In this document: positions 1 to 64,000 of the stretch, piece after piece
Layout of the letters: every line of letters begins with the position of its first letter
Position numbering within the stretch: position 1 is the stretch's first letter
NCBI RefSeq assembly: GCF_000516515.1
Contig: NZ_KI911784.1
Span: forward strand, 4,440,633 to 4,504,632
Reading direction: 5' to 3'
DNA from: Chloroflexus sp. Y-396-1
GTDB taxonomy: Bacteria; Chloroflexota; Chloroflexia; Chloroflexales; Chloroflexaceae
DNA: 64,000 nucleotides
Notes under the pieces: model-generated
Told to the model about the DNA's origin: nothing
Seen by the model: the letters and a program-made list of their open reading frames with translations, nothing else
Databases searched by the model: none
Position numbers and translations under genes: made by a program

Positions 1-1902
1 CTGCCACACATTCCGCATGGCATCATCAGCGAAGGATCCGTCAGGCGGAACAAAACTGCTCCCGGTCGCGGGTGGAGGTGGCGGTGGCGGCACAGGCTGC
101 TCGCTGCCCGGCTGATAGAGAAGGTAGATCGGACGTGGCCCGACATCGAGGGTCACCATCCCACCTGCCGCAGCCTGGCGACGCTGACCACCATCGCGGT
201 CGATAATGGTAACTTCGGCATCGGCGCTGGGAATACGCACTCGACCACTATCCACTGCCCAGATCACCTCAACGACACCACGTTCGGCGGCAAAACGGGC
301 AGCGTATGCCTCTGGCCCACTGTAGCCGGTTAGATCATCGAGATAGACTACACCCTCACCAGTACGAGTATCTGGATCATCGTCGATCACAATAGCCTGA
401 AGTGTGATGTCACCATCGAGTTTGCCATCGACAAACCGAATCCGGTTCCCTGGCTCAACCGGGCCATTGATTGCAGCAACAAGTTGTTGCCAGCCCGGAG
501 GCCCGATCTTGCCTAGGCGGTATTGCAGAATCTCGCCCTGCGTGTCACGAAGCTGAACTTTCAGATCAAAACTGCTCCCATCACCGTACACCCACATCCC
601 AATCTGGGTCGTTCCGGCGGGAAATGTGATTGCTTCACGAGGAGTAAAACTCACATAATCATTCCCGCCGGTAAGAAAGCGGTAACGCACTTCCACTGCG
701 CCGCCCCCGCTGCGCACCCGAGCACTACTCTGCGCAATCGAGCCATTTTCAAGCGGAAACGTTTGCCAGCCGATACTCCGCTCGAAGTCAAACGCAATTC
801 TCGCATCGCTCAAGCGGCGCAACCCAAGCGGCTGCCGTCCACCAACGTACTGGTTCAAGGTACGAAACGCCGCCAGCGCTGGTTTTGGCTGACTGTAATC
901 CTCCTGACCTTTGCCATAACGATATAGTCCATACGCATTGAACGGCGCACCATTACGCAGTTGCATATCTTTGAAGCGGAACATGATGATCCGTTCGACA
1001 CCAGCCTGCCGCAACAGGGCCATTGCCCGGATCAGATAGTTCGCTTGCGTTTCGACATCAACCGCCCGCTCGCCAGTTCGATCGCTCGGACTATCCGCCC
1101 AACCAAATTCGGTAACCCAGATCGGTTTCGGTCCTAAGCGAGCGGCCAGTGTCTGAATTGCACCGATCCCTACCGTGTCAATCGATCCGGCTTCAGGGCC
1201 GAGCGGATCAGTGTAGGGGTGCAGTGCAATGACATCAAACGAATTCCAGGCCCCATTATCAGCAATTGCCTGCAAAAACGACCCCGCCGGTTCAGGCGAG
1301 ACAATCCCGGCAGCTAAGACGACTGCCCCCGGATCGGCAGCTTTAATTGCAGGATAAACGGTACGGAGGAGGTTTGCATAGGCAGCCGGATCTGGAGTTG
1401 GTCGCCAGTACACCGGATTATCTGGCTCGTTCCATATCTGCCAGTAACGGATGCGATCCTTATAGCGGTTCACGACCGTCGCCACAAAATTCGCAAAAAG
1501 TTGCGGCTCTGGTGGGTAGAAGCTCCCTTGATCAGGTGGGATGGCATCATCAGCCGGATTTGGCGTGCCCCAACCGACAGCCGGATTAAAAAGACCAACA
1601 ATATTGACCCCGCGTCTCACTAGCTCATTGACAGCCCGATCCGTAAATGTCCAGTCGTATTGTCCTGGACGCGGTTCGATCCGTCCCCACTGAAATTCTT
1701 CGCGTGCCCAACCCAGACCGCTCTGCGCAACAACCTCAGCCGGTTGGTGCAATGAGTCGGGAAACGGGTAAGTGGTTGCGATGTGAGTATTGGCTCCAAA
1801 TACCGAGGGGCTAGCTGATTGCGTAATTGTTGATCCTATCGGCCAAAGACTCAAGAGTACACCGATACACACCAGCATGCTGAGATAACGGGCAAAACGC
1901 AT
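1..1902 (-). CDS. Secreted glycoside hydrolase, GH39/GH5-like TIM barrel (3' end outside window)
   Basis: The frame is open for 634 codons from an ATG at 1902 to the left edge, so the C-terminus is missing. A Shine-Dalgarno AGGGGAG lies 9 nt before the ATG. Residues 1-30 form a signal peptide (basic MRFAR, then a hydrophobic run), so the enzyme is exported. Residues about 33-370 look like a clan GH-A barrel: IWNEPD places a likely acid/base Glu at residue 159, and WVTEFGW places a likely nucleophile Glu at 265. After the barrel comes a beta-rich region like a carbohydrate-binding module, then a proline-rich linker (VPPPPPPP-like) near the left edge, which suggests a further domain beyond it. 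The substrate cannot be read from the sequence; beta-xylosidase (GH39) or a GH5/GH10 relative are all possible. Seen: open frame, motifs. Inferred: family. Confidence 0.75.
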   Translation of the reverse strand, partial: MRFARYLSMLVCIGVLLSLWPIGSTITQSASPSVFGANTHIATTYPFPDSLHQPAEVVAQSGLGWAREEFQWGRIEPRPGQYDWTFTDRAVNELVRRGVNIVGLFNPAVGWGTPNPADDAIPPDQGSFYPPEPQLFANFVATVVNRYKDRIRYWQIWNEPDNPVYWRPTPDPAAYANLLRTVYPAIKAADPGAVVLAAGIVSPEPAGSFLQAIADNGAWNSFDVIALHPYTDPLGPEAGSIDTVGIGAIQTLAARLGPKPIWVTEFGWADSPSDRTGERAVDVETQANYLIRAMALLRQAGVERIIMFRFKDMQLRNGAPFNAYGLYRYGKGQEDYSQPKPALAAFRTLNQYVGGRQPLGLRRLSDARIAFDFERSIGWQTFPLENGSIAQSSARVRSGGGAVEVRYRFLTGGNDYVSFTPREAITFPAGTTQIGMWVYGDGSSFDLKVQLRDTQGEILQYRLGKIGPPGWQQLVAAINGPVEPGNRIRFVDGKLDGDITLQAIVIDDDPDTRTGEGVVYLDDLTGYSGPEAYAARFAAERGVVEVIWAVDSGRVRIPSADAEVTIIDRDGGQRRQAAAGGMVTLDVGPRPIYLLYQPGSEQPVPPPPPPPATGSSFVPPDGSFADDAMRNVWQ

Positions 1903-2187
1903 ACAATACGACTCCCCTATCGTGTGCAAAGACGAGACCAAGACGAAAATCATTATAAATGTTGCCTGAAACCAAAACGGTAAAAGTTTGGCGAGATTTT
2001 TTTCATGCTGATAACGACAACCGGTCACTTCCCTCCATCCTGCCGGTCAGGAAAGAGAGGGAAGGGGAAGTGCAGGTTCCAATCTACCTCCAGTTCGCCC
2101 TTTCGCTGTTGGGGAAGGAAACGGGTTCAGAGGACAGGGATCGCTACTGCATATACGCAAGGATTGTCGTATTTGCATGCAGAATAA

Positions 2188-3753
2188 CTAACGCAAGATG
2201 AGCGGGAGCATAACGGCGTATTGTGATGGTGCAGGAATTTCTACGGGCAGTGTGTATGCCAGCGACGGTCGATCAGCACTATCAATAAAACGGACGTAGA
2301 TCGTCGGTATAGTCTGCATATTCGCCAAAGACGGTACAATGTCAAGCGGAAGGATCACTTCAGGTCTGTATGGTTCACGAATTGCCTCACGGAAATCACG
2401 CCAGAAGCTCACTTCAACGGCGTGGGTATCTGCTGGCGCCTGCAAGTGGATCACCAGCCTTGCCTCTTCAATCTGTGCTGGTTCAGGAATACGATACTCA
2501 GGACCTGGCCCTATTCCGTTTACGGAAAATGCCTGTGTGATCGGCGCAGAGACATTACCAACCGTATTAACTGCTCGAAACTCAACGACATAGTTCCCGT
2601 CGTACAACGGCAACTCAACCTGTGCGATCTCACGTGTACTGTCGAAGTGACCATCAACCGGTATTGCCAGTTGCCAATCACTACCCTCAACCCGATACTC
2701 AATCGCTGTAATCCGATTGATACTCGCATCAGGTTGCACTGGTGAAGGGTAAGGAGTATCACGGGCAATCAATTCGACAACCGGCCGTTGACCTGTTTCC
2801 TGAAGTGTCGCCGTTAGTGATATAACCGGCGTTGTGTCGAGCACATCTATCGTACCATCTGCATCACTGTCACGGTAGCCAAGCTGGTGGCGCGCCGACG
2901 TGTCAACAGCGCCGATAGTGAAACTATTGATCAGTTCACGCATAATACTCGGTTCGTTGGTACCACAGTTATTGAACATACTATTTGTCGTCGGTGTGAA
3001 CAGATACCCGCTCCGCTGATCGCACGAAACACGAGCAGCACTATACTGGTCAAGTGCACCAAAGAGATGCGCAAACTCATGCGCGATCACCGCACGTAGC
3101 CACTGTGTCTGGTATGGACCACCATCGGAAGTAATCACACTATACGGCCCGTGGAGATATGCGTAAGCGAAGCGACCATCGGCAAAGTAGCCGTCATCAT
3201 TCGCACTATTCACAATAAAGAAGATCGTCGCCCAATCTGCGTCTCGTTGCTGGCGTAGATCGAAGAGCATTCTGAACGCCTGCTCGAAATGGTTTGCACC
3301 AACGTAACCTAACTCGCTCAGTACATCACCGATCCAGCGACTTTCCTGGGCTAGATCGTAGCGGATTGGTTCGTACATTGTTGGCACAATGCGGACACTC
3401 AGATCAAACTCCAGCCGGGCATCTGGTAACCGATCGCGCCACCAATCGAGCGCTGCCTGAGCCTCAGCAGCAATCTGGTCAATCTTGGCACTGTTCCAGT
3501 TCTCCGTCGAAGGATCAACAGCGCCGGTACTTTCCGGCAATATAAGTTGTACGGCTACTCTTCCTGCCAGATATTGACTTGGCAAAGGTGGTTCAGCATC
3601 ATCAACCGCAAATGATAACCCTGCCGATGCGGGGACAATCAGAACATCATCTTCGGGTAAAGGGAGTTTTGGTTGGCCAGCAGGCGCGGCGTAGAGTGTG
3701 AACGGCGCTGAGACAACGCAGATTAAAATAATGAGTAGAATGTTGTTACGCAT
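2188..3753 (-). CDS. Secreted metzincin-like zinc protease
   Basis: 521 aa with an N-terminal signal peptide (hydrophobic residues 4-22, AlaAlaPro cleavage region). The zinc motif HEFAHLFGALDQ starts at residue 225 (His225, Glu226, His229, Asp235), an HExxHxxGxxD arrangement as in snapalysin-type metzincins. NSMFNN and PSIM further on are candidate Met-turns. A calcium-loop-like DSDADGTIDVLDT (about residue 295) resembles thrombospondin type 3 or dockerin repeats. The C-terminal half is beta-rich, probably Ig/FnIII-like. The protein ends in AVMLPLILR, a short hydrophobic tail. The start at 3753 has a GAGG Shine-Dalgarno. It stands alone between two intergenic gaps, reading the same way as the upstream glycosidase. 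Likely an extracellular peptidase; the exact family is not certain. Confidence 0.7.
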   Translation of the reverse strand: MRNNILLIILICVVSAPFTLYAAPAGQPKLPLPEDDVLIVPASAGLSFAVDDAEPPLPSQYLAGRVAVQLILPESTGAVDPSTENWNSAKIDQIAAEAQAALDWWRDRLPDARLEFDLSVRIVPTMYEPIRYDLAQESRWIGDVLSELGYVGANHFEQAFRMLFDLRQQRDADWATIFFIVNSANDDGYFADGRFAYAYLHGPYSVITSDGGPYQTQWLRAVIAHEFAHLFGALDQYSAARVSCDQRSGYLFTPTTNSMFNNCGTNEPSIMRELINSFTIGAVDTSARHQLGYRDSDADGTIDVLDTTPVISLTATLQETGQRPVVELIARDTPYPSPVQPDASINRITAIEYRVEGSDWQLAIPVDGHFDSTREIAQVELPLYDGNYVVEFRAVNTVGNVSAPITQAFSVNGIGPGPEYRIPEPAQIEEARLVIHLQAPADTHAVEVSFWRDFREAIREPYRPEVILPLDIVPSLANMQTIPTIYVRFIDSADRPSLAYTLPVEIPAPSQYAVMLPLILR

Positions 3754-4192
3754 AGCGGCCTCGCATTGGCTACAATGAACAAAGAGCGCAAAGCCGTTCT
3801 CACAAGCTCAATATAGCTGACAATGCTGCTACCGGCGAGAGGCGAAAGAGTCCTGTCATGTGAATACTGGTGTAACTAGAGTTTGACGACAAGAGGTAGT
3901 ATTCTTGTACTATGTCGTTAAAGACAGATGCTATTGTTTGCCGATGCCGACTACAACCGCATGACAATAGAGAGGAATAGTTAGATGCTAGACGGCAACC
4001 TGCGGGGAGGGGTGTTTCAGACCCACACTGATACCAATTCTGTCAAGGAGAACCGGGTCTCATCGTGCTACCCTTGAATCGCACCGCTCCTATCTGCTAC
4101 CCACCTTCCTCGCACTGACGCATGCATGTGGTAGGATTGGATGCGGTTTTCACAGCCAGGATTGGTGTGAGCGCGGTGTTAAGGAGAAGGTC
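3754..4192. other. Intergenic region between divergent genes
   Basis: No credible gene. A possible rightward promoter is TTGACG (3883-3888), 19 nt, TACTAT (3908-3913); the gap is longer than ideal. It must also hold the promoter of the leftward protease gene. Nothing else recognised. Confidence 0.4.
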
Positions 4193-5284
4193 ATGCAGCA
4201 ACTACAGAGCTGGTTGCTCCACATTCCAAACACCGATGAAGACAATCAACGACGCGGTCGGGTCATTATTGTTCTGGCGCTCCTCATGAGTGGATTGGCG
4301 CTCTCGTCAATTCCGCTTGTGTTTGCATTAACACCGCAATCAGCGCTCACTATACTGTTGATAAATGCGACGGGGGTTATCATTTATACACTCGTGATCG
4401 CTCTCTGCCGAACTGGTTGGGTGCAGAGAGGTGGTCTATTATTCATTATCACCATCACCAGCTTGACCCTGACGATTCTCTTTCTCGACGACAACCTTAA
4501 CCGTTACTCGGTGCCCTTCTTTCTGATCTTCACAATCCTGATTACGGGAATGATATTACCACCGGCGTGGATTTGGTTTGCATTGATCCTTAACATGACC
4601 GGTCTGTTAACTGGATGGTGGACGACCGGTCAGTTATTATTTTTTAAACAACCCGAAGGTACATTACAGATCGCCGCTCTATTCCTGCAAGTTGGGTCAG
4701 CTTTGTTCACGTTTGTGGGAGGAAGCATCACCGACGCCGCCTTGCGTGAGGCGCGTCGGCTTCGCGAAGAGGCGCACCAGAGTGCCAACCAACTGGCTGC
4801 GCTTAATGCCACCCTCGAAGCACAGGTCGCCCAACGCACTGCTGCCCTACAGCAAGCGCTCAGCGACCTCGAACAACGGGCCGCCGAACAGGCCCGCCTG
4901 CTGGCCGAAAATGAACAACAGCGCCAGGTCATTCGCGAGCTAAGCGTTCCAGTCCTACCGGTACGCACCACCACACTAGTGATGCCGCTCATCGGTGCGC
5001 TTGATACCGCTCGGTTGGCCGATATGCAACGGCAGGCGTTAACGCACATTGAACGCACCGGCGCCCGCGAGTTCCTCATTGATGTGACCGGCGTCCCTGT
5101 GATCGACACCCAGGTCGCTAAAGGCGTGATCCAGCTTGTCGAGGCAGCACGCTTGATGGGCGCGCACGTCACGTTGGTTGGCATTCGCCCCGAAGTCGCG
5201 CAGACCTTGGTCACGCTGGGCATTGACTTGCGCGGCATCCGGACTTTCAGTACGCTACAAGCCGCGTTGAAGAGCAATAGGTGA
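4193..5284 (+). CDS. Membrane-anchored STAS-domain regulator (RsbR-like), copy 1
   Basis: 363 aa. The N-terminal half (residues about 20-175) has five or six hydrophobic segments, so it sits in the membrane. A heptad-rich coiled coil follows (about 182-245, rich in Ala, Gln, Glu, Arg). The C-terminal STAS domain (about 248-360) contains IDVTGVPVIDTQVAKGV, the RsbR/RsbS signature in which Thr residues can be phosphorylated by an RsbT-type switch kinase. The start has AAGGAGAAGGTC before ATG. The likely role is a sensor feeding a partner-switching (stressosome or anti-sigma) pathway; no kinase or phosphatase partner lies next to it. A paralog of the same length follows at 5672-6763, and the second halves of the two genes are almost identical as DNA. 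Signal sensed: unknown. Confidence 0.75.
   Translation: MQQLQSWLLHIPNTDEDNQRRGRVIIVLALLMSGLALSSIPLVFALTPQSALTILLINATGVIIYTLVIALCRTGWVQRGGLLFIITITSLTLTILFLDDNLNRYSVPFFLIFTILITGMILPPAWIWFALILNMTGLLTGWWTTGQLLFFKQPEGTLQIAALFLQVGSALFTFVGGSITDAALREARRLREEAHQSANQLAALNATLEAQVAQRTAALQQALSDLEQRAAEQARLLAENEQQRQVIRELSVPVLPVRTTTLVMPLIGALDTARLADMQRQALTHIERTGAREFLIDVTGVPVIDTQVAKGVIQLVEAARLMGAHVTLVGIRPEVAQTLVTLGIDLRGIRTFSTLQAALKSNR
4673..5271 (+). repeat. Near-identical 599-bp paralog segment, copy 1
   Basis: Matches 6149-6747 at a constant offset of 1476 bp with seven differences by my reading. It covers the last membrane segment, coiled coil and STAS domain. Identity starts abruptly at GCCGCTCTATTCC and stops a few codons before the stop codon. 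Confidence 0.9.
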
Positions 5285-5671
5285 CAAACGTATAGCAATC
5301 GGGCAGAGATGGCTCCCAAATCCCAGGCGTGTACTGAATCTGTCGAAATGAGCAGTAACGAGGGAGGAGGTAAGATCGGGTGTGAGCATTAGGGACGGTT
5401 TCCAAACCCACTCTGGATGTCGTGTTGATGCGATAAGCAATGGTTTCCTCCGAACACCTCGGGATGCGGGCCAGAGGTTCGCGCTTCCAGGTAAGTGACA
5501 TCTGTCGGCGATCGTCGTGAGCGAGCAACTGACGTTCTTTGGAGGATCAGGGGCAAGTGAAAATCGGAAACTTGGAAAAGCCTGAACTGTCAAGCTCAGC
5601 CCATTGAGCCTTCATCTAACCATGTATATAATTCAGGGGTATCCGTGCCCGATACTGTTCCAGGAGAAAGC
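5285..5671. other. Intergenic region between the STAS paralogs
   Basis: About 390 bp with no supportable gene on either strand. It is not similar to the region upstream of the first paralog. No clear promoter or terminator recognised; the Shine-Dalgarno of the second paralog lies at its end. Confidence 0.4.
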
Positions 5672-6763
5672 ATGCAAGCATTTACTGACTGGCTGTTCCA
5701 GATAAAGTGTACTGACGAGGATGAATTACGCCGTGGCCGCACGAGCATCACCGTGACGCTCGTTATGATTAGCCTGGCAATTCTGGCAATTCCCATTAGC
5801 TTCGTAAGCGGTGATCCATTCAGTGGAATCACTGCTATCTCTATTGGTATTCTTTTCTACATCATTGCGATCGCCTTAACACGGGCTGGTTTTGTAAATT
5901 TTGGTGGAATTGTTCTAGTTAGTTTTGTCACCATCCCAACCCTGTTACCTATCATTGCCGAAACTTCACCGACAAGTCCCTTCACCTCACCCTTCTATCT
6001 TGTACTCTCTATCCTGGTAGGTGGATTAATCTTGCGACCAGTACTTGTTTGGGTCGTACTAACAATAAATATCGTTGGCCTCATCATTGCCTGGAATATT
6101 ACCAACTTCAATCCTTTTAGCGATCCAACCGTATCCGCATTCAGTTCAGCCGCTCTATTCCTGCAAGTTGGGTCAGCTTTGTTCACGTTTGTGGGAGGAA
6201 GCATCACCGACGCCGTCTTGCGCGAGGCGCGTCGGCTTCGCGAAGAGGCGCGCCAGAGTGCCAACCAACTGGCTGCGCTTAATGCCACCCTCGAAGCACA
6301 GGTCGCCCAACGCACTGCTGCCTTACAGCAAGCGCTCAGCGACCTCGAACAACGGGCCGCCGAACAGGCCCGCCTGCTGGCCGAAAATGAGCAACAGCGC
6401 CAGGTCATTCGCGAGCTGAGCGTTCCAGTCCTACCGGTACGCACCACCACACTAGTGATGCCGCTCATCGGTGCGCTTGATACCGCTCGGTTGGCCGATA
6501 TGCAACGGCAGGCGTTAACGCACATTGAACGCACCGGCGCCCGCGAGTTCCTCATTGATGTGACCGGCGTCCCTGTGATCGACACCCAGGTCGCTAAAGG
6601 CGTGATCCAGCTTGTCGAGGCAGCACACTTGATGGGCGCGCACGTCACGTTGGTTGGCATTCGCCCCGAAGTCGCGCAGACCTTGGTCACGCTGGGCATT
6701 GACTTGCGCGGCATCCGGACTTTCAGTACGCTACAAGCCGCGTTGAATAGTGAAAAACGCTAG
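5672..6763 (+). CDS. Membrane-anchored STAS-domain regulator (RsbR-like), copy 2
   Basis: 363 aa, the same length as copy 1. I chose the ATG at 5672 because CAGGAGAAAGC precedes it and the resulting N-terminus (MQAFTDWLFQIKCTDEDE) aligns with copy 1 (MQQLQSWLLHIPNTDEDN); the frame also opens at a GTG at 5645. The membrane half (residues 1 to about 159) is clearly diverged from copy 1, with the same hydrophobic layout. The coiled coil and STAS domain differ from copy 1 at only three residues that I can see. So the two proteins probably sense different signals but offer the same output surface to one partner. The stop codon lies inside the terminator hairpin shared with argG. Confidence 0.75.
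   Translation: MQAFTDWLFQIKCTDEDELRRGRTSITVTLVMISLAILAIPISFVSGDPFSGITAISIGILFYIIAIALTRAGFVNFGGIVLVSFVTIPTLLPIIAETSPTSPFTSPFYLVLSILVGGLILRPVLVWVVLTINIVGLIIAWNITNFNPFSDPTVSAFSSAALFLQVGSALFTFVGGSITDAVLREARRLREEARQSANQLAALNATLEAQVAQRTAALQQALSDLEQRAAEQARLLAENEQQRQVIRELSVPVLPVRTTTLVMPLIGALDTARLADMQRQALTHIERTGAREFLIDVTGVPVIDTQVAKGVIQLVEAAHLMGAHVTLVGIRPEVAQTLVTLGIDLRGIRTFSTLQAALNSEKR
6149..6747 (+). repeat. Near-identical 599-bp paralog segment, copy 2
   Basis: Partner of 4673-5271. The differences are scattered single bases, mostly third-position changes. Confidence 0.9.
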
Positions 6764-6787
6764 GGACGCATGGTGCGTCCCTAGCGT
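6757..6787 (-). terminator. Hairpin terminator between convergent genes
   Basis: Perfect 14-bp arms ACGCTAGGGACGCA and TGCGTCCCTAGCGT around a 3-nt loop. Read leftward the stem is followed by TTTTTC, so it should be a good intrinsic terminator for argG; rightward it lacks a T run. It includes the stop codon of the STAS gene. Confidence 0.85.
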
Positions 6788-6800
6788 ATGATAGCGCCAC

Positions 6801-8183
<1,383 letters not shown>

Positions 8184-8194
8184 TTAGCCGTTGT

Positions 8195-8200
8195 ATTATA
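8195..8200 (-). promoter_or_regulatory. -10 element of the argG promoter
   Basis: Consensus TATAAT on the minus strand about 40 bp upstream of the argG start. No convincing -35 is seen at 17 nt. Confidence 0.45.
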
Positions 8201-8515
8201 CGACGGAACCAGTTCGATAGTGGTTACAGCTTGATACAGAGACTGCAACGATGCACCACCCACTCAAGAGCGCAGGACTCTGGCTCGCATAGCGCTACGC
8301 TTCTCTTGTCGATCAACTCGTCAGCGTATGGTCGGGGCGGGTTCCCAACTCGTCCGTCGCCCTGCCGTCGCTAGGAACACCTGCTCGTCATCCCATTGGA
8401 GGGATGATGTCTCGATGCGCTAACCGATAGGTTCCCCGCCTGACACCGCACTGCGGGCCGGAGGCCCGCGCACCCAAGCGAACGCTAAAAACATCCTGTC
8501 ACCAGCACGAACACC
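8201..8515. other. Intergenic region with a GC hairpin
   Basis: No gene supported. A small hairpin, GCGGGCC-gga-GGCCCGC, lies at 8453-8469. The rest shows nothing I recognise. Confidence 0.4.
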
Positions 8516-8544
8516 TTGACGAGCACGAGATTTCCGGCTACACT
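8516..8544 (+). promoter_or_regulatory. Sigma-70-type promoter of the small gene at 8574
   Basis: TTGACG (8516-8521), 17-nt gap, TACACT (8539-8544). Ideal spacing, 30 bp before the start codon. Confidence 0.6.
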
Positions 8545-8573
8545 ACACACAATACACATAGAGAGGAGAACCC

Positions 8574-8813
8574 ATGACAGCCACTCGTCGTATACCTCAC
8601 GTATTACCGCAACCTCCATTGACCGGTACCCGGCCACCATCGGCTGAGACAGGGGATGCTACCTGGCCATTGGCACTTAAAGCACTTTTGCTGCTTAATG
8701 GTGCGACCTCTCCTAACGACCCCGTGTTGACTACCTTGTCCGACGATGAGCTGATTGCGCTACGGGGTATTTTATTGCTTCTACAGAGTGACGAACCAAC
8801 GAATATTGCCTAG
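8574..8813 (+). CDS. Small hypothetical protein, 79 aa
   Basis: Not recognised. The gene has its own promoter, a strong Shine-Dalgarno (GAGAGGAGAACCC before ATG) and a good terminator right after it, so it is very likely real. The first 30 residues are proline- and threonine-rich and probably disordered. The rest is two short helices rich in Leu and acidic residues (LALKALLLLNG, LSDDELIALRGILLLLQS). No signal peptide or membrane span and no cysteines. Function unknown; perhaps a small protein-protein adaptor. Confidence 0.7.
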   Translation: MTATRRIPHVLPQPPLTGTRPPSAETGDATWPLALKALLLLNGATSPNDPVLTTLSDDELIALRGILLLLQSDEPTNIA

Positions 8814-8833
8814 GCTCGCTACATATAGAAGGT

Positions 8834-8870
8834 GCGGGGTGTGCAATCAACACACCCCGCTTCTTATTTT
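8834..8870 (+). terminator. Intrinsic terminator
   Basis: 10-bp stem GCGGGGTGTG / CACACCCCGC with a 7-nt loop, followed by TTCTTATTTT, directly after the 79-aa gene. Confidence 0.85.
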
Positions 8871-8970
8871 CTCTTGGTTTTTTAGAGGTTGATCAAAAAC
8901 CCGCATTTTTGATGAGGCGCGACCATGGGGCATCTCCAGAATAGTGCAGCGAACGGTGGCGAGCAAGGCA

Positions 8971-9037
8971 TGCATCCCTTCGCTGCAATAGAAACGATGG
9001 TGCCGAGTTCAGCACCAGTGCTGCGGAGCACGCCTGG
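8971..9037 (+). repeat. Dispersed repeat element, copy A
   Basis: About 67 bp starting TGCATCCCTTCGCTGC and ending near CACGCCTGG. The inverted copy is at 9969-10035. Same length in both, with scattered substitutions. Non-coding as far as I can tell. Confidence 0.7.
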
Positions 9038-9120
9038 AGACCCTCACCTTCTCCCACCCCTTGCCCCACTTCTGCGCCCACACGGGGCAATGAGAAATCT
9101 GGGTTTCTGATCAGGCTTTT

Positions 9121-9239
9121 AGAGCCTATCCGGGACACCCTGTCGCAGAAGAAAATCGGTTCATGCACAGCGCCGCTGTGCCCGTACATCTACTAGGTCT
9201 CATCTGCCTTACCGTGAGACGATGATACGGATAGGCTCT
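9121..9239. mobile_element. MITE-like element with 12-bp terminal inverted repeats
   Basis: 119 bp bounded by AGAGCCTATCCG (9121-9132) and its exact reverse complement CGGATAGGCTCT (9228-9239). No transposase inside, so non-autonomous if mobile. Target-site duplication is not clear. Confidence 0.45.
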
Positions 9240-9249
9240 TACAAGTCGG

Positions 9250-9693
9250 TTATACGTTTGCCAGACGCGGACGTTGTTCGTTTGAGTAGTAAATTCGATC
9301 CATGAGACTGAGCAGTGAATGTTCGAGTTCAGCAACGACCAGCCGCTCGGCTGGTGAGAGGGGCAAGTGGCTCAGTTCTTCAAAATACCAGCGGATCATT
9401 GTGGCCGTATGTTCATAGGCTACGCCCCAACGGGGTAAGACACCACGTGCCCAGCGTAACTCGGTTTCTGCAATATCGAACGTGTCAAACAGTAATATTG
9501 CATGCACCAGATTAATGAATGGACGTACCGCTACCTCGGCCATTCGTTCTACCGGCGGATAGTTTTCTTCGAGGCGCAGGGTATGGGTGAGTTCTGGAAA
9601 AGCGCGCAATAGCCTAACGGCTACCCGATAGGCGAAGGTCTGCCGGTGTTCCTCAACTCGACGTGCCAGTTGGTTGGCAGCAATCTCATCCAT
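9250..9693 (-). CDS. Hypothetical all-helical protein, 147 aa
   Basis: Not recognised. The start has GAGGTGGGAACGT before ATG, and the product is a plausible folded protein: strongly amphipathic helices throughout, many Arg/Glu/Leu, no signal peptide, no cysteines. There is a hydrophobic stretch around FINLVHAILLFDTFDIAE, too polar for a membrane span. The pattern (FxxxLRLEENYPPVERMAEVAVRPF) loosely recalls globin- or bacteriorhodopsin-unrelated helical bundles, but I cannot assign one. The gene is flanked by a MITE-like element on one side and lies between the two inverted copies of the 67-bp dispersed repeat. It is transcribed leftward alone. Confidence 0.7.
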   Translation of the reverse strand: MDEIAANQLARRVEEHRQTFAYRVAVRLLRAFPELTHTLRLEENYPPVERMAEVAVRPFINLVHAILLFDTFDIAETELRWARGVLPRWGVAYEHTATMIRWYFEELSHLPLSPAERLVVAELEHSLLSLMDRIYYSNEQRPRLANV

Positions 9694-9968
9694 ACGTTCC
9701 CACCTCAGCGCTATGTATGTTGATTATAGCACGCGATGGACAAACATTACTTGTGCATCTATCCTGAGTTGTGTGGGCATTTCCGGTGCGAGATCACAGC
9801 GGTGCGGACTCCCTGGATTTAAGAGCCTGATCAAAAGCGTTTCATTGGGCATGTACCGTGCCCGTGCAACTATTGCGTAAGGGGTTTCCAGCGTCCTTTC
9901 TCTCAGCCCACCTTTCCCCTCCCTTTCCCCGTGGAGGAGAGGAAGGGGCTGTGGGAAGAGCAGGGGCG

Positions 9969-10035
9969 CCAGGCGTGCGTTGCAGCACCGGCGCTGAACT
10001 CGGCGCCATCGTTTCTATCGCAGCGAAGGGACGCA
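9969..10035 (-). repeat. Dispersed repeat element, copy B (inverted)
   Basis: Reverse-complement counterpart of 8971-9037. Together the copies bracket the 147-aa gene and the MITE-like element. Flanking C-rich sequence at 9900-9960 (TTCCCCTCCCTTTCCCC) may belong to the same family. About 450 bp between the two neighbouring genes hold only this. Confidence 0.7.
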
Positions 10036-10151
10036 TACGTTGCCCGAAACACGACATTGTTTACCACTGTCAAGTCTCATTAACAGCCCAGGTTTCTGAT
10101 CACCCTTTAACTATGGTGATTTAAGTGCGTCTGGGTTTGTAGCCGACTACC

Positions 10152-10580
10152 CTAGCGGCTAAACAGTGTTTGTGCTATACGCACAATTGCCCGTAACCGA
10201 GGGCGTTGCAGTCGCTCAAGCGCTTCGGCGAGTGGTACCCATTCCACGGCAACAATCTGCTCTCGACCACCCATCGGTCGTGCACGACCTTTGATTGCGT
10301 GGAGTAAGTAGTAGTCAACGATTTTGCGCTGTTCGTCACGCGGCCCATGAATGATGTAGTCGATACTACCAAGCATATCAACAACTTCAGCAGTGACATG
10401 GGTCTCTTCACGTACTTCACGCACAATAGCGTCAATCGCAGATTCCCTGCCCTTGATCTTTCCTTTCGGAAGTGACCAAAAACCTTTATGTTTGCGGATG
10501 AGTACAATCTCAATTGTATGATCGGCCTGAACGCGATACACTACTGCGCCTACACCGTAGATTGGCTTTTGGCTGTTCAT
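10152..10580 (-). CDS. NUDIX hydrolase
   Basis: 142 aa from the ATG at 10580. The frame stays open upstream to 10745, but that would run through the hisS terminator, so the shorter start (AGAGGT just before ATG; an alternative ATG lies at 10595) is preferred. The Nudix box is complete at residues 40-62 (Gly40, Glu46, then REVREETHV), except that the usual Gly before the last position is His61. FWSLPKGK before the box is typical of Ap4A/diphosphoinositol-type enzymes and of small housekeeping NUDIX proteins. It hydrolyses nucleoside-diphosphate-linked substrates; which one cannot be told. It lies downstream of hisS, separated from it by a terminator. Confidence 0.85.
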   Translation of the reverse strand: MNSQKPIYGVGAVVYRVQADHTIEIVLIRKHKGFWSLPKGKIKGRESAIDAIVREVREETHVTAEVVDMLGSIDYIIHGPRDEQRKIVDYYLLHAIKGRARPMGGREQIVAVEWVPLAEALERLQRPRLRAIVRIAQTLFSR

Positions 10581-10707
10581 ACCTCTGCGCACCATCAACG
10601 AGTGGCTATTGTCGATAGAGAGTAAATCTACATTATATTGCGTTTGGGCAATGCTGGCAGATTGTGGCAAGGGCTTTTTGGAATGGGTTCTCAACTGTAA
10701 CAGAAAA

Positions 10708-10730
10708 GGGCGGGTCATAAGAACCCGCCC
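10708..10730 (-). terminator. Intrinsic terminator of hisS
   Basis: 8-bp GC stem GGGCGGGT / ACCCGCCC with a 7-nt loop. Read leftward it is followed by TTTTC. It sits 26 bp past the hisS stop codon. Confidence 0.85.
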
Positions 10731-10755
10731 ATCTTTGGTGAACACACGCCCAGCA

Positions 10756-12072
10756 TTACTTCCCTTCGTTCAACGCCTCGGCAAGCAGACTAACGGCAGC
10801 AGCACGCGGTAGTGAACGTTGTTCACCGCGCTGTAGATCTTTCACCACAACCTCACCACGTGCCAGCTCATCGGGGCCGAGCACTAGTGCAAAGCGTACT
10901 CCACGACGGTCAGCTTCCTTGAACTGCTTACCGATGTTCCCTGGTTCAAGCGCAATGACCGTATTAATCCCGGCGGCGCGTAGTTCTGCCGCCAGGGCCA
11001 GACTGTCGGCAACCTGATCGACACTAAACAACGTGACAAATGCGAACGCAGTGGTGCGCGGACGCGGGCCGAGATTTAGCTCGAGCATCACATCGTGGAG
11101 CCGATCAATGCCGAAGGCAAGCCCAACCGTCGGAATCTGCCGACCGGCGAACAGCCCGATTAGATCGTCGTAACGCCCACCGCCAAGGAGTGAACCTTCG
11201 GGCCAGTGCGGTGTGATTGCTTCAAAGACAACGCCAGTGTAGTACGAAAGACCACGCGCCAGACGGGGGGCAACGCGATACTGATCAGGAGGAACTCCCA
11301 TTGCTGTCAGACCGGCCAACACAGCGCGCAGGTTGGCAATAGCCGCAGTGGCCCGCTCATCGTCGGCGAGTTGTTGGCTCAGCGCATGCAGCACTTCGTC
11401 TGGTGTACCATCGATTTGTACCAACTCCAGGATGTGGTCGGCAGCCGCAGGGGTAATACCCGATTTGAGCAATTCGGTGCGCACACCATCTGGACCGATC
11501 TTGTCAAATTTGTCGATAGCTCGATAGACACCACCCGCAGCCTCTTCTGATAGTCCACTGACGCGGGCTATACCGCCGATAATCTGACGATGATTGAGCA
11601 AGGTTACAAAACCAGGAAAGCCAAGCGCAGCTAGTGCTTCACACAGGATAGCGATGATCTCGGCGTCGGCAAGTGGAGAGGAACTACCAACAATATCGAG
11701 ATCGAACTGATAAAACTCACGGTAACGTCCACGCGCTGGCCGTTCGCCGCGATAACTCGGTCCATACGCATAGCGCCGCCACGGGAACGATAATTGACCG
11801 GCGTACTGAGCTGTCACTCGTGCCAGGGGGACAGTTTGATCGTAGCGCAGTGCTAGACGCCGCCCGCCATGATCCTCGAAGCGATAAATCAGCTTCTCAT
11901 CGTCTCCTAACTTGCCTTCCAGCGTCTCGGCGTATTCGATAATTGGAGTTTGTAGGGGTTCAAACCCATGATTTTCACTAATGCGCGTTAATGTGTTGAC
12001 AATATATTGCCGCAGCATCATATCTGACGGCAAATGATCGCGCATTCCTTTCACATTTTGAATTGGCGCCAT
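10756..12072 (-). CDS. hisS: Histidyl-tRNA synthetase
   Basis: 438 aa class II synthetase charging tRNA-His. N-terminal VKGMRDHLPSD is the family hallmark. Motif 2 region: GPSYRGERPARGRYREFYQFD, including the class II Arg that binds ATP. The His-specific loop is ARGLSYYTGVVFE, and motif 3 is GLAFGIDRL. The anticodon-binding domain occupies the last ~100 residues (FVTLFSVDQVADSLALAAEL onward). The length is normal. It follows rlmN with a 36-bp gap on the same strand, so the two are probably co-transcribed; a terminator follows. Confidence 0.96.
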   Translation of the reverse strand: MAPIQNVKGMRDHLPSDMMLRQYIVNTLTRISENHGFEPLQTPIIEYAETLEGKLGDDEKLIYRFEDHGGRRLALRYDQTVPLARVTAQYAGQLSFPWRRYAYGPSYRGERPARGRYREFYQFDLDIVGSSSPLADAEIIAILCEALAALGFPGFVTLLNHRQIIGGIARVSGLSEEAAGGVYRAIDKFDKIGPDGVRTELLKSGITPAAADHILELVQIDGTPDEVLHALSQQLADDERATAAIANLRAVLAGLTAMGVPPDQYRVAPRLARGLSYYTGVVFEAITPHWPEGSLLGGGRYDDLIGLFAGRQIPTVGLAFGIDRLHDVMLELNLGPRPRTTAFAFVTLFSVDQVADSLALAAELRAAGINTVIALEPGNIGKQFKEADRRGVRFALVLGPDELARGEVVVKDLQRGEQRSLPRAAAVSLLAEALNEGK

Positions 12073-12108
12073 AAGAATTCTCGTCTGAGTCTAGCGATAA
12101 CTATACTT

Positions 12109-13218
12109 TCAGGTTCCATTCCCAACAGCACTGAGCGGTATGCTCTGACGCCCAGCTAACTGACCACAAGCCGCAGCAATTTCTACACCGCGTTCAACCC
12201 GCACCGTGCAAGGAATACCGTAATCGGTCAAAATCTGCTGAAAGGTGGTAACCTGTTCCCACTCCGAGCGACCAAGGGGGGTACCAGGGACTGGATTCCA
12301 GGGGATCAGGTTGACGTGGAAGAGTAGCGGGCCACGCGGTGCCGAGCGCCGGAGCAGGCGGGCGAGGGCAATTGCCTGATGAGGGTGATCATTTTTTCCT
12401 TGGAGCAGCACATATTCAAACGAGACACGCCGACGGGTTTTGGCAATGTAGTGGCGTGTTGCTGCCATTAAGTCGGCAATCGGATAGCGCCGATTGACCG
12501 GCATCAGTTCGCTGCGCAGCGCATCGTCAGGTGCGTGCAACGAGATCGCCAGATTGATTGGTAAACGCTCTTCGGCCAGGCGCTCGATCCCCTTCACCAA
12601 TCCCACCGTAGAGACCGTCATACTCCGGGCGCCAAGGTTGAAGCCCTGCGGATCATGGAGCCGCTCAACCGCTTGCCACCAGCGGTCGTAATTGGCAAAG
12701 GGTTCGCCCATCCCCATGAAGACGAGGTTGCTAACACGCCCGGTTTGCCCAGCCATACCCATTGCGCGTAGTTCTTGCGACGCCCAAATTGCCTGCGCCA
12801 CGATCTCGCCACTGCTGAGATTGCGTAACAATCCCAATTGGCCGGTAGCGCAAAAGACACAGCCCATTCCACAACCAGCCTGGGTCGAGACACAGACCGT
12901 CGAGCGGTCGGGGTACACCATCAGGACTGTTTCAACCACTGCACCATCCGGCAGCCGGAAGAGCGCCTTGCGCGTCATCCCGTTGTCACCGATCTGCACG
13001 TGCTCGCAGTGTAACGTCGAGAGTGGAATCTCGGCCAGGCGACGACGCAGGGCAAGCGGCAGATCGGTCATTTGTTCTGGATGTTGGACTAAATTGACAT
13101 ATAGATGCCGGTAAAGCTGACGGGCACGGAACGCCGGCTCGCCCCAGCTTTGCAAGAGTGCGGTCAATTCGGCCAGATTGTAATCATACAGACTGCGTTG
13201 TTCCATAGCATGATGCAT
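12109..13218 (-). CDS. rlmN: 23S rRNA (adenine2503-C2)-methyltransferase, radical SAM
   Basis: 369 aa. Dual-specificity enzyme methylating A2503 of 23S rRNA and A37 of certain tRNAs. The radical SAM cluster motif CxxxCxxC is at Cys116, Cys120, Cys123 ([15 protein letters not shown]). FMGMGEP, SLHAPDD and the late [12 protein letters not shown] are all conserved RlmN/Cfr features; the length fits RlmN. The late Cys used for methyl transfer is probably in PCTVRVERG, and the second one in AAACGQL. Two in-frame ATGs (13218 and 13206, MEQRSL) lack a clear Shine-Dalgarno, so the start is uncertain by four residues. First gene of a leftward rlmN-hisS unit. Confidence 0.95.
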
Positions 13219-13331
13219 TGTACCACGTTAGTAAGAAATTGAAACAATGACGACATTGGGTGTTGGGGAACTAACACATACGTTGAGTCGTCCTGAATAT
13301 GGTGAAAGTTGGATTGCAAGGAGTGAAAACA

Positions 13332-13715
13332 ATGTTACGTCGCGGAATCTTATTACTCATTGCCGGATTGGTTCTTCTGTTTACATCCTGTACTATGGCA
13401 ACGTCGACTCCCACCCCGCGTAGCGGTGTGGTGACGATTGAACGAGTTGAATTCGTAGTCCTTGAGTCGTACCCATTGCAGGTGCAAGCCCACATGACCG
13501 GTTACCTTGGTGATGGCTGTACGACATTTGCCGGGATCAGTCAGCAGCGTGAAGGCCATGTGATCACGATAACGGTCAAAGCAGTACATAGCGGTGCCGA
13601 GATATGTACGGCAATTGCCCCAATGCTAGATCAATCGGTCATGCTAGAAGGTTCGTTTACACCCGGCCAGTACACAGTTATCGTGAACGGAACCGCTTAC
13701 CAATTGACGGTGTAA
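13332..13715 (+). CDS. Small lipoprotein of unknown function
   Basis: About 127 aa from the ATG at 13332, which has AAGGAG 8 nt upstream (the frame also opens at 13299, less likely). The N-terminus is a lipoprotein signal: MLRRG, a hydrophobic run, then lipobox LLFTSC. After the anchor Cys comes a Thr/Pro linker (TSTPTP), then a beta-rich domain ending TAYQLTV. Two Cys in GCTTF and ICTAI may form a disulphide. Family not recognised; likely anchored on the outer face of the membrane. Monocistronic, divergent from rlmN. Confidence 0.75.
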   Translation: MLRRGILLLIAGLVLLFTSCTMATSTPTPRSGVVTIERVEFVVLESYPLQVQAHMTGYLGDGCTTFAGISQQREGHVITITVKAVHSGAEICTAIAPMLDQSVMLEGSFTPGQYTVIVNGTAYQLTV

Positions 13716-13744
13716 CACCTGTTGTAACGCCGAATATGCACCGA

Positions 13745-13773
13745 GTAGGGGCACGGCGGCGCCGTGCCCCTAC
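13745..13773. repeat. Dispersed perfect palindrome
   Basis: 14-bp arms GTAGGGGCACGGCG / CGCCGTGCCCCTAC around one base. This kind of GGGGCACGG hairpin occurs as a dispersed repeat in many Chloroflexota and cyanobacterial genomes (general knowledge). A degenerate cousin lies at about 13983-14009 (AGAGGCA...TGCCTCT). Confidence 0.7.
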
Positions 13774-14006
13774 AGATGACGTCACACCCCGTCAGGTCAT
13801 CCCCGTTGGCATCTAGCAGATCGGCCGACGGGGCCATTCTTTCCGCACCATCCTGCGGCGCGAGCGACCAATCAGTGCCCGTCGTCTCCGTAGCGCCACC
13901 GTGACGGTTGCCGTCTACCACGATCAAAGCGCCTCATCACTATGCGACGCACCCATCTCCTCTTCGCTGATGATGGGAGGTGTAGAGGCACGGTGGCGCC
14001 ATGCCT

Positions 14007-14196
14007 CTGCGGATGACGTCGCCCCCTACAGGTCATTCCATCCTACTCACCGTCGCGCAATACTGCTCGACGGTGAGTGCCTGCGGATGACGTCGCCCCC
14101 CTACAGGTCATTCCATCCCAACTCTGTGGCGATGGCTGGATTCTCGGCAGCGTTTCCGCTGCGGATGACGTCGCCCCCCTACAGGTCATTCCATCT
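14007..14196 (+). repeat. Three direct repeats of ~37 bp separated by ~37-40 bp
   Basis: Copies at 14007-14043, 14081-14118 and 14159-14196 begin CTGCGGATGACGTCGCC and end ACAGGTCATTCCATC. A diverged fourth is at about 13770. At least one intervening stretch is a hairpin (CTCACCGTCG...CGACGGTGAG). They belong to the dispersed hairpin family above, not to a CRISPR. No gene is supported between 13716 and 14477. Confidence 0.7.
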
Positions 14197-14350
14197 GCGT
14201 TCGGCGGGAGCCATATCCATCGATAGAAGGCTTCCGTCGTAATCTAACGCAAGGAATTCGGATAGCAATCCGCTCAGCGCTAGCAAACAGCACCGCCGCT
14301 CATCGGTCTCAGGTACTAGGCTAACGCTCTGAAATACTTTGAAAATCTAG

Positions 14351-14422
14351 GATCGTTATCCATATATGTGAACGATCATTTTGCTATGATCATTGCAGTG
14401 ATGTTGCAGTACTGGCAACATC
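14351..14422 (+). promoter_or_regulatory. Promoter/operator region of the regulator gene at 14478
   Basis: Two inverted repeats: GATCGTT (14351-14357) with AACGATC (14371-14377), and GATGTTGC (14400-14407) with GCAACATC (14415-14422). Between them lies an extended -10, TGCTATGAT (TATGAT 14385-14390). No good -35 is visible. The layout, palindromes around a -10 just before an HTH gene, suggests autoregulation. Confidence 0.45.
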
Positions 14423-14459
14423 GGCATGCGACACTCCGGTCGTCGCACCTAGAGATTGA

Positions 14460-14687
<228 letters not shown>

Positions 14688-14798
14688 GTTGATCAATTCT
14701 TCGCAATAGATGGCTGTGCTGTTGCCATTTTTTGAGCAGTCGCGTGCTATAACTCACATCAGGAACGAACGGTAGTGTGGAAGCAGGGAAACTGATAA

Positions 14799-15839
<1,041 letters not shown>

Positions 15840-15857
15840 CACAGAAGAAGGAATAAG

Positions 15858-15983
15858 GTGTCGGTTTTACTCTCTTTCCTACTGTTGACTGTACCGTCTG
15901 TTGGCACTAGCACGGCAGAAACGGGCTGGAAACTCACTTGCTTACGAACGCAGCGTGTCGCACGCTACCGCATCAATATGTGA
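15858..15983 (+). CDS. Possible 41-aa peptide between the WYL gene and cas8
   Basis: Starts at GTG with GAAGGAATAAG before it. The first ~12 residues are hydrophobic (LLSFLLLTVP), then a polar, Arg-rich tail. It overlaps a weak promoter (TTGACT at 15885-15890, TAGCAC at 15908-15913). It may be a leader peptide or chance; low support. Confidence 0.2.
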   Translation: MSVLLSFLLLTVPSVGTSTAETGWKLTCLRTQRVARYRINM

Positions 15984-16013
15984 GCCTGAGGTACGCAATG
16001 AGAGGACGGAAGA

Positions 16014-17504
16014 ATGAACAAGATAACCTATACCGGCCATCCATTTATTGATGTTGGTTTTGCTGCCATGACGGCCTTTGTTGGCAAACAGCGGTTTGCC
16101 GATCTCGACACGCAAGACTTGCAGCGGATCGCCGATTACATCGAAGCGAATTATGTACGACAGCCGTTGCGTAGCTTCTTGACCGTTGCCTTTACCAGTA
16201 ACGCATGGTTTGCTCAATCGGCTTTTAACCCTGACCGACCTGGACTATCGCCTGAGCAACGGGCTGAAGCGCAGCAGAAGCGCCGACACTGGGCTAAGCG
16301 CCATTTGCGACAGTGGGCGCTTGCTGTTGCCAACACCGAACCCTGCCTCTTCACCGGTTTACCGGCAGCCGGGCTTGAGTTGTCGCAGAAATTGCAACCA
16401 GGTCGGGTGGGACGGGCGCAGATGCCGTTGTTGCAGGGAGACGATGCGATCAACTTTTTCATTAACGGCGATCCCGGTTTGCCGATGGCGCCAGAGGCAA
16501 TCCTGGCTCTACAGACGATGCCGCTCGGATGTGCAAAGATTGGTGGCGGGTTGTTGGCCGTCCATTGTGATGATGAGCAGTTGACGATTGGCTTTGCAAA
16601 TCAATTTCTGCAACGTAATCTGAGCGACGTTGCAAGGGCACAGGCTGCCGGTGAGGAAAAGTTGCCCGGTTCGCTACGGAGCTTGAAAACCCTCCTGATT
16701 GAGACACTAACCGATATTCTGAATCGCCAGAGTAGGTATTCGCAACGCCGACCTGCCATCACTGCATATTACTTCAACAACGGCCAGTCGCCATTTCTCG
16801 AAATATACCATCTCCCGTTGCAGATCACCGGTTTTTTGCTGGCGGTGCAGACCCCAACCTATCGGCGAATTTGGAATGAGTTGGTGAAACGAAGCTGGCA
16901 AACGGTTGCAACGACAGGGAAACGGGGTAAGACCGCCGAATCGGCTGAACCGCGGTTTAACTACCTCTACGAAGACCTGTTTACCTTGCCAGAGCAGGCA
17001 GCTCGTTTTGTGCGTACCTATTTTCTCCGCACACCTGATCGCAGGCGGTCGGCTGATGACCCACGTCACGGCTATTCAACTTTGCGAGAGGCTGAGCTGG
17101 TTTCTTGGCCGCTGGTTGAACTTTTCGTACAGGAGGTAATGCTTATGACTGATGACCGGATAGCGATTCTGAAAGAGCTGGGCGATAAGTTGGCCGATTA
17201 CACCCGCCACCAGGGCGGCAAACGCTTCTTCCGCCAGTTCTTTACTACGCAACGGAGCAATGACTTTCTGACGTTGCTTAGCAAGACCAACATTGAATAC
17301 ACCCGTTACAAGCGTGGTACCGATACCCTGTTAGATCTCGATAGTTTTTTAGCCGTTTTTATGGAGGGTGAAGAGGTATTACGGAGTGATTGGCGACTGA
17401 TGCGCGATCTAGTGTTGATCCGTATGGTCGAGCAATTACGCGATTGGATTGCCGCGAATGAGGATGCGATTCCGACTGAGGAAGAGGTTGTGGTAAACGA
17501 CTAG
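16014..17504 (+). CDS. cas8: Type I-B Cascade large subunit, Cas8b1/Cst1-like
   Basis: 496 aa. The opening YTGHPFIDVGFAAMTAFVGK matches what I know of Cst1/Cas8a1-type proteins, and it sits immediately before cas7, where the large subunit belongs. The large subunit recognises the PAM and recruits Cas3. Cst1 proteins normally carry two CxxC pairs; here the first reads EPCLFTGLP, with one Cys replaced, and no clear second pair is seen, so the zinc finger is probably lost. A late basic region (KGKRGKTAES...) may contact crRNA or DNA. The start has GAGAGGACGGAAG before ATG. It begins a tightly spaced operon (18 bp to cas7). The subtype is assigned mainly from the neighbours (Cst2-type Cas7, Cas5t). 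Confidence 0.75.
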   Translation: MNKITYTGHPFIDVGFAAMTAFVGKQRFADLDTQDLQRIADYIEANYVRQPLRSFLTVAFTSNAWFAQSAFNPDRPGLSPEQRAEAQQKRRHWAKRHLRQWALAVANTEPCLFTGLPAAGLELSQKLQPGRVGRAQMPLLQGDDAINFFINGDPGLPMAPEAILALQTMPLGCAKIGGGLLAVHCDDEQLTIGFANQFLQRNLSDVARAQAAGEEKLPGSLRSLKTLLIETLTDILNRQSRYSQRRPAITAYYFNNGQSPFLEIYHLPLQITGFLLAVQTPTYRRIWNELVKRSWQTVATTGKRGKTAESAEPRFNYLYEDLFTLPEQAARFVRTYFLRTPDRRRSADDPRHGYSTLREAELVSWPLVELFVQEVMLMTDDRIAILKELGDKLADYTRHQGGKRFFRQFFTTQRSNDFLTLLSKTNIEYTRYKRGTDTLLDLDSFLAVFMEGEEVLRSDWRLMRDLVLIRMVEQLRDWIAANEDAIPTEEEVVVND

Positions 17505-17522
17505 AAAGGAGAGCAACGAACG

Positions 17523-18614
17523 ATGGCATTCGTGACCGGTTTACTGCTGATTGATGCTCCAGCATCGGCCCTCAACAATTTGGGCAATATTCCCGGTGAA
17601 CGGGAAGAAAATACGGTAGGTGTGAAAGTGATCTCCACCAAAGCCGGTAATTTCCCCTACGTTTCGGCGCAGGCATTCCGGTACTGGCTGCGAATGACGC
17701 TTGAACAGCGCGTACCGGAATGGCGGGCATCGCCGATTTTCCGCGAAGAGAAGATCGCCTACACCGACGCCAACCCGATCCGGTATTGGGACGATGACCT
17801 TTTCGGGTACATGCGGGCGCCTGGCAAGGCCGACACTGCCAAACGGAGTCGTGAGCAAATGAGTTCGCTTGAAGAAGCGACACCGGTGAAGGATACGGTC
17901 ACCCGCGCCTCACCATTTCGCGTTAGTACACTGGTTTCAATCGCCCCTGTCAATCCTACCAGTGATTTCGGTGTCATGGCTCGCCACGAGGGGAATCCGG
18001 TACCGCATGAACATCAATTCTACCGGACAACATTAAAAGGTCTGTTCTCACTTGATCTATGGGCTTGCGGCACCTTCTCGTACCGCAATCGTACCGGCTT
18101 CCGTAATCTCGATGAGGAACGGGTCCGCCTGATTAGTGATGTGCCTGGGGTAGAACACCTCGAAAATGAGAAATCGTATCGGTTGCCGAAAACCGAGCGG
18201 CTGGCACGGGTGAAGGCCCTCTTTACCGCTATGGCGCAGCTAGAGGGTGGGGCAAAGCAGACGTTGCACTACACTGATGTCAGTCCGGCGCTGGCGATCT
18301 TTGCCGTCACCAAAGGCGGGAACCACATGTTCCATCATACCGTTGGAGCCAATCGGGCCGGATTACCGGAGATCAAGATCGAGGCCTTGCGTGACGCATT
18401 GCGAGTTTTCGCCGATGGTATCCTCTCGCCGGTGTACGTAGGCTGGGTGAAAGGCTATCTCGACGAGGCGCGGGCCAGTTTTGAGCAGTTTATTACCGAT
18501 TACAATGCGCAGGCCTCTGCTCAGAATCTACCACCAATTCGGCTGAGCCATCCCCGTGAAGCATTCACAACCTTCGTTCAAGATTGCGATCAGCACCCTG
18601 AATGGCTGGACTAG
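17523..18614 (+). CDS. cas7: Cas7 backbone subunit, Cst2/DevR family
   Basis: 363 aa. Polymerises along the crRNA spacer as the backbone of Cascade. The N-terminus (VTGLLLIDAPASALNNLGN, then ENTVGVKVI and FPYVSAQAFRYWLR) is characteristic of the Cst2/DevR branch of Cas7 found in type I-B. The RAMP-like fold is expected; the basic YRNRTGFRNLDEERVR region probably binds RNA. Shine-Dalgarno AAAGGAG before ATG; 18 bp after cas8 and 9 bp before cas5. The length is usual for the family. Confidence 0.9.
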   Translation: MAFVTGLLLIDAPASALNNLGNIPGEREENTVGVKVISTKAGNFPYVSAQAFRYWLRMTLEQRVPEWRASPIFREEKIAYTDANPIRYWDDDLFGYMRAPGKADTAKRSREQMSSLEEATPVKDTVTRASPFRVSTLVSIAPVNPTSDFGVMARHEGNPVPHEHQFYRTTLKGLFSLDLWACGTFSYRNRTGFRNLDEERVRLISDVPGVEHLENEKSYRLPKTERLARVKALFTAMAQLEGGAKQTLHYTDVSPALAIFAVTKGGNHMFHHTVGANRAGLPEIKIEALRDALRVFADGILSPVYVGWVKGYLDEARASFEQFITDYNAQASAQNLPPIRLSHPREAFTTFVQDCDQHPEWLD

Positions 18615-18623
18615 GAGATAGAT

Positions 18624-19361
18624 ATGCAGGTGCTCAAGATCGTGCTCGAAGGCATATCAACCTCGTTCCGTTACCCTCACTTTATGCTGGGAGTACAGCC
18701 GAGCTTTCCATTGCCTCCGCCCGCGACCATCTACGGGCACATTTGTAGCGCTCTGGGTGACTGGATCGATCCGGAAGGAGTGATGTTTGCCTATCATTTC
18801 ACTGTTGCCGGTGCAGGGTACGACCTTGAGCATATCCACGTGCTCTCGGCTGCATCGGGGAAACTACCCGGTGGCGAACCCAAGGTGCTTGAAGGGAACA
18901 TCAATCCCTTCAAGCGCCATATCCTGCTCTTTCCGCGGTTAACCCTCTACCTCAACCGGCCGGAATGGATCGACGCCTTTCGTTCTCCGCGCTACCCGGT
19001 GGTCTTGGGCCGTTCACAGGATTTGGCTGCGTATACTCAGGTGGAAACAATTGAACTTCAGCGAACTGATCAGGTCTATTTTGAGCACACGCTGCTCCCG
19101 TACAGCATGGCCGCTCAGATACCGGTTGGCATTGTAACGTTGATGCCGCGCTGGATCGACTATCGCAACCGTCGGAAGCCCAACTTTGAACGCTATCTGA
19201 TGCTCACCGAACGGGTGACATCTGTACAGATGCTGCGCTTTAGTGAACAGTCTGCAAACTACTGGAGTGATCCCACAGCACCGACTGTTGATGGATTAGC
19301 GTTGGGTTTGTGGTTTCATACCTTCGTAGGAGCACCTGATGAAGCCTTCTCCATGGCCTAA
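18624..19361 (+). CDS. cas5: Cas5 (Cas5t family)
   Basis: 245 aa. Caps the crRNA 5' handle in Cascade. It shows the Cas5 N-terminal signature: VLEGISTSFRYPHFMLGVQ, then PPPATIYGHICSALGD, the classic proline-glycine motif of Cas5t. The C-terminal half is short and beta-rich. Start preceded by AGGAGATAGAT. The stop overlaps the cas3 start by 23 bp, so translation of the two is probably coupled. Because Cas5 reads the handle, it is the subunit that would notice the changing last base of the repeat in this array. Confidence 0.9.
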   Translation: MQVLKIVLEGISTSFRYPHFMLGVQPSFPLPPPATIYGHICSALGDWIDPEGVMFAYHFTVAGAGYDLEHIHVLSAASGKLPGGEPKVLEGNINPFKRHILLFPRLTLYLNRPEWIDAFRSPRYPVVLGRSQDLAAYTQVETIELQRTDQVYFEHTLLPYSMAAQIPVGIVTLMPRWIDYRNRRKPNFERYLMLTERVTSVQMLRFSEQSANYWSDPTAPTVDGLALGLWFHTFVGAPDEAFSMA

Positions 19362-21687
19362 CCAAATCGAGCATTTGTTGGCGAAGAGCCAGCAGCACGG
19401 TGGTGAGACCCTTGCCGAGCACACGTGGGATGTCCTTTGTCGGTTGGCCGATCTCTACCACCTACGCCCAAGTCTGATTCCCGACCGGCAGTGGCATTGT
19501 CTCTACTGGGCTGCCTTTCTACACGACTTCGGCAAAGCGGCGCGTGGCTTTCAACGGCGATTGAAGGGTGGACCGACATGGGATCACCGCCATGAAGTGC
19601 TCTCGTTGGGCTTTGTCGATACAATTGCCCACAGCTTGAGTGCAGAAGAACAGCGTTGGCTGGTGGCGGCCATCGTCTCTCACCATCGCGATGCAGACGA
19701 AATTGCGCAACTGTATCCGCCTGGATTGCGTAAAGACCCGCTCATTGAGCTGTGTAACGACCTGCCTGAGCAAACGGCGCAAGATTTGTTCACCTGGTTA
19801 GCTACCTGCGCCAATCCCTGGCGCGATCAATTGGGGATAGGAAAGGTGGTAGCAGCGATTACTCTGCAACGATCTTGTATTGATCCGAAACGGATACGAC
19901 ACTGGCTGACAGTCTACCAGGACTGGGTTGATACGTTGGCCAATTCGGTCACTGCGGTCGCTACCCGCCTTCCCGGCATCCTGCTCCGCGGCCTCATCAC
20001 TACTGCCGACCATCTAGCGTCTGCCCATTTGCATCGTCTACCACCACCGATCAGGAGTCACTGGCGATTGCTCTTCTCACCTGACCAACAGGTCTACCCA
20101 CACCAACAGAGTAGTGCAGCGCTTTCGGGCAAAACGGAAGCGATGCTGTTAATGGCGCCAACCGGTAGTGGAAAAACAGAGGCGGCGCTGGCCTGGGCGC
20201 TAGGGGATGCGACGCAGGCACCCGCACGAATCTTCTACGTTCTGCCATACCAGGCCAGCATGAATGCGATGTATGACCGTCTACGCCATCTCTTCGGCGA
20301 GCAGGCAGTTGGTCTCCAACACGGACGGGCAGCGCAGGCCCTTTATGCCCGGTTCCGAGATGGTGAAGAGTGGTCGGCGAGCGTTGCGCGGCGCGTACAG
20401 TGGGAGAAGAATCTCAACCTGTTGCACGCCCGTCCTCTCAAAGTCCTCAGTCCATACCAACTGCTCAAAGCGCTATTCCAACTGCGTGGCTTTGAAGCCA
20501 TGCTAACCGATTACACGCAGGCAGCGTTTATTTTCGATGAGATTCACGCTTACGAGCCAGAGCGACTGGCGCTGATCATCGGCCTGATGCGCTATCTTCG
20601 CCAGTATCTGAACGCCCGTTTCCTTGTGATGTCGGCAACATTTCCTTCGCTCATCATTGACCGACTGACCCATGTCCTTGGCACACCGGCAATGGTTCAG
20701 GCGACGCCGGACATCTTTGCTCGTTTCCGTCGTCATCGGCTACACCTGCGCGATGGTGAATTGATCGATCCGGAGACCATTCAAGAGATTGCCAACTGTG
20801 TCCAGGCTGGTCAGCAAGTGTTGGTGTGTGCAAACACCGTCGCACGTGCGCAGATGCTTCGTGATCTCCTAGCTCAGGCTGGTCTGAAAGAAGAACAGCT
20901 TATACTTCTCCACAGTCGGTTTACGTATCGTGATCGCAACCAGATCGAACAGACAATTCGGGATCGCTGTGCGCATGGCAGCGTCCAACGTGCGCCATTA
21001 GCACTCGTTGCTACGCAAGTGGTTGAAGTTAGTCTCGACATTGACCTCGACACTATCTACACCGATCCGGCGCCGTTAGAAGCACTCTTACAACGATTTG
21101 GACGGGTCAATCGGCGCGGAATGAAAGGGATCGCCCCCGTCTATGTCTTCCGCCAACCGGCAGACGGCCAGGGGGTGTACGGCCGCCATCATGATCCCGC
21201 TCAGGCCGGCCACATTGTGCGGGTGACTCTCACCGAACTGGAGCAGCACAACGGCACGATTATTGATGAAGCTGCCGTTCAGGAATGGCTCGACCGTATC
21301 TACGCCGATCCCCTGCTTTATCAGCAATGGCGAGAGGCATTCGAGCGTATGCAGCAACAAGTTGACCTCATCATCAACGGTCTCTGCCCGTTTCAAAGCG
21401 ATCAGCAACGTGAAGATGAATTTGAGCAAATGTTCGATGGTGTCGATGTCGTGCCCCAATGCTTTGAACGTGACTACATCGATCTGCTGGTCAACGAACG
21501 CTTCATCGAGGCGAACGACTACCTGGTCAGCATCAGCAAACAGCGCTTCGCCATCTTACGCAGTCAGGGTAAACTCCAACCGGCAGAAACGACGGGGCGA
21601 CGGCGCATTTGGGTTGCCCAAACTCCTTACGACTCACGGAACGGCCTTTCGTTTGGCGATATTATCAGCGATCCAGATTGGAGCTAA
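19339..21687 (+). CDS. cas3: Cas3 nuclease-helicase
   Basis: 782 aa fusion of an N-terminal HD nuclease and an SF2 helicase. HD part: His in GETLAEHTWDV, FLHDFGKAARG (about residue 62), HRHEV and SHHRDADE. Helicase: Walker A MAPTGSGKTEAA (about 270-280), DEIH box FIFDEIHAYEPE (about 400), motif III MSATFP (about 432), motif VI LQRFGRVNRRG. All catalytic motifs look intact, so this should be an active enzyme that unwinds and degrades the non-target strand after Cascade binding. The start has GGAGCACCTG before ATG, inside the end of cas5. The stop is 2 bp before cas6. Confidence 0.95.
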   Translation: MKPSPWPNQIEHLLAKSQQHGGETLAEHTWDVLCRLADLYHLRPSLIPDRQWHCLYWAAFLHDFGKAARGFQRRLKGGPTWDHRHEVLSLGFVDTIAHSLSAEEQRWLVAAIVSHHRDADEIAQLYPPGLRKDPLIELCNDLPEQTAQDLFTWLATCANPWRDQLGIGKVVAAITLQRSCIDPKRIRHWLTVYQDWVDTLANSVTAVATRLPGILLRGLITTADHLASAHLHRLPPPIRSHWRLLFSPDQQVYPHQQSSAALSGKTEAMLLMAPTGSGKTEAALAWALGDATQAPARIFYVLPYQASMNAMYDRLRHLFGEQAVGLQHGRAAQALYARFRDGEEWSASVARRVQWEKNLNLLHARPLKVLSPYQLLKALFQLRGFEAMLTDYTQAAFIFDEIHAYEPERLALIIGLMRYLRQYLNARFLVMSATFPSLIIDRLTHVLGTPAMVQATPDIFARFRRHRLHLRDGELIDPETIQEIANCVQAGQQVLVCANTVARAQMLRDLLAQAGLKEEQLILLHSRFTYRDRNQIEQTIRDRCAHGSVQRAPLALVATQVVEVSLDIDLDTIYTDPAPLEALLQRFGRVNRRGMKGIAPVYVFRQPADGQGVYGRHHDPAQAGHIVRVTLTELEQHNGTIIDEAAVQEWLDRIYADPLLYQQWREAFERMQQQVDLIINGLCPFQSDQQREDEFEQMFDGVDVVPQCFERDYIDLLVNERFIEANDYLVSISKQRFAILRSQGKLQPAETTGRRRIWVAQTPYDSRNGLSFGDIISDPDWS

Positions 21688-21689
21688 CC

Positions 21690-22694
21690 ATGACCCTTAC
21701 CGTTCATCATTTGGTCTTTACCGTTACCGCAGAAACCCCAATTGCGCTGGCGATGCAGAGTGGTCCAGCAGTACGAGGGGCGATTGCCAACTCACTATGG
21801 GGACGGTTCTGCGTCAACAAGGAAGCAACCACCTGTGCCGGCTGCATAGTGTACCAACACTGCCCTGTCGCTGCACTGGTTGCGCCGATGCGCAGTGAAG
21901 ACGAAAAAGGCAGTGAACAACGACCACGTCCATATGTTGTTCGTCCACCACTTGATAGCGGACGGAAATACCAACCTGGTGAAACCTTCCAGTTTGGCCT
22001 AGCACTCTTCGGCAAAGCCGAAATCTTCTTTCCCTATATCGTCATGGCTGTTTACGAACTGGAACGTGATGGTATCGGCATAAAACTGGCTGAATTAGGG
22101 TACCGTCGTGGACGTTTTACCCTGCAAACTATCGAAGCGTACAATCCACTCACGGCAACACGGCAAACCCTCTACCCATTACCCGGGAGAACCGTCAGTT
22201 TCCCTGGATTACCGATAGATTCAACGACAGTAGCCGATTACGCGGCGCGGTTGCCGACCGATCAGATCACCTTAACCTTTCACACTCCACTGCGACTCAT
22301 CGACCAGGATCGGCTGGTTAAGACCATCGCCTTACGGCCGCTTATCCAGCGCCTGATGCGGCGCCTCGACGATCTCTCGCGGGCGTATGGTGATGGTCCG
22401 CTCGACATTGATTTTCGCGGCCTGCTGGAAATTGCCGAACAAGTGACGGTCACTGCTGACCAAACACGCTGGATCGACGTAGTGAGCGTCTCATCGCGTC
22501 AGCAACGACGAACACCCGTAGGTGGTCTGATCGGCAGCGCTACCTTCTACGGGCCAATAACGCCCCTGCGCGAACTGATTGTCTGGGGGAGCCTGATCCA
22601 CGTCGGGCGGAACGCAGTGAAAGGAGATGGATGGTATACACCGGAGGGTATGCCATCATTCCCAGGATTTGACACGACCGTATTCTCTCGTTAG
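21690..22694 (+). CDS. cas6: Cas6 CRISPR RNA endonuclease
   Basis: 334 aa. Cuts the long array transcript inside each repeat to leave an 8-nt 5' handle. The ATG at 21690 is chosen because GGAG overlaps the cas3 stop just before it; an upstream in-frame start would run through cas3. The C-terminal RAMP domain ends in the glycine-rich loop GGLIGSATFYGP and then LIHVGRNAVKGDGWY, the Cas6 signature. Four Cys (FCVNKEATTCAGCIVYQHC, residues about 31-50) form an N-terminal zinc-finger-like cluster, an unusual addition. Last gene of the interference operon. Confidence 0.9.
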   Translation: MTLTVHHLVFTVTAETPIALAMQSGPAVRGAIANSLWGRFCVNKEATTCAGCIVYQHCPVAALVAPMRSEDEKGSEQRPRPYVVRPPLDSGRKYQPGETFQFGLALFGKAEIFFPYIVMAVYELERDGIGIKLAELGYRRGRFTLQTIEAYNPLTATRQTLYPLPGRTVSFPGLPIDSTTVADYAARLPTDQITLTFHTPLRLIDQDRLVKTIALRPLIQRLMRRLDDLSRAYGDGPLDIDFRGLLEIAEQVTVTADQTRWIDVVSVSSRQQRRTPVGGLIGSATFYGPITPLRELIVWGSLIHVGRNAVKGDGWYTPEGMPSFPGFDTTVFSR

Positions 22695-22845
22695 AGTATG
22701 TGTGAACACTTCGACGCCAGCACGTTGATCAGCTTAATCCTACATCGCACTTGGTGCGTGCGGCGTGTGTTGCCTCCGTACCTTAACAACCGAACATTGT
22801 GGGCGACATCGGATTCTCATCGTCGTAGCAAAAGGAGACTCTACC
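22695..22845. other. Gap separating interference and adaptation modules
   Basis: 150 bp, the only sizeable break within the cas genes. It includes a small hairpin (CGCAC-ttg-GTGCG) and may hold a separate promoter for cas1-cas2-cas4, though I cannot identify its elements. Confidence 0.35.
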
Positions 22846-23859
22846 ATGGAACTCATCGTTGACGAACGAGGCAGCTTCATTGGCAAACACCAGGGCCGTC
22901 TGCGGGTCACAAAAGACAATGAGCCAGCAAAAGAAGTCCCGATAATGCACCTGCGACAGGTTATCATCTGCGGTAATGGTGTTGGGATCAGTAGTGATGC
23001 GATACGTGCGTGTAGTGAAGAGGGCATACCTATTCACTTCATTAGCACCAATGGCACACCGTATGCCAGCCTATATAGTGCCGGTCTCACCGGTACAGTA
23101 CTCACTCGTCGAGCACAACTCCGCGCCTACGACGGCCCGACCGGTGTCGTCCTGGCGCGGAGTTTCACGTTGGGGAAACTGGGCAATCAGGCAAATCTGC
23201 TGCGTTATGCGGCGAAAAATCGTAAAGAAAACGCTCCAGAAATCTACGAGCTCCTCATGGCAACTGCCAGCGAAGTCGTTGATTTCCAGATTACTGTCGA
23301 GCGTTTACAAGCCGACACCGTAGACGACATTCGTGAAGAACTCATGGGCATCGAAGGTCGTTATGCAGCCCGTTATTGGCAGGCCATCGGTGCGCTAGTA
23401 CCGCCTGAACTCAACTGGCCAGGGCGCGAAACGCGAGGCGCCAGCGATCCGTTCAACCAGGTACTGAACTACGGCTACGGCGTACTCTACGGCCAGGTCG
23501 AACATGCCATTGTCCTGGCCGGCTTAGACCCGTATGCTGGCCTGCTCCACGCTGACCGACCGGGCAAACCGAGCCTTGTTCTCGACCTGATCGAAGAGTT
23601 CCGACAGGCCGTGGTTGATCGCCCGCTGCTTGGGCAAATCACCCGTGGCTGGCAGATCGGTCGCGAAGAAGATGGACGGCTCGACCAACCGACTCGTGAG
23701 CGCATTGCCACCAAAGTCCTGGAGCGCCTCAATTCGACTGAGCCATACGAAGGCAAGCGGCAACCGTTGCGCCACATTCTCCAATGTCAGGCCCGCCACA
23801 TCGCCACCTTCGTCCGTGGCGAGCGCGAGACCTACACACCGTTCATTATGGGGTGGTAA
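22846..23859 (+). CDS. cas1: Cas1 spacer integrase
   Basis: 337 aa. With Cas2 it inserts new spacers at the leader end. The ATG at 22846 has AAAGGAG (22831-22837) at good distance; the frame is open upstream but that start is poorer. Catalytic residues are in place: Glu170 in MGIEGRYAARYW, His235 in GLLHADRPGK, and the acidic cluster Asp247/Glu250 in LDLIEEFRQ. The N-terminal beta domain begins LIVDERGSFIGKHQGRL. Starts the adaptation operon; 12 bp to cas2. Length typical. Confidence 0.96.
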   Translation: MELIVDERGSFIGKHQGRLRVTKDNEPAKEVPIMHLRQVIICGNGVGISSDAIRACSEEGIPIHFISTNGTPYASLYSAGLTGTVLTRRAQLRAYDGPTGVVLARSFTLGKLGNQANLLRYAAKNRKENAPEIYELLMATASEVVDFQITVERLQADTVDDIREELMGIEGRYAARYWQAIGALVPPELNWPGRETRGASDPFNQVLNYGYGVLYGQVEHAIVLAGLDPYAGLLHADRPGKPSLVLDLIEEFRQAVVDRPLLGQITRGWQIGREEDGRLDQPTRERIATKVLERLNSTEPYEGKRQPLRHILQCQARHIATFVRGERETYTPFIMGW

Positions 23860-23871
23860 CGGAGGTCAGCA

Positions 23872-24129
23872 ATGCAATGTCTTGTCATCTACGACATCCC
23901 CAACGATCGCGCACGGCAGCGGGTGGCTGATGCCTGTCTCGATTACGGCCTACAGCGAATACAATACAGCGCCTTTGCCGGTAATCTCAGCCGAACGCAT
24001 CAAAGGGCACTCTTCGGTGAAATCACCCGGCGGCTAAAGGGCTACACAGCCAACGTGCAGCTCTTCGTCTTCGATGCCAAAACGTGGAGTGAGCGCAAAA
24101 TTCTGGAGCAACAGTATGACGATGCCTGA
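23872..24129 (+). CDS. cas2: Cas2 integration partner
   Basis: 85 aa. MQCLVIYDIPNDRARQRVAD is the usual Cas2 opening with the conserved Asp in YDIP; then YGLQRIQYSAFAGNLS. It dimerises to bridge two Cas1 dimers and acts as part of the spacer ruler. Shine-Dalgarno GGAGG before ATG. It overlaps the cas4 start by 14 bp, so the two are translationally coupled. Confidence 0.96.
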   Translation: MQCLVIYDIPNDRARQRVADACLDYGLQRIQYSAFAGNLSRTHQRALFGEITRRLKGYTANVQLFVFDAKTWSERKILEQQYDDA

Positions 24130-24724
24130 TCTCGACACCATCGAAGTAAGTGACATCAAACAATGGCGATACTGTCCGCGGGTTGTCTGGTATACCTATT
24201 GTCTGCCATCCATCCGACCGAAAACCGATCTCATGCGTCAAGGCGCTGCCAGTCATCGTGCCGAGGAAGATCGGGAGGAACGACGTTCGCTTCGCACATA
24301 CGGATTGAAAAGCGGTGAGCGTTTTTTCCACGTCTATCTGCGATCAGAGCGACTTGGGGTAAGAGGAATCCTCGATCTGGCTATCGCAGTACCTAACCGG
24401 TCGGATCCGGCGGCAAAAGTAGTTGTTGTTGACTACAAAGATAGTGAGCAGGCAGCCGGCCCACACTTCAAACTTCAGGTTGGCGCCTATGCACTCCTCA
24501 TCGAAGACGTATGGGGACTACCGGTAGAAACCGGCTGGATATACCACATTCCGCTACGCAAAGCAGAGAAAGTTCCGATCAGCCCGCAGCTACGAAAAAA
24601 CGTGCTTGAAACTATCGCGGCAGTACAGAAAGCTATCCAAACCGAAGCCCTACCGGCGCCGCCAAGCAGTCGAGCAATGTGTGTCAATTGTGAATTTCGC
24701 CGCTTCTGTAACGACGTTGTATAG
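24116..24724 (+). CDS. cas4: Cas4 exonuclease
   Basis: 202 aa from the ATG at 24116 (GGAG 7 nt upstream, inside cas2). RecB-type nuclease fold: GILDLAI supplies one Asp, VVVDYKDSE the Asp-Tyr-Lys core, and QVGAYALLIE the QxxxY motif. Iron-sulphur cluster cysteines are Cys20 (RYCPR) and Cys189, Cys192, Cys198 (MCVNCEFRRFCN). Cas4 trims prespacers and enforces PAM choice and orientation in type I systems, which fits the uniform CCN flanks inferred from this array. Last cas gene before the leader. Confidence 0.93.
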   Translation: MTMPDLDTIEVSDIKQWRYCPRVVWYTYCLPSIRPKTDLMRQGAASHRAEEDREERRSLRTYGLKSGERFFHVYLRSERLGVRGILDLAIAVPNRSDPAAKVVVVDYKDSEQAAGPHFKLQVGAYALLIEDVWGLPVETGWIYHIPLRKAEKVPISPQLRKNVLETIAAVQKAIQTEALPAPPSSRAMCVNCEFRRFCNDVV

Positions 24725-24768
24725 AGTCGGCCTAAAACTGCCCGTATAAACAGTCGACTCGCAACTCG

Positions 24769-24803
24769 GGCATCAAAGGTCTTGTGTGAAGACCTTTGAT
24801 GCC
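24769..24803. promoter_or_regulatory. Perfect 15-bp hairpin in the leader
   Basis: Arms GGCATCAAAGGTCTT and AAGACCTTTGATGCC around GTGTG. There is no T run, so it is not a standard terminator for cas4; it could be a protein-binding or RNA element. Confidence 0.7.
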
Positions 24804-24920
24804 AAACACAAAGATTGCCTGATCGCAGCTTCAAGCATCAGAAAAGGATCAAAAGCATCTCGCAACTCGGTAGCGATTTCATGCAAACAACGAGTTGCGA
24901 CAGTGGAGCAATTCTCCCAC

Positions 24921-24948
24921 TTGCGCAGTATACGAAGAACGATATAAT
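24921..24948 (+). promoter_or_regulatory. Array promoter
   Basis: TTGCGC (24921-24926), 16-nt gap, consensus TATAAT (24943-24948). It would start the pre-crRNA about 75 bp before the first repeat. Confidence 0.6.
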
Positions 24949-25030
24949 GAACGTACAGGAAGGCTTATGAGGCGTCGGGAAAGCGGTACGAGGGCTAACA
25001 CAGCGAGGGAGAGGAAAAAGAGAGTATGGT

Positions 25031-28000
25031 CTTTCAACAATTTCGGCTCACGGTAGAGCACTGAAACTAAGGATCAATTTGTACTCGGGCATACGCAAAC
25101 AGTCCTTTCAACAATTTCGGCTCACGGTAGAGCACTGAAACAAAAGGTTTGTGAGGTAATCACTGCTGGCACTGCCGACTTTCAACAATTTCGGCTCACG
25201 GTAGAGCACTGAAACGCGAGTGGCGGAGTTACATCGTCTTCGCGATATGGCTTTCAACAATTTCGGCTCACGGTAGAGCACTGAAACTTACCAGGCTTGC
25301 ATCACTTAATGCCTCTGCCCAACTTTCAACAATTTCGGCTCACGGTAGAGCACTGAAACCGTCAGTAAGCGTTTGATACTCGCCCAACAGTAATGCTTTC
25401 AACAATTTCGGCTCACGGTAGAGCACTGAAACATGTTGGGGTATTTGTTGGGATTAAAGATGACAGGCTTTCAACAATTTCGGCTCACGGTAGAGCACTG
25501 AAACCTATACCAGGTACTGCACCAATGACCGCACTGATAATGCTTTCAACAATTTCGGCTCACGGTAGAGCACTGAAACTTGCTGCAACATAGTTTGGCA
25601 AGTAAAACATACTAGCTTTCAACAATTTCGGCTCACGGTAGAGCACTGAAACACGGATGACGGTGATTTGTGACGGTGAAATCACCGCGCTTTCAACAAT
25701 TTCGGCTCACGGTAGAGCACTGAAACGTGGTGGGGATATACGTCTCGGCGATTTTATTGATTGCCTTTCAACAATTTCGGCTCACGGTAGAGCACTGAAA
25801 CCCGTACCTCCCGCGCAACCAGCAGACGCGGAAGAGTTCGCTTTCAACAATTTCGGCTCACGGTAGAGCACTGAAACAAAGCGACGACCCGATTGTCTTG
25901 CTCGAACTCTTCCGCCTTTCAACAATTTCGGCTCACGGTAGAGCACTGAAACATGATCCAACCGTCGCCACGAAGTTCGCTTGGTTGACTTTCAACAATT
26001 TCGGCTCACGGTAGAGCACTGAAACTCGCGATGATTTCGCGGTGCAATGCGCGGATATCGACCTTTCAACAATTTCGGCTCACGGTAGAGCACTGAAACG
26101 GCGCTGGTCGAGTTGTTTCTATCCGGTGGTGACAACTTTCAACAATTTCGGCTCACGGTAGAGCACTGAAACCGTCGAGCGAATGCACGTCCGTCTCCGC
26201 TGCGAGCTTTCAACAATTTCGGCTCACGGTAGAGCACTGAAACCTCCTAACGCCACCTGTACGAAGATGAGCGACAACCTTTCAACAATTTCGGCTCACG
26301 GTAGAGCACTGAAACTACGACGCTAGCCGCCGAGGAATGTCCTAATCACGCTTTCAACAATTTCGGCTCACGGTAGAGCACTGAAACAGAACGGGTTGGT
26401 GTTTATCAACACCGTCACCACCCTTTCAACAATTTCGGCTCACGGTAGAGCACTGAAACGTTGGAGAATGTGGATGTTTTTGTCTTCTCACCGTCGGCTT
26501 TCAACAATTTCGGCTCACGGTAGAGCACTGAAACTCGAGTCGGAAATCCAAGACGCAACGACCATCGGGAATCTTTCAACAATTTCGGCTCACGGTAGAG
26601 CACTGAAACCACTATCGGTGTTGAAGCTTCTCACCCTCAAGCGAAAGCTTTCAACAATTTCGGCTCACGGTAGAGCACTGAAACTCACAAATCACCGTCA
26701 TCCGTTGGCCGTTTCCCGTCCTTTCAACAATTTCGGCTCACGGTAGAGCACTGAAACAACGATCCGGTCTGCAATCGTTCGTACCGTCGTTCCGTACTTT
26801 CAACAATTTCGGCTCACGGTAGAGCACTGAAACTATAAAACACTCTGCTTCGATCTTGACAACAAAGGCTTTCAACAATTTCGGCTCACGGTAGAGCACT
26901 GAAACGTGGCGGAACCGCCGATCTCAGCGAATTCGCGTTTCCTTTCAACAATTTCGGCTCACGGTAGAGCACTGAAACAAGCGAAGTTGTTGGCGTCAAT
27001 CGGCGACGCGGTGACTTTCAACAATTTCGGCTCACGGTAGAGCACTGAAACCTCCCCTTCGTCAAAATAGCTATCCAACCCCAACCGCTTTCAACAATTT
27101 CGGCTCACGGTAGAGCACTGAAACAACGCGAACGGGAGCGGAAGCTGTTCACCATCCGCACTTTCAACAATTTCGGCTCACGGTAGAGCACTGAAACACG
27201 AGAATATACGTTGTCGTACCGGTTATCGTATCACCTTTCAACAATTTCGGCTCACGGTAGAGCACTGAAACTTTGTGTGTTGCGTCGGCGGCTATTTTGT
27301 TCAGGACTTTCAACAATTTCGGCTCACGGTAGAGCACTGAAACCGGCGACGGCGATGCGGTTTTTGGAAGAACAGCGACTTTCAACAATTTCGGCTCACG
27401 GTAGAGCACTGAAACCGTCAAGGAACGAACAAGAGGTGAGGTGACGGCCGCGCTTTCAACAATTTCGGCTCACGGTAGAGCACTGAAACCGGAATCGTAT
27501 ACACAAACGGGGAATTGTGGAGATATCTTTCAACAATTTCGGCTCACGGTAGAGCACTGAAACGTCGCCGATCCGATCTCGTTCAGAGCCGTAGAACATC
27601 TTTCAACAATTTCGGCTCACGGTAGAGCACTGAAACACGTCGTCTGCGGGCGTCGTTCGATATAGAGTATTTCTTTCAACAATTTCGGCTCACGGTAGAG
27701 CACTGAAACTTATCTGCTGTCGGATAAGACCGGCGCTGGCGATCTTTCAACAATTTCGGCTCACGGTAGAGCACTGAAACATCGAGCGGCGGTAGAGGAT
27801 TTCGGTGTACGGAAGACTTTCAACAATTTCGGCTCACGGTAGAGCACTGAAACTCGTTCCGGTGAACGGCTTCTATGAGGTCAAGCGCGCTTTCAACAAT
27901 TTCGGCTCACGGTAGAGCACTGAAACACAACGTCGGCGTTGCCGTAAACGGAACGGCCGCGCTTTCAACAATTTCGGCTCACGGTAGAGCACTGAAACCC

Positions 28001-31000
28001 GACCGGCCAAAGTTTGGTCGGCGACAACAATCGACTTTCAACAATTTCGGCTCACGGTAGAGCACTGAAACATAGGAAGAAAGGAGAAACACCGATGTTC
28101 GTAGAAAAACTTTCAACAATTTCGGCTCACGGTAGAGCACTGAAACCGAAGCGGCTGCGAACGAATATATGAAGGTTTGTCCGCTTTCAACAATTTCGGC
28201 TCACGGTAGAGCACTGAAACCTCGACGGGTTGGTTGTCGAAGCGAACAGTGCCGGTCTTTCAACAATTTCGGCTCACGGTAGAGCACTGAAACGTAGCTG
28301 ACCGATCTCTGCGTTCGGTTCGCTGATTCTCTTTCAACAATTTCGGCTCACGGTAGAGCACTGAAACTCGTGCGGCGCTTCATTCGCTCCGGTCGGTAGT
28401 TTCTTTCAACAATTTCGGCTCACGGTAGAGCACTGAAACGTCTTTCGATCACCGCAATGGTAGAACTGTTAAAGTGGCTTTCAACAATTTCGGCTCACGG
28501 TAGAGCACTGAAACACAAACTCCGCCTCGTAAATGCCGTCGTCAAGGAACTTTCAACAATTTCGGCTCACGGTAGAGCACTGAAACGTGACTGACGAACG
28601 GTCGCGCTGAGGAGATCAAACCTTTCTTTCAACAATTTCGGCTCACGGTAGAGCACTGAAACTGCGGTTCATACGGTCTCCTTCCTACGGATGAGGTTCT
28701 CTTTCAACAATTTCGGCTCACGGTAGAGCACTGAAACGACGGCTACACGCTCACATGTGTCGATGAAGACGGCACACTTTCAACAATTTCGGCTCACGGT
28801 AGAGCACTGAAACGCGCATACCACCAAACCGGTATGCCCAACGCACGGCGCTTCTTTCAACAATTTCGGCTCACGGTAGAGCACTGAAACATAATTCATT
28901 CGATCTGGGCGTCGGCTCATCCCCGCTTTCAACAATTTCGGCTCACGGTAGAGCACTGAAACCGCTGATCGCGGGCTAGAAAGGAAATCGTTATGGGTCT
29001 TTCAACAATTTCGGCTCACGGTAGAGCACTGAAACTCGAATTACCTCAATGGATTATGAAGGCCTACCGGCTTTCAACAATTTCGGCTCACGGTAGAGCA
29101 CTGAAACCATACTCTGTTGAGGCGGCGCGGCGTCGCTTAACCTCCACTTTCAACAATTTCGGCTCACGGTAGAGCACTGAAACACGTTGGTAATCGGTGA
29201 CGATATAGAAGACGACGTCACTTTCAACAATTTCGGCTCACGGTAGAGCACTGAAACAGGAGGGTTTATGTTGAACGAGTTGGTCAAACTGGGTCTTTCA
29301 ACAATTTCGGCTCACGGTAGAGCACTGAAACTTTAATCTTTTCCGGTAGGTCGGTGATCGTTTTAACTTTCAACAATTTCGGCTCACGGTAGAGCACTGA
29401 AACCACCGAAGCCGGTGGAGTGGTTGTTCACCGACGGGCCCTTTCAACAATTTCGGCTCACGGTAGAGCACTGAAACGTGATCGGATCGCTTTCCGGTAA
29501 CGGGCCGAGTGGTCTTTCAACAATTTCGGCTCACGGTAGAGCACTGAAACCGGTACCATAACAACCAAATCATCCTCGGTGTTATCTTTCAACAATTTCG
29601 GCTCACGGTAGAGCACTGAAACAGCTCGGCAATGAGCTGTGATTCGGTCATCTCGCGCACTTTCAACAATTTCGGCTCACGGTAGAGCACTGAAACGTGG
29701 TGGTGGGAGGGAAGAGGGTCGAAACGGTATTTTGCTTTCAACAATTTCGGCTCACGGTAGAGCACTGAAACGTGATCGAGGCGGTGAAGACGATCCATCC
29801 GTCGGCTTTCAACAATTTCGGCTCACGGTAGAGCACTGAAACCCGAGCGTATTTCGGCGCTACGTTTGTTGTTCCCGATCTTTCAACAATTTCGGCTCAC
29901 GGTAGAGCACTGAAACATTTGTTCCCATTCGGCGACCAACAACCGCGCCTCGCTTTCAACAATTTCGGCTCACGGTAGAGCACTGAAACCCGATGAATTG
30001 GGGTGGAAGGTTGTTACAGTCGTCTTTCAACAATTTCGGCTCACGGTAGAGCACTGAAACTCCGATCTTTTGTTCGTTGTCTTTCTCCGTATGCCGCCTT
30101 TCAACAATTTCGGCTCACGGTAGAGCACTGAAACCCGAAGCGAAATTCGATCAATGTCGCTGCGTAGGTTCTCTTTCAACAATTTCGGCTCACGGTAGAG
30201 CACTGAAACAAAAGATCGTCGTACCCCCGATCATCGCCAAAACCCTTTCAACAATTTCGGCTCACGGTAGAGCACTGAAACATCACAATGCTCTTTACGG
30301 CTTTCCAAACGCGGTCGACTTTCAACAATTTCGGCTCACGGTAGAGCACTGAAACTTTCGCCGACGGATGGATCGTCTTCACCGCCTCGCTTTCAACAAT
30401 TTCGGCTCACGGTAGAGCACTGAAACCTTCTCTTTGACAATTTCGATCTCGCCCGCATAACTTTCAACAATTTCGGCTCACGGTAGAGCACTGAAACGTC
30501 TTTCGATCACCGCAATGGTAGAACTGTTAAAGTCTTTCAACAATTTCGGCTCACGGTAGAGCACTGAAACACGTTGAACGGGCGGTGATCTTTTTCCGCC
30601 GAGAACTTTCAACAATTTCGGCTCACGGTAGAGCACTGAAACGTTTGGCCGGTATCTGGAACAGAGACGACGTTTCCGCTTTCAACAATTTCGGCTCACG
30701 GTAGAGCACTGAAACGCCGTATTCACCCCCAGTTCAAGATCGCCGGTGCCTTTCAACAATTTCGGCTCACGGTAGAGCACTGAAACATTCGGAAGCAACG
30801 TTGGTTATAATCGGGCCGAATACTTTCAACAATTTCGGCTCACGGTAGAGCACTGAAACTTGACGCGGCGGAGTCGTCATTGCGTTCGTTTCGTCTTTCA
30901 ACAATTTCGGCTCACGGTAGAGCACTGAAACTTAAAGAAGAACAGTGGGATACCGGTGAGTAGACTGACTTTCAACAATTTCGGCTCACGGTAGAGCACT

Positions 31001-34000
31001 GAAACTCGGCGGTCAAACGCGAACGAGACAGTGATCCGGCTTTCAACAATTTCGGCTCACGGTAGAGCACTGAAACTCTACTTTTCGGAACTGCCGAACA
31101 GCTTCTAATATACTTTCAACAATTTCGGCTCACGGTAGAGCACTGAAACCAGCACCCACAACACGAGTGCTGCGACGTCAACACAATCTTTCAACAATTT
31201 CGGCTCACGGTAGAGCACTGAAACCCGTGTACATGACCGCGTGCTCCCGCCACCAGCGGTCTTTCAACAATTTCGGCTCACGGTAGAGCACTGAAACTGC
31301 CTTCCCGCGCAAGCTCAACCAATTTTTGATCCTCTTTCAACAATTTCGGCTCACGGTAGAGCACTGAAACGTCAAAGAATATTTCAAAGTACGTAGCGTT
31401 GGTATCGTCACCTTTCAACAATTTCGGCTCACGGTAGAGCACTGAAACGTCGTTGCGACCAACGCGCAACAAAGCGCTGTTGTCTTTCAACAATTTCGGC
31501 TCACGGTAGAGCACTGAAACTGACCGGCGACTACTACTGCTGTTGGAAGTGGGCGGTCTTTCAACAATTTCGGCTCACGGTAGAGCACTGAAACTCGGCG
31601 GCGCATTGACGGGCGCTGCTGCGGCCGGATCTTTCAACAATTTCGGCTCACGGTAGAGCACTGAAACGTATTTCTACGGTGGAACACCGGTTGGGTTGGC
31701 CAGGACTTTCAACAATTTCGGCTCACGGTAGAGCACTGAAACCGCGGTCGTCGCTGCTCAACACGTCGATCTCGTCGACTTTCAACAATTTCGGCTCACG
31801 GTAGAGCACTGAAACTCCGCCATGCAAAACACCCCCGGCAACGAGCCGGGGCTTTCAACAATTTCGGCTCACGGTAGAGCACTGAAACGTTTTATCAAAG
31901 AAAACCAAGAGACGATAAAGGGACTTTCAACAATTTCGGCTCACGGTAGAGCACTGAAACTAAAGTACGCCAAATATTCACTGTTGACTTCCAACACTTT
32001 CAACAATTTCGGCTCACGGTAGAGCACTGAAACGCGATACGATCAGTGTGGCCAGGTGAAGACTCCGCCTTTCAACAATTTCGGCTCACGGTAGAGCACT
32101 GAAACCAACGTGAAGTCGATGAGCGAGTTATCCACACATTCGATCTTTCAACAATTTCGGCTCACGGTAGAGCACTGAAACTCCCTTGATCGATGCGCTC
32201 AACCGTCCCGACCAGCCACTTTCAACAATTTCGGCTCACGGTAGAGCACTGAAACAGCTTGGTGCATTCTACGAACTCGCGGCGGAGACGGCTTTCAACA
32301 ATTTCGGCTCACGGTAGAGCACTGAAACCTTGGCAGGAACAACGGAAACGTCGTCTCTGTTCCAGACTTTCAACAATTTCGGCTCACGGTAGAGCACTGA
32401 AACTGTCACCCGATGTTCGTTCGGTCACCTACACATTACCCTTTCAACAATTTCGGCTCACGGTAGAGCACTGAAACTAACGGTAGCGTTCAACGGGAAC
32501 GCAATTCCGGCTTCCTTTCAACAATTTCGGCTCACGGTAGAGCACTGAAACGTGACGAGACGTACCGAACACCGGAATACGGTATCGACTTTCAACAATT
32601 TCGGCTCACGGTAGAGCACTGAAACCCGCCAACGCTCCCTCATCCGTTGCCGTCCAATCTTCTTTCAACAATTTCGGCTCACGGTAGAGCACTGAAACGT
32701 GGTCGGGATATATGTCAGCGCGGTGCTGCTCATTGCCTTTCAACAATTTCGGCTCACGGTAGAGCACTGAAACTTTGTTCGAGTTGCTCGACGCGGCGGC
32801 GAATATCACGCTTTCAACAATTTCGGCTCACGGTAGAGCACTGAAACACGAAGAAAGGCCGGTTTGCTGGGTCAACGAGACGGCTTTCAACAATTTCGGC
32901 TCACGGTAGAGCACTGAAACAGGGTTCGATTGGGCGGCTGGAAGGTTTTGACTGGCTTTCAACAATTTCGGCTCACGGTAGAGCACTGAAACTTCCACGA
33001 GGAACGATCCGCAAGTCGGCTGTTGTGGGCTTTCAACAATTTCGGCTCACGGTAGAGCACTGAAACCGCTACCACCGCACCTGCGGCGACGATAATCGCG
33101 ACTTTCAACAATTTCGGCTCACGGTAGAGCACTGAAACCAGGTGCGGTGGTAGCGGGGGCGGCTGCACTGATTCGGCTTTCAACAATTTCGGCTCACGGT
33201 AGAGCACTGAAACTGCCCGCCGTCGCCTGAATCGGGCGCGGGTCGTCTACGACTTTCAACAATTTCGGCTCACGGTAGAGCACTGAAACGTGACACTCTT
33301 CCTCCTTCGGCGGTAGTAGCGTTTTCTTTCAACAATTTCGGCTCACGGTAGAGCACTGAAACATCGTGGGGATATACGTTTCGGCAGTTTTATTGACTTT
33401 CAACAATTTCGGCTCACGGTAGAGCACTGAAACTCCCCTGCCCAACATGGATCTACAGGGATGGGTACGCTTTCAACAATTTCGGCTCACGGTAGAGCAC
33501 TGAAACGTCACTGTCTCGATACCGCAGTGGACGTATCAACTCCTTTCAACAATTTCGGCTCACGGTAGAGCACTGAAACGATAAACCCGTTCGCGGGCGG
33601 CGAGGAAGTACGAAGACTTTCAACAATTTCGGCTCACGGTAGAGCACTGAAACTTTACACACAATCACACTTGACATCTTCCGGGAAGTCCTTTCAACAA
33701 TTTCGGCTCACGGTAGAGCACTGAAACGTTGGCGCGTCGGAGACTGAACAGAGCGCGGATCGCTTTCAACAATTTCGGCTCACGGTAGAGCACTGAAACT
33801 CCATTGCGCGTATTCGCCGTTAACGACCGCGTATAGCTTTCAACAATTTCGGCTCACGGTAGAGCACTGAAACCCTAAAATCCCGCCCCTTACGCCCACA
33901 ACGTTCGGCTTTCAACAATTTCGGCTCACGGTAGAGCACTGAAACAGGCGGGGATGGGCGTCGATGAGATGATCGAGCTACTGCTTTCAACAATTTCGGC

Positions 34001-37000
34001 TCACGGTAGAGCACTGAAACCTCCGGCCCAAATGACCGCCTTACGCGCCCAGATCGCTTTCAACAATTTCGGCTCACGGTAGAGCACTGAAACCTGAGCG
34101 GCTCATCGCGGAGTTGAGCGCTTTTTATCTTTCAACAATTTCGGCTCACGGTAGAGCACTGAAACACGGCGAAGAATTGGATATTCGTTCGGCGTTCAGG
34201 CTTTCAACAATTTCGGCTCACGGTAGAGCACTGAAACGATAAACCCGTTCGCGGGCGGCGAGGAAGTACGAAGACTTTCAACAATTTCGGCTCACGGTAG
34301 AGCACTGAAACACCGCGTTTCGTTGGTCAAACAGATGGCCGAGCGGTCTTTCAACAATTTCGGCTCACGGTAGAGCACTGAAACCGCAATGTCTCGCGAC
34401 GTCACGATCGTGTCGTTGACTTTCAACAATTTCGGCTCACGGTAGAGCACTGAAACATTCGGCCGCAAGTTCATAGAACGCTCCCAGCTCGGCGATCTTT
34501 CAACAATTTCGGCTCACGGTAGAGCACTGAAACTTTCACCGCGAGGCGTTTACACTCCTGAACAAAATAGCTTTCAACAATTTCGGCTCACGGTAGAGCA
34601 CTGAAACTCAACGAAAAAGGAACAAAGGCGGTTGTCGGGTACAACTTTCAACAATTTCGGCTCACGGTAGAGCACTGAAACCGCTGCTCGACGAGATCGA
34701 CGTGCTGAGCAGCGATGACTTTCAACAATTTCGGCTCACGGTAGAGCACTGAAACCGGCGTTCTCACCGACCAATTTGAAGGTGAAAACGATCTTTCAAC
34801 AATTTCGGCTCACGGTAGAGCACTGAAACGACTCGGATACGTTTTACCGTCAACACAAGGATCGTTTGACTTTCAACAATTTCGGCTCACGGTAGAGCAC
34901 TGAAACTGGTGGCTGCATGGGGCGCGCACGCTCGAGTTCGGCGCTTTCAACAATTTCGGCTCACGGTAGAGCACTGAAACCTTGCGCGACAAACCCGACT
35001 TCTTCTTGTTCGCAATCTTTCAACAATTTCGGCTCACGGTAGAGCACTGAAACACCATACCAAACCATCAACGCCCCCTCATCCGTCGCTTTCAACAATT
35101 TCGGCTCACGGTAGAGCACTGAAACGTTGTCTACCCCCACAAACACCGGCCCCGCAGACGGTCTTTCAACAATTTCGGCTCACGGTAGAGCACTGAAACA
35201 AACCATCAACTGAAACAACGGGAACGGAAACGAGGTCTTTCAACAATTTCGGCTCACGGTAGAGCACTGAAACACAAACGGTAGAATCGAAAGCCGCCCA
35301 AATTAGAACGATCTTTCAACAATTTCGGCTCACGGTAGAGCACTGAAACAAGTTAGGTCGAAAAAGATCGGAGTTCCGTAATCTCTTTCAACAATTTCGG
35401 CTCACGGTAGAGCACTGAAACTGCCTCGCGTTCCAACCGTCTCAGTTCCTGTTCTTCCTTTCAACAATTTCGGCTCACGGTAGAGCACTGAAACGAATAC
35501 TTTTACGTTCTAGTTTCCGTCTGCGTCTTCTTTCAACAATTTCGGCTCACGGTAGAGCACTGAAACCATAATTACGTTGGCCAAATTGGTTATCTGTTCG
35601 GCTTTCAACAATTTCGGCTCACGGTAGAGCACTGAAACCGTACTGCATCGCCGTTATCTGCTGCCGGATAAGACCGCTTTCAACAATTTCGGCTCACGGT
35701 AGAGCACTGAAACGTTCTCGCGGGCGTACTCGACGTTGACGCGGTGGTTTAACTTTCAACAATTTCGGCTCACGGTAGAGCACTGAAACTTAGGGAGAAG
35801 GTCGGTTCTATTCTCGTCACTTTGCTTTCAACAATTTCGGCTCACGGTAGAGCACTGAAACCTTCCCGTTTTACAATCGGTGGTGGCGGCAGTTGCGGCT
35901 TTCAACAATTTCGGCTCACGGTAGAGCACTGAAACACGGATGACGGTGATTTGTGACGGTGAAATCACCGCTTTCAACAATTTCGGCTCACGGTAGAGCA
36001 CTGAAACAGGTTGTGGTGGCCAACGACCTTATTTCGGTAACACTTTCAACAATTTCGGCTCACGGTAGAGCACTGAAACCGAGTGGGTGGAAGAAGGTTA
36101 CAAAAGTTATCCCTACTTTCAACAATTTCGGCTCACGGTAGAGCACTGAAACGAATTAGGACGGTGGCGGCGATTTCCAACAAAGTGACTTTCAACAATT
36201 TCGGCTCACGGTAGAGCACTGAAACTTTACCGTTCTTGCCCAGTGCACCGCCCTGGTTAGCTTTCAACAATTTCGGCTCACGGTAGAGCACTGAAACCGG
36301 CGTCTAACGCATCGTCATTCCTGACCGCCGGATCTTTCAACAATTTCGGCTCACGGTAGAGCACTGAAACTTCGCTCGACAAGGGGTCGGTTCGGTGAAT
36401 TTGTCCTTTCAACAATTTCGGCTCACGGTAGAGCACTGAAACCTTACTACTCCGCAAATGGATCGATAACAAAATCGTCTTTCAACAATTTCGGCTCACG
36501 GTAGAGCACTGAAACGTCGGTGTTTGCATCGATACGATCACCCGAATACCCTTTCAACAATTTCGGCTCACGGTAGAGCACTGAAACGTCGTTGCGACCA
36601 ACGCGCAACAAAGCGCTGTTGTCTTTCAACAATTTCGGCTCACGGTAGAGCACTGAAACGTTTCCGAAGTATGGCGGAAATTCTAAACCGATAGGCTTTC
36701 AACAATTTCGGCTCACGGTAGAGCACTGAAACTTTCGGTACCGTCGGCAGGGCCGGTGTTTGTGGGGGCTTTCAACAATTTCGGCTCACGGTAGAGCACT
36801 GAAACTATATACGGTCTTTTAACCGGCGCGGAGGTCGGGTGTCTTTCAACAATTTCGGCTCACGGTAGAGCACTGAAACTTTGGCAGGAACAACGGAAAC
36901 GTCGTCTCTGTTCCAGCTTTCAACAATTTCGGCTCACGGTAGAGCACTGAAACCGGCCGGGCTTCGCGTTGGTTTGCACGGAGCGTGACTTTCAACAATT

Positions 37001-40000
37001 TCGGCTCACGGTAGAGCACTGAAACTGTCGTTCGACGGATTCCGCGTCTGCTTTGTCGCCAACTTTCAACAATTTCGGCTCACGGTAGAGCACTGAAACA
37101 CCCGCAGTATTCGATCAGCGCGGTCGGGTATGCGAGCTTTCAACAATTTCGGCTCACGGTAGAGCACTGAAACGATCTGAACGATCAAGGTCGTAAGCGT
37201 CCGCGGTTCCTTTCAACAATTTCGGCTCACGGTAGAGCACTGAAACCTTATCCAACTTCAAGACGACCTCAATATTGCCGTTCTTTCAACAATTTCGGCT
37301 CACGGTAGAGCACTGAAACTCTCCGTGGCGCATCCCGCGCGGCGCGTCAGATACGCACTTTCAACAATTTCGGCTCACGGTAGAGCACTGAAACTGCGGG
37401 ACGTGGATCGTGTCTGTGACGTGGTGGGCGCCTTTCAACAATTTCGGCTCACGGTAGAGCACTGAAACGAACTTCGGGAAGTGGTCGGATGGCCACAATC
37501 AACCTTTCAACAATTTCGGCTCACGGTAGAGCACTGAAACACCACAATACTCTCGATGGCCTTCCAAACGCGGTCGAACTTTCAACAATTTCGGCTCACG
37601 GTAGAGCACTGAAACTCGCGATTGCGAAGAGGTCGGTGTACAGCGCGTCGACTTTCAACAATTTCGGCTCACGGTAGAGCACTGAAACCGGAGGTATTGA
37701 AATACTTCGCCGAACGCGGGTTTACTTTCAACAATTTCGGCTCACGGTAGAGCACTGAAACCCGATTCCAACAGCGGTGCGAAGGCGTCGATGACGCTTT
37801 CAACAATTTCGGCTCACGGTAGAGCACTGAAACCTGTTCGTTTTCGGCATATATCGAAGGACTGACCGACCTTTCAACAATTTCGGCTCACGGTAGAGCA
37901 CTGAAACGTTGCAAAACTCATACAAGCGATACTCGAAGCGTACCTTTCAACAATTTCGGCTCACGGTAGAGCACTGAAACTAGACTACCTCCCACCGACA
38001 ACAGCGCTTTGTTGCCTTTCAACAATTTCGGCTCACGGTAGAGCACTGAAACTTCTTGCGGCCTCGCGGAGGGTTGACTTCAGTCCGGCTTTCAACAATT
38101 TCGGCTCACGGTAGAGCACTGAAACTTGTCTGCTCTAGAGCGTTGTTGAACGACAATCCGGCTTTCAACAATTTCGGCTCACGGTAGAGCACTGAAACTT
38201 ACGGCCATCGAGCCGGAGGTTTTCGATTAGTCCACTTTCAACAATTTCGGCTCACGGTAGAGCACTGAAACCTGTGAGTTGGATAAGTGCGGCGCGAACG
38301 TCGGCCGACTTTCAACAATTTCGGCTCACGGTAGAGCACTGAAACCCGAAGCGAAATTCGATCAATGTCGCTGCGTAGGTTCTCTTTCAACAATTTCGGC
38401 TCACGGTAGAGCACTGAAACAAACCATAATCCCAATCCGTCGCCCTTCTCACTTTCACTTTCAACAATTTCGGCTCACGGTAGAGCACTGAAACTCTATA
38501 CGTACTGATGTTGTTGACCAAAATGGTTATATCTTTCAACAATTTCGGCTCACGGTAGAGCACTGAAACCATGCGGGGTGGAAATGCGTCTTTACGCAAC
38601 GCGACTTTCAACAATTTCGGCTCACGGTAGAGCACTGAAACCGATTGCTGTTGCGCAAATGGATCAACAGCAGGATCGTCTTTCAACAATTTCGGCTCAC
38701 GGTAGAGCACTGAAACCTTTGAAGGGGTTTGTGGTTGACGATACCTCCGAGCGGCTTTCAACAATTTCGGCTCACGGTAGAGCACTGAAACTCCCCCGTC
38801 CCTCGAACGAAAACCGAAGGAACGGCGACTTTCAACAATTTCGGCTCACGGTAGAGCACTGAAACATGACGATACCTTCCGAGTTCCGTTCCATCCGTTC
38901 ACCTTTCAACAATTTCGGCTCACGGTAGAGCACTGAAACACCGAGGTAGTTCGGGTTGTAGCTGCTTACCACCCGCACTTTCAACAATTTCGGCTCACGG
39001 TAGAGCACTGAAACGACAAAGGGCAATTCCGGTAGTTGCGGGAAGGGAAGACTTTCAACAATTTCGGCTCACGGTAGAGCACTGAAACCCCAGACTGGAC
39101 GGAAGAACGAATAGTGGAGGAGGTCTTTCAACAATTTCGGCTCACGGTAGAGCACTGAAACCCCGAACCGGCAACGCTGCGGGGAATAGACAGGAGGTCT
39201 TTCAACAATTTCGGCTCACGGTAGAGCACTGAAACTTGACGCGGCGGAGTCGTCATTGCGTTCGTTTCGCTTTCAACAATTTCGGCTCACGGTAGAGCAC
39301 TGAAACTTTTCGCCCGCAACAGGTTGTATGTGAGCCAGACGCTTTCAACAATTTCGGCTCACGGTAGAGCACTGAAACCGCGGCTAAAATCGGTAAGGAA
39401 TATAAAAAGACAACTTTCAACAATTTCGGCTCACGGTAGAGCACTGAAACTCTGCGTCTTTTAAACCCTTCAACCGGCGCAGAGGCTTTCAACAATTTCG
39501 GCTCACGGTAGAGCACTGAAACAACGCGCAGAAACGTTGTTAAACAGAGCGGCCGGCTTTCAACAATTTCGGCTCACGGTAGAGCACTGAAACGCGACAA
39601 AACACTGAAACCCTCCGAGCGTATTTCGGCTTTCAACAATTTCGGCTCACGGTAGAGCACTGAAACCTACCGGTGGTGGCGGGATCATGCAGTGATGTAC
39701 ACACTTTCAACAATTTCGGCTCACGGTAGAGCACTGAAACACGAGAGCCGCCTCAGTGAAAACCCAGAGTACGACTTTCAACAATTTCGGCTCACGGTAG
39801 AGCACTGAAACCCCGACCGACGTCGAATACTACCGCGACCTCGCGTTGACTTTCAACAATTTCGGCTCACGGTAGAGCACTGAAACAATCGATGAGGAAG
39901 GCGATTGTGAAGACTCGCGTGGCCTTTCAACAATTTCGGCTCACGGTAGAGCACTGAAACATTGCGAACAAGAAGAAGTCGGGTTTGTCGCGCAAGCTTT

Positions 40001-41205
40001 CAACAATTTCGGCTCACGGTAGAGCACTGAAACACTCGATTGTTGTCGCCGACCAAACTTTAGCCGGTCCTTTCAACAATTTCGGCTCACGGTAGAGCAC
40101 TGAAACCCAAGCGCCAACAACGTCACAGACACGATCTACATCACTTTCAACAATTTCGGCTCACGGTAGAGCACTGAAACTTCCGCACCGGAGGGTGTTG
40201 GGAACGCACTCGACTTCTTTCAACAATTTCGGCTCACGGTAGAGCACTGAAACTCCTTATCGGGAACAACGATAGAAGTGCCAAGCGGCTTTCAACAATT
40301 TCGGCTCACGGTAGAGCACTGAAACTCAACACAAGGATCGTTTGGCCGAAGGCGCGGTGGCTTTCAACAATTTCGGCTCACGGTAGAGCACTGAAACAGG
40401 GGTTGGAGGGAGCCGCGTTCGCCCTCCGCGAGGCCTTTCAACAATTTCGGCTCACGGTAGAGCACTGAAACGGATGTTTTTGCGTGCGGATGAGGCCATA
40501 CGCTAGCCCTTTCAACAATTTCGGCTCACGGTAGAGCACTGAAACTATCGGTATCAAGTGCGCAGACGGCAGCGTGCTCGACTTTCAACAATTTCGGCTC
40601 ACGGTAGAGCACTGAAACGCGGAAGTTCGATCAAACAGCGGGTTTCGCCAACCTCTACTTTCAACAATTTCGGCTCACGGTAGAGCACTGAAACGCTCAC
40701 CCTCATCACCCCAACCACCGCACTCGCCCCTTTCAACAATTTCGGCTCACGGTAGAGCACTGAAACCGGCGACCGTATCCTCGATCTCGGCCAGCACCTC
40801 GACTTTCAACAATTTCGGCTCACGGTAGAGCACTGAAACAGCAGACCCACCACCACCCGTAGCCGTCTCTGTAGCTTTCAACAATTTCGGCTCACGGTAG
40901 AGCACTGAAACAGCGTGAGGAACCGCCACGCGCGGTGACGCAAAACCTTTCAACAATTTCGGCTCACGGTAGAGCACTGAAACGCACCCAGACTGCACTA
41001 CCGACTCCGACGACGGCACCACTTTCAACAATTTCGGCTCACGGTAGAGCACTGAAACTGCCCGCCGACGCCTGAATCGGTCGCGGATCGTCTACCTTTC
41101 AACAATTTCGGCTCACGGTAGAGCACTGAAACCGGAACGGTCTGCAAGTCAACGATTGTGGGTGGAATCTTTCAACAATTTCGGCTCACGGTAGAGCACT
41201 GAAAC
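25031..41205 (+). repeat. Array block 1 (newest): repeats ending in C
   Basis: About 220 consecutive repeats whose last base is C. The next repeat, at 41243, ends in G. Confidence 0.95.
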
Positions 41206-41242
41206 CGCACATTGATCAAGTCCCAAACCCCACGTCTTTCTA

Positions 41243-44200
41243 CTTTCAACAATTTCGGCTCACGGTAGAGCACTGAAAGCCGGTGCGCGGGGGGTGACGT
41301 GGCGGGTGATGTTTACTTTCAACAATTTCGGCTCACGGTAGAGCACTGAAAGCGTATAGTCGTTGTGCTTTGTGATACGCGCCGTTTCTATCTTTCAACA
41401 ATTTCGGCTCACGGTAGAGCACTGAAAGCTAATGACAACGCCCCCTTTATCCCCTTAGCAGGAACCTTTCAACAATTTCGGCTCACGGTAGAGCACTGAA
41501 AGGCCAACGGAACGAACGACCGTCCGTCCGGTATCACCTTTCAACAATTTCGGCTCACGGTAGAGCACTGAAAGGTACCGCTCGGCAATCGCGGTTTTCT
41601 GTTCATAGTGCTTTCAACAATTTCGGCTCACGGTAGAGCACTGAAAGTCGATAACGAAAACCGTATTCGACCTTCTTCCGGTGGCTTTCAACAATTTCGG
41701 CTCACGGTAGAGCACTGAAAGAGCAGCGGTGCTGGGGGTGTTTTGCATGAGGAGGGTTATGCTTTCAACAATTTCGGCTCACGGTAGAGCACTGAAAGGA
41801 TCCGTCCCGATGCGTCGCCATCGCGAGCGGGTCGCTTTCAACAATTTCGGCTCACGGTAGAGCACTGAAAGGTGCAAGATGCGGCACCGGCGCCCACTCA
41901 AACGCGCTTTCAACAATTTCGGCTCACGGTAGAGCACTGAAAGCTCATCTCGCGGTGAGGGGGGTTGAGTGTGTGGAACTTTCAACAATTTCGGCTCACG
42001 GTAGAGCACTGAAAGGTGGCGGCTCCACGGGCAGCGTACGCTTGAGTACGGCTTTCAACAATTTCGGCTCACGGTAGAGCACTGAAAGACGAACTCGAAC
42101 GCATCGAGTCGATGCTCGACGACCTTTCAACAATTTCGGCTCACGGTAGAGCACTGAAAGACCAAAACTTCGCAACGCCTTCCTCGCCTATCCCCGCTTT
42201 CAACAATTTCGGCTCACGGTAGAGCACTGAAAGTACCCTACCCAATCTATATCGTCTACACACTCCACTTTCAACAATTTCGGCTCACGGTAGAGCACTG
42301 AAAGGTTGAAGGAAGAGGGGGTACCGGCCTTAGAGGCCATCTTTCAACAATTTCGGCTCACGGTAGAGCACTGAAAGTACTGCTATGAACGTCGGTGAAC
42401 TGTTTGCAACCCTACTTTCAACAATTTCGGCTCACGGTAGAGCACTGAAAGGCAAAGAAGCGCTCGAAGACGCTTTGAAGAAGTATCCTTTCAACAATTT
42501 CGGCTCACGGTAGAGCACTGAAAGCGGAACCGCCAGTATTGCGCGCTGGAGGTCGGCGAGAACTTTCAACAATTTCGGCTCACGGTAGAGCACTGAAAGA
42601 CGCTTGAAGGAATTGTTCGATTTCATCAATCACCACTTTCAACAATTTCGGCTCACGGTAGAGCACTGAAAGTTTGTTTGACGACCCGAACGTCTTCACT
42701 TCCGATCCCCTTTCAACAATTTCGGCTCACGGTAGAGCACTGAAAGACAACTCGCCGGTATTGCAACCCAACCGATCTTCGACTTTCAACAATTTCGGCT
42801 CACGGTAGAGCACTGAAAGTTCAACACAATCTTTCAGAGAGTGGCGGACGTTTAGCTTTCAACAATTTCGGCTCACGGTAGAGCACTGAAAGGCTCCGAG
42901 GTATCATCCACAACGAATCCTTTCAGAGCTTTCAACAATTTCGGCTCACGGTAGAGCACTGAAAGGGAGAACGGGCTGAAGTTCCTTGACGACGGCATTT
43001 ACGCTTTCAACAATTTCGGCTCACGGTAGAGCACTGAAAGCGTTGAGGTAGTGAAGAAAGAAGGCCAGATCGAACTGCTTTCAACAATTTCGGCTCACGG
43101 TAGAGCACTGAAAGCATATGGGGGATGCGCCGGACGGCGTTACGCTGCGTCTTTCAACAATTTCGGCTCACGGTAGAGCACTGAAAGACAATGAGCATCT
43201 GCTGACGACGGCCGAACTCGAGCCTTTCAACAATTTCGGCTCACGGTAGAGCACTGAAAGTTGTGGAGGTAAAGGCGCGGAAGGGTATGGTTTCCTTTCA
43301 ACAATTTCGGCTCACGGTAGAGCACTGAAAGACTTAGGAATCGACGGTATTGTCGGTGACGGTGAACTTTCAACAATTTCGGCTCACGGTAGAGCACTGA
43401 AAGAAGAGGTAAAACAACTTCGACAACGATTAGAACGCTTTCAACAATTTCGGCTCACGGTAGAGCACTGAAAGAAAGCAACAGGGTCTTGCGTCGTATC
43501 GACCAACGCACCTTTCAACAATTTCGGCTCACGGTAGAGCACTGAAAGTCACAAAACAAAGCACCGCGAGGAATTCAAATCCGAAACTTTCAACAATTTC
43601 GGCTCACGGTAGAGCACTGAAAGAAACCATCAAATCGAAATCTCCCCACCTCATCATGCTTTCAACAATTTCGGCTCACGGTAGAGCACTGAAAGAACGG
43701 GCCGATTACGGAACGACGGTACGAACGATCTTTCAACAATTTCGGCTCACGGTAGAGCACTGAAAGGCGCAAACGAATACGACCCAACCCCCCCTATCAC
43801 GCTTTCAACAATTTCGGCTCACGGTAGAGCACTGAAAGTGCACATGACGCGAACACGGTGACCGACCTCTAACCCTTTCAACAATTTCGGCTCACGGTAG
43901 AGCACTGAAAGCGTTGTACTCCCCGATCCGTGCCATGTGCGGCACCGCTTTCAACAATTTCGGCTCACGGTAGAGCACTGAAAGGCTCGTCAAGGGTCTT
44001 GACCGGCCGAGTGGGAACAACACCTTTCAACAATTTCGGCTCACGGTAGAGCACTGAAAGTCCCATGCAAAACACCCCCAGCAGAGATGCTGGGGCTTTC
44101 AACAATTTCGGCTCACGGTAGAGCACTGAAAGGGAAAGACAGACGCGAGTTGTATAGGGGCGCGTTGCTTTCAACAATTTCGGCTCACGGTAGAGCACTG

Positions 44201-47200
44201 AAAGTTCCACTACATCTTTGCCGGTGCTTCGTCATAAGACTTCTTTCAACAATTTCGGCTCACGGTAGAGCACTGAAAGCCGGATGTTCTTTCATTATAT
44301 CGCGACGGCGTTCGCCTTTCAACAATTTCGGCTCACGGTAGAGCACTGAAAGAATGGGAACAAATGGGTCTTTTCACCCCGCTCGGCCCCTTTCAACAAT
44401 TTCGGCTCACGGTAGAGCACTGAAAGCTGACTACTCATTGTTCCCTCCTTCTAGAACGCGCCTTTCAACAATTTCGGCTCACGGTAGAGCACTGAAAGGT
44501 CGGCGTCGATCAAACCGGTTCTTTCTGTTGGTTGGCTTTCAACAATTTCGGCTCACGGTAGAGCACTGAAAGTTCGGGAGCTGCTACGGTATATTCCCCG
44601 CGAAGGGTCTTTCAACAATTTCGGCTCACGGTAGAGCACTGAAAGCGTTGACGGCGTCGATAACGTCGGTGATGAGAACGACTTTCAACAATTTCGGCTC
44701 ACGGTAGAGCACTGAAAGCCAACTCGGCGATGAGCTGACTCTCACTCATTTCACTTTCAACAATTTCGGCTCACGGTAGAGCACTGAAAGGCGTACGCTG
44801 CCCGTGGAGCCACCACGGGACGCTCGCTTTCAACAATTTCGGCTCACGGTAGAGCACTGAAAGTTCAAGCGGTTGCCGAGGTCGTAGCAACCAAAATCAC
44901 TTTCAACAATTTCGGCTCACGGTAGAGCACTGAAAGCGAACGTTGCAGGGGTGGTTGATGATTTGGGCGTTTGACTTTCAACAATTTCGGCTCACGGTAG
45001 AGCACTGAAAGGGGCCGCCGCGCTCATCCGGCGCTTCATCCGGGCGGCTTTCAACAATTTCGGCTCACGGTAGAGCACTGAAAGACCATCCCCCCTTCAA
45101 CCATTCCCACCACAACCGTCCTTTCAACAATTTCGGCTCACGGTAGAGCACTGAAAGCTGCAACTTTTTCGGGCGGATGACGTATAATGAGCTTTCAACA
45201 ATTTCGGCTCACGGTAGAGCACTGAAAGTACACCCAAACTTGTTTTCCCTCCCCCCAGACGACCGCGCTTTCAACAATTTCGGCTCACGGTAGAGCACTG
45301 AAAGTGCAATGCGTCCTCCGTCGCGTGCGGTCATATATACTTTCAACAATTTCGGCTCACGGTAGAGCACTGAAAGATGCTATGACGTCGAAGTCGCCCC
45401 ACCTGAGGATCAAGCTTTCAACAATTTCGGCTCACGGTAGAGCACTGAAAGTGCGTAACGGGTAGTGCCATGCGTCGGCTGCTGCTGCCTTTCAACAATT
45501 TCGGCTCACGGTAGAGCACTGAAAGTTCAGAGTGCGTTTATCAATCTTGGGATCGTATACTCTTTCAACAATTTCGGCTCACGGTAGAGCACTGAAAGCG
45601 ATTCGTTGCGCCTTCGGGACTTTGTTATACATTCTCTTTCAACAATTTCGGCTCACGGTAGAGCACTGAAAGCTAGAATCACATGCTGACGAAGTTAACA
45701 AATACTGCTCACTTTCAACAATTTCGGCTCACGGTAGAGCACTGAAAGAGATTTGGTAAGACCGGTGTTTATGGCGTTGATGGCTTTCAACAATTTCGGC
45801 TCACGGTAGAGCACTGAAAGGTTTTTGAGTACGGTCACCGATTCACTCGCCAAACTTTTCTTTCAACAATTTCGGCTCACGGTAGAGCACTGAAAGTACA
45901 CGCGCGATTATTTCGCGATGTAGAGATCGGACTTTCAACAATTTCGGCTCACGGTAGAGCACTGAAAGAAAGACGAACCGGCGAAGTGGCGGAGTCTTCA
46001 CCTAGCCTTTCAACAATTTCGGCTCACGGTAGAGCACTGAAAGCGGTCGGGTGGTACGAAGTTCGTGTTACAGAGGACGACTTTCAACAATTTCGGCTCA
46101 CGGTAGAGCACTGAAAGCGTTCGGTACTTCGTCTGGGTTCGTTATGTATTTCACTTTCAACAATTTCGGCTCACGGTAGAGCACTGAAAGTTATCAGTCG
46201 TTGGCGGATTTCAGACCTTGCCCAATACTTTCAACAATTTCGGCTCACGGTAGAGCACTGAAAGCCAATTGGGCGTTCCCCATTCGTCAAGCAGCCGAGC
46301 TTTCAACAATTTCGGCTCACGGTAGAGCACTGAAAGAGTCGCTCTTGATTTGGGTTTCTACTTCAGGGCCTACTTTCAACAATTTCGGCTCACGGTAGAG
46401 CACTGAAAGTCTCACCCTGGCCACTCGTTCCACCGTACCCTACCCCTTTCAACAATTTCGGCTCACGGTAGAGCACTGAAAGCAACAGATTGTATGTGAG
46501 CCAGACGCCGAGTGATGCTTTCAACAATTTCGGCTCACGGTAGAGCACTGAAAGCTTCCACCCTCTTCACCCAACTCCCCCGACCCCGTTCGCTTTCAAC
46601 AATTTCGGCTCACGGTAGAGCACTGAAAGCACCGAACCGTCATCGTTGTATCAAGTGTATCTACCCTTTCAACAATTTCGGCTCACGGTAGAGCACTGAA
46701 AGACGAACCGCTCACCTCGAAGCGGAACCTGCCGTCGTCTTTCAACAATTTCGGCTCACGGTAGAGCACTGAAAGAACAACTCGGTCGGTTCCGCAATCC
46801 GGTCGAAAGCACCGCTTTCAACAATTTCGGCTCACGGTAGAGCACTGAAAGTCGATGCGATAAGGGAGGTCGAAGATGCTGGGAACACTTTCAACAATTT
46901 CGGCTCACGGTAGAGCACTGAAAGCGATGCGATCTCGGATTGGTGGGATCGCATCAGAGGTCTTTCAACAATTTCGGCTCACGGTAGAGCACTGAAAGTC
47001 AAGACATCTTACTGGTTCTGGTTCCCCAACCGCGCTTTCAACAATTTCGGCTCACGGTAGAGCACTGAAAGTTGCACACAATCACGCTCGACATATTCAG
47101 GGAGCTTGTCTTTCAACAATTTCGGCTCACGGTAGAGCACTGAAAGAAAGCAGCATATCTCTCCCTCTCGTCCCTCTCGATCACTTTCAACAATTTCGGC

Positions 47201-47510
47201 TCACGGTAGAGCACTGAAAGCGTTTCGTATTGACCTCGTTGAGGGAGCACCGGTGCTTTCAACAATTTCGGCTCACGGTAGAGCACTGAAAGGATATTTC
47301 AACAGTTGGTGGTCTGGCCCGCAACGATCTTTCAACAATTTCGGCTCACGGTAGAGCACTGAAAGACCAATCGCTGATGGATTTGTTCGTTCAGGACGCC
47401 CTTTCAACAATTTCGGCTCACGGTAGAGCACTGAAAGATCAGTGTTTCAGTCGAGAATAGCTTCTATACTAGGCTTTCAACAATTTCGGCTCACGGTAGA
47501 GCACTGAAAG
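41243..47510 (+). repeat. Array block 2: repeats ending in G
   Basis: About 86 consecutive repeats whose last base is G, with no exception seen. Confidence 0.95.
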
Positions 47511-47546
47511 GGATACAAAGCTGGAAATTAAATATCGAAAATGAAG

Positions 47547-49755
47547 CTTTCAACAATTTCGGCTCACGGTAGAGCACTGAAACGTGTACCAACTGAAGAA
47601 CACACCCCACGACGCAAGCTTTCAACAATTTCGGCTCACGGTAGAGCACTGAAACTGCAACCACTCCAGGTGGTACAGAACCTCATCCGTAGGCTTTCAA
47701 CAATTTCGGCTCACGGTAGAGCACTGAAACATGATACTGTTCTCCCTGCGCTACGAGGTATTGGCTCTTTCAGCAATTTCGGCTCACGGTAGAGCACTGA
47801 AACTCCTCGCATTTGGTTGTATATGTCGTGCATCATGTCTTTCAACAATTTCGGCTCACGGTAGAGCACTGAAACATCGGATTCCTCCAACGTTCTGGGT
47901 GATTCACGTGGACCTTTCAACAATTTCGGCTCACGGTAGAGCACTGAAACCAATACACTGGTCTTTCTCGCCGCCGATGAAACCCCTCTTTCAACAATTT
48001 CGGCTCACGGTAGAGCACTGAAACGCCAACGGCGATGGTGGGGATGGCCGGTCGGCGGACTTTCAACAATTTCGGCTCACGGTAGAGCACTGAAACCGTT
48101 TCTGACGGCGCTGCTGACAACCGGACGAATACCTTTCAACAATTTCGGCTCACGGTAGAGCACTGAAACTTCCTGCGGTGGGTCGGTGGCAAGCGTCTAT
48201 TGGTCTTTCAACAATTTCGGCTCACGGTAGAGCACTGAAACCCAAAAGCTGATCATTGTCAAGCCGTCGGCCCAGACGGCTTTCAACAATTTCGGCTCAC
48301 GGTAGAGCACTGAAACTTTTCGCCGCTCTCGTGGAGCGTGTTTCGCGATCTCCCTTTCAACAATTTCGGCTCACGGTAGAGCGCTGAAACTGTTGCTGTG
48401 CTGCTGCGGCAGCCGCAGCACCGCCGTCTTTCAACAATTTCGGCTCACGGTAGAGCACTGAAACCTGCTGGTCTCACGCAGCAACTCGTGATACTGGCCA
48501 ATCTTTCAACAATTTCGGCTCACGGTAGAGCACTGAAACCTTTATCGTCCGTTTCCGTCAGGAACAATGGGGACTTTCAACAATTTCGGCTCACGGTAGA
48601 GCACTGAAACAGGCAGATTGGGGCGGGCGGGCAGGCCCACCGGCGCACCTCTTTCAACAATTTCGGCTCACGGTAGAGCACTGAAACATTCTGTTCTCGT
48701 CCGAGACAGGGCAGGAATATAGCAACTTTCAACAATTTCGGCTCACGGTAGAGCACTGAAACGTGGTGGTAGTCCCTGGCGAGGATGGGATGTACGACTT
48801 TCAACAATTTCGGCTCACGGTAGAGCACTGAAACGTACACCCGCTTCCATCCCTACGTGGCGACGGAAGACTTTCAACAATTTCGGCTCACGGTAGAGCA
48901 CTGAAACTGAAACTCATAGCTGTGAAACTCTTCTTTCTCCATGGCTTTCAACAATTTCGGCTCACGGTAGAGCACTGAAACCGGATGCGGTACGGGGATG
49001 GATGTGGGAGCAGGTACCTCTTTCAACAATTTCGGCTCACGGTAGAGCACTGAAACCTGAACCTGCATAGGCGAGGCATAGGATATGAATCACTTTCAAC
49101 AATTTCGGCTCACGGTAGAGCACTGAAACGTCATCACGTCTACCCACGAATATTGAATTCAGACGACTTTCAACAATTTCGGCTCACGGTAGAGCACTGA
49201 AACCAATACACTGGTCTTTCTCGCCGCCGATGAAACCCCTCTTTCAACAATTTCGGCTCACGGTAGAGCACTGAAACTCGGGTATCAAAGGCTGCATTCA
49301 AGATGTCGATCCCACTTTCAACAATTTCGGCTCACGGTAGAGCACTGAAACTACAAGACCATGTCAACACGACAACGAATACGTGCCCTTTCAACAATTT
49401 CGGCTCACGGTAGAGCACTGAAACCACGGATGTCGGGTTGGGGAATAACCGTAGCCACATTGCTTTCAACAATTTCGGCTCACGGTAGAGCACTGAAACG
49501 CTTTCCGTGCTGCTGCTTGCCGTTGTTTCGTACTTAACTTTCAACAATTTCGGCTCACGGTAGAGCACTGAAACATGATTTTGTTTGAGGTGTGACAATG
49601 CAACCGGCACCTTTCAACAATTTCGGCTCACGGTAGAGCACTGAAACAGACGCCGAGACGCTCGGCCCACGTCGGGATCGTGACTTTCAACAATTTCGGC
49701 TCACGGTAGAGCACTGAAACTGCGTGCCGCCGTCATTGTCAGCGCCTGTACCGGC
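47547..49755 (+). repeat. Array block 3: repeats ending in C
   Basis: About 30 repeats with a last base C. It contains both internal point-mutant repeats (47767-47803, 48354-48390), neither of which spread to newer repeats. Confidence 0.95.
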
Positions 49756-50673
49756 CTTTCAACAATTTCGGCTCACGGTAGAGCACTGAAATGTTGTGAA
49801 GCAGTACAAGGGACGCCCGCGGGATTTGACTTTCAACAATTTCGGCTCACGGTAGAGCACTGAAATGTTCGTAGAACGTCGTCAGCTCACGGATGAGCTG
49901 CTTCCTTTCAACAATTTCGGCTCACGGTAGAGCACTGAAATATGGGCCGACAGGCTCGGCGTCTGGGCGGATTGGACTTTCAACAATTTCGGCTCACGGT
50001 AGAGCACTGAAATTCACGATCGTGAACATCCATACCGAGCTGTGTAGTTCTTTCAACAATTTCGGCTCACGGTAGAGCACTGAAATGTAATCGCAACTCT
50101 TCGCTTGATATGTCAATCGTCATCTTTCAACAATTTCGGCTCACGGTAGAGCACTGAAATTGGCCACCGGGATCGTCCCCGGCGCCACGATCGCGATTCT
50201 TTCAACAATTTCGGCTCACGGTAGAGCACTGAAATTTGATTTGGTACTACCGTTTCGTTTCGTCCAGGTCTTTCAACAATTTCGGCTCACGGTAGAGCAC
50301 TGAAATTGTACTGCTTCACAACCGGCAAGGTCAAAGGTACATTCTTTCAACAATTTCGGCTCACGGTAGAGCACTGAAATATGGATCATACCTCCCTTGC
50401 CCAACTCCTCCAAGTCCCCTTTCAACAATTTCGGCTCACGGTAGAGCACTGAAATGCTGGTCATCTCCGGCCCCACGCTCGGCTGGTACGACTTTCAACA
50501 ATTTCGGCTCACGGTAGAGCACTGAAATCCGACTGCATCGGGATCGAACCGGGGGTGCATCTCCTTTCAACAATTTCGGCTCACGGTAGAGCACTGAAAT
50601 ACTCACGGTCGTCGCTACTCAGCACGTCCACGTCGTCTTTCAACAATTTCGGCTCACGGTAGAGCACTGAAAT
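49756..50673 (+). repeat. Array block 4: repeats ending in T
   Basis: Thirteen consecutive repeats whose last base is T. Confidence 0.95.
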
Positions 50674-50708
50674 TCGTGAGTGCAGTGGGTTTGAGATAAC
50701 GCCGATAG

Positions 50709-53700
50709 CTTTCAACAATTTCGGCTCACGGTAGAGCACTGAAACTGGTATTACTACTACCAGGGTAGTGTCAACTGCTGCCTTTCAACAATTTCGGCTC
50801 ACGGTAGAGCACTGAAACCCCGCAGTCATCCCGACGGTGATTCGGATTCTTACCGCTTTCAACAATTTCGGCTCACGGTAGAGCACTGAAACTCTGGTGG
50901 TTCGTTCCAACTGGCGATGAGATCGGGCCTTTCAACAATTTCGGCTCACGGTAGAGCACTGAAACTCGATATCCATCGACTACATGGCGAACAATTCTTG
51001 GTCTTTCAACAATTTCGGCTCACGGTAGAGCACTGAAACCACTACTCCCGACGCCCCCGACGCGCCCTCATCCTCTTTCAACAATTTCGGCTCACGGTAG
51101 AGCACTGAAACATGCTGATCTCGGCTCTTCGACCTGGGGTGTACGATCCACTTTCAACAATTTCGGCTCACGGTAGAGCACTGAAACACGAGACACGCAA
51201 GGCGTGGATCGAGGCAGGCCATCTTTCAACAATTTCGGCTCACGGTAGAGCACTGAAACCGCGTTCTTCACATACCAACCCAAACCCCGATCGTCTTTCA
51301 ACAATTTCGGCTCACGGTAGAGCACTGAAACCACTTAAATTAGATCGTATCAACTTCGACCTATATGAGCTTTCAACAATTTCGGCTCACGGTAGAGCAC
51401 TGAAACTTCGTGAGTTATGACGACGCGGTCGAGTATGCCCGCCTTTCAACAATTTCGGCTCACGGTAGAGCACTGAAACACGAGACACGCAAGGCGTGGA
51501 TTGAGGCAGGCCATCTTTCAACAATTTCGGCTCACGGTAGAGCACTGAAACCCGGAAAGGGCTACAACAATTCGGTTGGGCAACGACTTTCAACAATTTC
51601 GGCTCACGGTAGAGCACTGAAACGTCAATCCCGACCCCGCTCGCTGCGAGGCCATCGCTTTCAACAATTTCGGCTCACGGTAGAGCACTGAAACTTTTGA
51701 TCCGCACCCTCCGCAACGGGTAGTCTATGCATCTTTCAACAATTTCGGCTCACGGTAGAGCACTGAAACAGAGCATGGACATCCAAACCACCCCATCGAT
51801 GAATACACTTTCAACAATTTCGGCTCACGGTAGAGCACTGAAACTTGAACGATTGCGGACCACACGGGTTTGTTCCCTTTCTTTCAACAATTTCGGCTCA
51901 CGGTAGAGCACTGAAACCTCATCTAAGAGAGGGGGTTGTGTGTGTGATGGGACTTTCAACAATTTCGGCTCACGGTAGAGCACTGAAACGTCAATCCCGA
52001 CCCCGCTCGCTGCGAGGCCATCGCTTTCAACAATTTCGGCTCACGGTAGAGCACTGAAACACCTGAAGCTTGCGCAGCGGGGTGGGGATGTCGTCGACTT
52101 TCAACAATTTCGGCTCACGGTAGAGCACTGAAACGCTAGAACTGTTTCGGGTCGTCTGGCTACGGGGTAGCTTTCAACAATTTCGGCTCACGGTAGAGCA
52201 CTGAAACGTAGTTGTGGCTGACGATGATGTTCGTGATGTTATTGCTTTCAACAATTTCGGCTCACGGTAGAGCACTGAAACGAGGGCGTTATTCCGTTTT
52301 TTGCTGCAATTGCCGGTCTTTCAACAATTTCGGCTCACGGTAGAGCACTGAAACTGCTTCCGGGATTATATGCATCGCAGGTAGGTGCGCCTTTCAACAA
52401 TTTCGGCTCACGGTAGAGCACTGAAACCGCACCGCTTGTAATATCCGCCGAGCATGTCGTTCACACTTTCAACAATTTCGGCTCACGGTAGAGCACTGAA
52501 ACTTGCGTTTCCAGATCGGACGCACGACCGTTATCAATCTTTCAACAATTTCGGCTCACGGTAGAGCACTGAAACTCGACAGATCGCATCACGGATGGCT
52601 GTGATCACCAAGGCTTTCAACAATTTCGGCTCACGGTAGAGCACTGAAACGAGGAAGGTCGGATACGGAGATCGGAGTCGGTGCCCCACTCTTTCAACAA
52701 TTTCGGCTCACGGTAGAGCACTGAAACTCGTCCAATACTATCGCGCAATGCGGTCAGCGCTTTCTTTCAACAATTTCGGCTCACGGTAGAGCACTGAAAC
52801 ATCCGGCCTCGATGACATCCATTACCTCCGCTCGGCTTTCAACAATTTCGGCTCACGGTAGAGCACTGAAACTGATGTCGTCATCGGTCAGGGATTGTCC
52901 CCATTGATCTTTCAACAATTTCGGCTCACGGTAGAGCACTGAAACTGCTTCCGGGATTATATGCATCGCAGGTAGGTGCGCCTTTCAACAATTTCGGCTC
53001 ACGGTAGAGCACTGAAACCGCACCGCTTGTAATATCCGCCGAGCATGTCGTTCACACTTTCAACAATTTCGGCTCACGGTAGAGCACTGAAACTTGCGTT
53101 TCCAGATCGGACGCACGACCGTTATCAATCTTTCAACAATTTCGGCTCACGGTAGAGCACTGAAACTCGACAGATCGCATCACGGATGGCTGTGATCACC
53201 AAGGCTTTCAACAATTTCGGCTCACGGTAGAGCACTGAAACTGCTGGCGCAGCGTGATGACGCTCGCGCAGCGCAGACTTTCAACAATTTCGGCTCACGG
53301 TAGAGCACTGAAACGTAAACTGCCCGTTGCATGGGCATAAGTGGTATAGACTTTCAACAATTTCGGCTCACGGTAGAGCACTGAAACGTACGCTCCTCGC
53401 CCTCTTGGTGGGAATACTCGGATGGCTTTCAACAATTTCGGCTCACGGTAGAGCACTGAAACATGACCACTCCGACCACCGCAATCAGCACGATAAGCAC
53501 TTTCAACAATTTCGGCTCACGGTAGAGCACTGAAACGCGCCGGATGTGTCGGTTGCATGGGAGATGCGAACGCCTTTCAACAATTTCGGCTCACGGTAGA
53601 GCACTGAAACTATTGCAGGCTATCCAGCACGTTCTTGGTTATCCGACTTTCAACAATTTCGGCTCACGGTAGAGCACTGAAACGTGAGAAAGGAATGATG

Positions 53701-55014
53701 CAATGAAAGATTATCGTGTTGCTTTCAACAATTTCGGCTCACGGTAGAGCACTGAAACGTTATTTGTTTCCAAATCGTCTTTAATGTTCTTAAGCTTTCA
53801 ACAATTTCGGCTCACGGTAGAGCACTGAAACGACGGGTGGTGAAGATCGACTTTCGGATGGTCAGTGTCTTTCAACAATTTCGGCTCACGGTAGAGCACT
53901 GAAACGCGATTCTCATCGCGTTGGCGAAAGAATACGGTTTTTCCGCTTTCAACAATTTCGGCTCACGGTAGAGCACTGAAACCTGCTTAGATTCCGGTCG
54001 AACACCAACGCCTGTAGGACTTTCAACAATTTCGGCTCACGGTAGAGCACTGAAACATTTGTCGTAGCGCGGTCTGGGCAAACTCGTTGGCCTTTCAACA
54101 ATTTCGGCTCACGGTAGAGCACTGAAACCGCTACCGACCTTGGTGGGGTATCCCCGTTCGGGGAAGACTTTCAACAATTTCGGCTCACGGTAGAGCACTG
54201 AAACATTTGTCGTAGCGCGGTCTGGGCAAACTCGTTGGCCTTTCAACAATTTCGGCTCACGGTAGAGCACTGAAACGAGTGGGTTTTAGATCACATTCAC
54301 AAACTGTTAGAGTCTTTCAACAATTTCGGCTCACGGTAGAGCACTGAAACTGCGTATCAGCACGGTGTACGGCGGCTCGGCAGGATACACTTTCAACAAT
54401 TTCGGCTCACGGTAGAGCACTGAAACAGATGCGTGTCATCTGGCAACCCGTGCCTCATCACGTCTTTCAACAATTTCGGCTCACGGTAGAGCACTGAAAC
54501 TTGTACTGCACCGGAAGGGCAGCAATCTCGGCAATGACTTTCAACAATTTCGGCTCACGGTAGAGCACTGAAACCGACATCTATCATTGCACGCCACTCG
54601 AGCTTGACCGCTTTCAACAATTTCGGCTCACGGTAGAGCACTGAAACCATTTTTCTGCTTGAGTTATTCAGGGTCGTCTGGCTGCTTTCAACAATTTCGG
54701 CTCACGGTAGAGCACTGAAACCGAACTCAACCTCGCGCAGGTCGTCGGCGGTAGGCGCCTTTCAACAATTTCGGCTCACGGTAGAGCACTGAAACACCCC
54801 CTCTCGCTTGAGGGGGGTTGAACTATTAGCTTTCAACAATTTCGGCTCACGGTAGAGCACTGAAACCCCGCTCAAACTTCGATCTTTTGTGCGTTGAGCG
54901 AGACTTTCAACAATTTCGGCTCACGGTAGAGCACTGAAACCGAACTCAACCTCGCGCAGGTCGTCGGCGGTAGGCGCCTTTCAACAATTTCGGCTCACGG
55001 TAGAGCACTGAAAC
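50709..55014 (+). repeat. Array block 5 (oldest): repeats ending in C
   Basis: About 59 repeats with a last base C, followed by the degenerate terminal repeat. Confidence 0.95.
52355..53204 (+). repeat. Four-spacer segmental duplication in the array
   Basis: Spacers in 52355-52613 recur in the same order in 52946-53204, offset 591 bp (eight units). Four different spacers separate the copies. Confidence 0.95.
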
Positions 55015-55142
55015 CTGCGGTGTATCACGCGGCAGTGGCTAACCGTTATGCACGCTTTCAACAATTTTGGCTCACGGTAGAGCACTGAAGTGGAACCCCG
55101 GAAAACCTTTGCGAACGACCATGAATTCTGCATACGATGGAA

Positions 55143-55169
55143 ATGGGGCGGGTTGCGCACCCGCCCCAT
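55143..55169 (+). terminator. GC-rich hairpin after the array
   Basis: 11-bp arms ATGGGGCGGGT / ACCCGCCCCAT with a 5-nt loop, 51 bp past the last repeat, followed by CTGTGTTTA. Likely transcription stop for the pre-crRNA, and possibly also for the leftward small ORF beyond. Confidence 0.65.
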
Positions 55170-55248
55170 CTGTGTTTAGCATGTCATTCTAAGAGGACTT
55201 CGGTCATTATCAGCCTTTCCAGGCTGTTGGTTGCCACGAGTTCGTTTT

Positions 55249-55449
55249 TCAAGCGATCAACGCACGGATTGCATGACGAATCGCTTTGGGGTGCCAGAAT
55301 GGTATCGATGGTAATGACCGATTGTCTTGCTCGTCGAGATCGTCTATTGGCGAGATGGGTACGTCAGATGAGTCCGGAGGTGGACTTGCTGGCGGTGGAG
55401 GGGGTGGCGAGGTGTTTGTTCTGCGAACATAGTGATGCGAATGCTTCAT
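55249..55449 (-). CDS. Small proline-rich hypothetical protein, 66 aa
   Basis: Not recognised. The ATG at 55449 (MKHSHHYVRRTN) has a perfect GGAGG 5 nt upstream. The protein has a run of prolines (SPPPPPPASPPP), an acidic middle (SPIDDLDEQD) and a C-terminus ending AIRHAIRALIA; no signal peptide. The interesting part is outside: its 5' region, with the same GGAGG and a start codon at the same place, is tandemly repeated seven times upstream (55454-56220). So either this is a real gene whose control region expanded, or the remnant of a larger repeated unit. Overlapping plus-strand frames look less likely. Confidence 0.45.
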   Translation of the reverse strand: MKHSHHYVRRTNTSPPPPPPASPPPDSSDVPISPIDDLDEQDNRSLPSIPFWHPKAIRHAIRALIA

Positions 55450-55453
55450 GACT

Positions 55454-56220
55454 GCCTCCAAGGTCTACGAAATGGGCGGATGATATAACAAACCGTTTGA
55501 TAGGCCGCAAAGTTACACCGTTTTGGCTCGGATTGCCTGCAATGGACGGTCTGGTGGTGCACGCTCCACGATTGCCTCCAAGGTCTACGAAATGGGCGGA
55601 TGATATAAGAAACCGTTTGATTGGCCGCAGAGTTACACTGTTTTGGCTTCGGATTACTACACTATGGCGGTGCGCGCTCCACGATTGCCTCCAAGGTCTA
55701 CGAAATGGGCGGATGATATAAGAAACCGTTTGATTGGCCGCAAAGTTACACTGTTTTAGCTCGGATTACTACGCTATGGCGGTGCGCGCTCCATGATTGC
55801 CTCCAAGGTCTACGAAATGGGCGGATGATATAAGAAACCGTTTGATTGGCCGCAGAGTTACACTGTTTTGGCTTCGGATTACTACACTATGGCGGTGCGC
55901 GCTCCACGATTGCCTCCAAGGTCTACGAAATAGGCGGATGATATAAGAAACCGTTTGATCGGCCGCAACGTTACACCGTTTTGGCTCGGATTGCCTGCGA
56001 TGGACGGTCTGGTGGTGCACGCTCCACGATTGCCTCCAAGGTCTACGAAATAGGCGGATGATATAAGAAACCGTTTGATTGGCCGCAGAGTTACACTGTT
56101 TTGGCTTCGGATTACTACACTATGGCGGTGCGCGCTCCACGATTGCCTCCAAGGTCTACGAAATGGGCGGATGATATAAGAAACCGTTTGATTGGCCGCA
56201 AAGTTACACTGTTTTTTGGT
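55454..56220. repeat. Tandem repeat, seven units of 112-120 bp
   Basis: Units begin (GCCTCCAAGGTCTACG) at 55454, 55574, 55687, 55799, 55912, 56032 and 56145; the last is cut at about 75 bp. Two unit types exist: ~113 bp and 120 bp, the latter with GGACGGTCTGGTGGTGCA. On the minus strand every unit carries GGAGG followed 5 nt later by ATG or GTG (for the last, partial unit this lies at its right-hand boundary). The conserved core includes GATGATATAAGAAACCG. Confidence 0.9.
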
Positions 56221-56467
56221 TGGATTCCGTGGAACACGCGATGATGTTGGGCATTTGGCGATCCCGAAGTAACGGAGCTGAAAATCCTTGAGCGACGAGA
56301 TACTATGAAACTGTGATCAGAAGCCTGGACAAACAGCCCAGTAATCTCGGAAAACCTTGGAACTAGTGATGGGAGGAGCCTAATTAGTCGCCTACGGCTG
56401 GCTCTCTACGTCTAGCTTGTGGTACAATGGCGAGAGCTATACCATATGCCCTCGGTGAGGATGACCA

Positions 56468-57748
56468 ATGCAGATCACGCTGAATATTGAGCAAATCCGG
56501 GCCGACACCCCTCTGCCACCACTCTTTCGTGTTCGCCAATGCTGGCAAACCACACCCGTGGCTGATGTGACGGCTACGGTGTGGGCTGAACTTGACCGGC
56601 TAGGGTTGGCGGCACATATCCGGCCAGGTATGCAGATTGCAGTGACGGCCGGTAGCCGTGGGATTACTAATATTGTGCAGATTACGGCAGCAGCAGTTGG
56701 CTGGCTGCGCAATCATGGGGCACTACCCTTTATCGTACCAGCAATGGGTAGTCACGGTGGCGCAACAGCAGAAGGACAGGTTGCGTTACTTGCCTCACTT
56801 GGGATCACTGAACAAACGGTTGGCTGTCCGATCCGTGCCACAATGGACGTGGTTGAATTGGGTCGTATTGCCGATGGTACGCCAGTCTATATGGATCGGT
56901 TTGCTGCCGAAGCCGATGGCGTGCTGGTGATTAATCGGATTAAGACCCATACATCCTTTAAGGCGCCAATAGAGAGTGGTTTAGCAAAGATGTGTGCAGT
57001 TGGTCTAGGCAAGCGACATGGCGCCGAAATTGTCCATCGCACTGCGGTGTACGGTCTGAAAGAGCAGATTGTGCCAATGGCGCGCATGATCGTTGAGCGA
57101 GGGCGTGTGCTGGCCGGGCTGGCAATTCTCGAAGATGCACGTGATCAGACTGCTGCTATCGTTGCTCTTCCCCCTAACGACATTGGTGGCGCTGGTGAGG
57201 CAGAGCTATTGCTCCGGAGCAAAGAGATGATGGCCCGGCTGCCTTTTGACCGCCTTGATGTGCTGATTGTTGATCGGATCGGTAAGAATATCAGTGGCAC
57301 CGGTATGGATACGAATGTGATCGGGCGGTTGCCTATCCCTGGTGAACCGCCACCCGACCGACCGGTGATCAATGTGATCGTGGTGCTTGATTTGACCCCC
57401 GAAACACACGGTAACGCAAACGGTATCGGGCTGGCTGACATTACGACTGCCCGCCTAGCTGCTAAGATCGATTTTCATGCGACATATGTGAATGTTTTAA
57501 CTGCTGGTTTGGTCGGTTTGTGTAAGGGTGGCTTGCCGATTACCCTGCCGACCGAACGTGATGCCGTGGCGATGGCGGTCAAGACGTGTGGGCAACCCGA
57601 TCCGGCTGCGGTACGGTTGGTGCGTATTCCTGATACGCTCCATCTGGAAGAGTTGTTGGTGAGTGAAGCTCTCTTGCCAGAGGTCGCGGCCAACCCCGAT
57701 CTTGAACTGCTTGGCCCTGCCGAGTGGATTCTTGATAGCGAAAGATAA
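56468..57748 (+). CDS. LarA-like (DUF2088) nickel-pincer-type isomerase
   Basis: 426 aa cytoplasmic protein. AMGSHGGATAEGQ, VINRIKTHTSFKAPIESGLAKM and the overall layout fit the lactate racemase N-terminal (DUF2088/LarA-like) superfamily, whose members use a nickel-pincer nucleotide cofactor for racemisation or epimerisation of hydroxy acids. The substrate is not known. The LarB/LarC/LarE cofactor genes are not in the window. A weak Shine-Dalgarno (GTGAGGATGACC) precedes the ATG. It is followed after 7 bp by the C39-like gene and then the glycosyltransferase, an apparent operon with no obvious shared pathway. Between the tandem repeats and this gene (56221-56467) I see no gene. Confidence 0.6.
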   Translation: MQITLNIEQIRADTPLPPLFRVRQCWQTTPVADVTATVWAELDRLGLAAHIRPGMQIAVTAGSRGITNIVQITAAAVGWLRNHGALPFIVPAMGSHGGATAEGQVALLASLGITEQTVGCPIRATMDVVELGRIADGTPVYMDRFAAEADGVLVINRIKTHTSFKAPIESGLAKMCAVGLGKRHGAEIVHRTAVYGLKEQIVPMARMIVERGRVLAGLAILEDARDQTAAIVALPPNDIGGAGEAELLLRSKEMMARLPFDRLDVLIVDRIGKNISGTGMDTNVIGRLPIPGEPPPDRPVINVIVVLDLTPETHGNANGIGLADITTARLAAKIDFHATYVNVLTAGLVGLCKGGLPITLPTERDAVAMAVKTCGQPDPAAVRLVRIPDTLHLEELLVSEALLPEVAANPDLELLGPAEWILDSER

Positions 57749-57755
57749 TTTTGTG

Positions 57756-58793
57756 ATGTCTCGTCATCTCTTGCATTATTGGGATGCGGTTGCGCTCGAC
57801 AGGTGGGAACGGGCTGCACCATTGCCTACCGATGGTAGGTATGCCCGAATTGCACTGATCAGCCCATTGCTCCAGATTCCCTCTGCGTTGGCAATTATTC
57901 CGAGTTGGGCTGCCGATACGCCGCCAGCAAGCTGGATTGAGTTGCAATTACGAGTACAACAGCAGGGCATCTGGAGCGGTTGGTTTCGTATTGCAGCATG
58001 GGATAGCGATGGAACGCGGCGAAGCAGTTTTTCGTCGCAGACGAATGAGTTTGGCTCGGTTGCTACTGATACCCTTCTCCTGAAGACACCAGCTCAAGAT
58101 GTACAGGTGCGTGTGTTACTCTGCGGCTTGCCTGGAGCAGATATGCCTGAGCTTACTGCACTCGCTCTCTGCGTCACAACGACGGCAAAACCAGCGGGTT
58201 TTGCCTCTCCACCGGCACTCTCGGCAATTGGGTTACCGCTCTTGCTCTGTCAGTACGACTATGCCGGTGGTGAGGGATGGTGCAGTCCAACCGCAGTTCA
58301 TATGGTGTTGGCATACTGGTACGCACAATTAGCCGATCCGCGCTTGGCTCCTTTTGCGCAACGCGAGACGCTCCCTGAATTGACGGTTGCCGGTATCTTC
58401 GATCCGGGCTGGGATGGAACCGGTAACTGGTCGTTTAATACTGCATTTGCTGCTCGTTTTGGTCTGCGCGCCTACGTGACTCGGCTCGATACCCTAGAGC
58501 AGATTGGTCGGTGGACGGCTGCTGGCGTACCGGTAGTTATCAGTCTAGCCTGGGAAACCGGTCAGATTGACGATGCCCCCGATCGTACTGCTGGACATCT
58601 CACGATCGTGCGTGGTTTTACCGAGACACATGCTTTGATCGCCGAGCCTGCTGGACGTGACCGATTACTGCGGGCGTACCCTCAAAGGCAGTTAGCAGCC
58701 GCCTGGCAAGCCAGTTCAAACGGTACCGTTTACTTGATCTATCCGCCCGACTGGCCGCGTCCACAACCTGGTCTCGCCGACGCATGGGTGTGA
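57756..58793 (+). CDS. C39-like cysteine peptidase domain protein
   Basis: 345 aa from the ATG at 57756; the open frame extends upstream into the previous gene but that start is unlikely. Residues about 1-150 are a beta-rich N-terminal region (ASWIELQLRVQQQGIWSGWFRIAAW). The C-terminal half is a peptidase_C39_2-type domain: Cys176 in GWCSPTAVHMVL and His281 in AGHLTIVRGF form the dyad. No signal peptide, so it is either cytoplasmic or exported by another route. C39-like proteins often act in peptide processing, or are inactive binding modules; here both catalytic residues are present. No peptide substrate gene is visible nearby. Confidence 0.7.
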   Translation: MSRHLLHYWDAVALDRWERAAPLPTDGRYARIALISPLLQIPSALAIIPSWAADTPPASWIELQLRVQQQGIWSGWFRIAAWDSDGTRRSSFSSQTNEFGSVATDTLLLKTPAQDVQVRVLLCGLPGADMPELTALALCVTTTAKPAGFASPPALSAIGLPLLLCQYDYAGGEGWCSPTAVHMVLAYWYAQLADPRLAPFAQRETLPELTVAGIFDPGWDGTGNWSFNTAFAARFGLRAYVTRLDTLEQIGRWTAAGVPVVISLAWETGQIDDAPDRTAGHLTIVRGFTETHALIAEPAGRDRLLRAYPQRQLAAAWQASSNGTVYLIYPPDWPRPQPGLADAWV

Positions 58794-58800
58794 ATTCGCT

Positions 58801-60027
58801 ATGCGTATTCTTGTTTTGGCTCCGTATCCACCATATCCACCGCGCAGCGGAGGAGCATTGCGGATGTTTCATCTGTTACGTGCTCTGGCCAAGCAACATA
58901 CCGTTACGCTGCTTAGCTTCGCCCCTGACGAATCGGCTGCACAGGCAATTGCTCCGTTGCGCAATCTAGTGCGCCTGTTGGTTGTCACTGGCCCACCGTA
59001 CCGCTCATTATTCCAACGTGCGTTGACCACGCTGCTTAGTCCGCAACCTGATATGGCATTGCGCAATGCGAGTATGGCATATACTGCGGCATTGCACAAG
59101 CTGCTGACCGATGAGCAATTTGATGTGGTGTTGGCCGAAAGTATCGAGATGGCGCCCTACCTCCTCCAGGCTCGCAAGGCAGGTCTATACACGATCCTCG
59201 ATGAATTCAATGCCGAATATCTACTTCAACGCCGTGCGGCTCTTACCGATTTACGCCGTTTCCCGGCACCGAAAGCATTGATCGGTGGTGTCTATTCACT
59301 TATTCAGTGGCTGAAACTGGCAACCTTTGAACGATATGTTCTCCAGGTTGTTGACCGGGTGATTGTTGTTTCAGCCGAAGATGAACTGGCGCTACGCCGA
59401 CTGGCACCTCACGCTAAACTCCATATCGTACCGAACGGCGTAGACTGCACGTATTTTGCCCCTCCAACCAAGGCACCTCCCCCGACCAATGATCTGGTCT
59501 TTGTCGGCACACTCGACTATCGGCCAAATGTTGATGCTGTGCTGTGGTTTGTTGATGCGGTGTTCCCCCTAATCAAGCAAATGCATCCTACGTTGCGGCT
59601 ACGACTGATCGGACGACGCCCACATCCGAAAGTGCTCGCTCTACACGATGATCGGCATATCATAGTAACCGGCGAGGTTGCCGATACACGTCCGGCACTG
59701 ATGGAAGCTGCGGTTGTTGTAATTCCGATGCGAATAGGTGGTGGCTCACGACTGAAATTGTTAGAAGCGTTAGCAATGGCTACGCCCGTTGTCAGTACGT
59801 CTTTTGGCGCTGAAGGTGTCGCCGGTTTGCGCAACGGCGAACATCTGCTGCTGGCAGATACCCCGGCTACATTTGCTCAGGCTGTCTCACGTCTGATAAC
59901 CGATCGTGCATTTGCGCAACGATTGGGCCAAGCTGGCCGCACCTTTGTGTGTGCCAATTACGATTGGACGTGTATTGCGCCACGATTGGAAACCGCTATC
60001 AGGCCAGCAACTATACTCACGTCCTGA
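58801..60027 (+). CDS. Glycosyltransferase, GT4 family (GT-B fold)
   Basis: 408 aa. N-terminal MRILVLAPYPPYPPRSGGALRM is the glycine-rich acceptor-side loop of GT4 enzymes. VVSAEDELALRRL and HIVPNGVDCTYFAP mark the linker to the C-terminal nucleotide-sugar domain; VFVGTLDYRPNVDAVLWF follows. The C-terminal donor site has MRIGGGSRLKLLEALAMATPVVST, the EX7E-type motif region. Retaining enzyme adding a sugar to a cell-surface acceptor; sugar and acceptor unknown. It begins 7 bp after the C39-like gene on the same strand. Confidence 0.88.
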   Translation: MRILVLAPYPPYPPRSGGALRMFHLLRALAKQHTVTLLSFAPDESAAQAIAPLRNLVRLLVVTGPPYRSLFQRALTTLLSPQPDMALRNASMAYTAALHKLLTDEQFDVVLAESIEMAPYLLQARKAGLYTILDEFNAEYLLQRRAALTDLRRFPAPKALIGGVYSLIQWLKLATFERYVLQVVDRVIVVSAEDELALRRLAPHAKLHIVPNGVDCTYFAPPTKAPPPTNDLVFVGTLDYRPNVDAVLWFVDAVFPLIKQMHPTLRLRLIGRRPHPKVLALHDDRHIIVTGEVADTRPALMEAAVVVIPMRIGGGSRLKLLEALAMATPVVSTSFGAEGVAGLRNGEHLLLADTPATFAQAVSRLITDRAFAQRLGQAGRTFVCANYDWTCIAPRLETAIRPATILTS

Positions 60028-60197
60028 CAGGAAAAGGGTGAACGGCGAGTTGCACTATATATGTTTTACTGACCCTGGCTTCTCTTATACCGGTAAAGAC
60101 GAATACGTTCAGAAGTCTCTTGCATCGTGAGCATACTATGGTAAAACCTGTCTTCCACAGATTTTACACGTCGCCATAGCACCTAAACCTGTTTTGC

Positions 60198-60203
60198 TAT
60201 GAT
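60198..60203 (+). promoter_or_regulatory. Extended -10 of the EI24 gene
   Basis: TGCTATGAT in the context TTTTGCTATGATG, the same as upstream of the regulator at 14478. It places the transcript start only about 8 nt before the ATG, with no Shine-Dalgarno between. Confidence 0.45.
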
Positions 60204-60217
60204 GTTACCGCTTTCAT

Positions 60218-60952
60218 ATGCGTTCACTCATTGACGGTTTTAGCTATCCATTGCGTGCGATACGGTTCATCGTCAGGCAACCGATGCTTTGGCGCTACAT
60301 TGTGATCCCGATTGTGCTGAATATCATGATCGGATTGATCCTCTACACGACATTGTTATGGGCCGGTTTTCAGGCAATTGAGGCCTTTCTTGTCGGTTGG
60401 CCGCTGTGGATCGAGTGGTTGATACGAGGGCTACTGGTTATTGCACTTTTTTTGGGGCTCGGGTATATACTGGTACGCTTCGGGGTTGTGCTCGGCTCAC
60501 CCTGTTATAGTCGCCTGTCGGAATTGATCGAAGAACGTTTGCGCGGCCTTGTCAGAACTGCGTCACCGACAGCCCCGGTATCTGTCGTGCACGATGTGTT
60601 GCGCGCACTTCTGTTTGAGCTGAAGAAGTTGTTGTTGGTGCTGTTAATCGGTACTCCAACCCTCCTGCTAAACTTGATTCCTGGTGTGGGAACGCTCCTG
60701 GCAACCGGCGCCGGTATTGCTATCGGTGTGACCATTACTTGTCTCGACTTCTTTGATCCACCTCTTGAACGTCGCCGACTTTCGTTTCGTGGCAAACTGA
60801 GTTTTATTCGCCGTCATTTGCCGGCTAGCGCCGGATTTGGTCTGATATGCCTCGGATTGGTAAGTATACCGTTCTTCAACCTGATTGCTGTACCGATTTG
60901 CATCACTGCCGGTACCCTCTTCTTCTGTGAACACGACAACCTATCTAGGTAA
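60218..60952 (+). CDS. EI24/CysZ-like integral membrane protein
   Basis: 244 aa with four or more membrane segments (about residues 27-52, 60-85, 140-175, 205-235). The N-terminus GFSYPLRAIRFIVRQPMLWRYIVIPI is typical of the EI24 (PF07264) family, which includes the sulfate permease CysZ. GSPCYSRLSELIEERLRG on the first cytoplasmic loop is also conserved. Sulfate transport is possible but cannot be claimed from this sequence alone. It has no Shine-Dalgarno. The 3' end overlaps the convergent sugar dehydrogenase gene by 12 bp. Confidence 0.8.
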   Translation: MRSLIDGFSYPLRAIRFIVRQPMLWRYIVIPIVLNIMIGLILYTTLLWAGFQAIEAFLVGWPLWIEWLIRGLLVIALFLGLGYILVRFGVVLGSPCYSRLSELIEERLRGLVRTASPTAPVSVVHDVLRALLFELKKLLLVLLIGTPTLLLNLIPGVGTLLATGAGIAIGVTITCLDFFDPPLERRRLSFRGKLSFIRRHLPASAGFGLICLGLVSIPFFNLIAVPICITAGTLFFCEHDNLSR

Positions 60953-62188
60953 GGAAACAATGCGGTAAATATTGCCATTATGGTCGTCGGAGACAAAGAT
61001 CGTACCATCTGCCGCGATAGTAATCCCCGCCGGTCGTCCCCAAGCCCTACCACATTCCTGTTGCGGATGATCACGGAAGCCGGTTAGAAACGGATCGGCA
61101 CTGACCGGTATGCCATTGCTGACCTGAATGCGCTGTACTCGGCAATCACGGGGCGTCTGGTCGGCATTCCAGGAGCCATGGTACGCAATCAGTATTTCAC
61201 TATCGGAAAGACGCGCAATACCGAGGGGGGCGTAATGGGCCAGATCGGTGAAACGAGCCGGTGTCGCCAGGTCACACGTGCTGAAGGAAGCGTCGAGCGG
61301 TACACGCTCATCACGCACCTCTCTGGCATCGTTCGGAACTGAGCCAATCACCGCCGTATAACAATACGGCCAGCCGTAATGTTTTCCAGCCTCAACCTCA
61401 ATAATAACCTCTTCCGGTGGCAGATCGTTCCCAAGACCATCACTGCCGTTATGGGTTGCCCAGAGTCGTCCATCAGGCAAGAAGATAAAATCAACGCTGT
61501 TACGTAATCCCTCGGCCCAGACGGCCCGCCGACGTGGATCAGGGTCGTTAACAAATGGATTGTCGGCTGGAATATGACCCTCTAGTGTGTAGCGTAAAAT
61601 GGCAGCCCGTCGTGGATCGCCTTCACTACAACCAACGGTAATATTGCATTTTGAACCGACCGCAATGTAGAGCATGCCATCAAGCCCAATACGCGCAGTT
61701 CGAGTTGAATGACCACCATCGCTTGGCAACCCATCAACAACCACGCTCGTTTCCGAACGGTCAAACACTCCATCAGCATCGCTGTCGTGCAATCGCCAGA
61801 CAGTCGCATTGCCGGCAGCGTATAAATCTTGACCGTACCATTCCAGGCTATGAACACCGGTCAGATTCACTGCAACGACCGTTGTCTCATCCGATCTCCC
61901 GTCACCGTTACTATCCGATAAACGTACAACGCGATTGGCACCACGCTCGGCAACATAGAGTTGACCGTCGGGGCCGATTGCCATCAGGCGAGGCCGGTTG
62001 AGACCATGTGCGTAGAGACGCACAGCGTATCCTTCAGCAACCTGTAAGCGAGTGCTGACTTCGTCGTCGGACGGAATGAGCGCTCCGTGCTGGACAATAG
62101 GAAGGAACAGACGATAAGCTGTCTGCGCCAGTCCCACGCCACCGACAACCAATACGATGCATACAATCAGTAATGTATGCCGTTTCAT
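60941..62188 (-). CDS. Secreted PQQ-type sugar (glucose/sorbosone) dehydrogenase
   Basis: 415 aa. A signal anchor at residues 5-25 (LLIVCIVLVVGGVGLAQ) is followed by YRLFLPIVQHG. The rest is a six-bladed beta propeller of the GDH/sorbosone dehydrogenase type: RPRLMAIGPDGQLYVAERGANRV, GGHSTRTARIGLDGMLYIAVGS, GLRNSVDFIFLPDGRLWATHNG, GWPYC, IAYHGSWN. It oxidises sugars or alcohols outside the membrane using PQQ, passing electrons to the respiratory chain. No PQQ synthesis genes are in the window. Calcium-like SDSNGDGRSDE and DSDADGVFDRSE loops lie between blades. Overlaps the end of the EI24 gene tail-to-tail. Confidence 0.85.
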   Translation of the reverse strand: MKRHTLLIVCIVLVVGGVGLAQTAYRLFLPIVQHGALIPSDDEVSTRLQVAEGYAVRLYAHGLNRPRLMAIGPDGQLYVAERGANRVVRLSDSNGDGRSDETTVVAVNLTGVHSLEWYGQDLYAAGNATVWRLHDSDADGVFDRSETSVVVDGLPSDGGHSTRTARIGLDGMLYIAVGSKCNITVGCSEGDPRRAAILRYTLEGHIPADNPFVNDPDPRRRAVWAEGLRNSVDFIFLPDGRLWATHNGSDGLGNDLPPEEVIIEVEAGKHYGWPYCYTAVIGSVPNDAREVRDERVPLDASFSTCDLATPARFTDLAHYAPLGIARLSDSEILIAYHGSWNADQTPRDCRVQRIQVSNGIPVSADPFLTGFRDHPQQECGRAWGRPAGITIAADGTIFVSDDHNGNIYRIVSLPR

Positions 62189-62207
62189 TCTTAACCAGCA
62201 CTTTTGC

Positions 62208-62242
62208 GAAGCGGTGTATTGTCCTCAGTGCAATACACCGCT
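62208..62242 (-). terminator. Hairpin after etfA
   Basis: Perfect 13-bp arms AAGCGGTGTATTG / CAATACACCGCTT with a 9-nt loop between etfA and the sugar dehydrogenase. No T run, so termination may be partial. Confidence 0.65.
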
Positions 62243-62260
62243 TTCACCGGCCAGAAAAAC

Positions 62261-63238
62261 TTACCGGTTGAGACGCGCTTTGATCTCTTCTGTCAGGAGC
62301 GGCAAAATCTCGTTTACATCACCAACAACACCGAGCGTCGCAATGCGGAAAATAGGCGCTTCTGGGTCTTTATTGATGGCCACAATGGTGCGGCTGGTTC
62401 GCATTCCGGCCAGATGCTGGATCGCGCCACTGACACCGGCAGCGATATAGAGTTTGGGACTGACCGTCTTTCCGGTCTGACCAACCTGGTGCTCATAGGG
62501 AACCCAGCCATCGTCAACAATCGCTCGTGAAGCACCGTAAGCACCACCCAGAGCCTCAGCCAATGGTGGAATCAGGCGATAGTAGTTCTCTTTATTGCCC
62601 AAGCCCCGGCCACCGGTCACGATAATTGCAGCGTCAGTCAGGTTGACTGCACCAGCCTTGGGTGCCACCGACAGTACTTCGGTACGTGAGGTAAGTTCGG
62701 CTACCGTTAGCTCGGTAATTGGTGCGCTACGATCGGGTTGGGCTACTGCTTCTGGGAAGCTCTGCTTACGCACCAATGCCACAACTGGCGTCCCTGTGGC
62801 GAAGCGATAGGTATTAATGACATTCCCACCATGCGACGGTCGCGTGGCCTGAATAGCACCATCAACCACTTGAATGTCGGTTGCATCGACCACCAGACCA
62901 GCACCGAGATCGGTTGCCAGTGCTGCTCCAAAATCGCGCATCTGGAAGCTGGTTCCAGCCAGAATCAACGTCGGATGAAACGCCTTGACTGCTGCAAGCG
63001 CTGCTGCAATATAACCATCGGTTGTGTATTGACGTAGTGCTGGCGCATCAACCGTATAGATCTGATCGGCGCCAAAATTCCCGGCGCGTGCCGCAATGGC
63101 TTTTGTCGGACCAATTGCCAGTGCTGCCAGCGAACCACCTAAAGCATCTGCCAGTTGCCGCCCCTTGCCGAGCAACTCGCGCGAAATGGCGGCCAGATCA
63201 TCGCCAACTGCTTCTAAAACAACCAGTACGCCATTCAT
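62261..63238 (-). CDS. etfA: Electron transfer flavoprotein, alpha subunit
   Basis: 325 aa. Binds FAD and passes electrons from acyl-CoA dehydrogenases to the quinone pool with EtfB. The C-terminal FAD domain is clear: VTGGRGLGNKENYYRLI, GASRAIVDDGWVPYEHQVGQTG, then SPKLYIAAGVSGAIQHLAGM and IVAINKDPEAPIF. Shine-Dalgarno AAGGAG before ATG; 19 bp downstream of etfB on the same strand. Length typical. In Chloroflexus-type organisms ETF would serve fatty-acid or branched-chain oxidation; that role is inferred. Confidence 0.95.
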   Translation of the reverse strand: MNGVLVVLEAVGDDLAAISRELLGKGRQLADALGGSLAALAIGPTKAIAARAGNFGADQIYTVDAPALRQYTTDGYIAAALAAVKAFHPTLILAGTSFQMRDFGAALATDLGAGLVVDATDIQVVDGAIQATRPSHGGNVINTYRFATGTPVVALVRKQSFPEAVAQPDRSAPITELTVAELTSRTEVLSVAPKAGAVNLTDAAIIVTGGRGLGNKENYYRLIPPLAEALGGAYGASRAIVDDGWVPYEHQVGQTGKTVSPKLYIAAGVSGAIQHLAGMRTSRTIVAINKDPEAPIFRIATLGVVGDVNEILPLLTEEIKARLNR

Positions 63239-63257
63239 GATCTGCTCCTTTCCGCGC

Positions 63258-64000
63258 TTAAATCACTTGATACTCCAACAGCTTATCGACCAGCTTGCGA
63301 ACCTTGGTAGCCGCGTCCGGCCCATCAATGATCTCGCCCTTGGGACGAGGTGGCGGTGGTACGCGCTCGACAAGTTGGGCGGTTGGGGTTAGATCAGCGG
63401 TGCTCAGACCCAGATCGGCGGCTGTCCACACTGGTGGCTCAACCTTTGCCACACGCTTGATTTTGAGGAGCGAGGGATAGCGTGGTTCGTTAATATCTTT
63501 GATCACCGACATCACCGCTGGCAGGCGACAGGCAACCGTCTCAATCACACTCTCCAGATGACGTTCAACTTTAAGCATTCCGCCGGGTTGCAGTTCCAAC
63601 ACCTTGCCGACATATGTTACCTGTGGCCAGCCCAGCAAGCGTGCCAGCGCCGGTGCAAAAGCGCCACTCTCGTCGTCGGTACTGTTGCGACCGGTGATAA
63701 CCAGATCGACATCTCCCAGCTTACGAATGGCAGCCGCAGCCACACGAGCGGCTGCAATCGGATCAAGCTGAGTAAATGCCGGATCACTGAGCAACAGTGC
63801 ATCGGTTGCACCCATTGCCAATGCCCGCCGCAACTGCTCGACCCAGTCAGATGTGCCAATAGAGAGTGCCGTTACCTTACCGCCGTGCTGTTCATTCCAA
63901 CGAATACCCTCTTCGAGCGCATATTCGTCGAAGAGGTTGATAATCTTTTCGATCCCCTCAGCGTCGATGGTCAAATCCGGTCGAATCTTAACCGAATTGT
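63258..64000 (-). CDS. etfB: Electron transfer flavoprotein, beta subunit (5' end outside window)
   Basis: The frame stays open to the right edge (NSVKIRPDLTIDAEGIEK... as EtfB continues after its first strand), so the true start lies a little past 64000 and about 15 residues are missing. The ETF beta fold is clear: INLFDEYALEEGIRW, GATDALLLSD, VDLVITGRNSTDDESGAFAPALARLLGWPQ (the AMP/NADH-site loop), and the recognition loop region RHLESVIETVACRLPAVMSV. It binds AMP and docks with dehydrogenases. Ends LLEYQVI, 19 bp before etfA. Confidence 0.94.
   Translation of the reverse strand, partial: NSVKIRPDLTIDAEGIEKIINLFDEYALEEGIRWNEQHGGKVTALSIGTSDWVEQLRRALAMGATDALLLSDPAFTQLDPIAAARVAAAAIRKLGDVDLVITGRNSTDDESGAFAPALARLLGWPQVTYVGKVLELQPGGMLKVERHLESVIETVACRLPAVMSVIKDINEPRYPSLLKIKRVAKVEPPVWTAADLGLSTADLTPTAQLVERVPPPPRPKGEIIDGPDAATKVRKLVDKLLEYQVI

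Follow-up and report, generated by a model that had tools for sequence, protein, structure and literature searches.

The last base of the repeat in a type I-B CRISPR array of Chloroflexus sp. Y-396-1 changes in clean, inherited blocks, and we give an even chance to the explanation that we favour, namely that these blocks arose by one-base slips of the spacer-side Cas1-Cas2 attack, in which the first base of the incoming spacer replaced the last base of the repeat and was then inherited. The array lies in the window, by which we mean the whole stretch of 64,000 nucleotides that was analysed, and consists of 410 copies of a 37-base repeat (25031-55091). Read from the leader to the trailer, base 37 is C in 221 repeats, G in 86, C in 30, T in 13 and C in 59, after which comes a single degenerate terminal repeat. 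When the whole genome, a single contig of 4,890,986 bases, was searched with up to 3 mismatches to the repeat, 410 copies were obtained, the same number as in the window. The features of the locus are the following.

16014-24724, + strand: type I-B cas operon
16014-17504, + strand: Cas8b1/Cst1
17523-18614, + strand: Cas7/Cst2
18624-19361, + strand: Cas5
19339-21687, + strand: Cas3
21609-22694, + strand: Cas6
22765-23859, + strand: Cas1
23872-24129, + strand: Cas2
24074-24724, + strand: Cas4
24725-25030, + strand: interval from cas4 to the first repeat, putative leader side of the array (judged from the side of the cas genes and the degenerate repeat at the opposite end)
25031-41205, + strand: newest block, 221 repeats ending in C
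41206-41242, + strand: switch spacer G to C, the oldest one in the newest C block (a probable role, given polarised addition)
41243-47510, + strand: 86 repeats ending in G
47511-47546, + strand: switch spacer C to G
47547-49720, + strand: 30 repeats ending in C, including the two with single-copy changes
49721-49755, + strand: switch spacer T to C
49756-50673, + strand: 13 repeats ending in T
50674-50708, + strand: switch spacer C to T
50709-55014, + strand: oldest block, 59 repeats ending in C
55055-55091, + strand: degenerate terminal repeat, with the end GAAGT

The genes beside the array are those of a type I-B system: Cas8b, Cas7 (Cst2/DevR), Cas5, Cas3 with HD, Cas6, Cas1, Cas2 and Cas4. 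The I-B Cas5t model scored 94.7 bits, just under its cut-off of 96.7, and the general Cas5 model scored above its own cut-off; Cas6 was recognised by Pfam only. Since the cas genes lie to the left of the array and the degenerate repeat to its right, the left was taken as the leader side and therefore as the newest end. This arrangement, together with the passing of variants to all later repeats, supports the idea, put forward in an earlier note made from the sequence, that repeats are copied at the leader side and inherit the changes of their template.

The block order C, G, C, T, C is exact across the 409 non-terminal repeats. No exception was found at base 37 inside any block, and the observation that G- and T-ending repeats never stray into other blocks therefore stands; chance mixing of last-base variants is excluded by the same count. 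The blocks themselves had been placed correctly, save that the third (C) ends at 49720, since the previously given 49755 takes in the next spacer. The remaining 36 columns hold two changes among the 409 repeats, each in one copy (position 7 in the repeat at 47767 and position 30 in the repeat at 48354). Base 37 shows four inherited changes and no single-copy change; if changes were spread evenly over the 37 columns, four inherited ones at a single column would have P = 2e-5.

The 409 spacers are mostly unique, and 11 are seen twice. Seven of these 11 exact duplicates fall in the oldest C block (51587-54977), where a run of four consecutive spacers starts at 52318 and recurs 591 bases further on, at 52909. 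The spacer pairs 8/148, 46/74 and 79/193 (counted from the leader, the first being 0) begin alike at the 5' end but extend to different lengths at the 3' end, which suggests that each member was acquired independently at one site with a fixed PAM end. Directly behind the array, at 55453-56215, lies a tandem repeat with a unit of about 113 bases.

The behaviour of the repeat edges was surveyed in 64 arrays of the class, each containing 10 repeats or more (5098 repeats; 76 were dropped as terminal or as having at least 4 mismatches). The arrays came from 100 stretches of up to 20 kb next to cas1 and from arrays found by their repeat, which is a partial sample of the cas1 loci. A change counted as inherited when it was flanked on either side by a run of 2 or more repeats, and the first columns of L064, L065 and L111, which vary at random, were set aside from the tally. 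The last column gave 10 inherited switches in 64 columns (4 arrays) and the first column 7 in 64 (4 arrays), as compared to none in 64 for both the second and the last-but-one columns and 15 in 2069 for the interior (9 arrays). The excess at the last column holds when the window is left out: 6 events vs. 0.43 expected (Poisson P 6e-6) or, counted by array-column, 3 of 63 vs. 12 of 2197 (Fisher P 0.007).

The last-column events are distributed over the window array (4), array L072 of genome G001 (4), array L074 of genome G002 (1) and the I-B array L038 of G001 (1). L074, whose repeat is similar, shows one clean switch, with A in 99 repeats and then C in 119. L072 adjoins the type III-A genes Csm1, Csm3, Csm4 and Csm5; its last base only toggles between C and G, up to the oldest end, although the spacers of this array begin with all four bases. 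The repeat of L072 has no sister array in G001, its 91 copies all lying in one array. In L038 the changes stand near the old end, where T (two repeats), C (one), T (one) and G occur ahead of a fourfold 222-base unit; this unit (about 15631-16556 on the reverse complement) consists of four identical copies, each with part of the repeat. In three further Chloroflexus arrays that share the I-B repeat of the window, the last base is constant (181 copies in G002, 309 in G003 and 21 in G006), and G004, G005 and G007 contain only one or two copies of the repeat, at contig ends. No exact spacer was shared between the window and the main arrays of G001, G002, G003 and G006 or the stub in G004. In the other classes of the phylum, 40 stretches with 29 detected arrays gave no inherited first- or last-base switch (1442 repeats, 31 dropped, with a few arrays counted twice; block-like columns just outside the under-extended L183 and L214 were excluded as lying inside a longer repeat). 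Last-base switching is thus confined so far to one genus, where it occurs in a I-B and in a III-A system.

Some further arrays vary at their edges in other ways. The first repeat base of L048 (G039), read from newest to oldest, is G in 35 repeats and C in 11; it then mostly changes over 39 repeats, and long runs of T follow, as if precision at the leader-side edge had been lost and then regained. Another array of the Y-396-1 genome (L070, at 3.10 Mb) has C/T blocks and single changes at its first repeat base. In the newest eight repeats of L080 (G060) the end GAAAC becomes GAAC (seven copies) or GAAT (one), which we read as a deleted A or a two-base slip. A contig assigned to an Omnitrophota MAG (L148, 1-110) also has two repeats of the window's family at one end, owing to contamination or transfer.

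According to the explanation that we favour, in a normal round Cas1-Cas2 would attack both outer edges of the leader-proximal repeat and 37 bases would be duplicated; that the full 37 bases are copied is supported by the way in which base 37 is inherited. Occasionally, the second, spacer-side attack would fall one base short, so that 36 bases would be duplicated and place 37 of the new leader-proximal repeat would be filled by the base with which the incoming spacer begins. Provided that inner motifs fix the cut site by their distance from it, later rounds would return to copying 37 bases, and every subsequent repeat would carry the captured base until the next slip. The G and the T of the window would then probably be of phage origin. 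A leader-side attack one base inside the repeat would instead cost the older copy its first base, a loss that would not be handed on.

Since a spacer-side slip would alter the new copy and a leader-side slip the older one, the last column should be rich in inherited changes and the first in single-copy changes. This is what was found, with 27 single-copy and 7 inherited changes in the first column as compared to 7 and 10 in the last (P 0.011), a difference that weakens to P 0.17 without array L048. A slip also predicts that the spacer acquired at the switch is one base short; the mean deviation was -0.54 over 19 events in five arrays, which is no significant shortening (P 0.11). The interior and the two next-to-edge columns show inherited and single-copy changes in a ratio of 15 : 34, that is, more inherited ones than time-dependent mutation predicts, so that part of the edge excess is not specific to the edges. 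Slips in the opposite direction, which would duplicate one base too many, are rejected, given that 101 of 408 spacers share their first base with the next spacer and 103 are expected to do so.

What a captured base would meet in the course of interference could be read from a relative, Chloroflexus islandicus (G003), whose array has the same repeat as the window and in which all 309 regular repeats end in C. An IMG/VR phage contig (L157/L158, 3300043543_000422), which carries terminase, portal and endolysin genes, surfaced through two copies of this same I-B repeat. Seventeen spacers of G003 match it at E 1e-5 or better, at 16 different sites and with up to 7 mismatches. The flank 5' of the protospacers is (A/G)CCN, as is proper to type I (A/G in 16 of 17, C in 13, C in 16, then any base), and was read from the spacers of G003, those of the window having yielded no such target. 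Base -1 of the 17 targets is G in six, T in five, C in three and A in three. Considering that this base varies while the repeats of G003 end in C, base 37 of that array is copied and not taken from the PAM; with C at -1 in only 3 of 17, the G003 spacers give no sign of a duplicon of the E. coli type with a PAM-derived last base. The earlier proposal that base 37 stands opposite the free N of a CCN flank is borne out by these 17 spacers of the relative and their 16 target sites. The array has AA at -3 and -2 for every base 37, where the target has CC, and therefore base 37 appears to play no visible part in self-recognition. A captured base would then not obviously be removed, facing the free N and leaving the AA of the array as it is.

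The phage contig itself contains a mini-array (L157, 188-298) with two exact Chloroflexus I-B repeats and one spacer, which gave no other match of useful length in the sequences compared. Several spacers of G002, like many of G003, target the same contig. The window array gave no match to the phage collection (near mode). In IMG/VR, exact parts of 21-23 bases likewise gave no match, whether taken from two twice-acquired spacers of the window or from three of its four switch spacers. When 30-base parts of the four switch spacers were searched with up to 3 mismatches in 131 genomes of the class, only the window array itself was recovered. A captured base was accordingly never seen in a phage target, which is a point against the slips. 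A search of IMG/VR for array fragments by a fixed-spacing repeat pattern gave none.

The double return to C had been considered suspicious on the evidence of the window. This suspicion gained support from four Chloroflexus arrays taken together, in which 10 of 11 exits from non-C states lead to C, with about 0.38 expected for each (P 4.5e-4), or 5 of 6 without L072 (P 0.03); in the window array alone the bias is not significant (joint 0.13). The count was made by hand. Three changes that adjoin terminal or end repeats, in the window, L038 and L070, were omitted from it; all three would have counted as returns to C. Returns to C therefore exceed what random slips predict. If the blocks are due to slips, the returns would be partly a matter of chance, considering that 111 of the 409 spacers begin with C, and might be aided by a preference of Cas1 for G on the attacked strand.

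The same excess over four arrays would be accounted for by splicing of sister arrays, which we consider doubtful but worth serious weight. Strains would carry the same 36 bases ending in C, G or T, and recombination between repeats would have joined the blocks; the insertion of a block ending in G or T between C repeats would make both borders at once, and the return to C would need no second change. Splicing seems in fact to occur in the class, since in the second array of L053 (G060) the switches of three interior columns lie no more than one repeat apart, in a crossover-like manner. The toggling of L072 between two states up to its oldest end is also in keeping with it. Nevertheless, splicing leaves unexplained both the origin of the G and T variants and the greater variation of the edge columns. 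Moreover, none of the 11 exact duplicate spacer pairs of the window crosses a block border and the genome has no second array of this repeat. The five blocks do not differ in spacer length or GC, a weak point against splicing; for the same reason we reject the idea that different machinery made each block.

Slips of the spacer-side attack must also be weighed against mutation, be it ordinary or due to gap filling, at the base of the repeat that is under the least constraint. Errors would occur in every column; selection would clear those damaging to the crRNA or to integration, and changes at position 37 would survive and be copied. The free N opposite base 37 in the relative is in favour of this possibility, as is the fact that repeats of this kind from related species share a constant CTGAAA, which is followed by C, T (L060) or G (L064) as the last base; interior columns, too, have inherited changes. 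Still, we regard it as unlikely. A neutral site should give far more single-copy than inherited changes, older repeats having been exposed for longer, and the window has none of the former and four of the latter. We use this argument with caution, given that interior columns likewise have too many inherited changes. Furthermore, the edge excess appears at both ends of the repeat and is absent from the neighbouring columns, and transitions make up 3 of 10 changes at the last base vs. 9 of 15 in the interior, as random replacement predicts, although the difference is not significant (P 0.23). The earlier view that plain mutation of a neutral base is an easy explanation is thus not supported in that form, and the survey points to a process specific to the edges.

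An assembly or consensus artefact is very improbable: long repeats are hard to assemble, but the blocks follow the array order, similar blocks are found in two more assemblies (G001 and G002), and a consensus error respecting the block edges is unlikely because the array lies on one contig and most of its spacers are unique. Finally, it is scarcely credible that each new spacer brings the last base with it from its PAM side, as is known for type I-E (according to the relevant part of PMC10011333), and that the blocks reflect a changed choice of PAM; this idea is refuted for the G003 array by its target flanks and is at odds with blocks free of exceptions in the window.

If slips of the spacer-side attack did produce the blocks, natural arrays would allow the accuracy of Cas1-Cas2 to be gauged over hundreds of acquisitions without an experiment; the window would contribute 4 visible switches in about 408 acquisitions. 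Errors at the two edges of the repeat would be distinguishable and array segments could be ordered in time. Slips would also help to explain why the last base differs between related species while the preceding bases are constant, and would make the last base unfit for defining repeats or the kinship of arrays. A more general reading, which we hold at a little less than even, is that the repeat end evolves by capture, with slipped phage bases being inherited by up to hundreds of repeats. Long arrays would then be an ordered log of integrase errors, in which spacer-side slips appear as last-base blocks and leader-side slips as unshared changes of the first base.

Control of integration by a ruler, spacer-derived last bases in type I-E and polymorphism of the terminal repeat are already known, as far as the relevant sections of the papers cited below describe them. 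Within open-access full text, to which the search extended (subscription papers, including the main I-B ruler paper, being outside its scope), we found no description of a last repeat base that changes in inherited blocks.

Regarding E. coli type I-E, the pertinent section of PMC10011333 describes the last repeat base as being physically the first base of the incoming spacer, and the likeness to our proposal is that a base counted as repeat is the first base of captured DNA. The difference is that in E. coli every acquisition brings such a base, which the PAM determines, whereas in the window the base is normally copied and the proposed swap, unconnected with the PAM, would accompany roughly one acquisition in a hundred.

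The repeat variants within arrays and the recombination between repeats that are treated in parts of PMC8047081 and PMC4466440 resemble our case in that variants occur inside an array and recombination may join them. In those descriptions, however, the variants mostly belong to the last repeat, the others being rare internal ones, and long inherited last-base blocks are absent.

A further likeness is to the type II-A ruler of S. thermophilus, where distance determines the position of the second attack, which can move by a single base with the leader side remaining exact. As the relevant section of PMC6895254 reports, one-base indels upstream of the ruler move the spacer-side site by one base in vivo, and ruler control in types I-E and I-B is cited there as well. 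Another section of the same paper states that replacement of the G attacked on the bottom strand, at the last position of the repeat, lowers the efficiency at the second site and that the change of the last base left the specificity of attack unaffected; repeats ending in G or T thus need not slip more, to the extent that type II-A is a guide. If the strands are read alike, this G would correspond by analogy to C on the repeat strand here, and its effect could favour the return to C. The shift of the type II-A ruler was obtained with engineered repeats, whereas the slip proposed for the window would be a natural one, read from the array alone.
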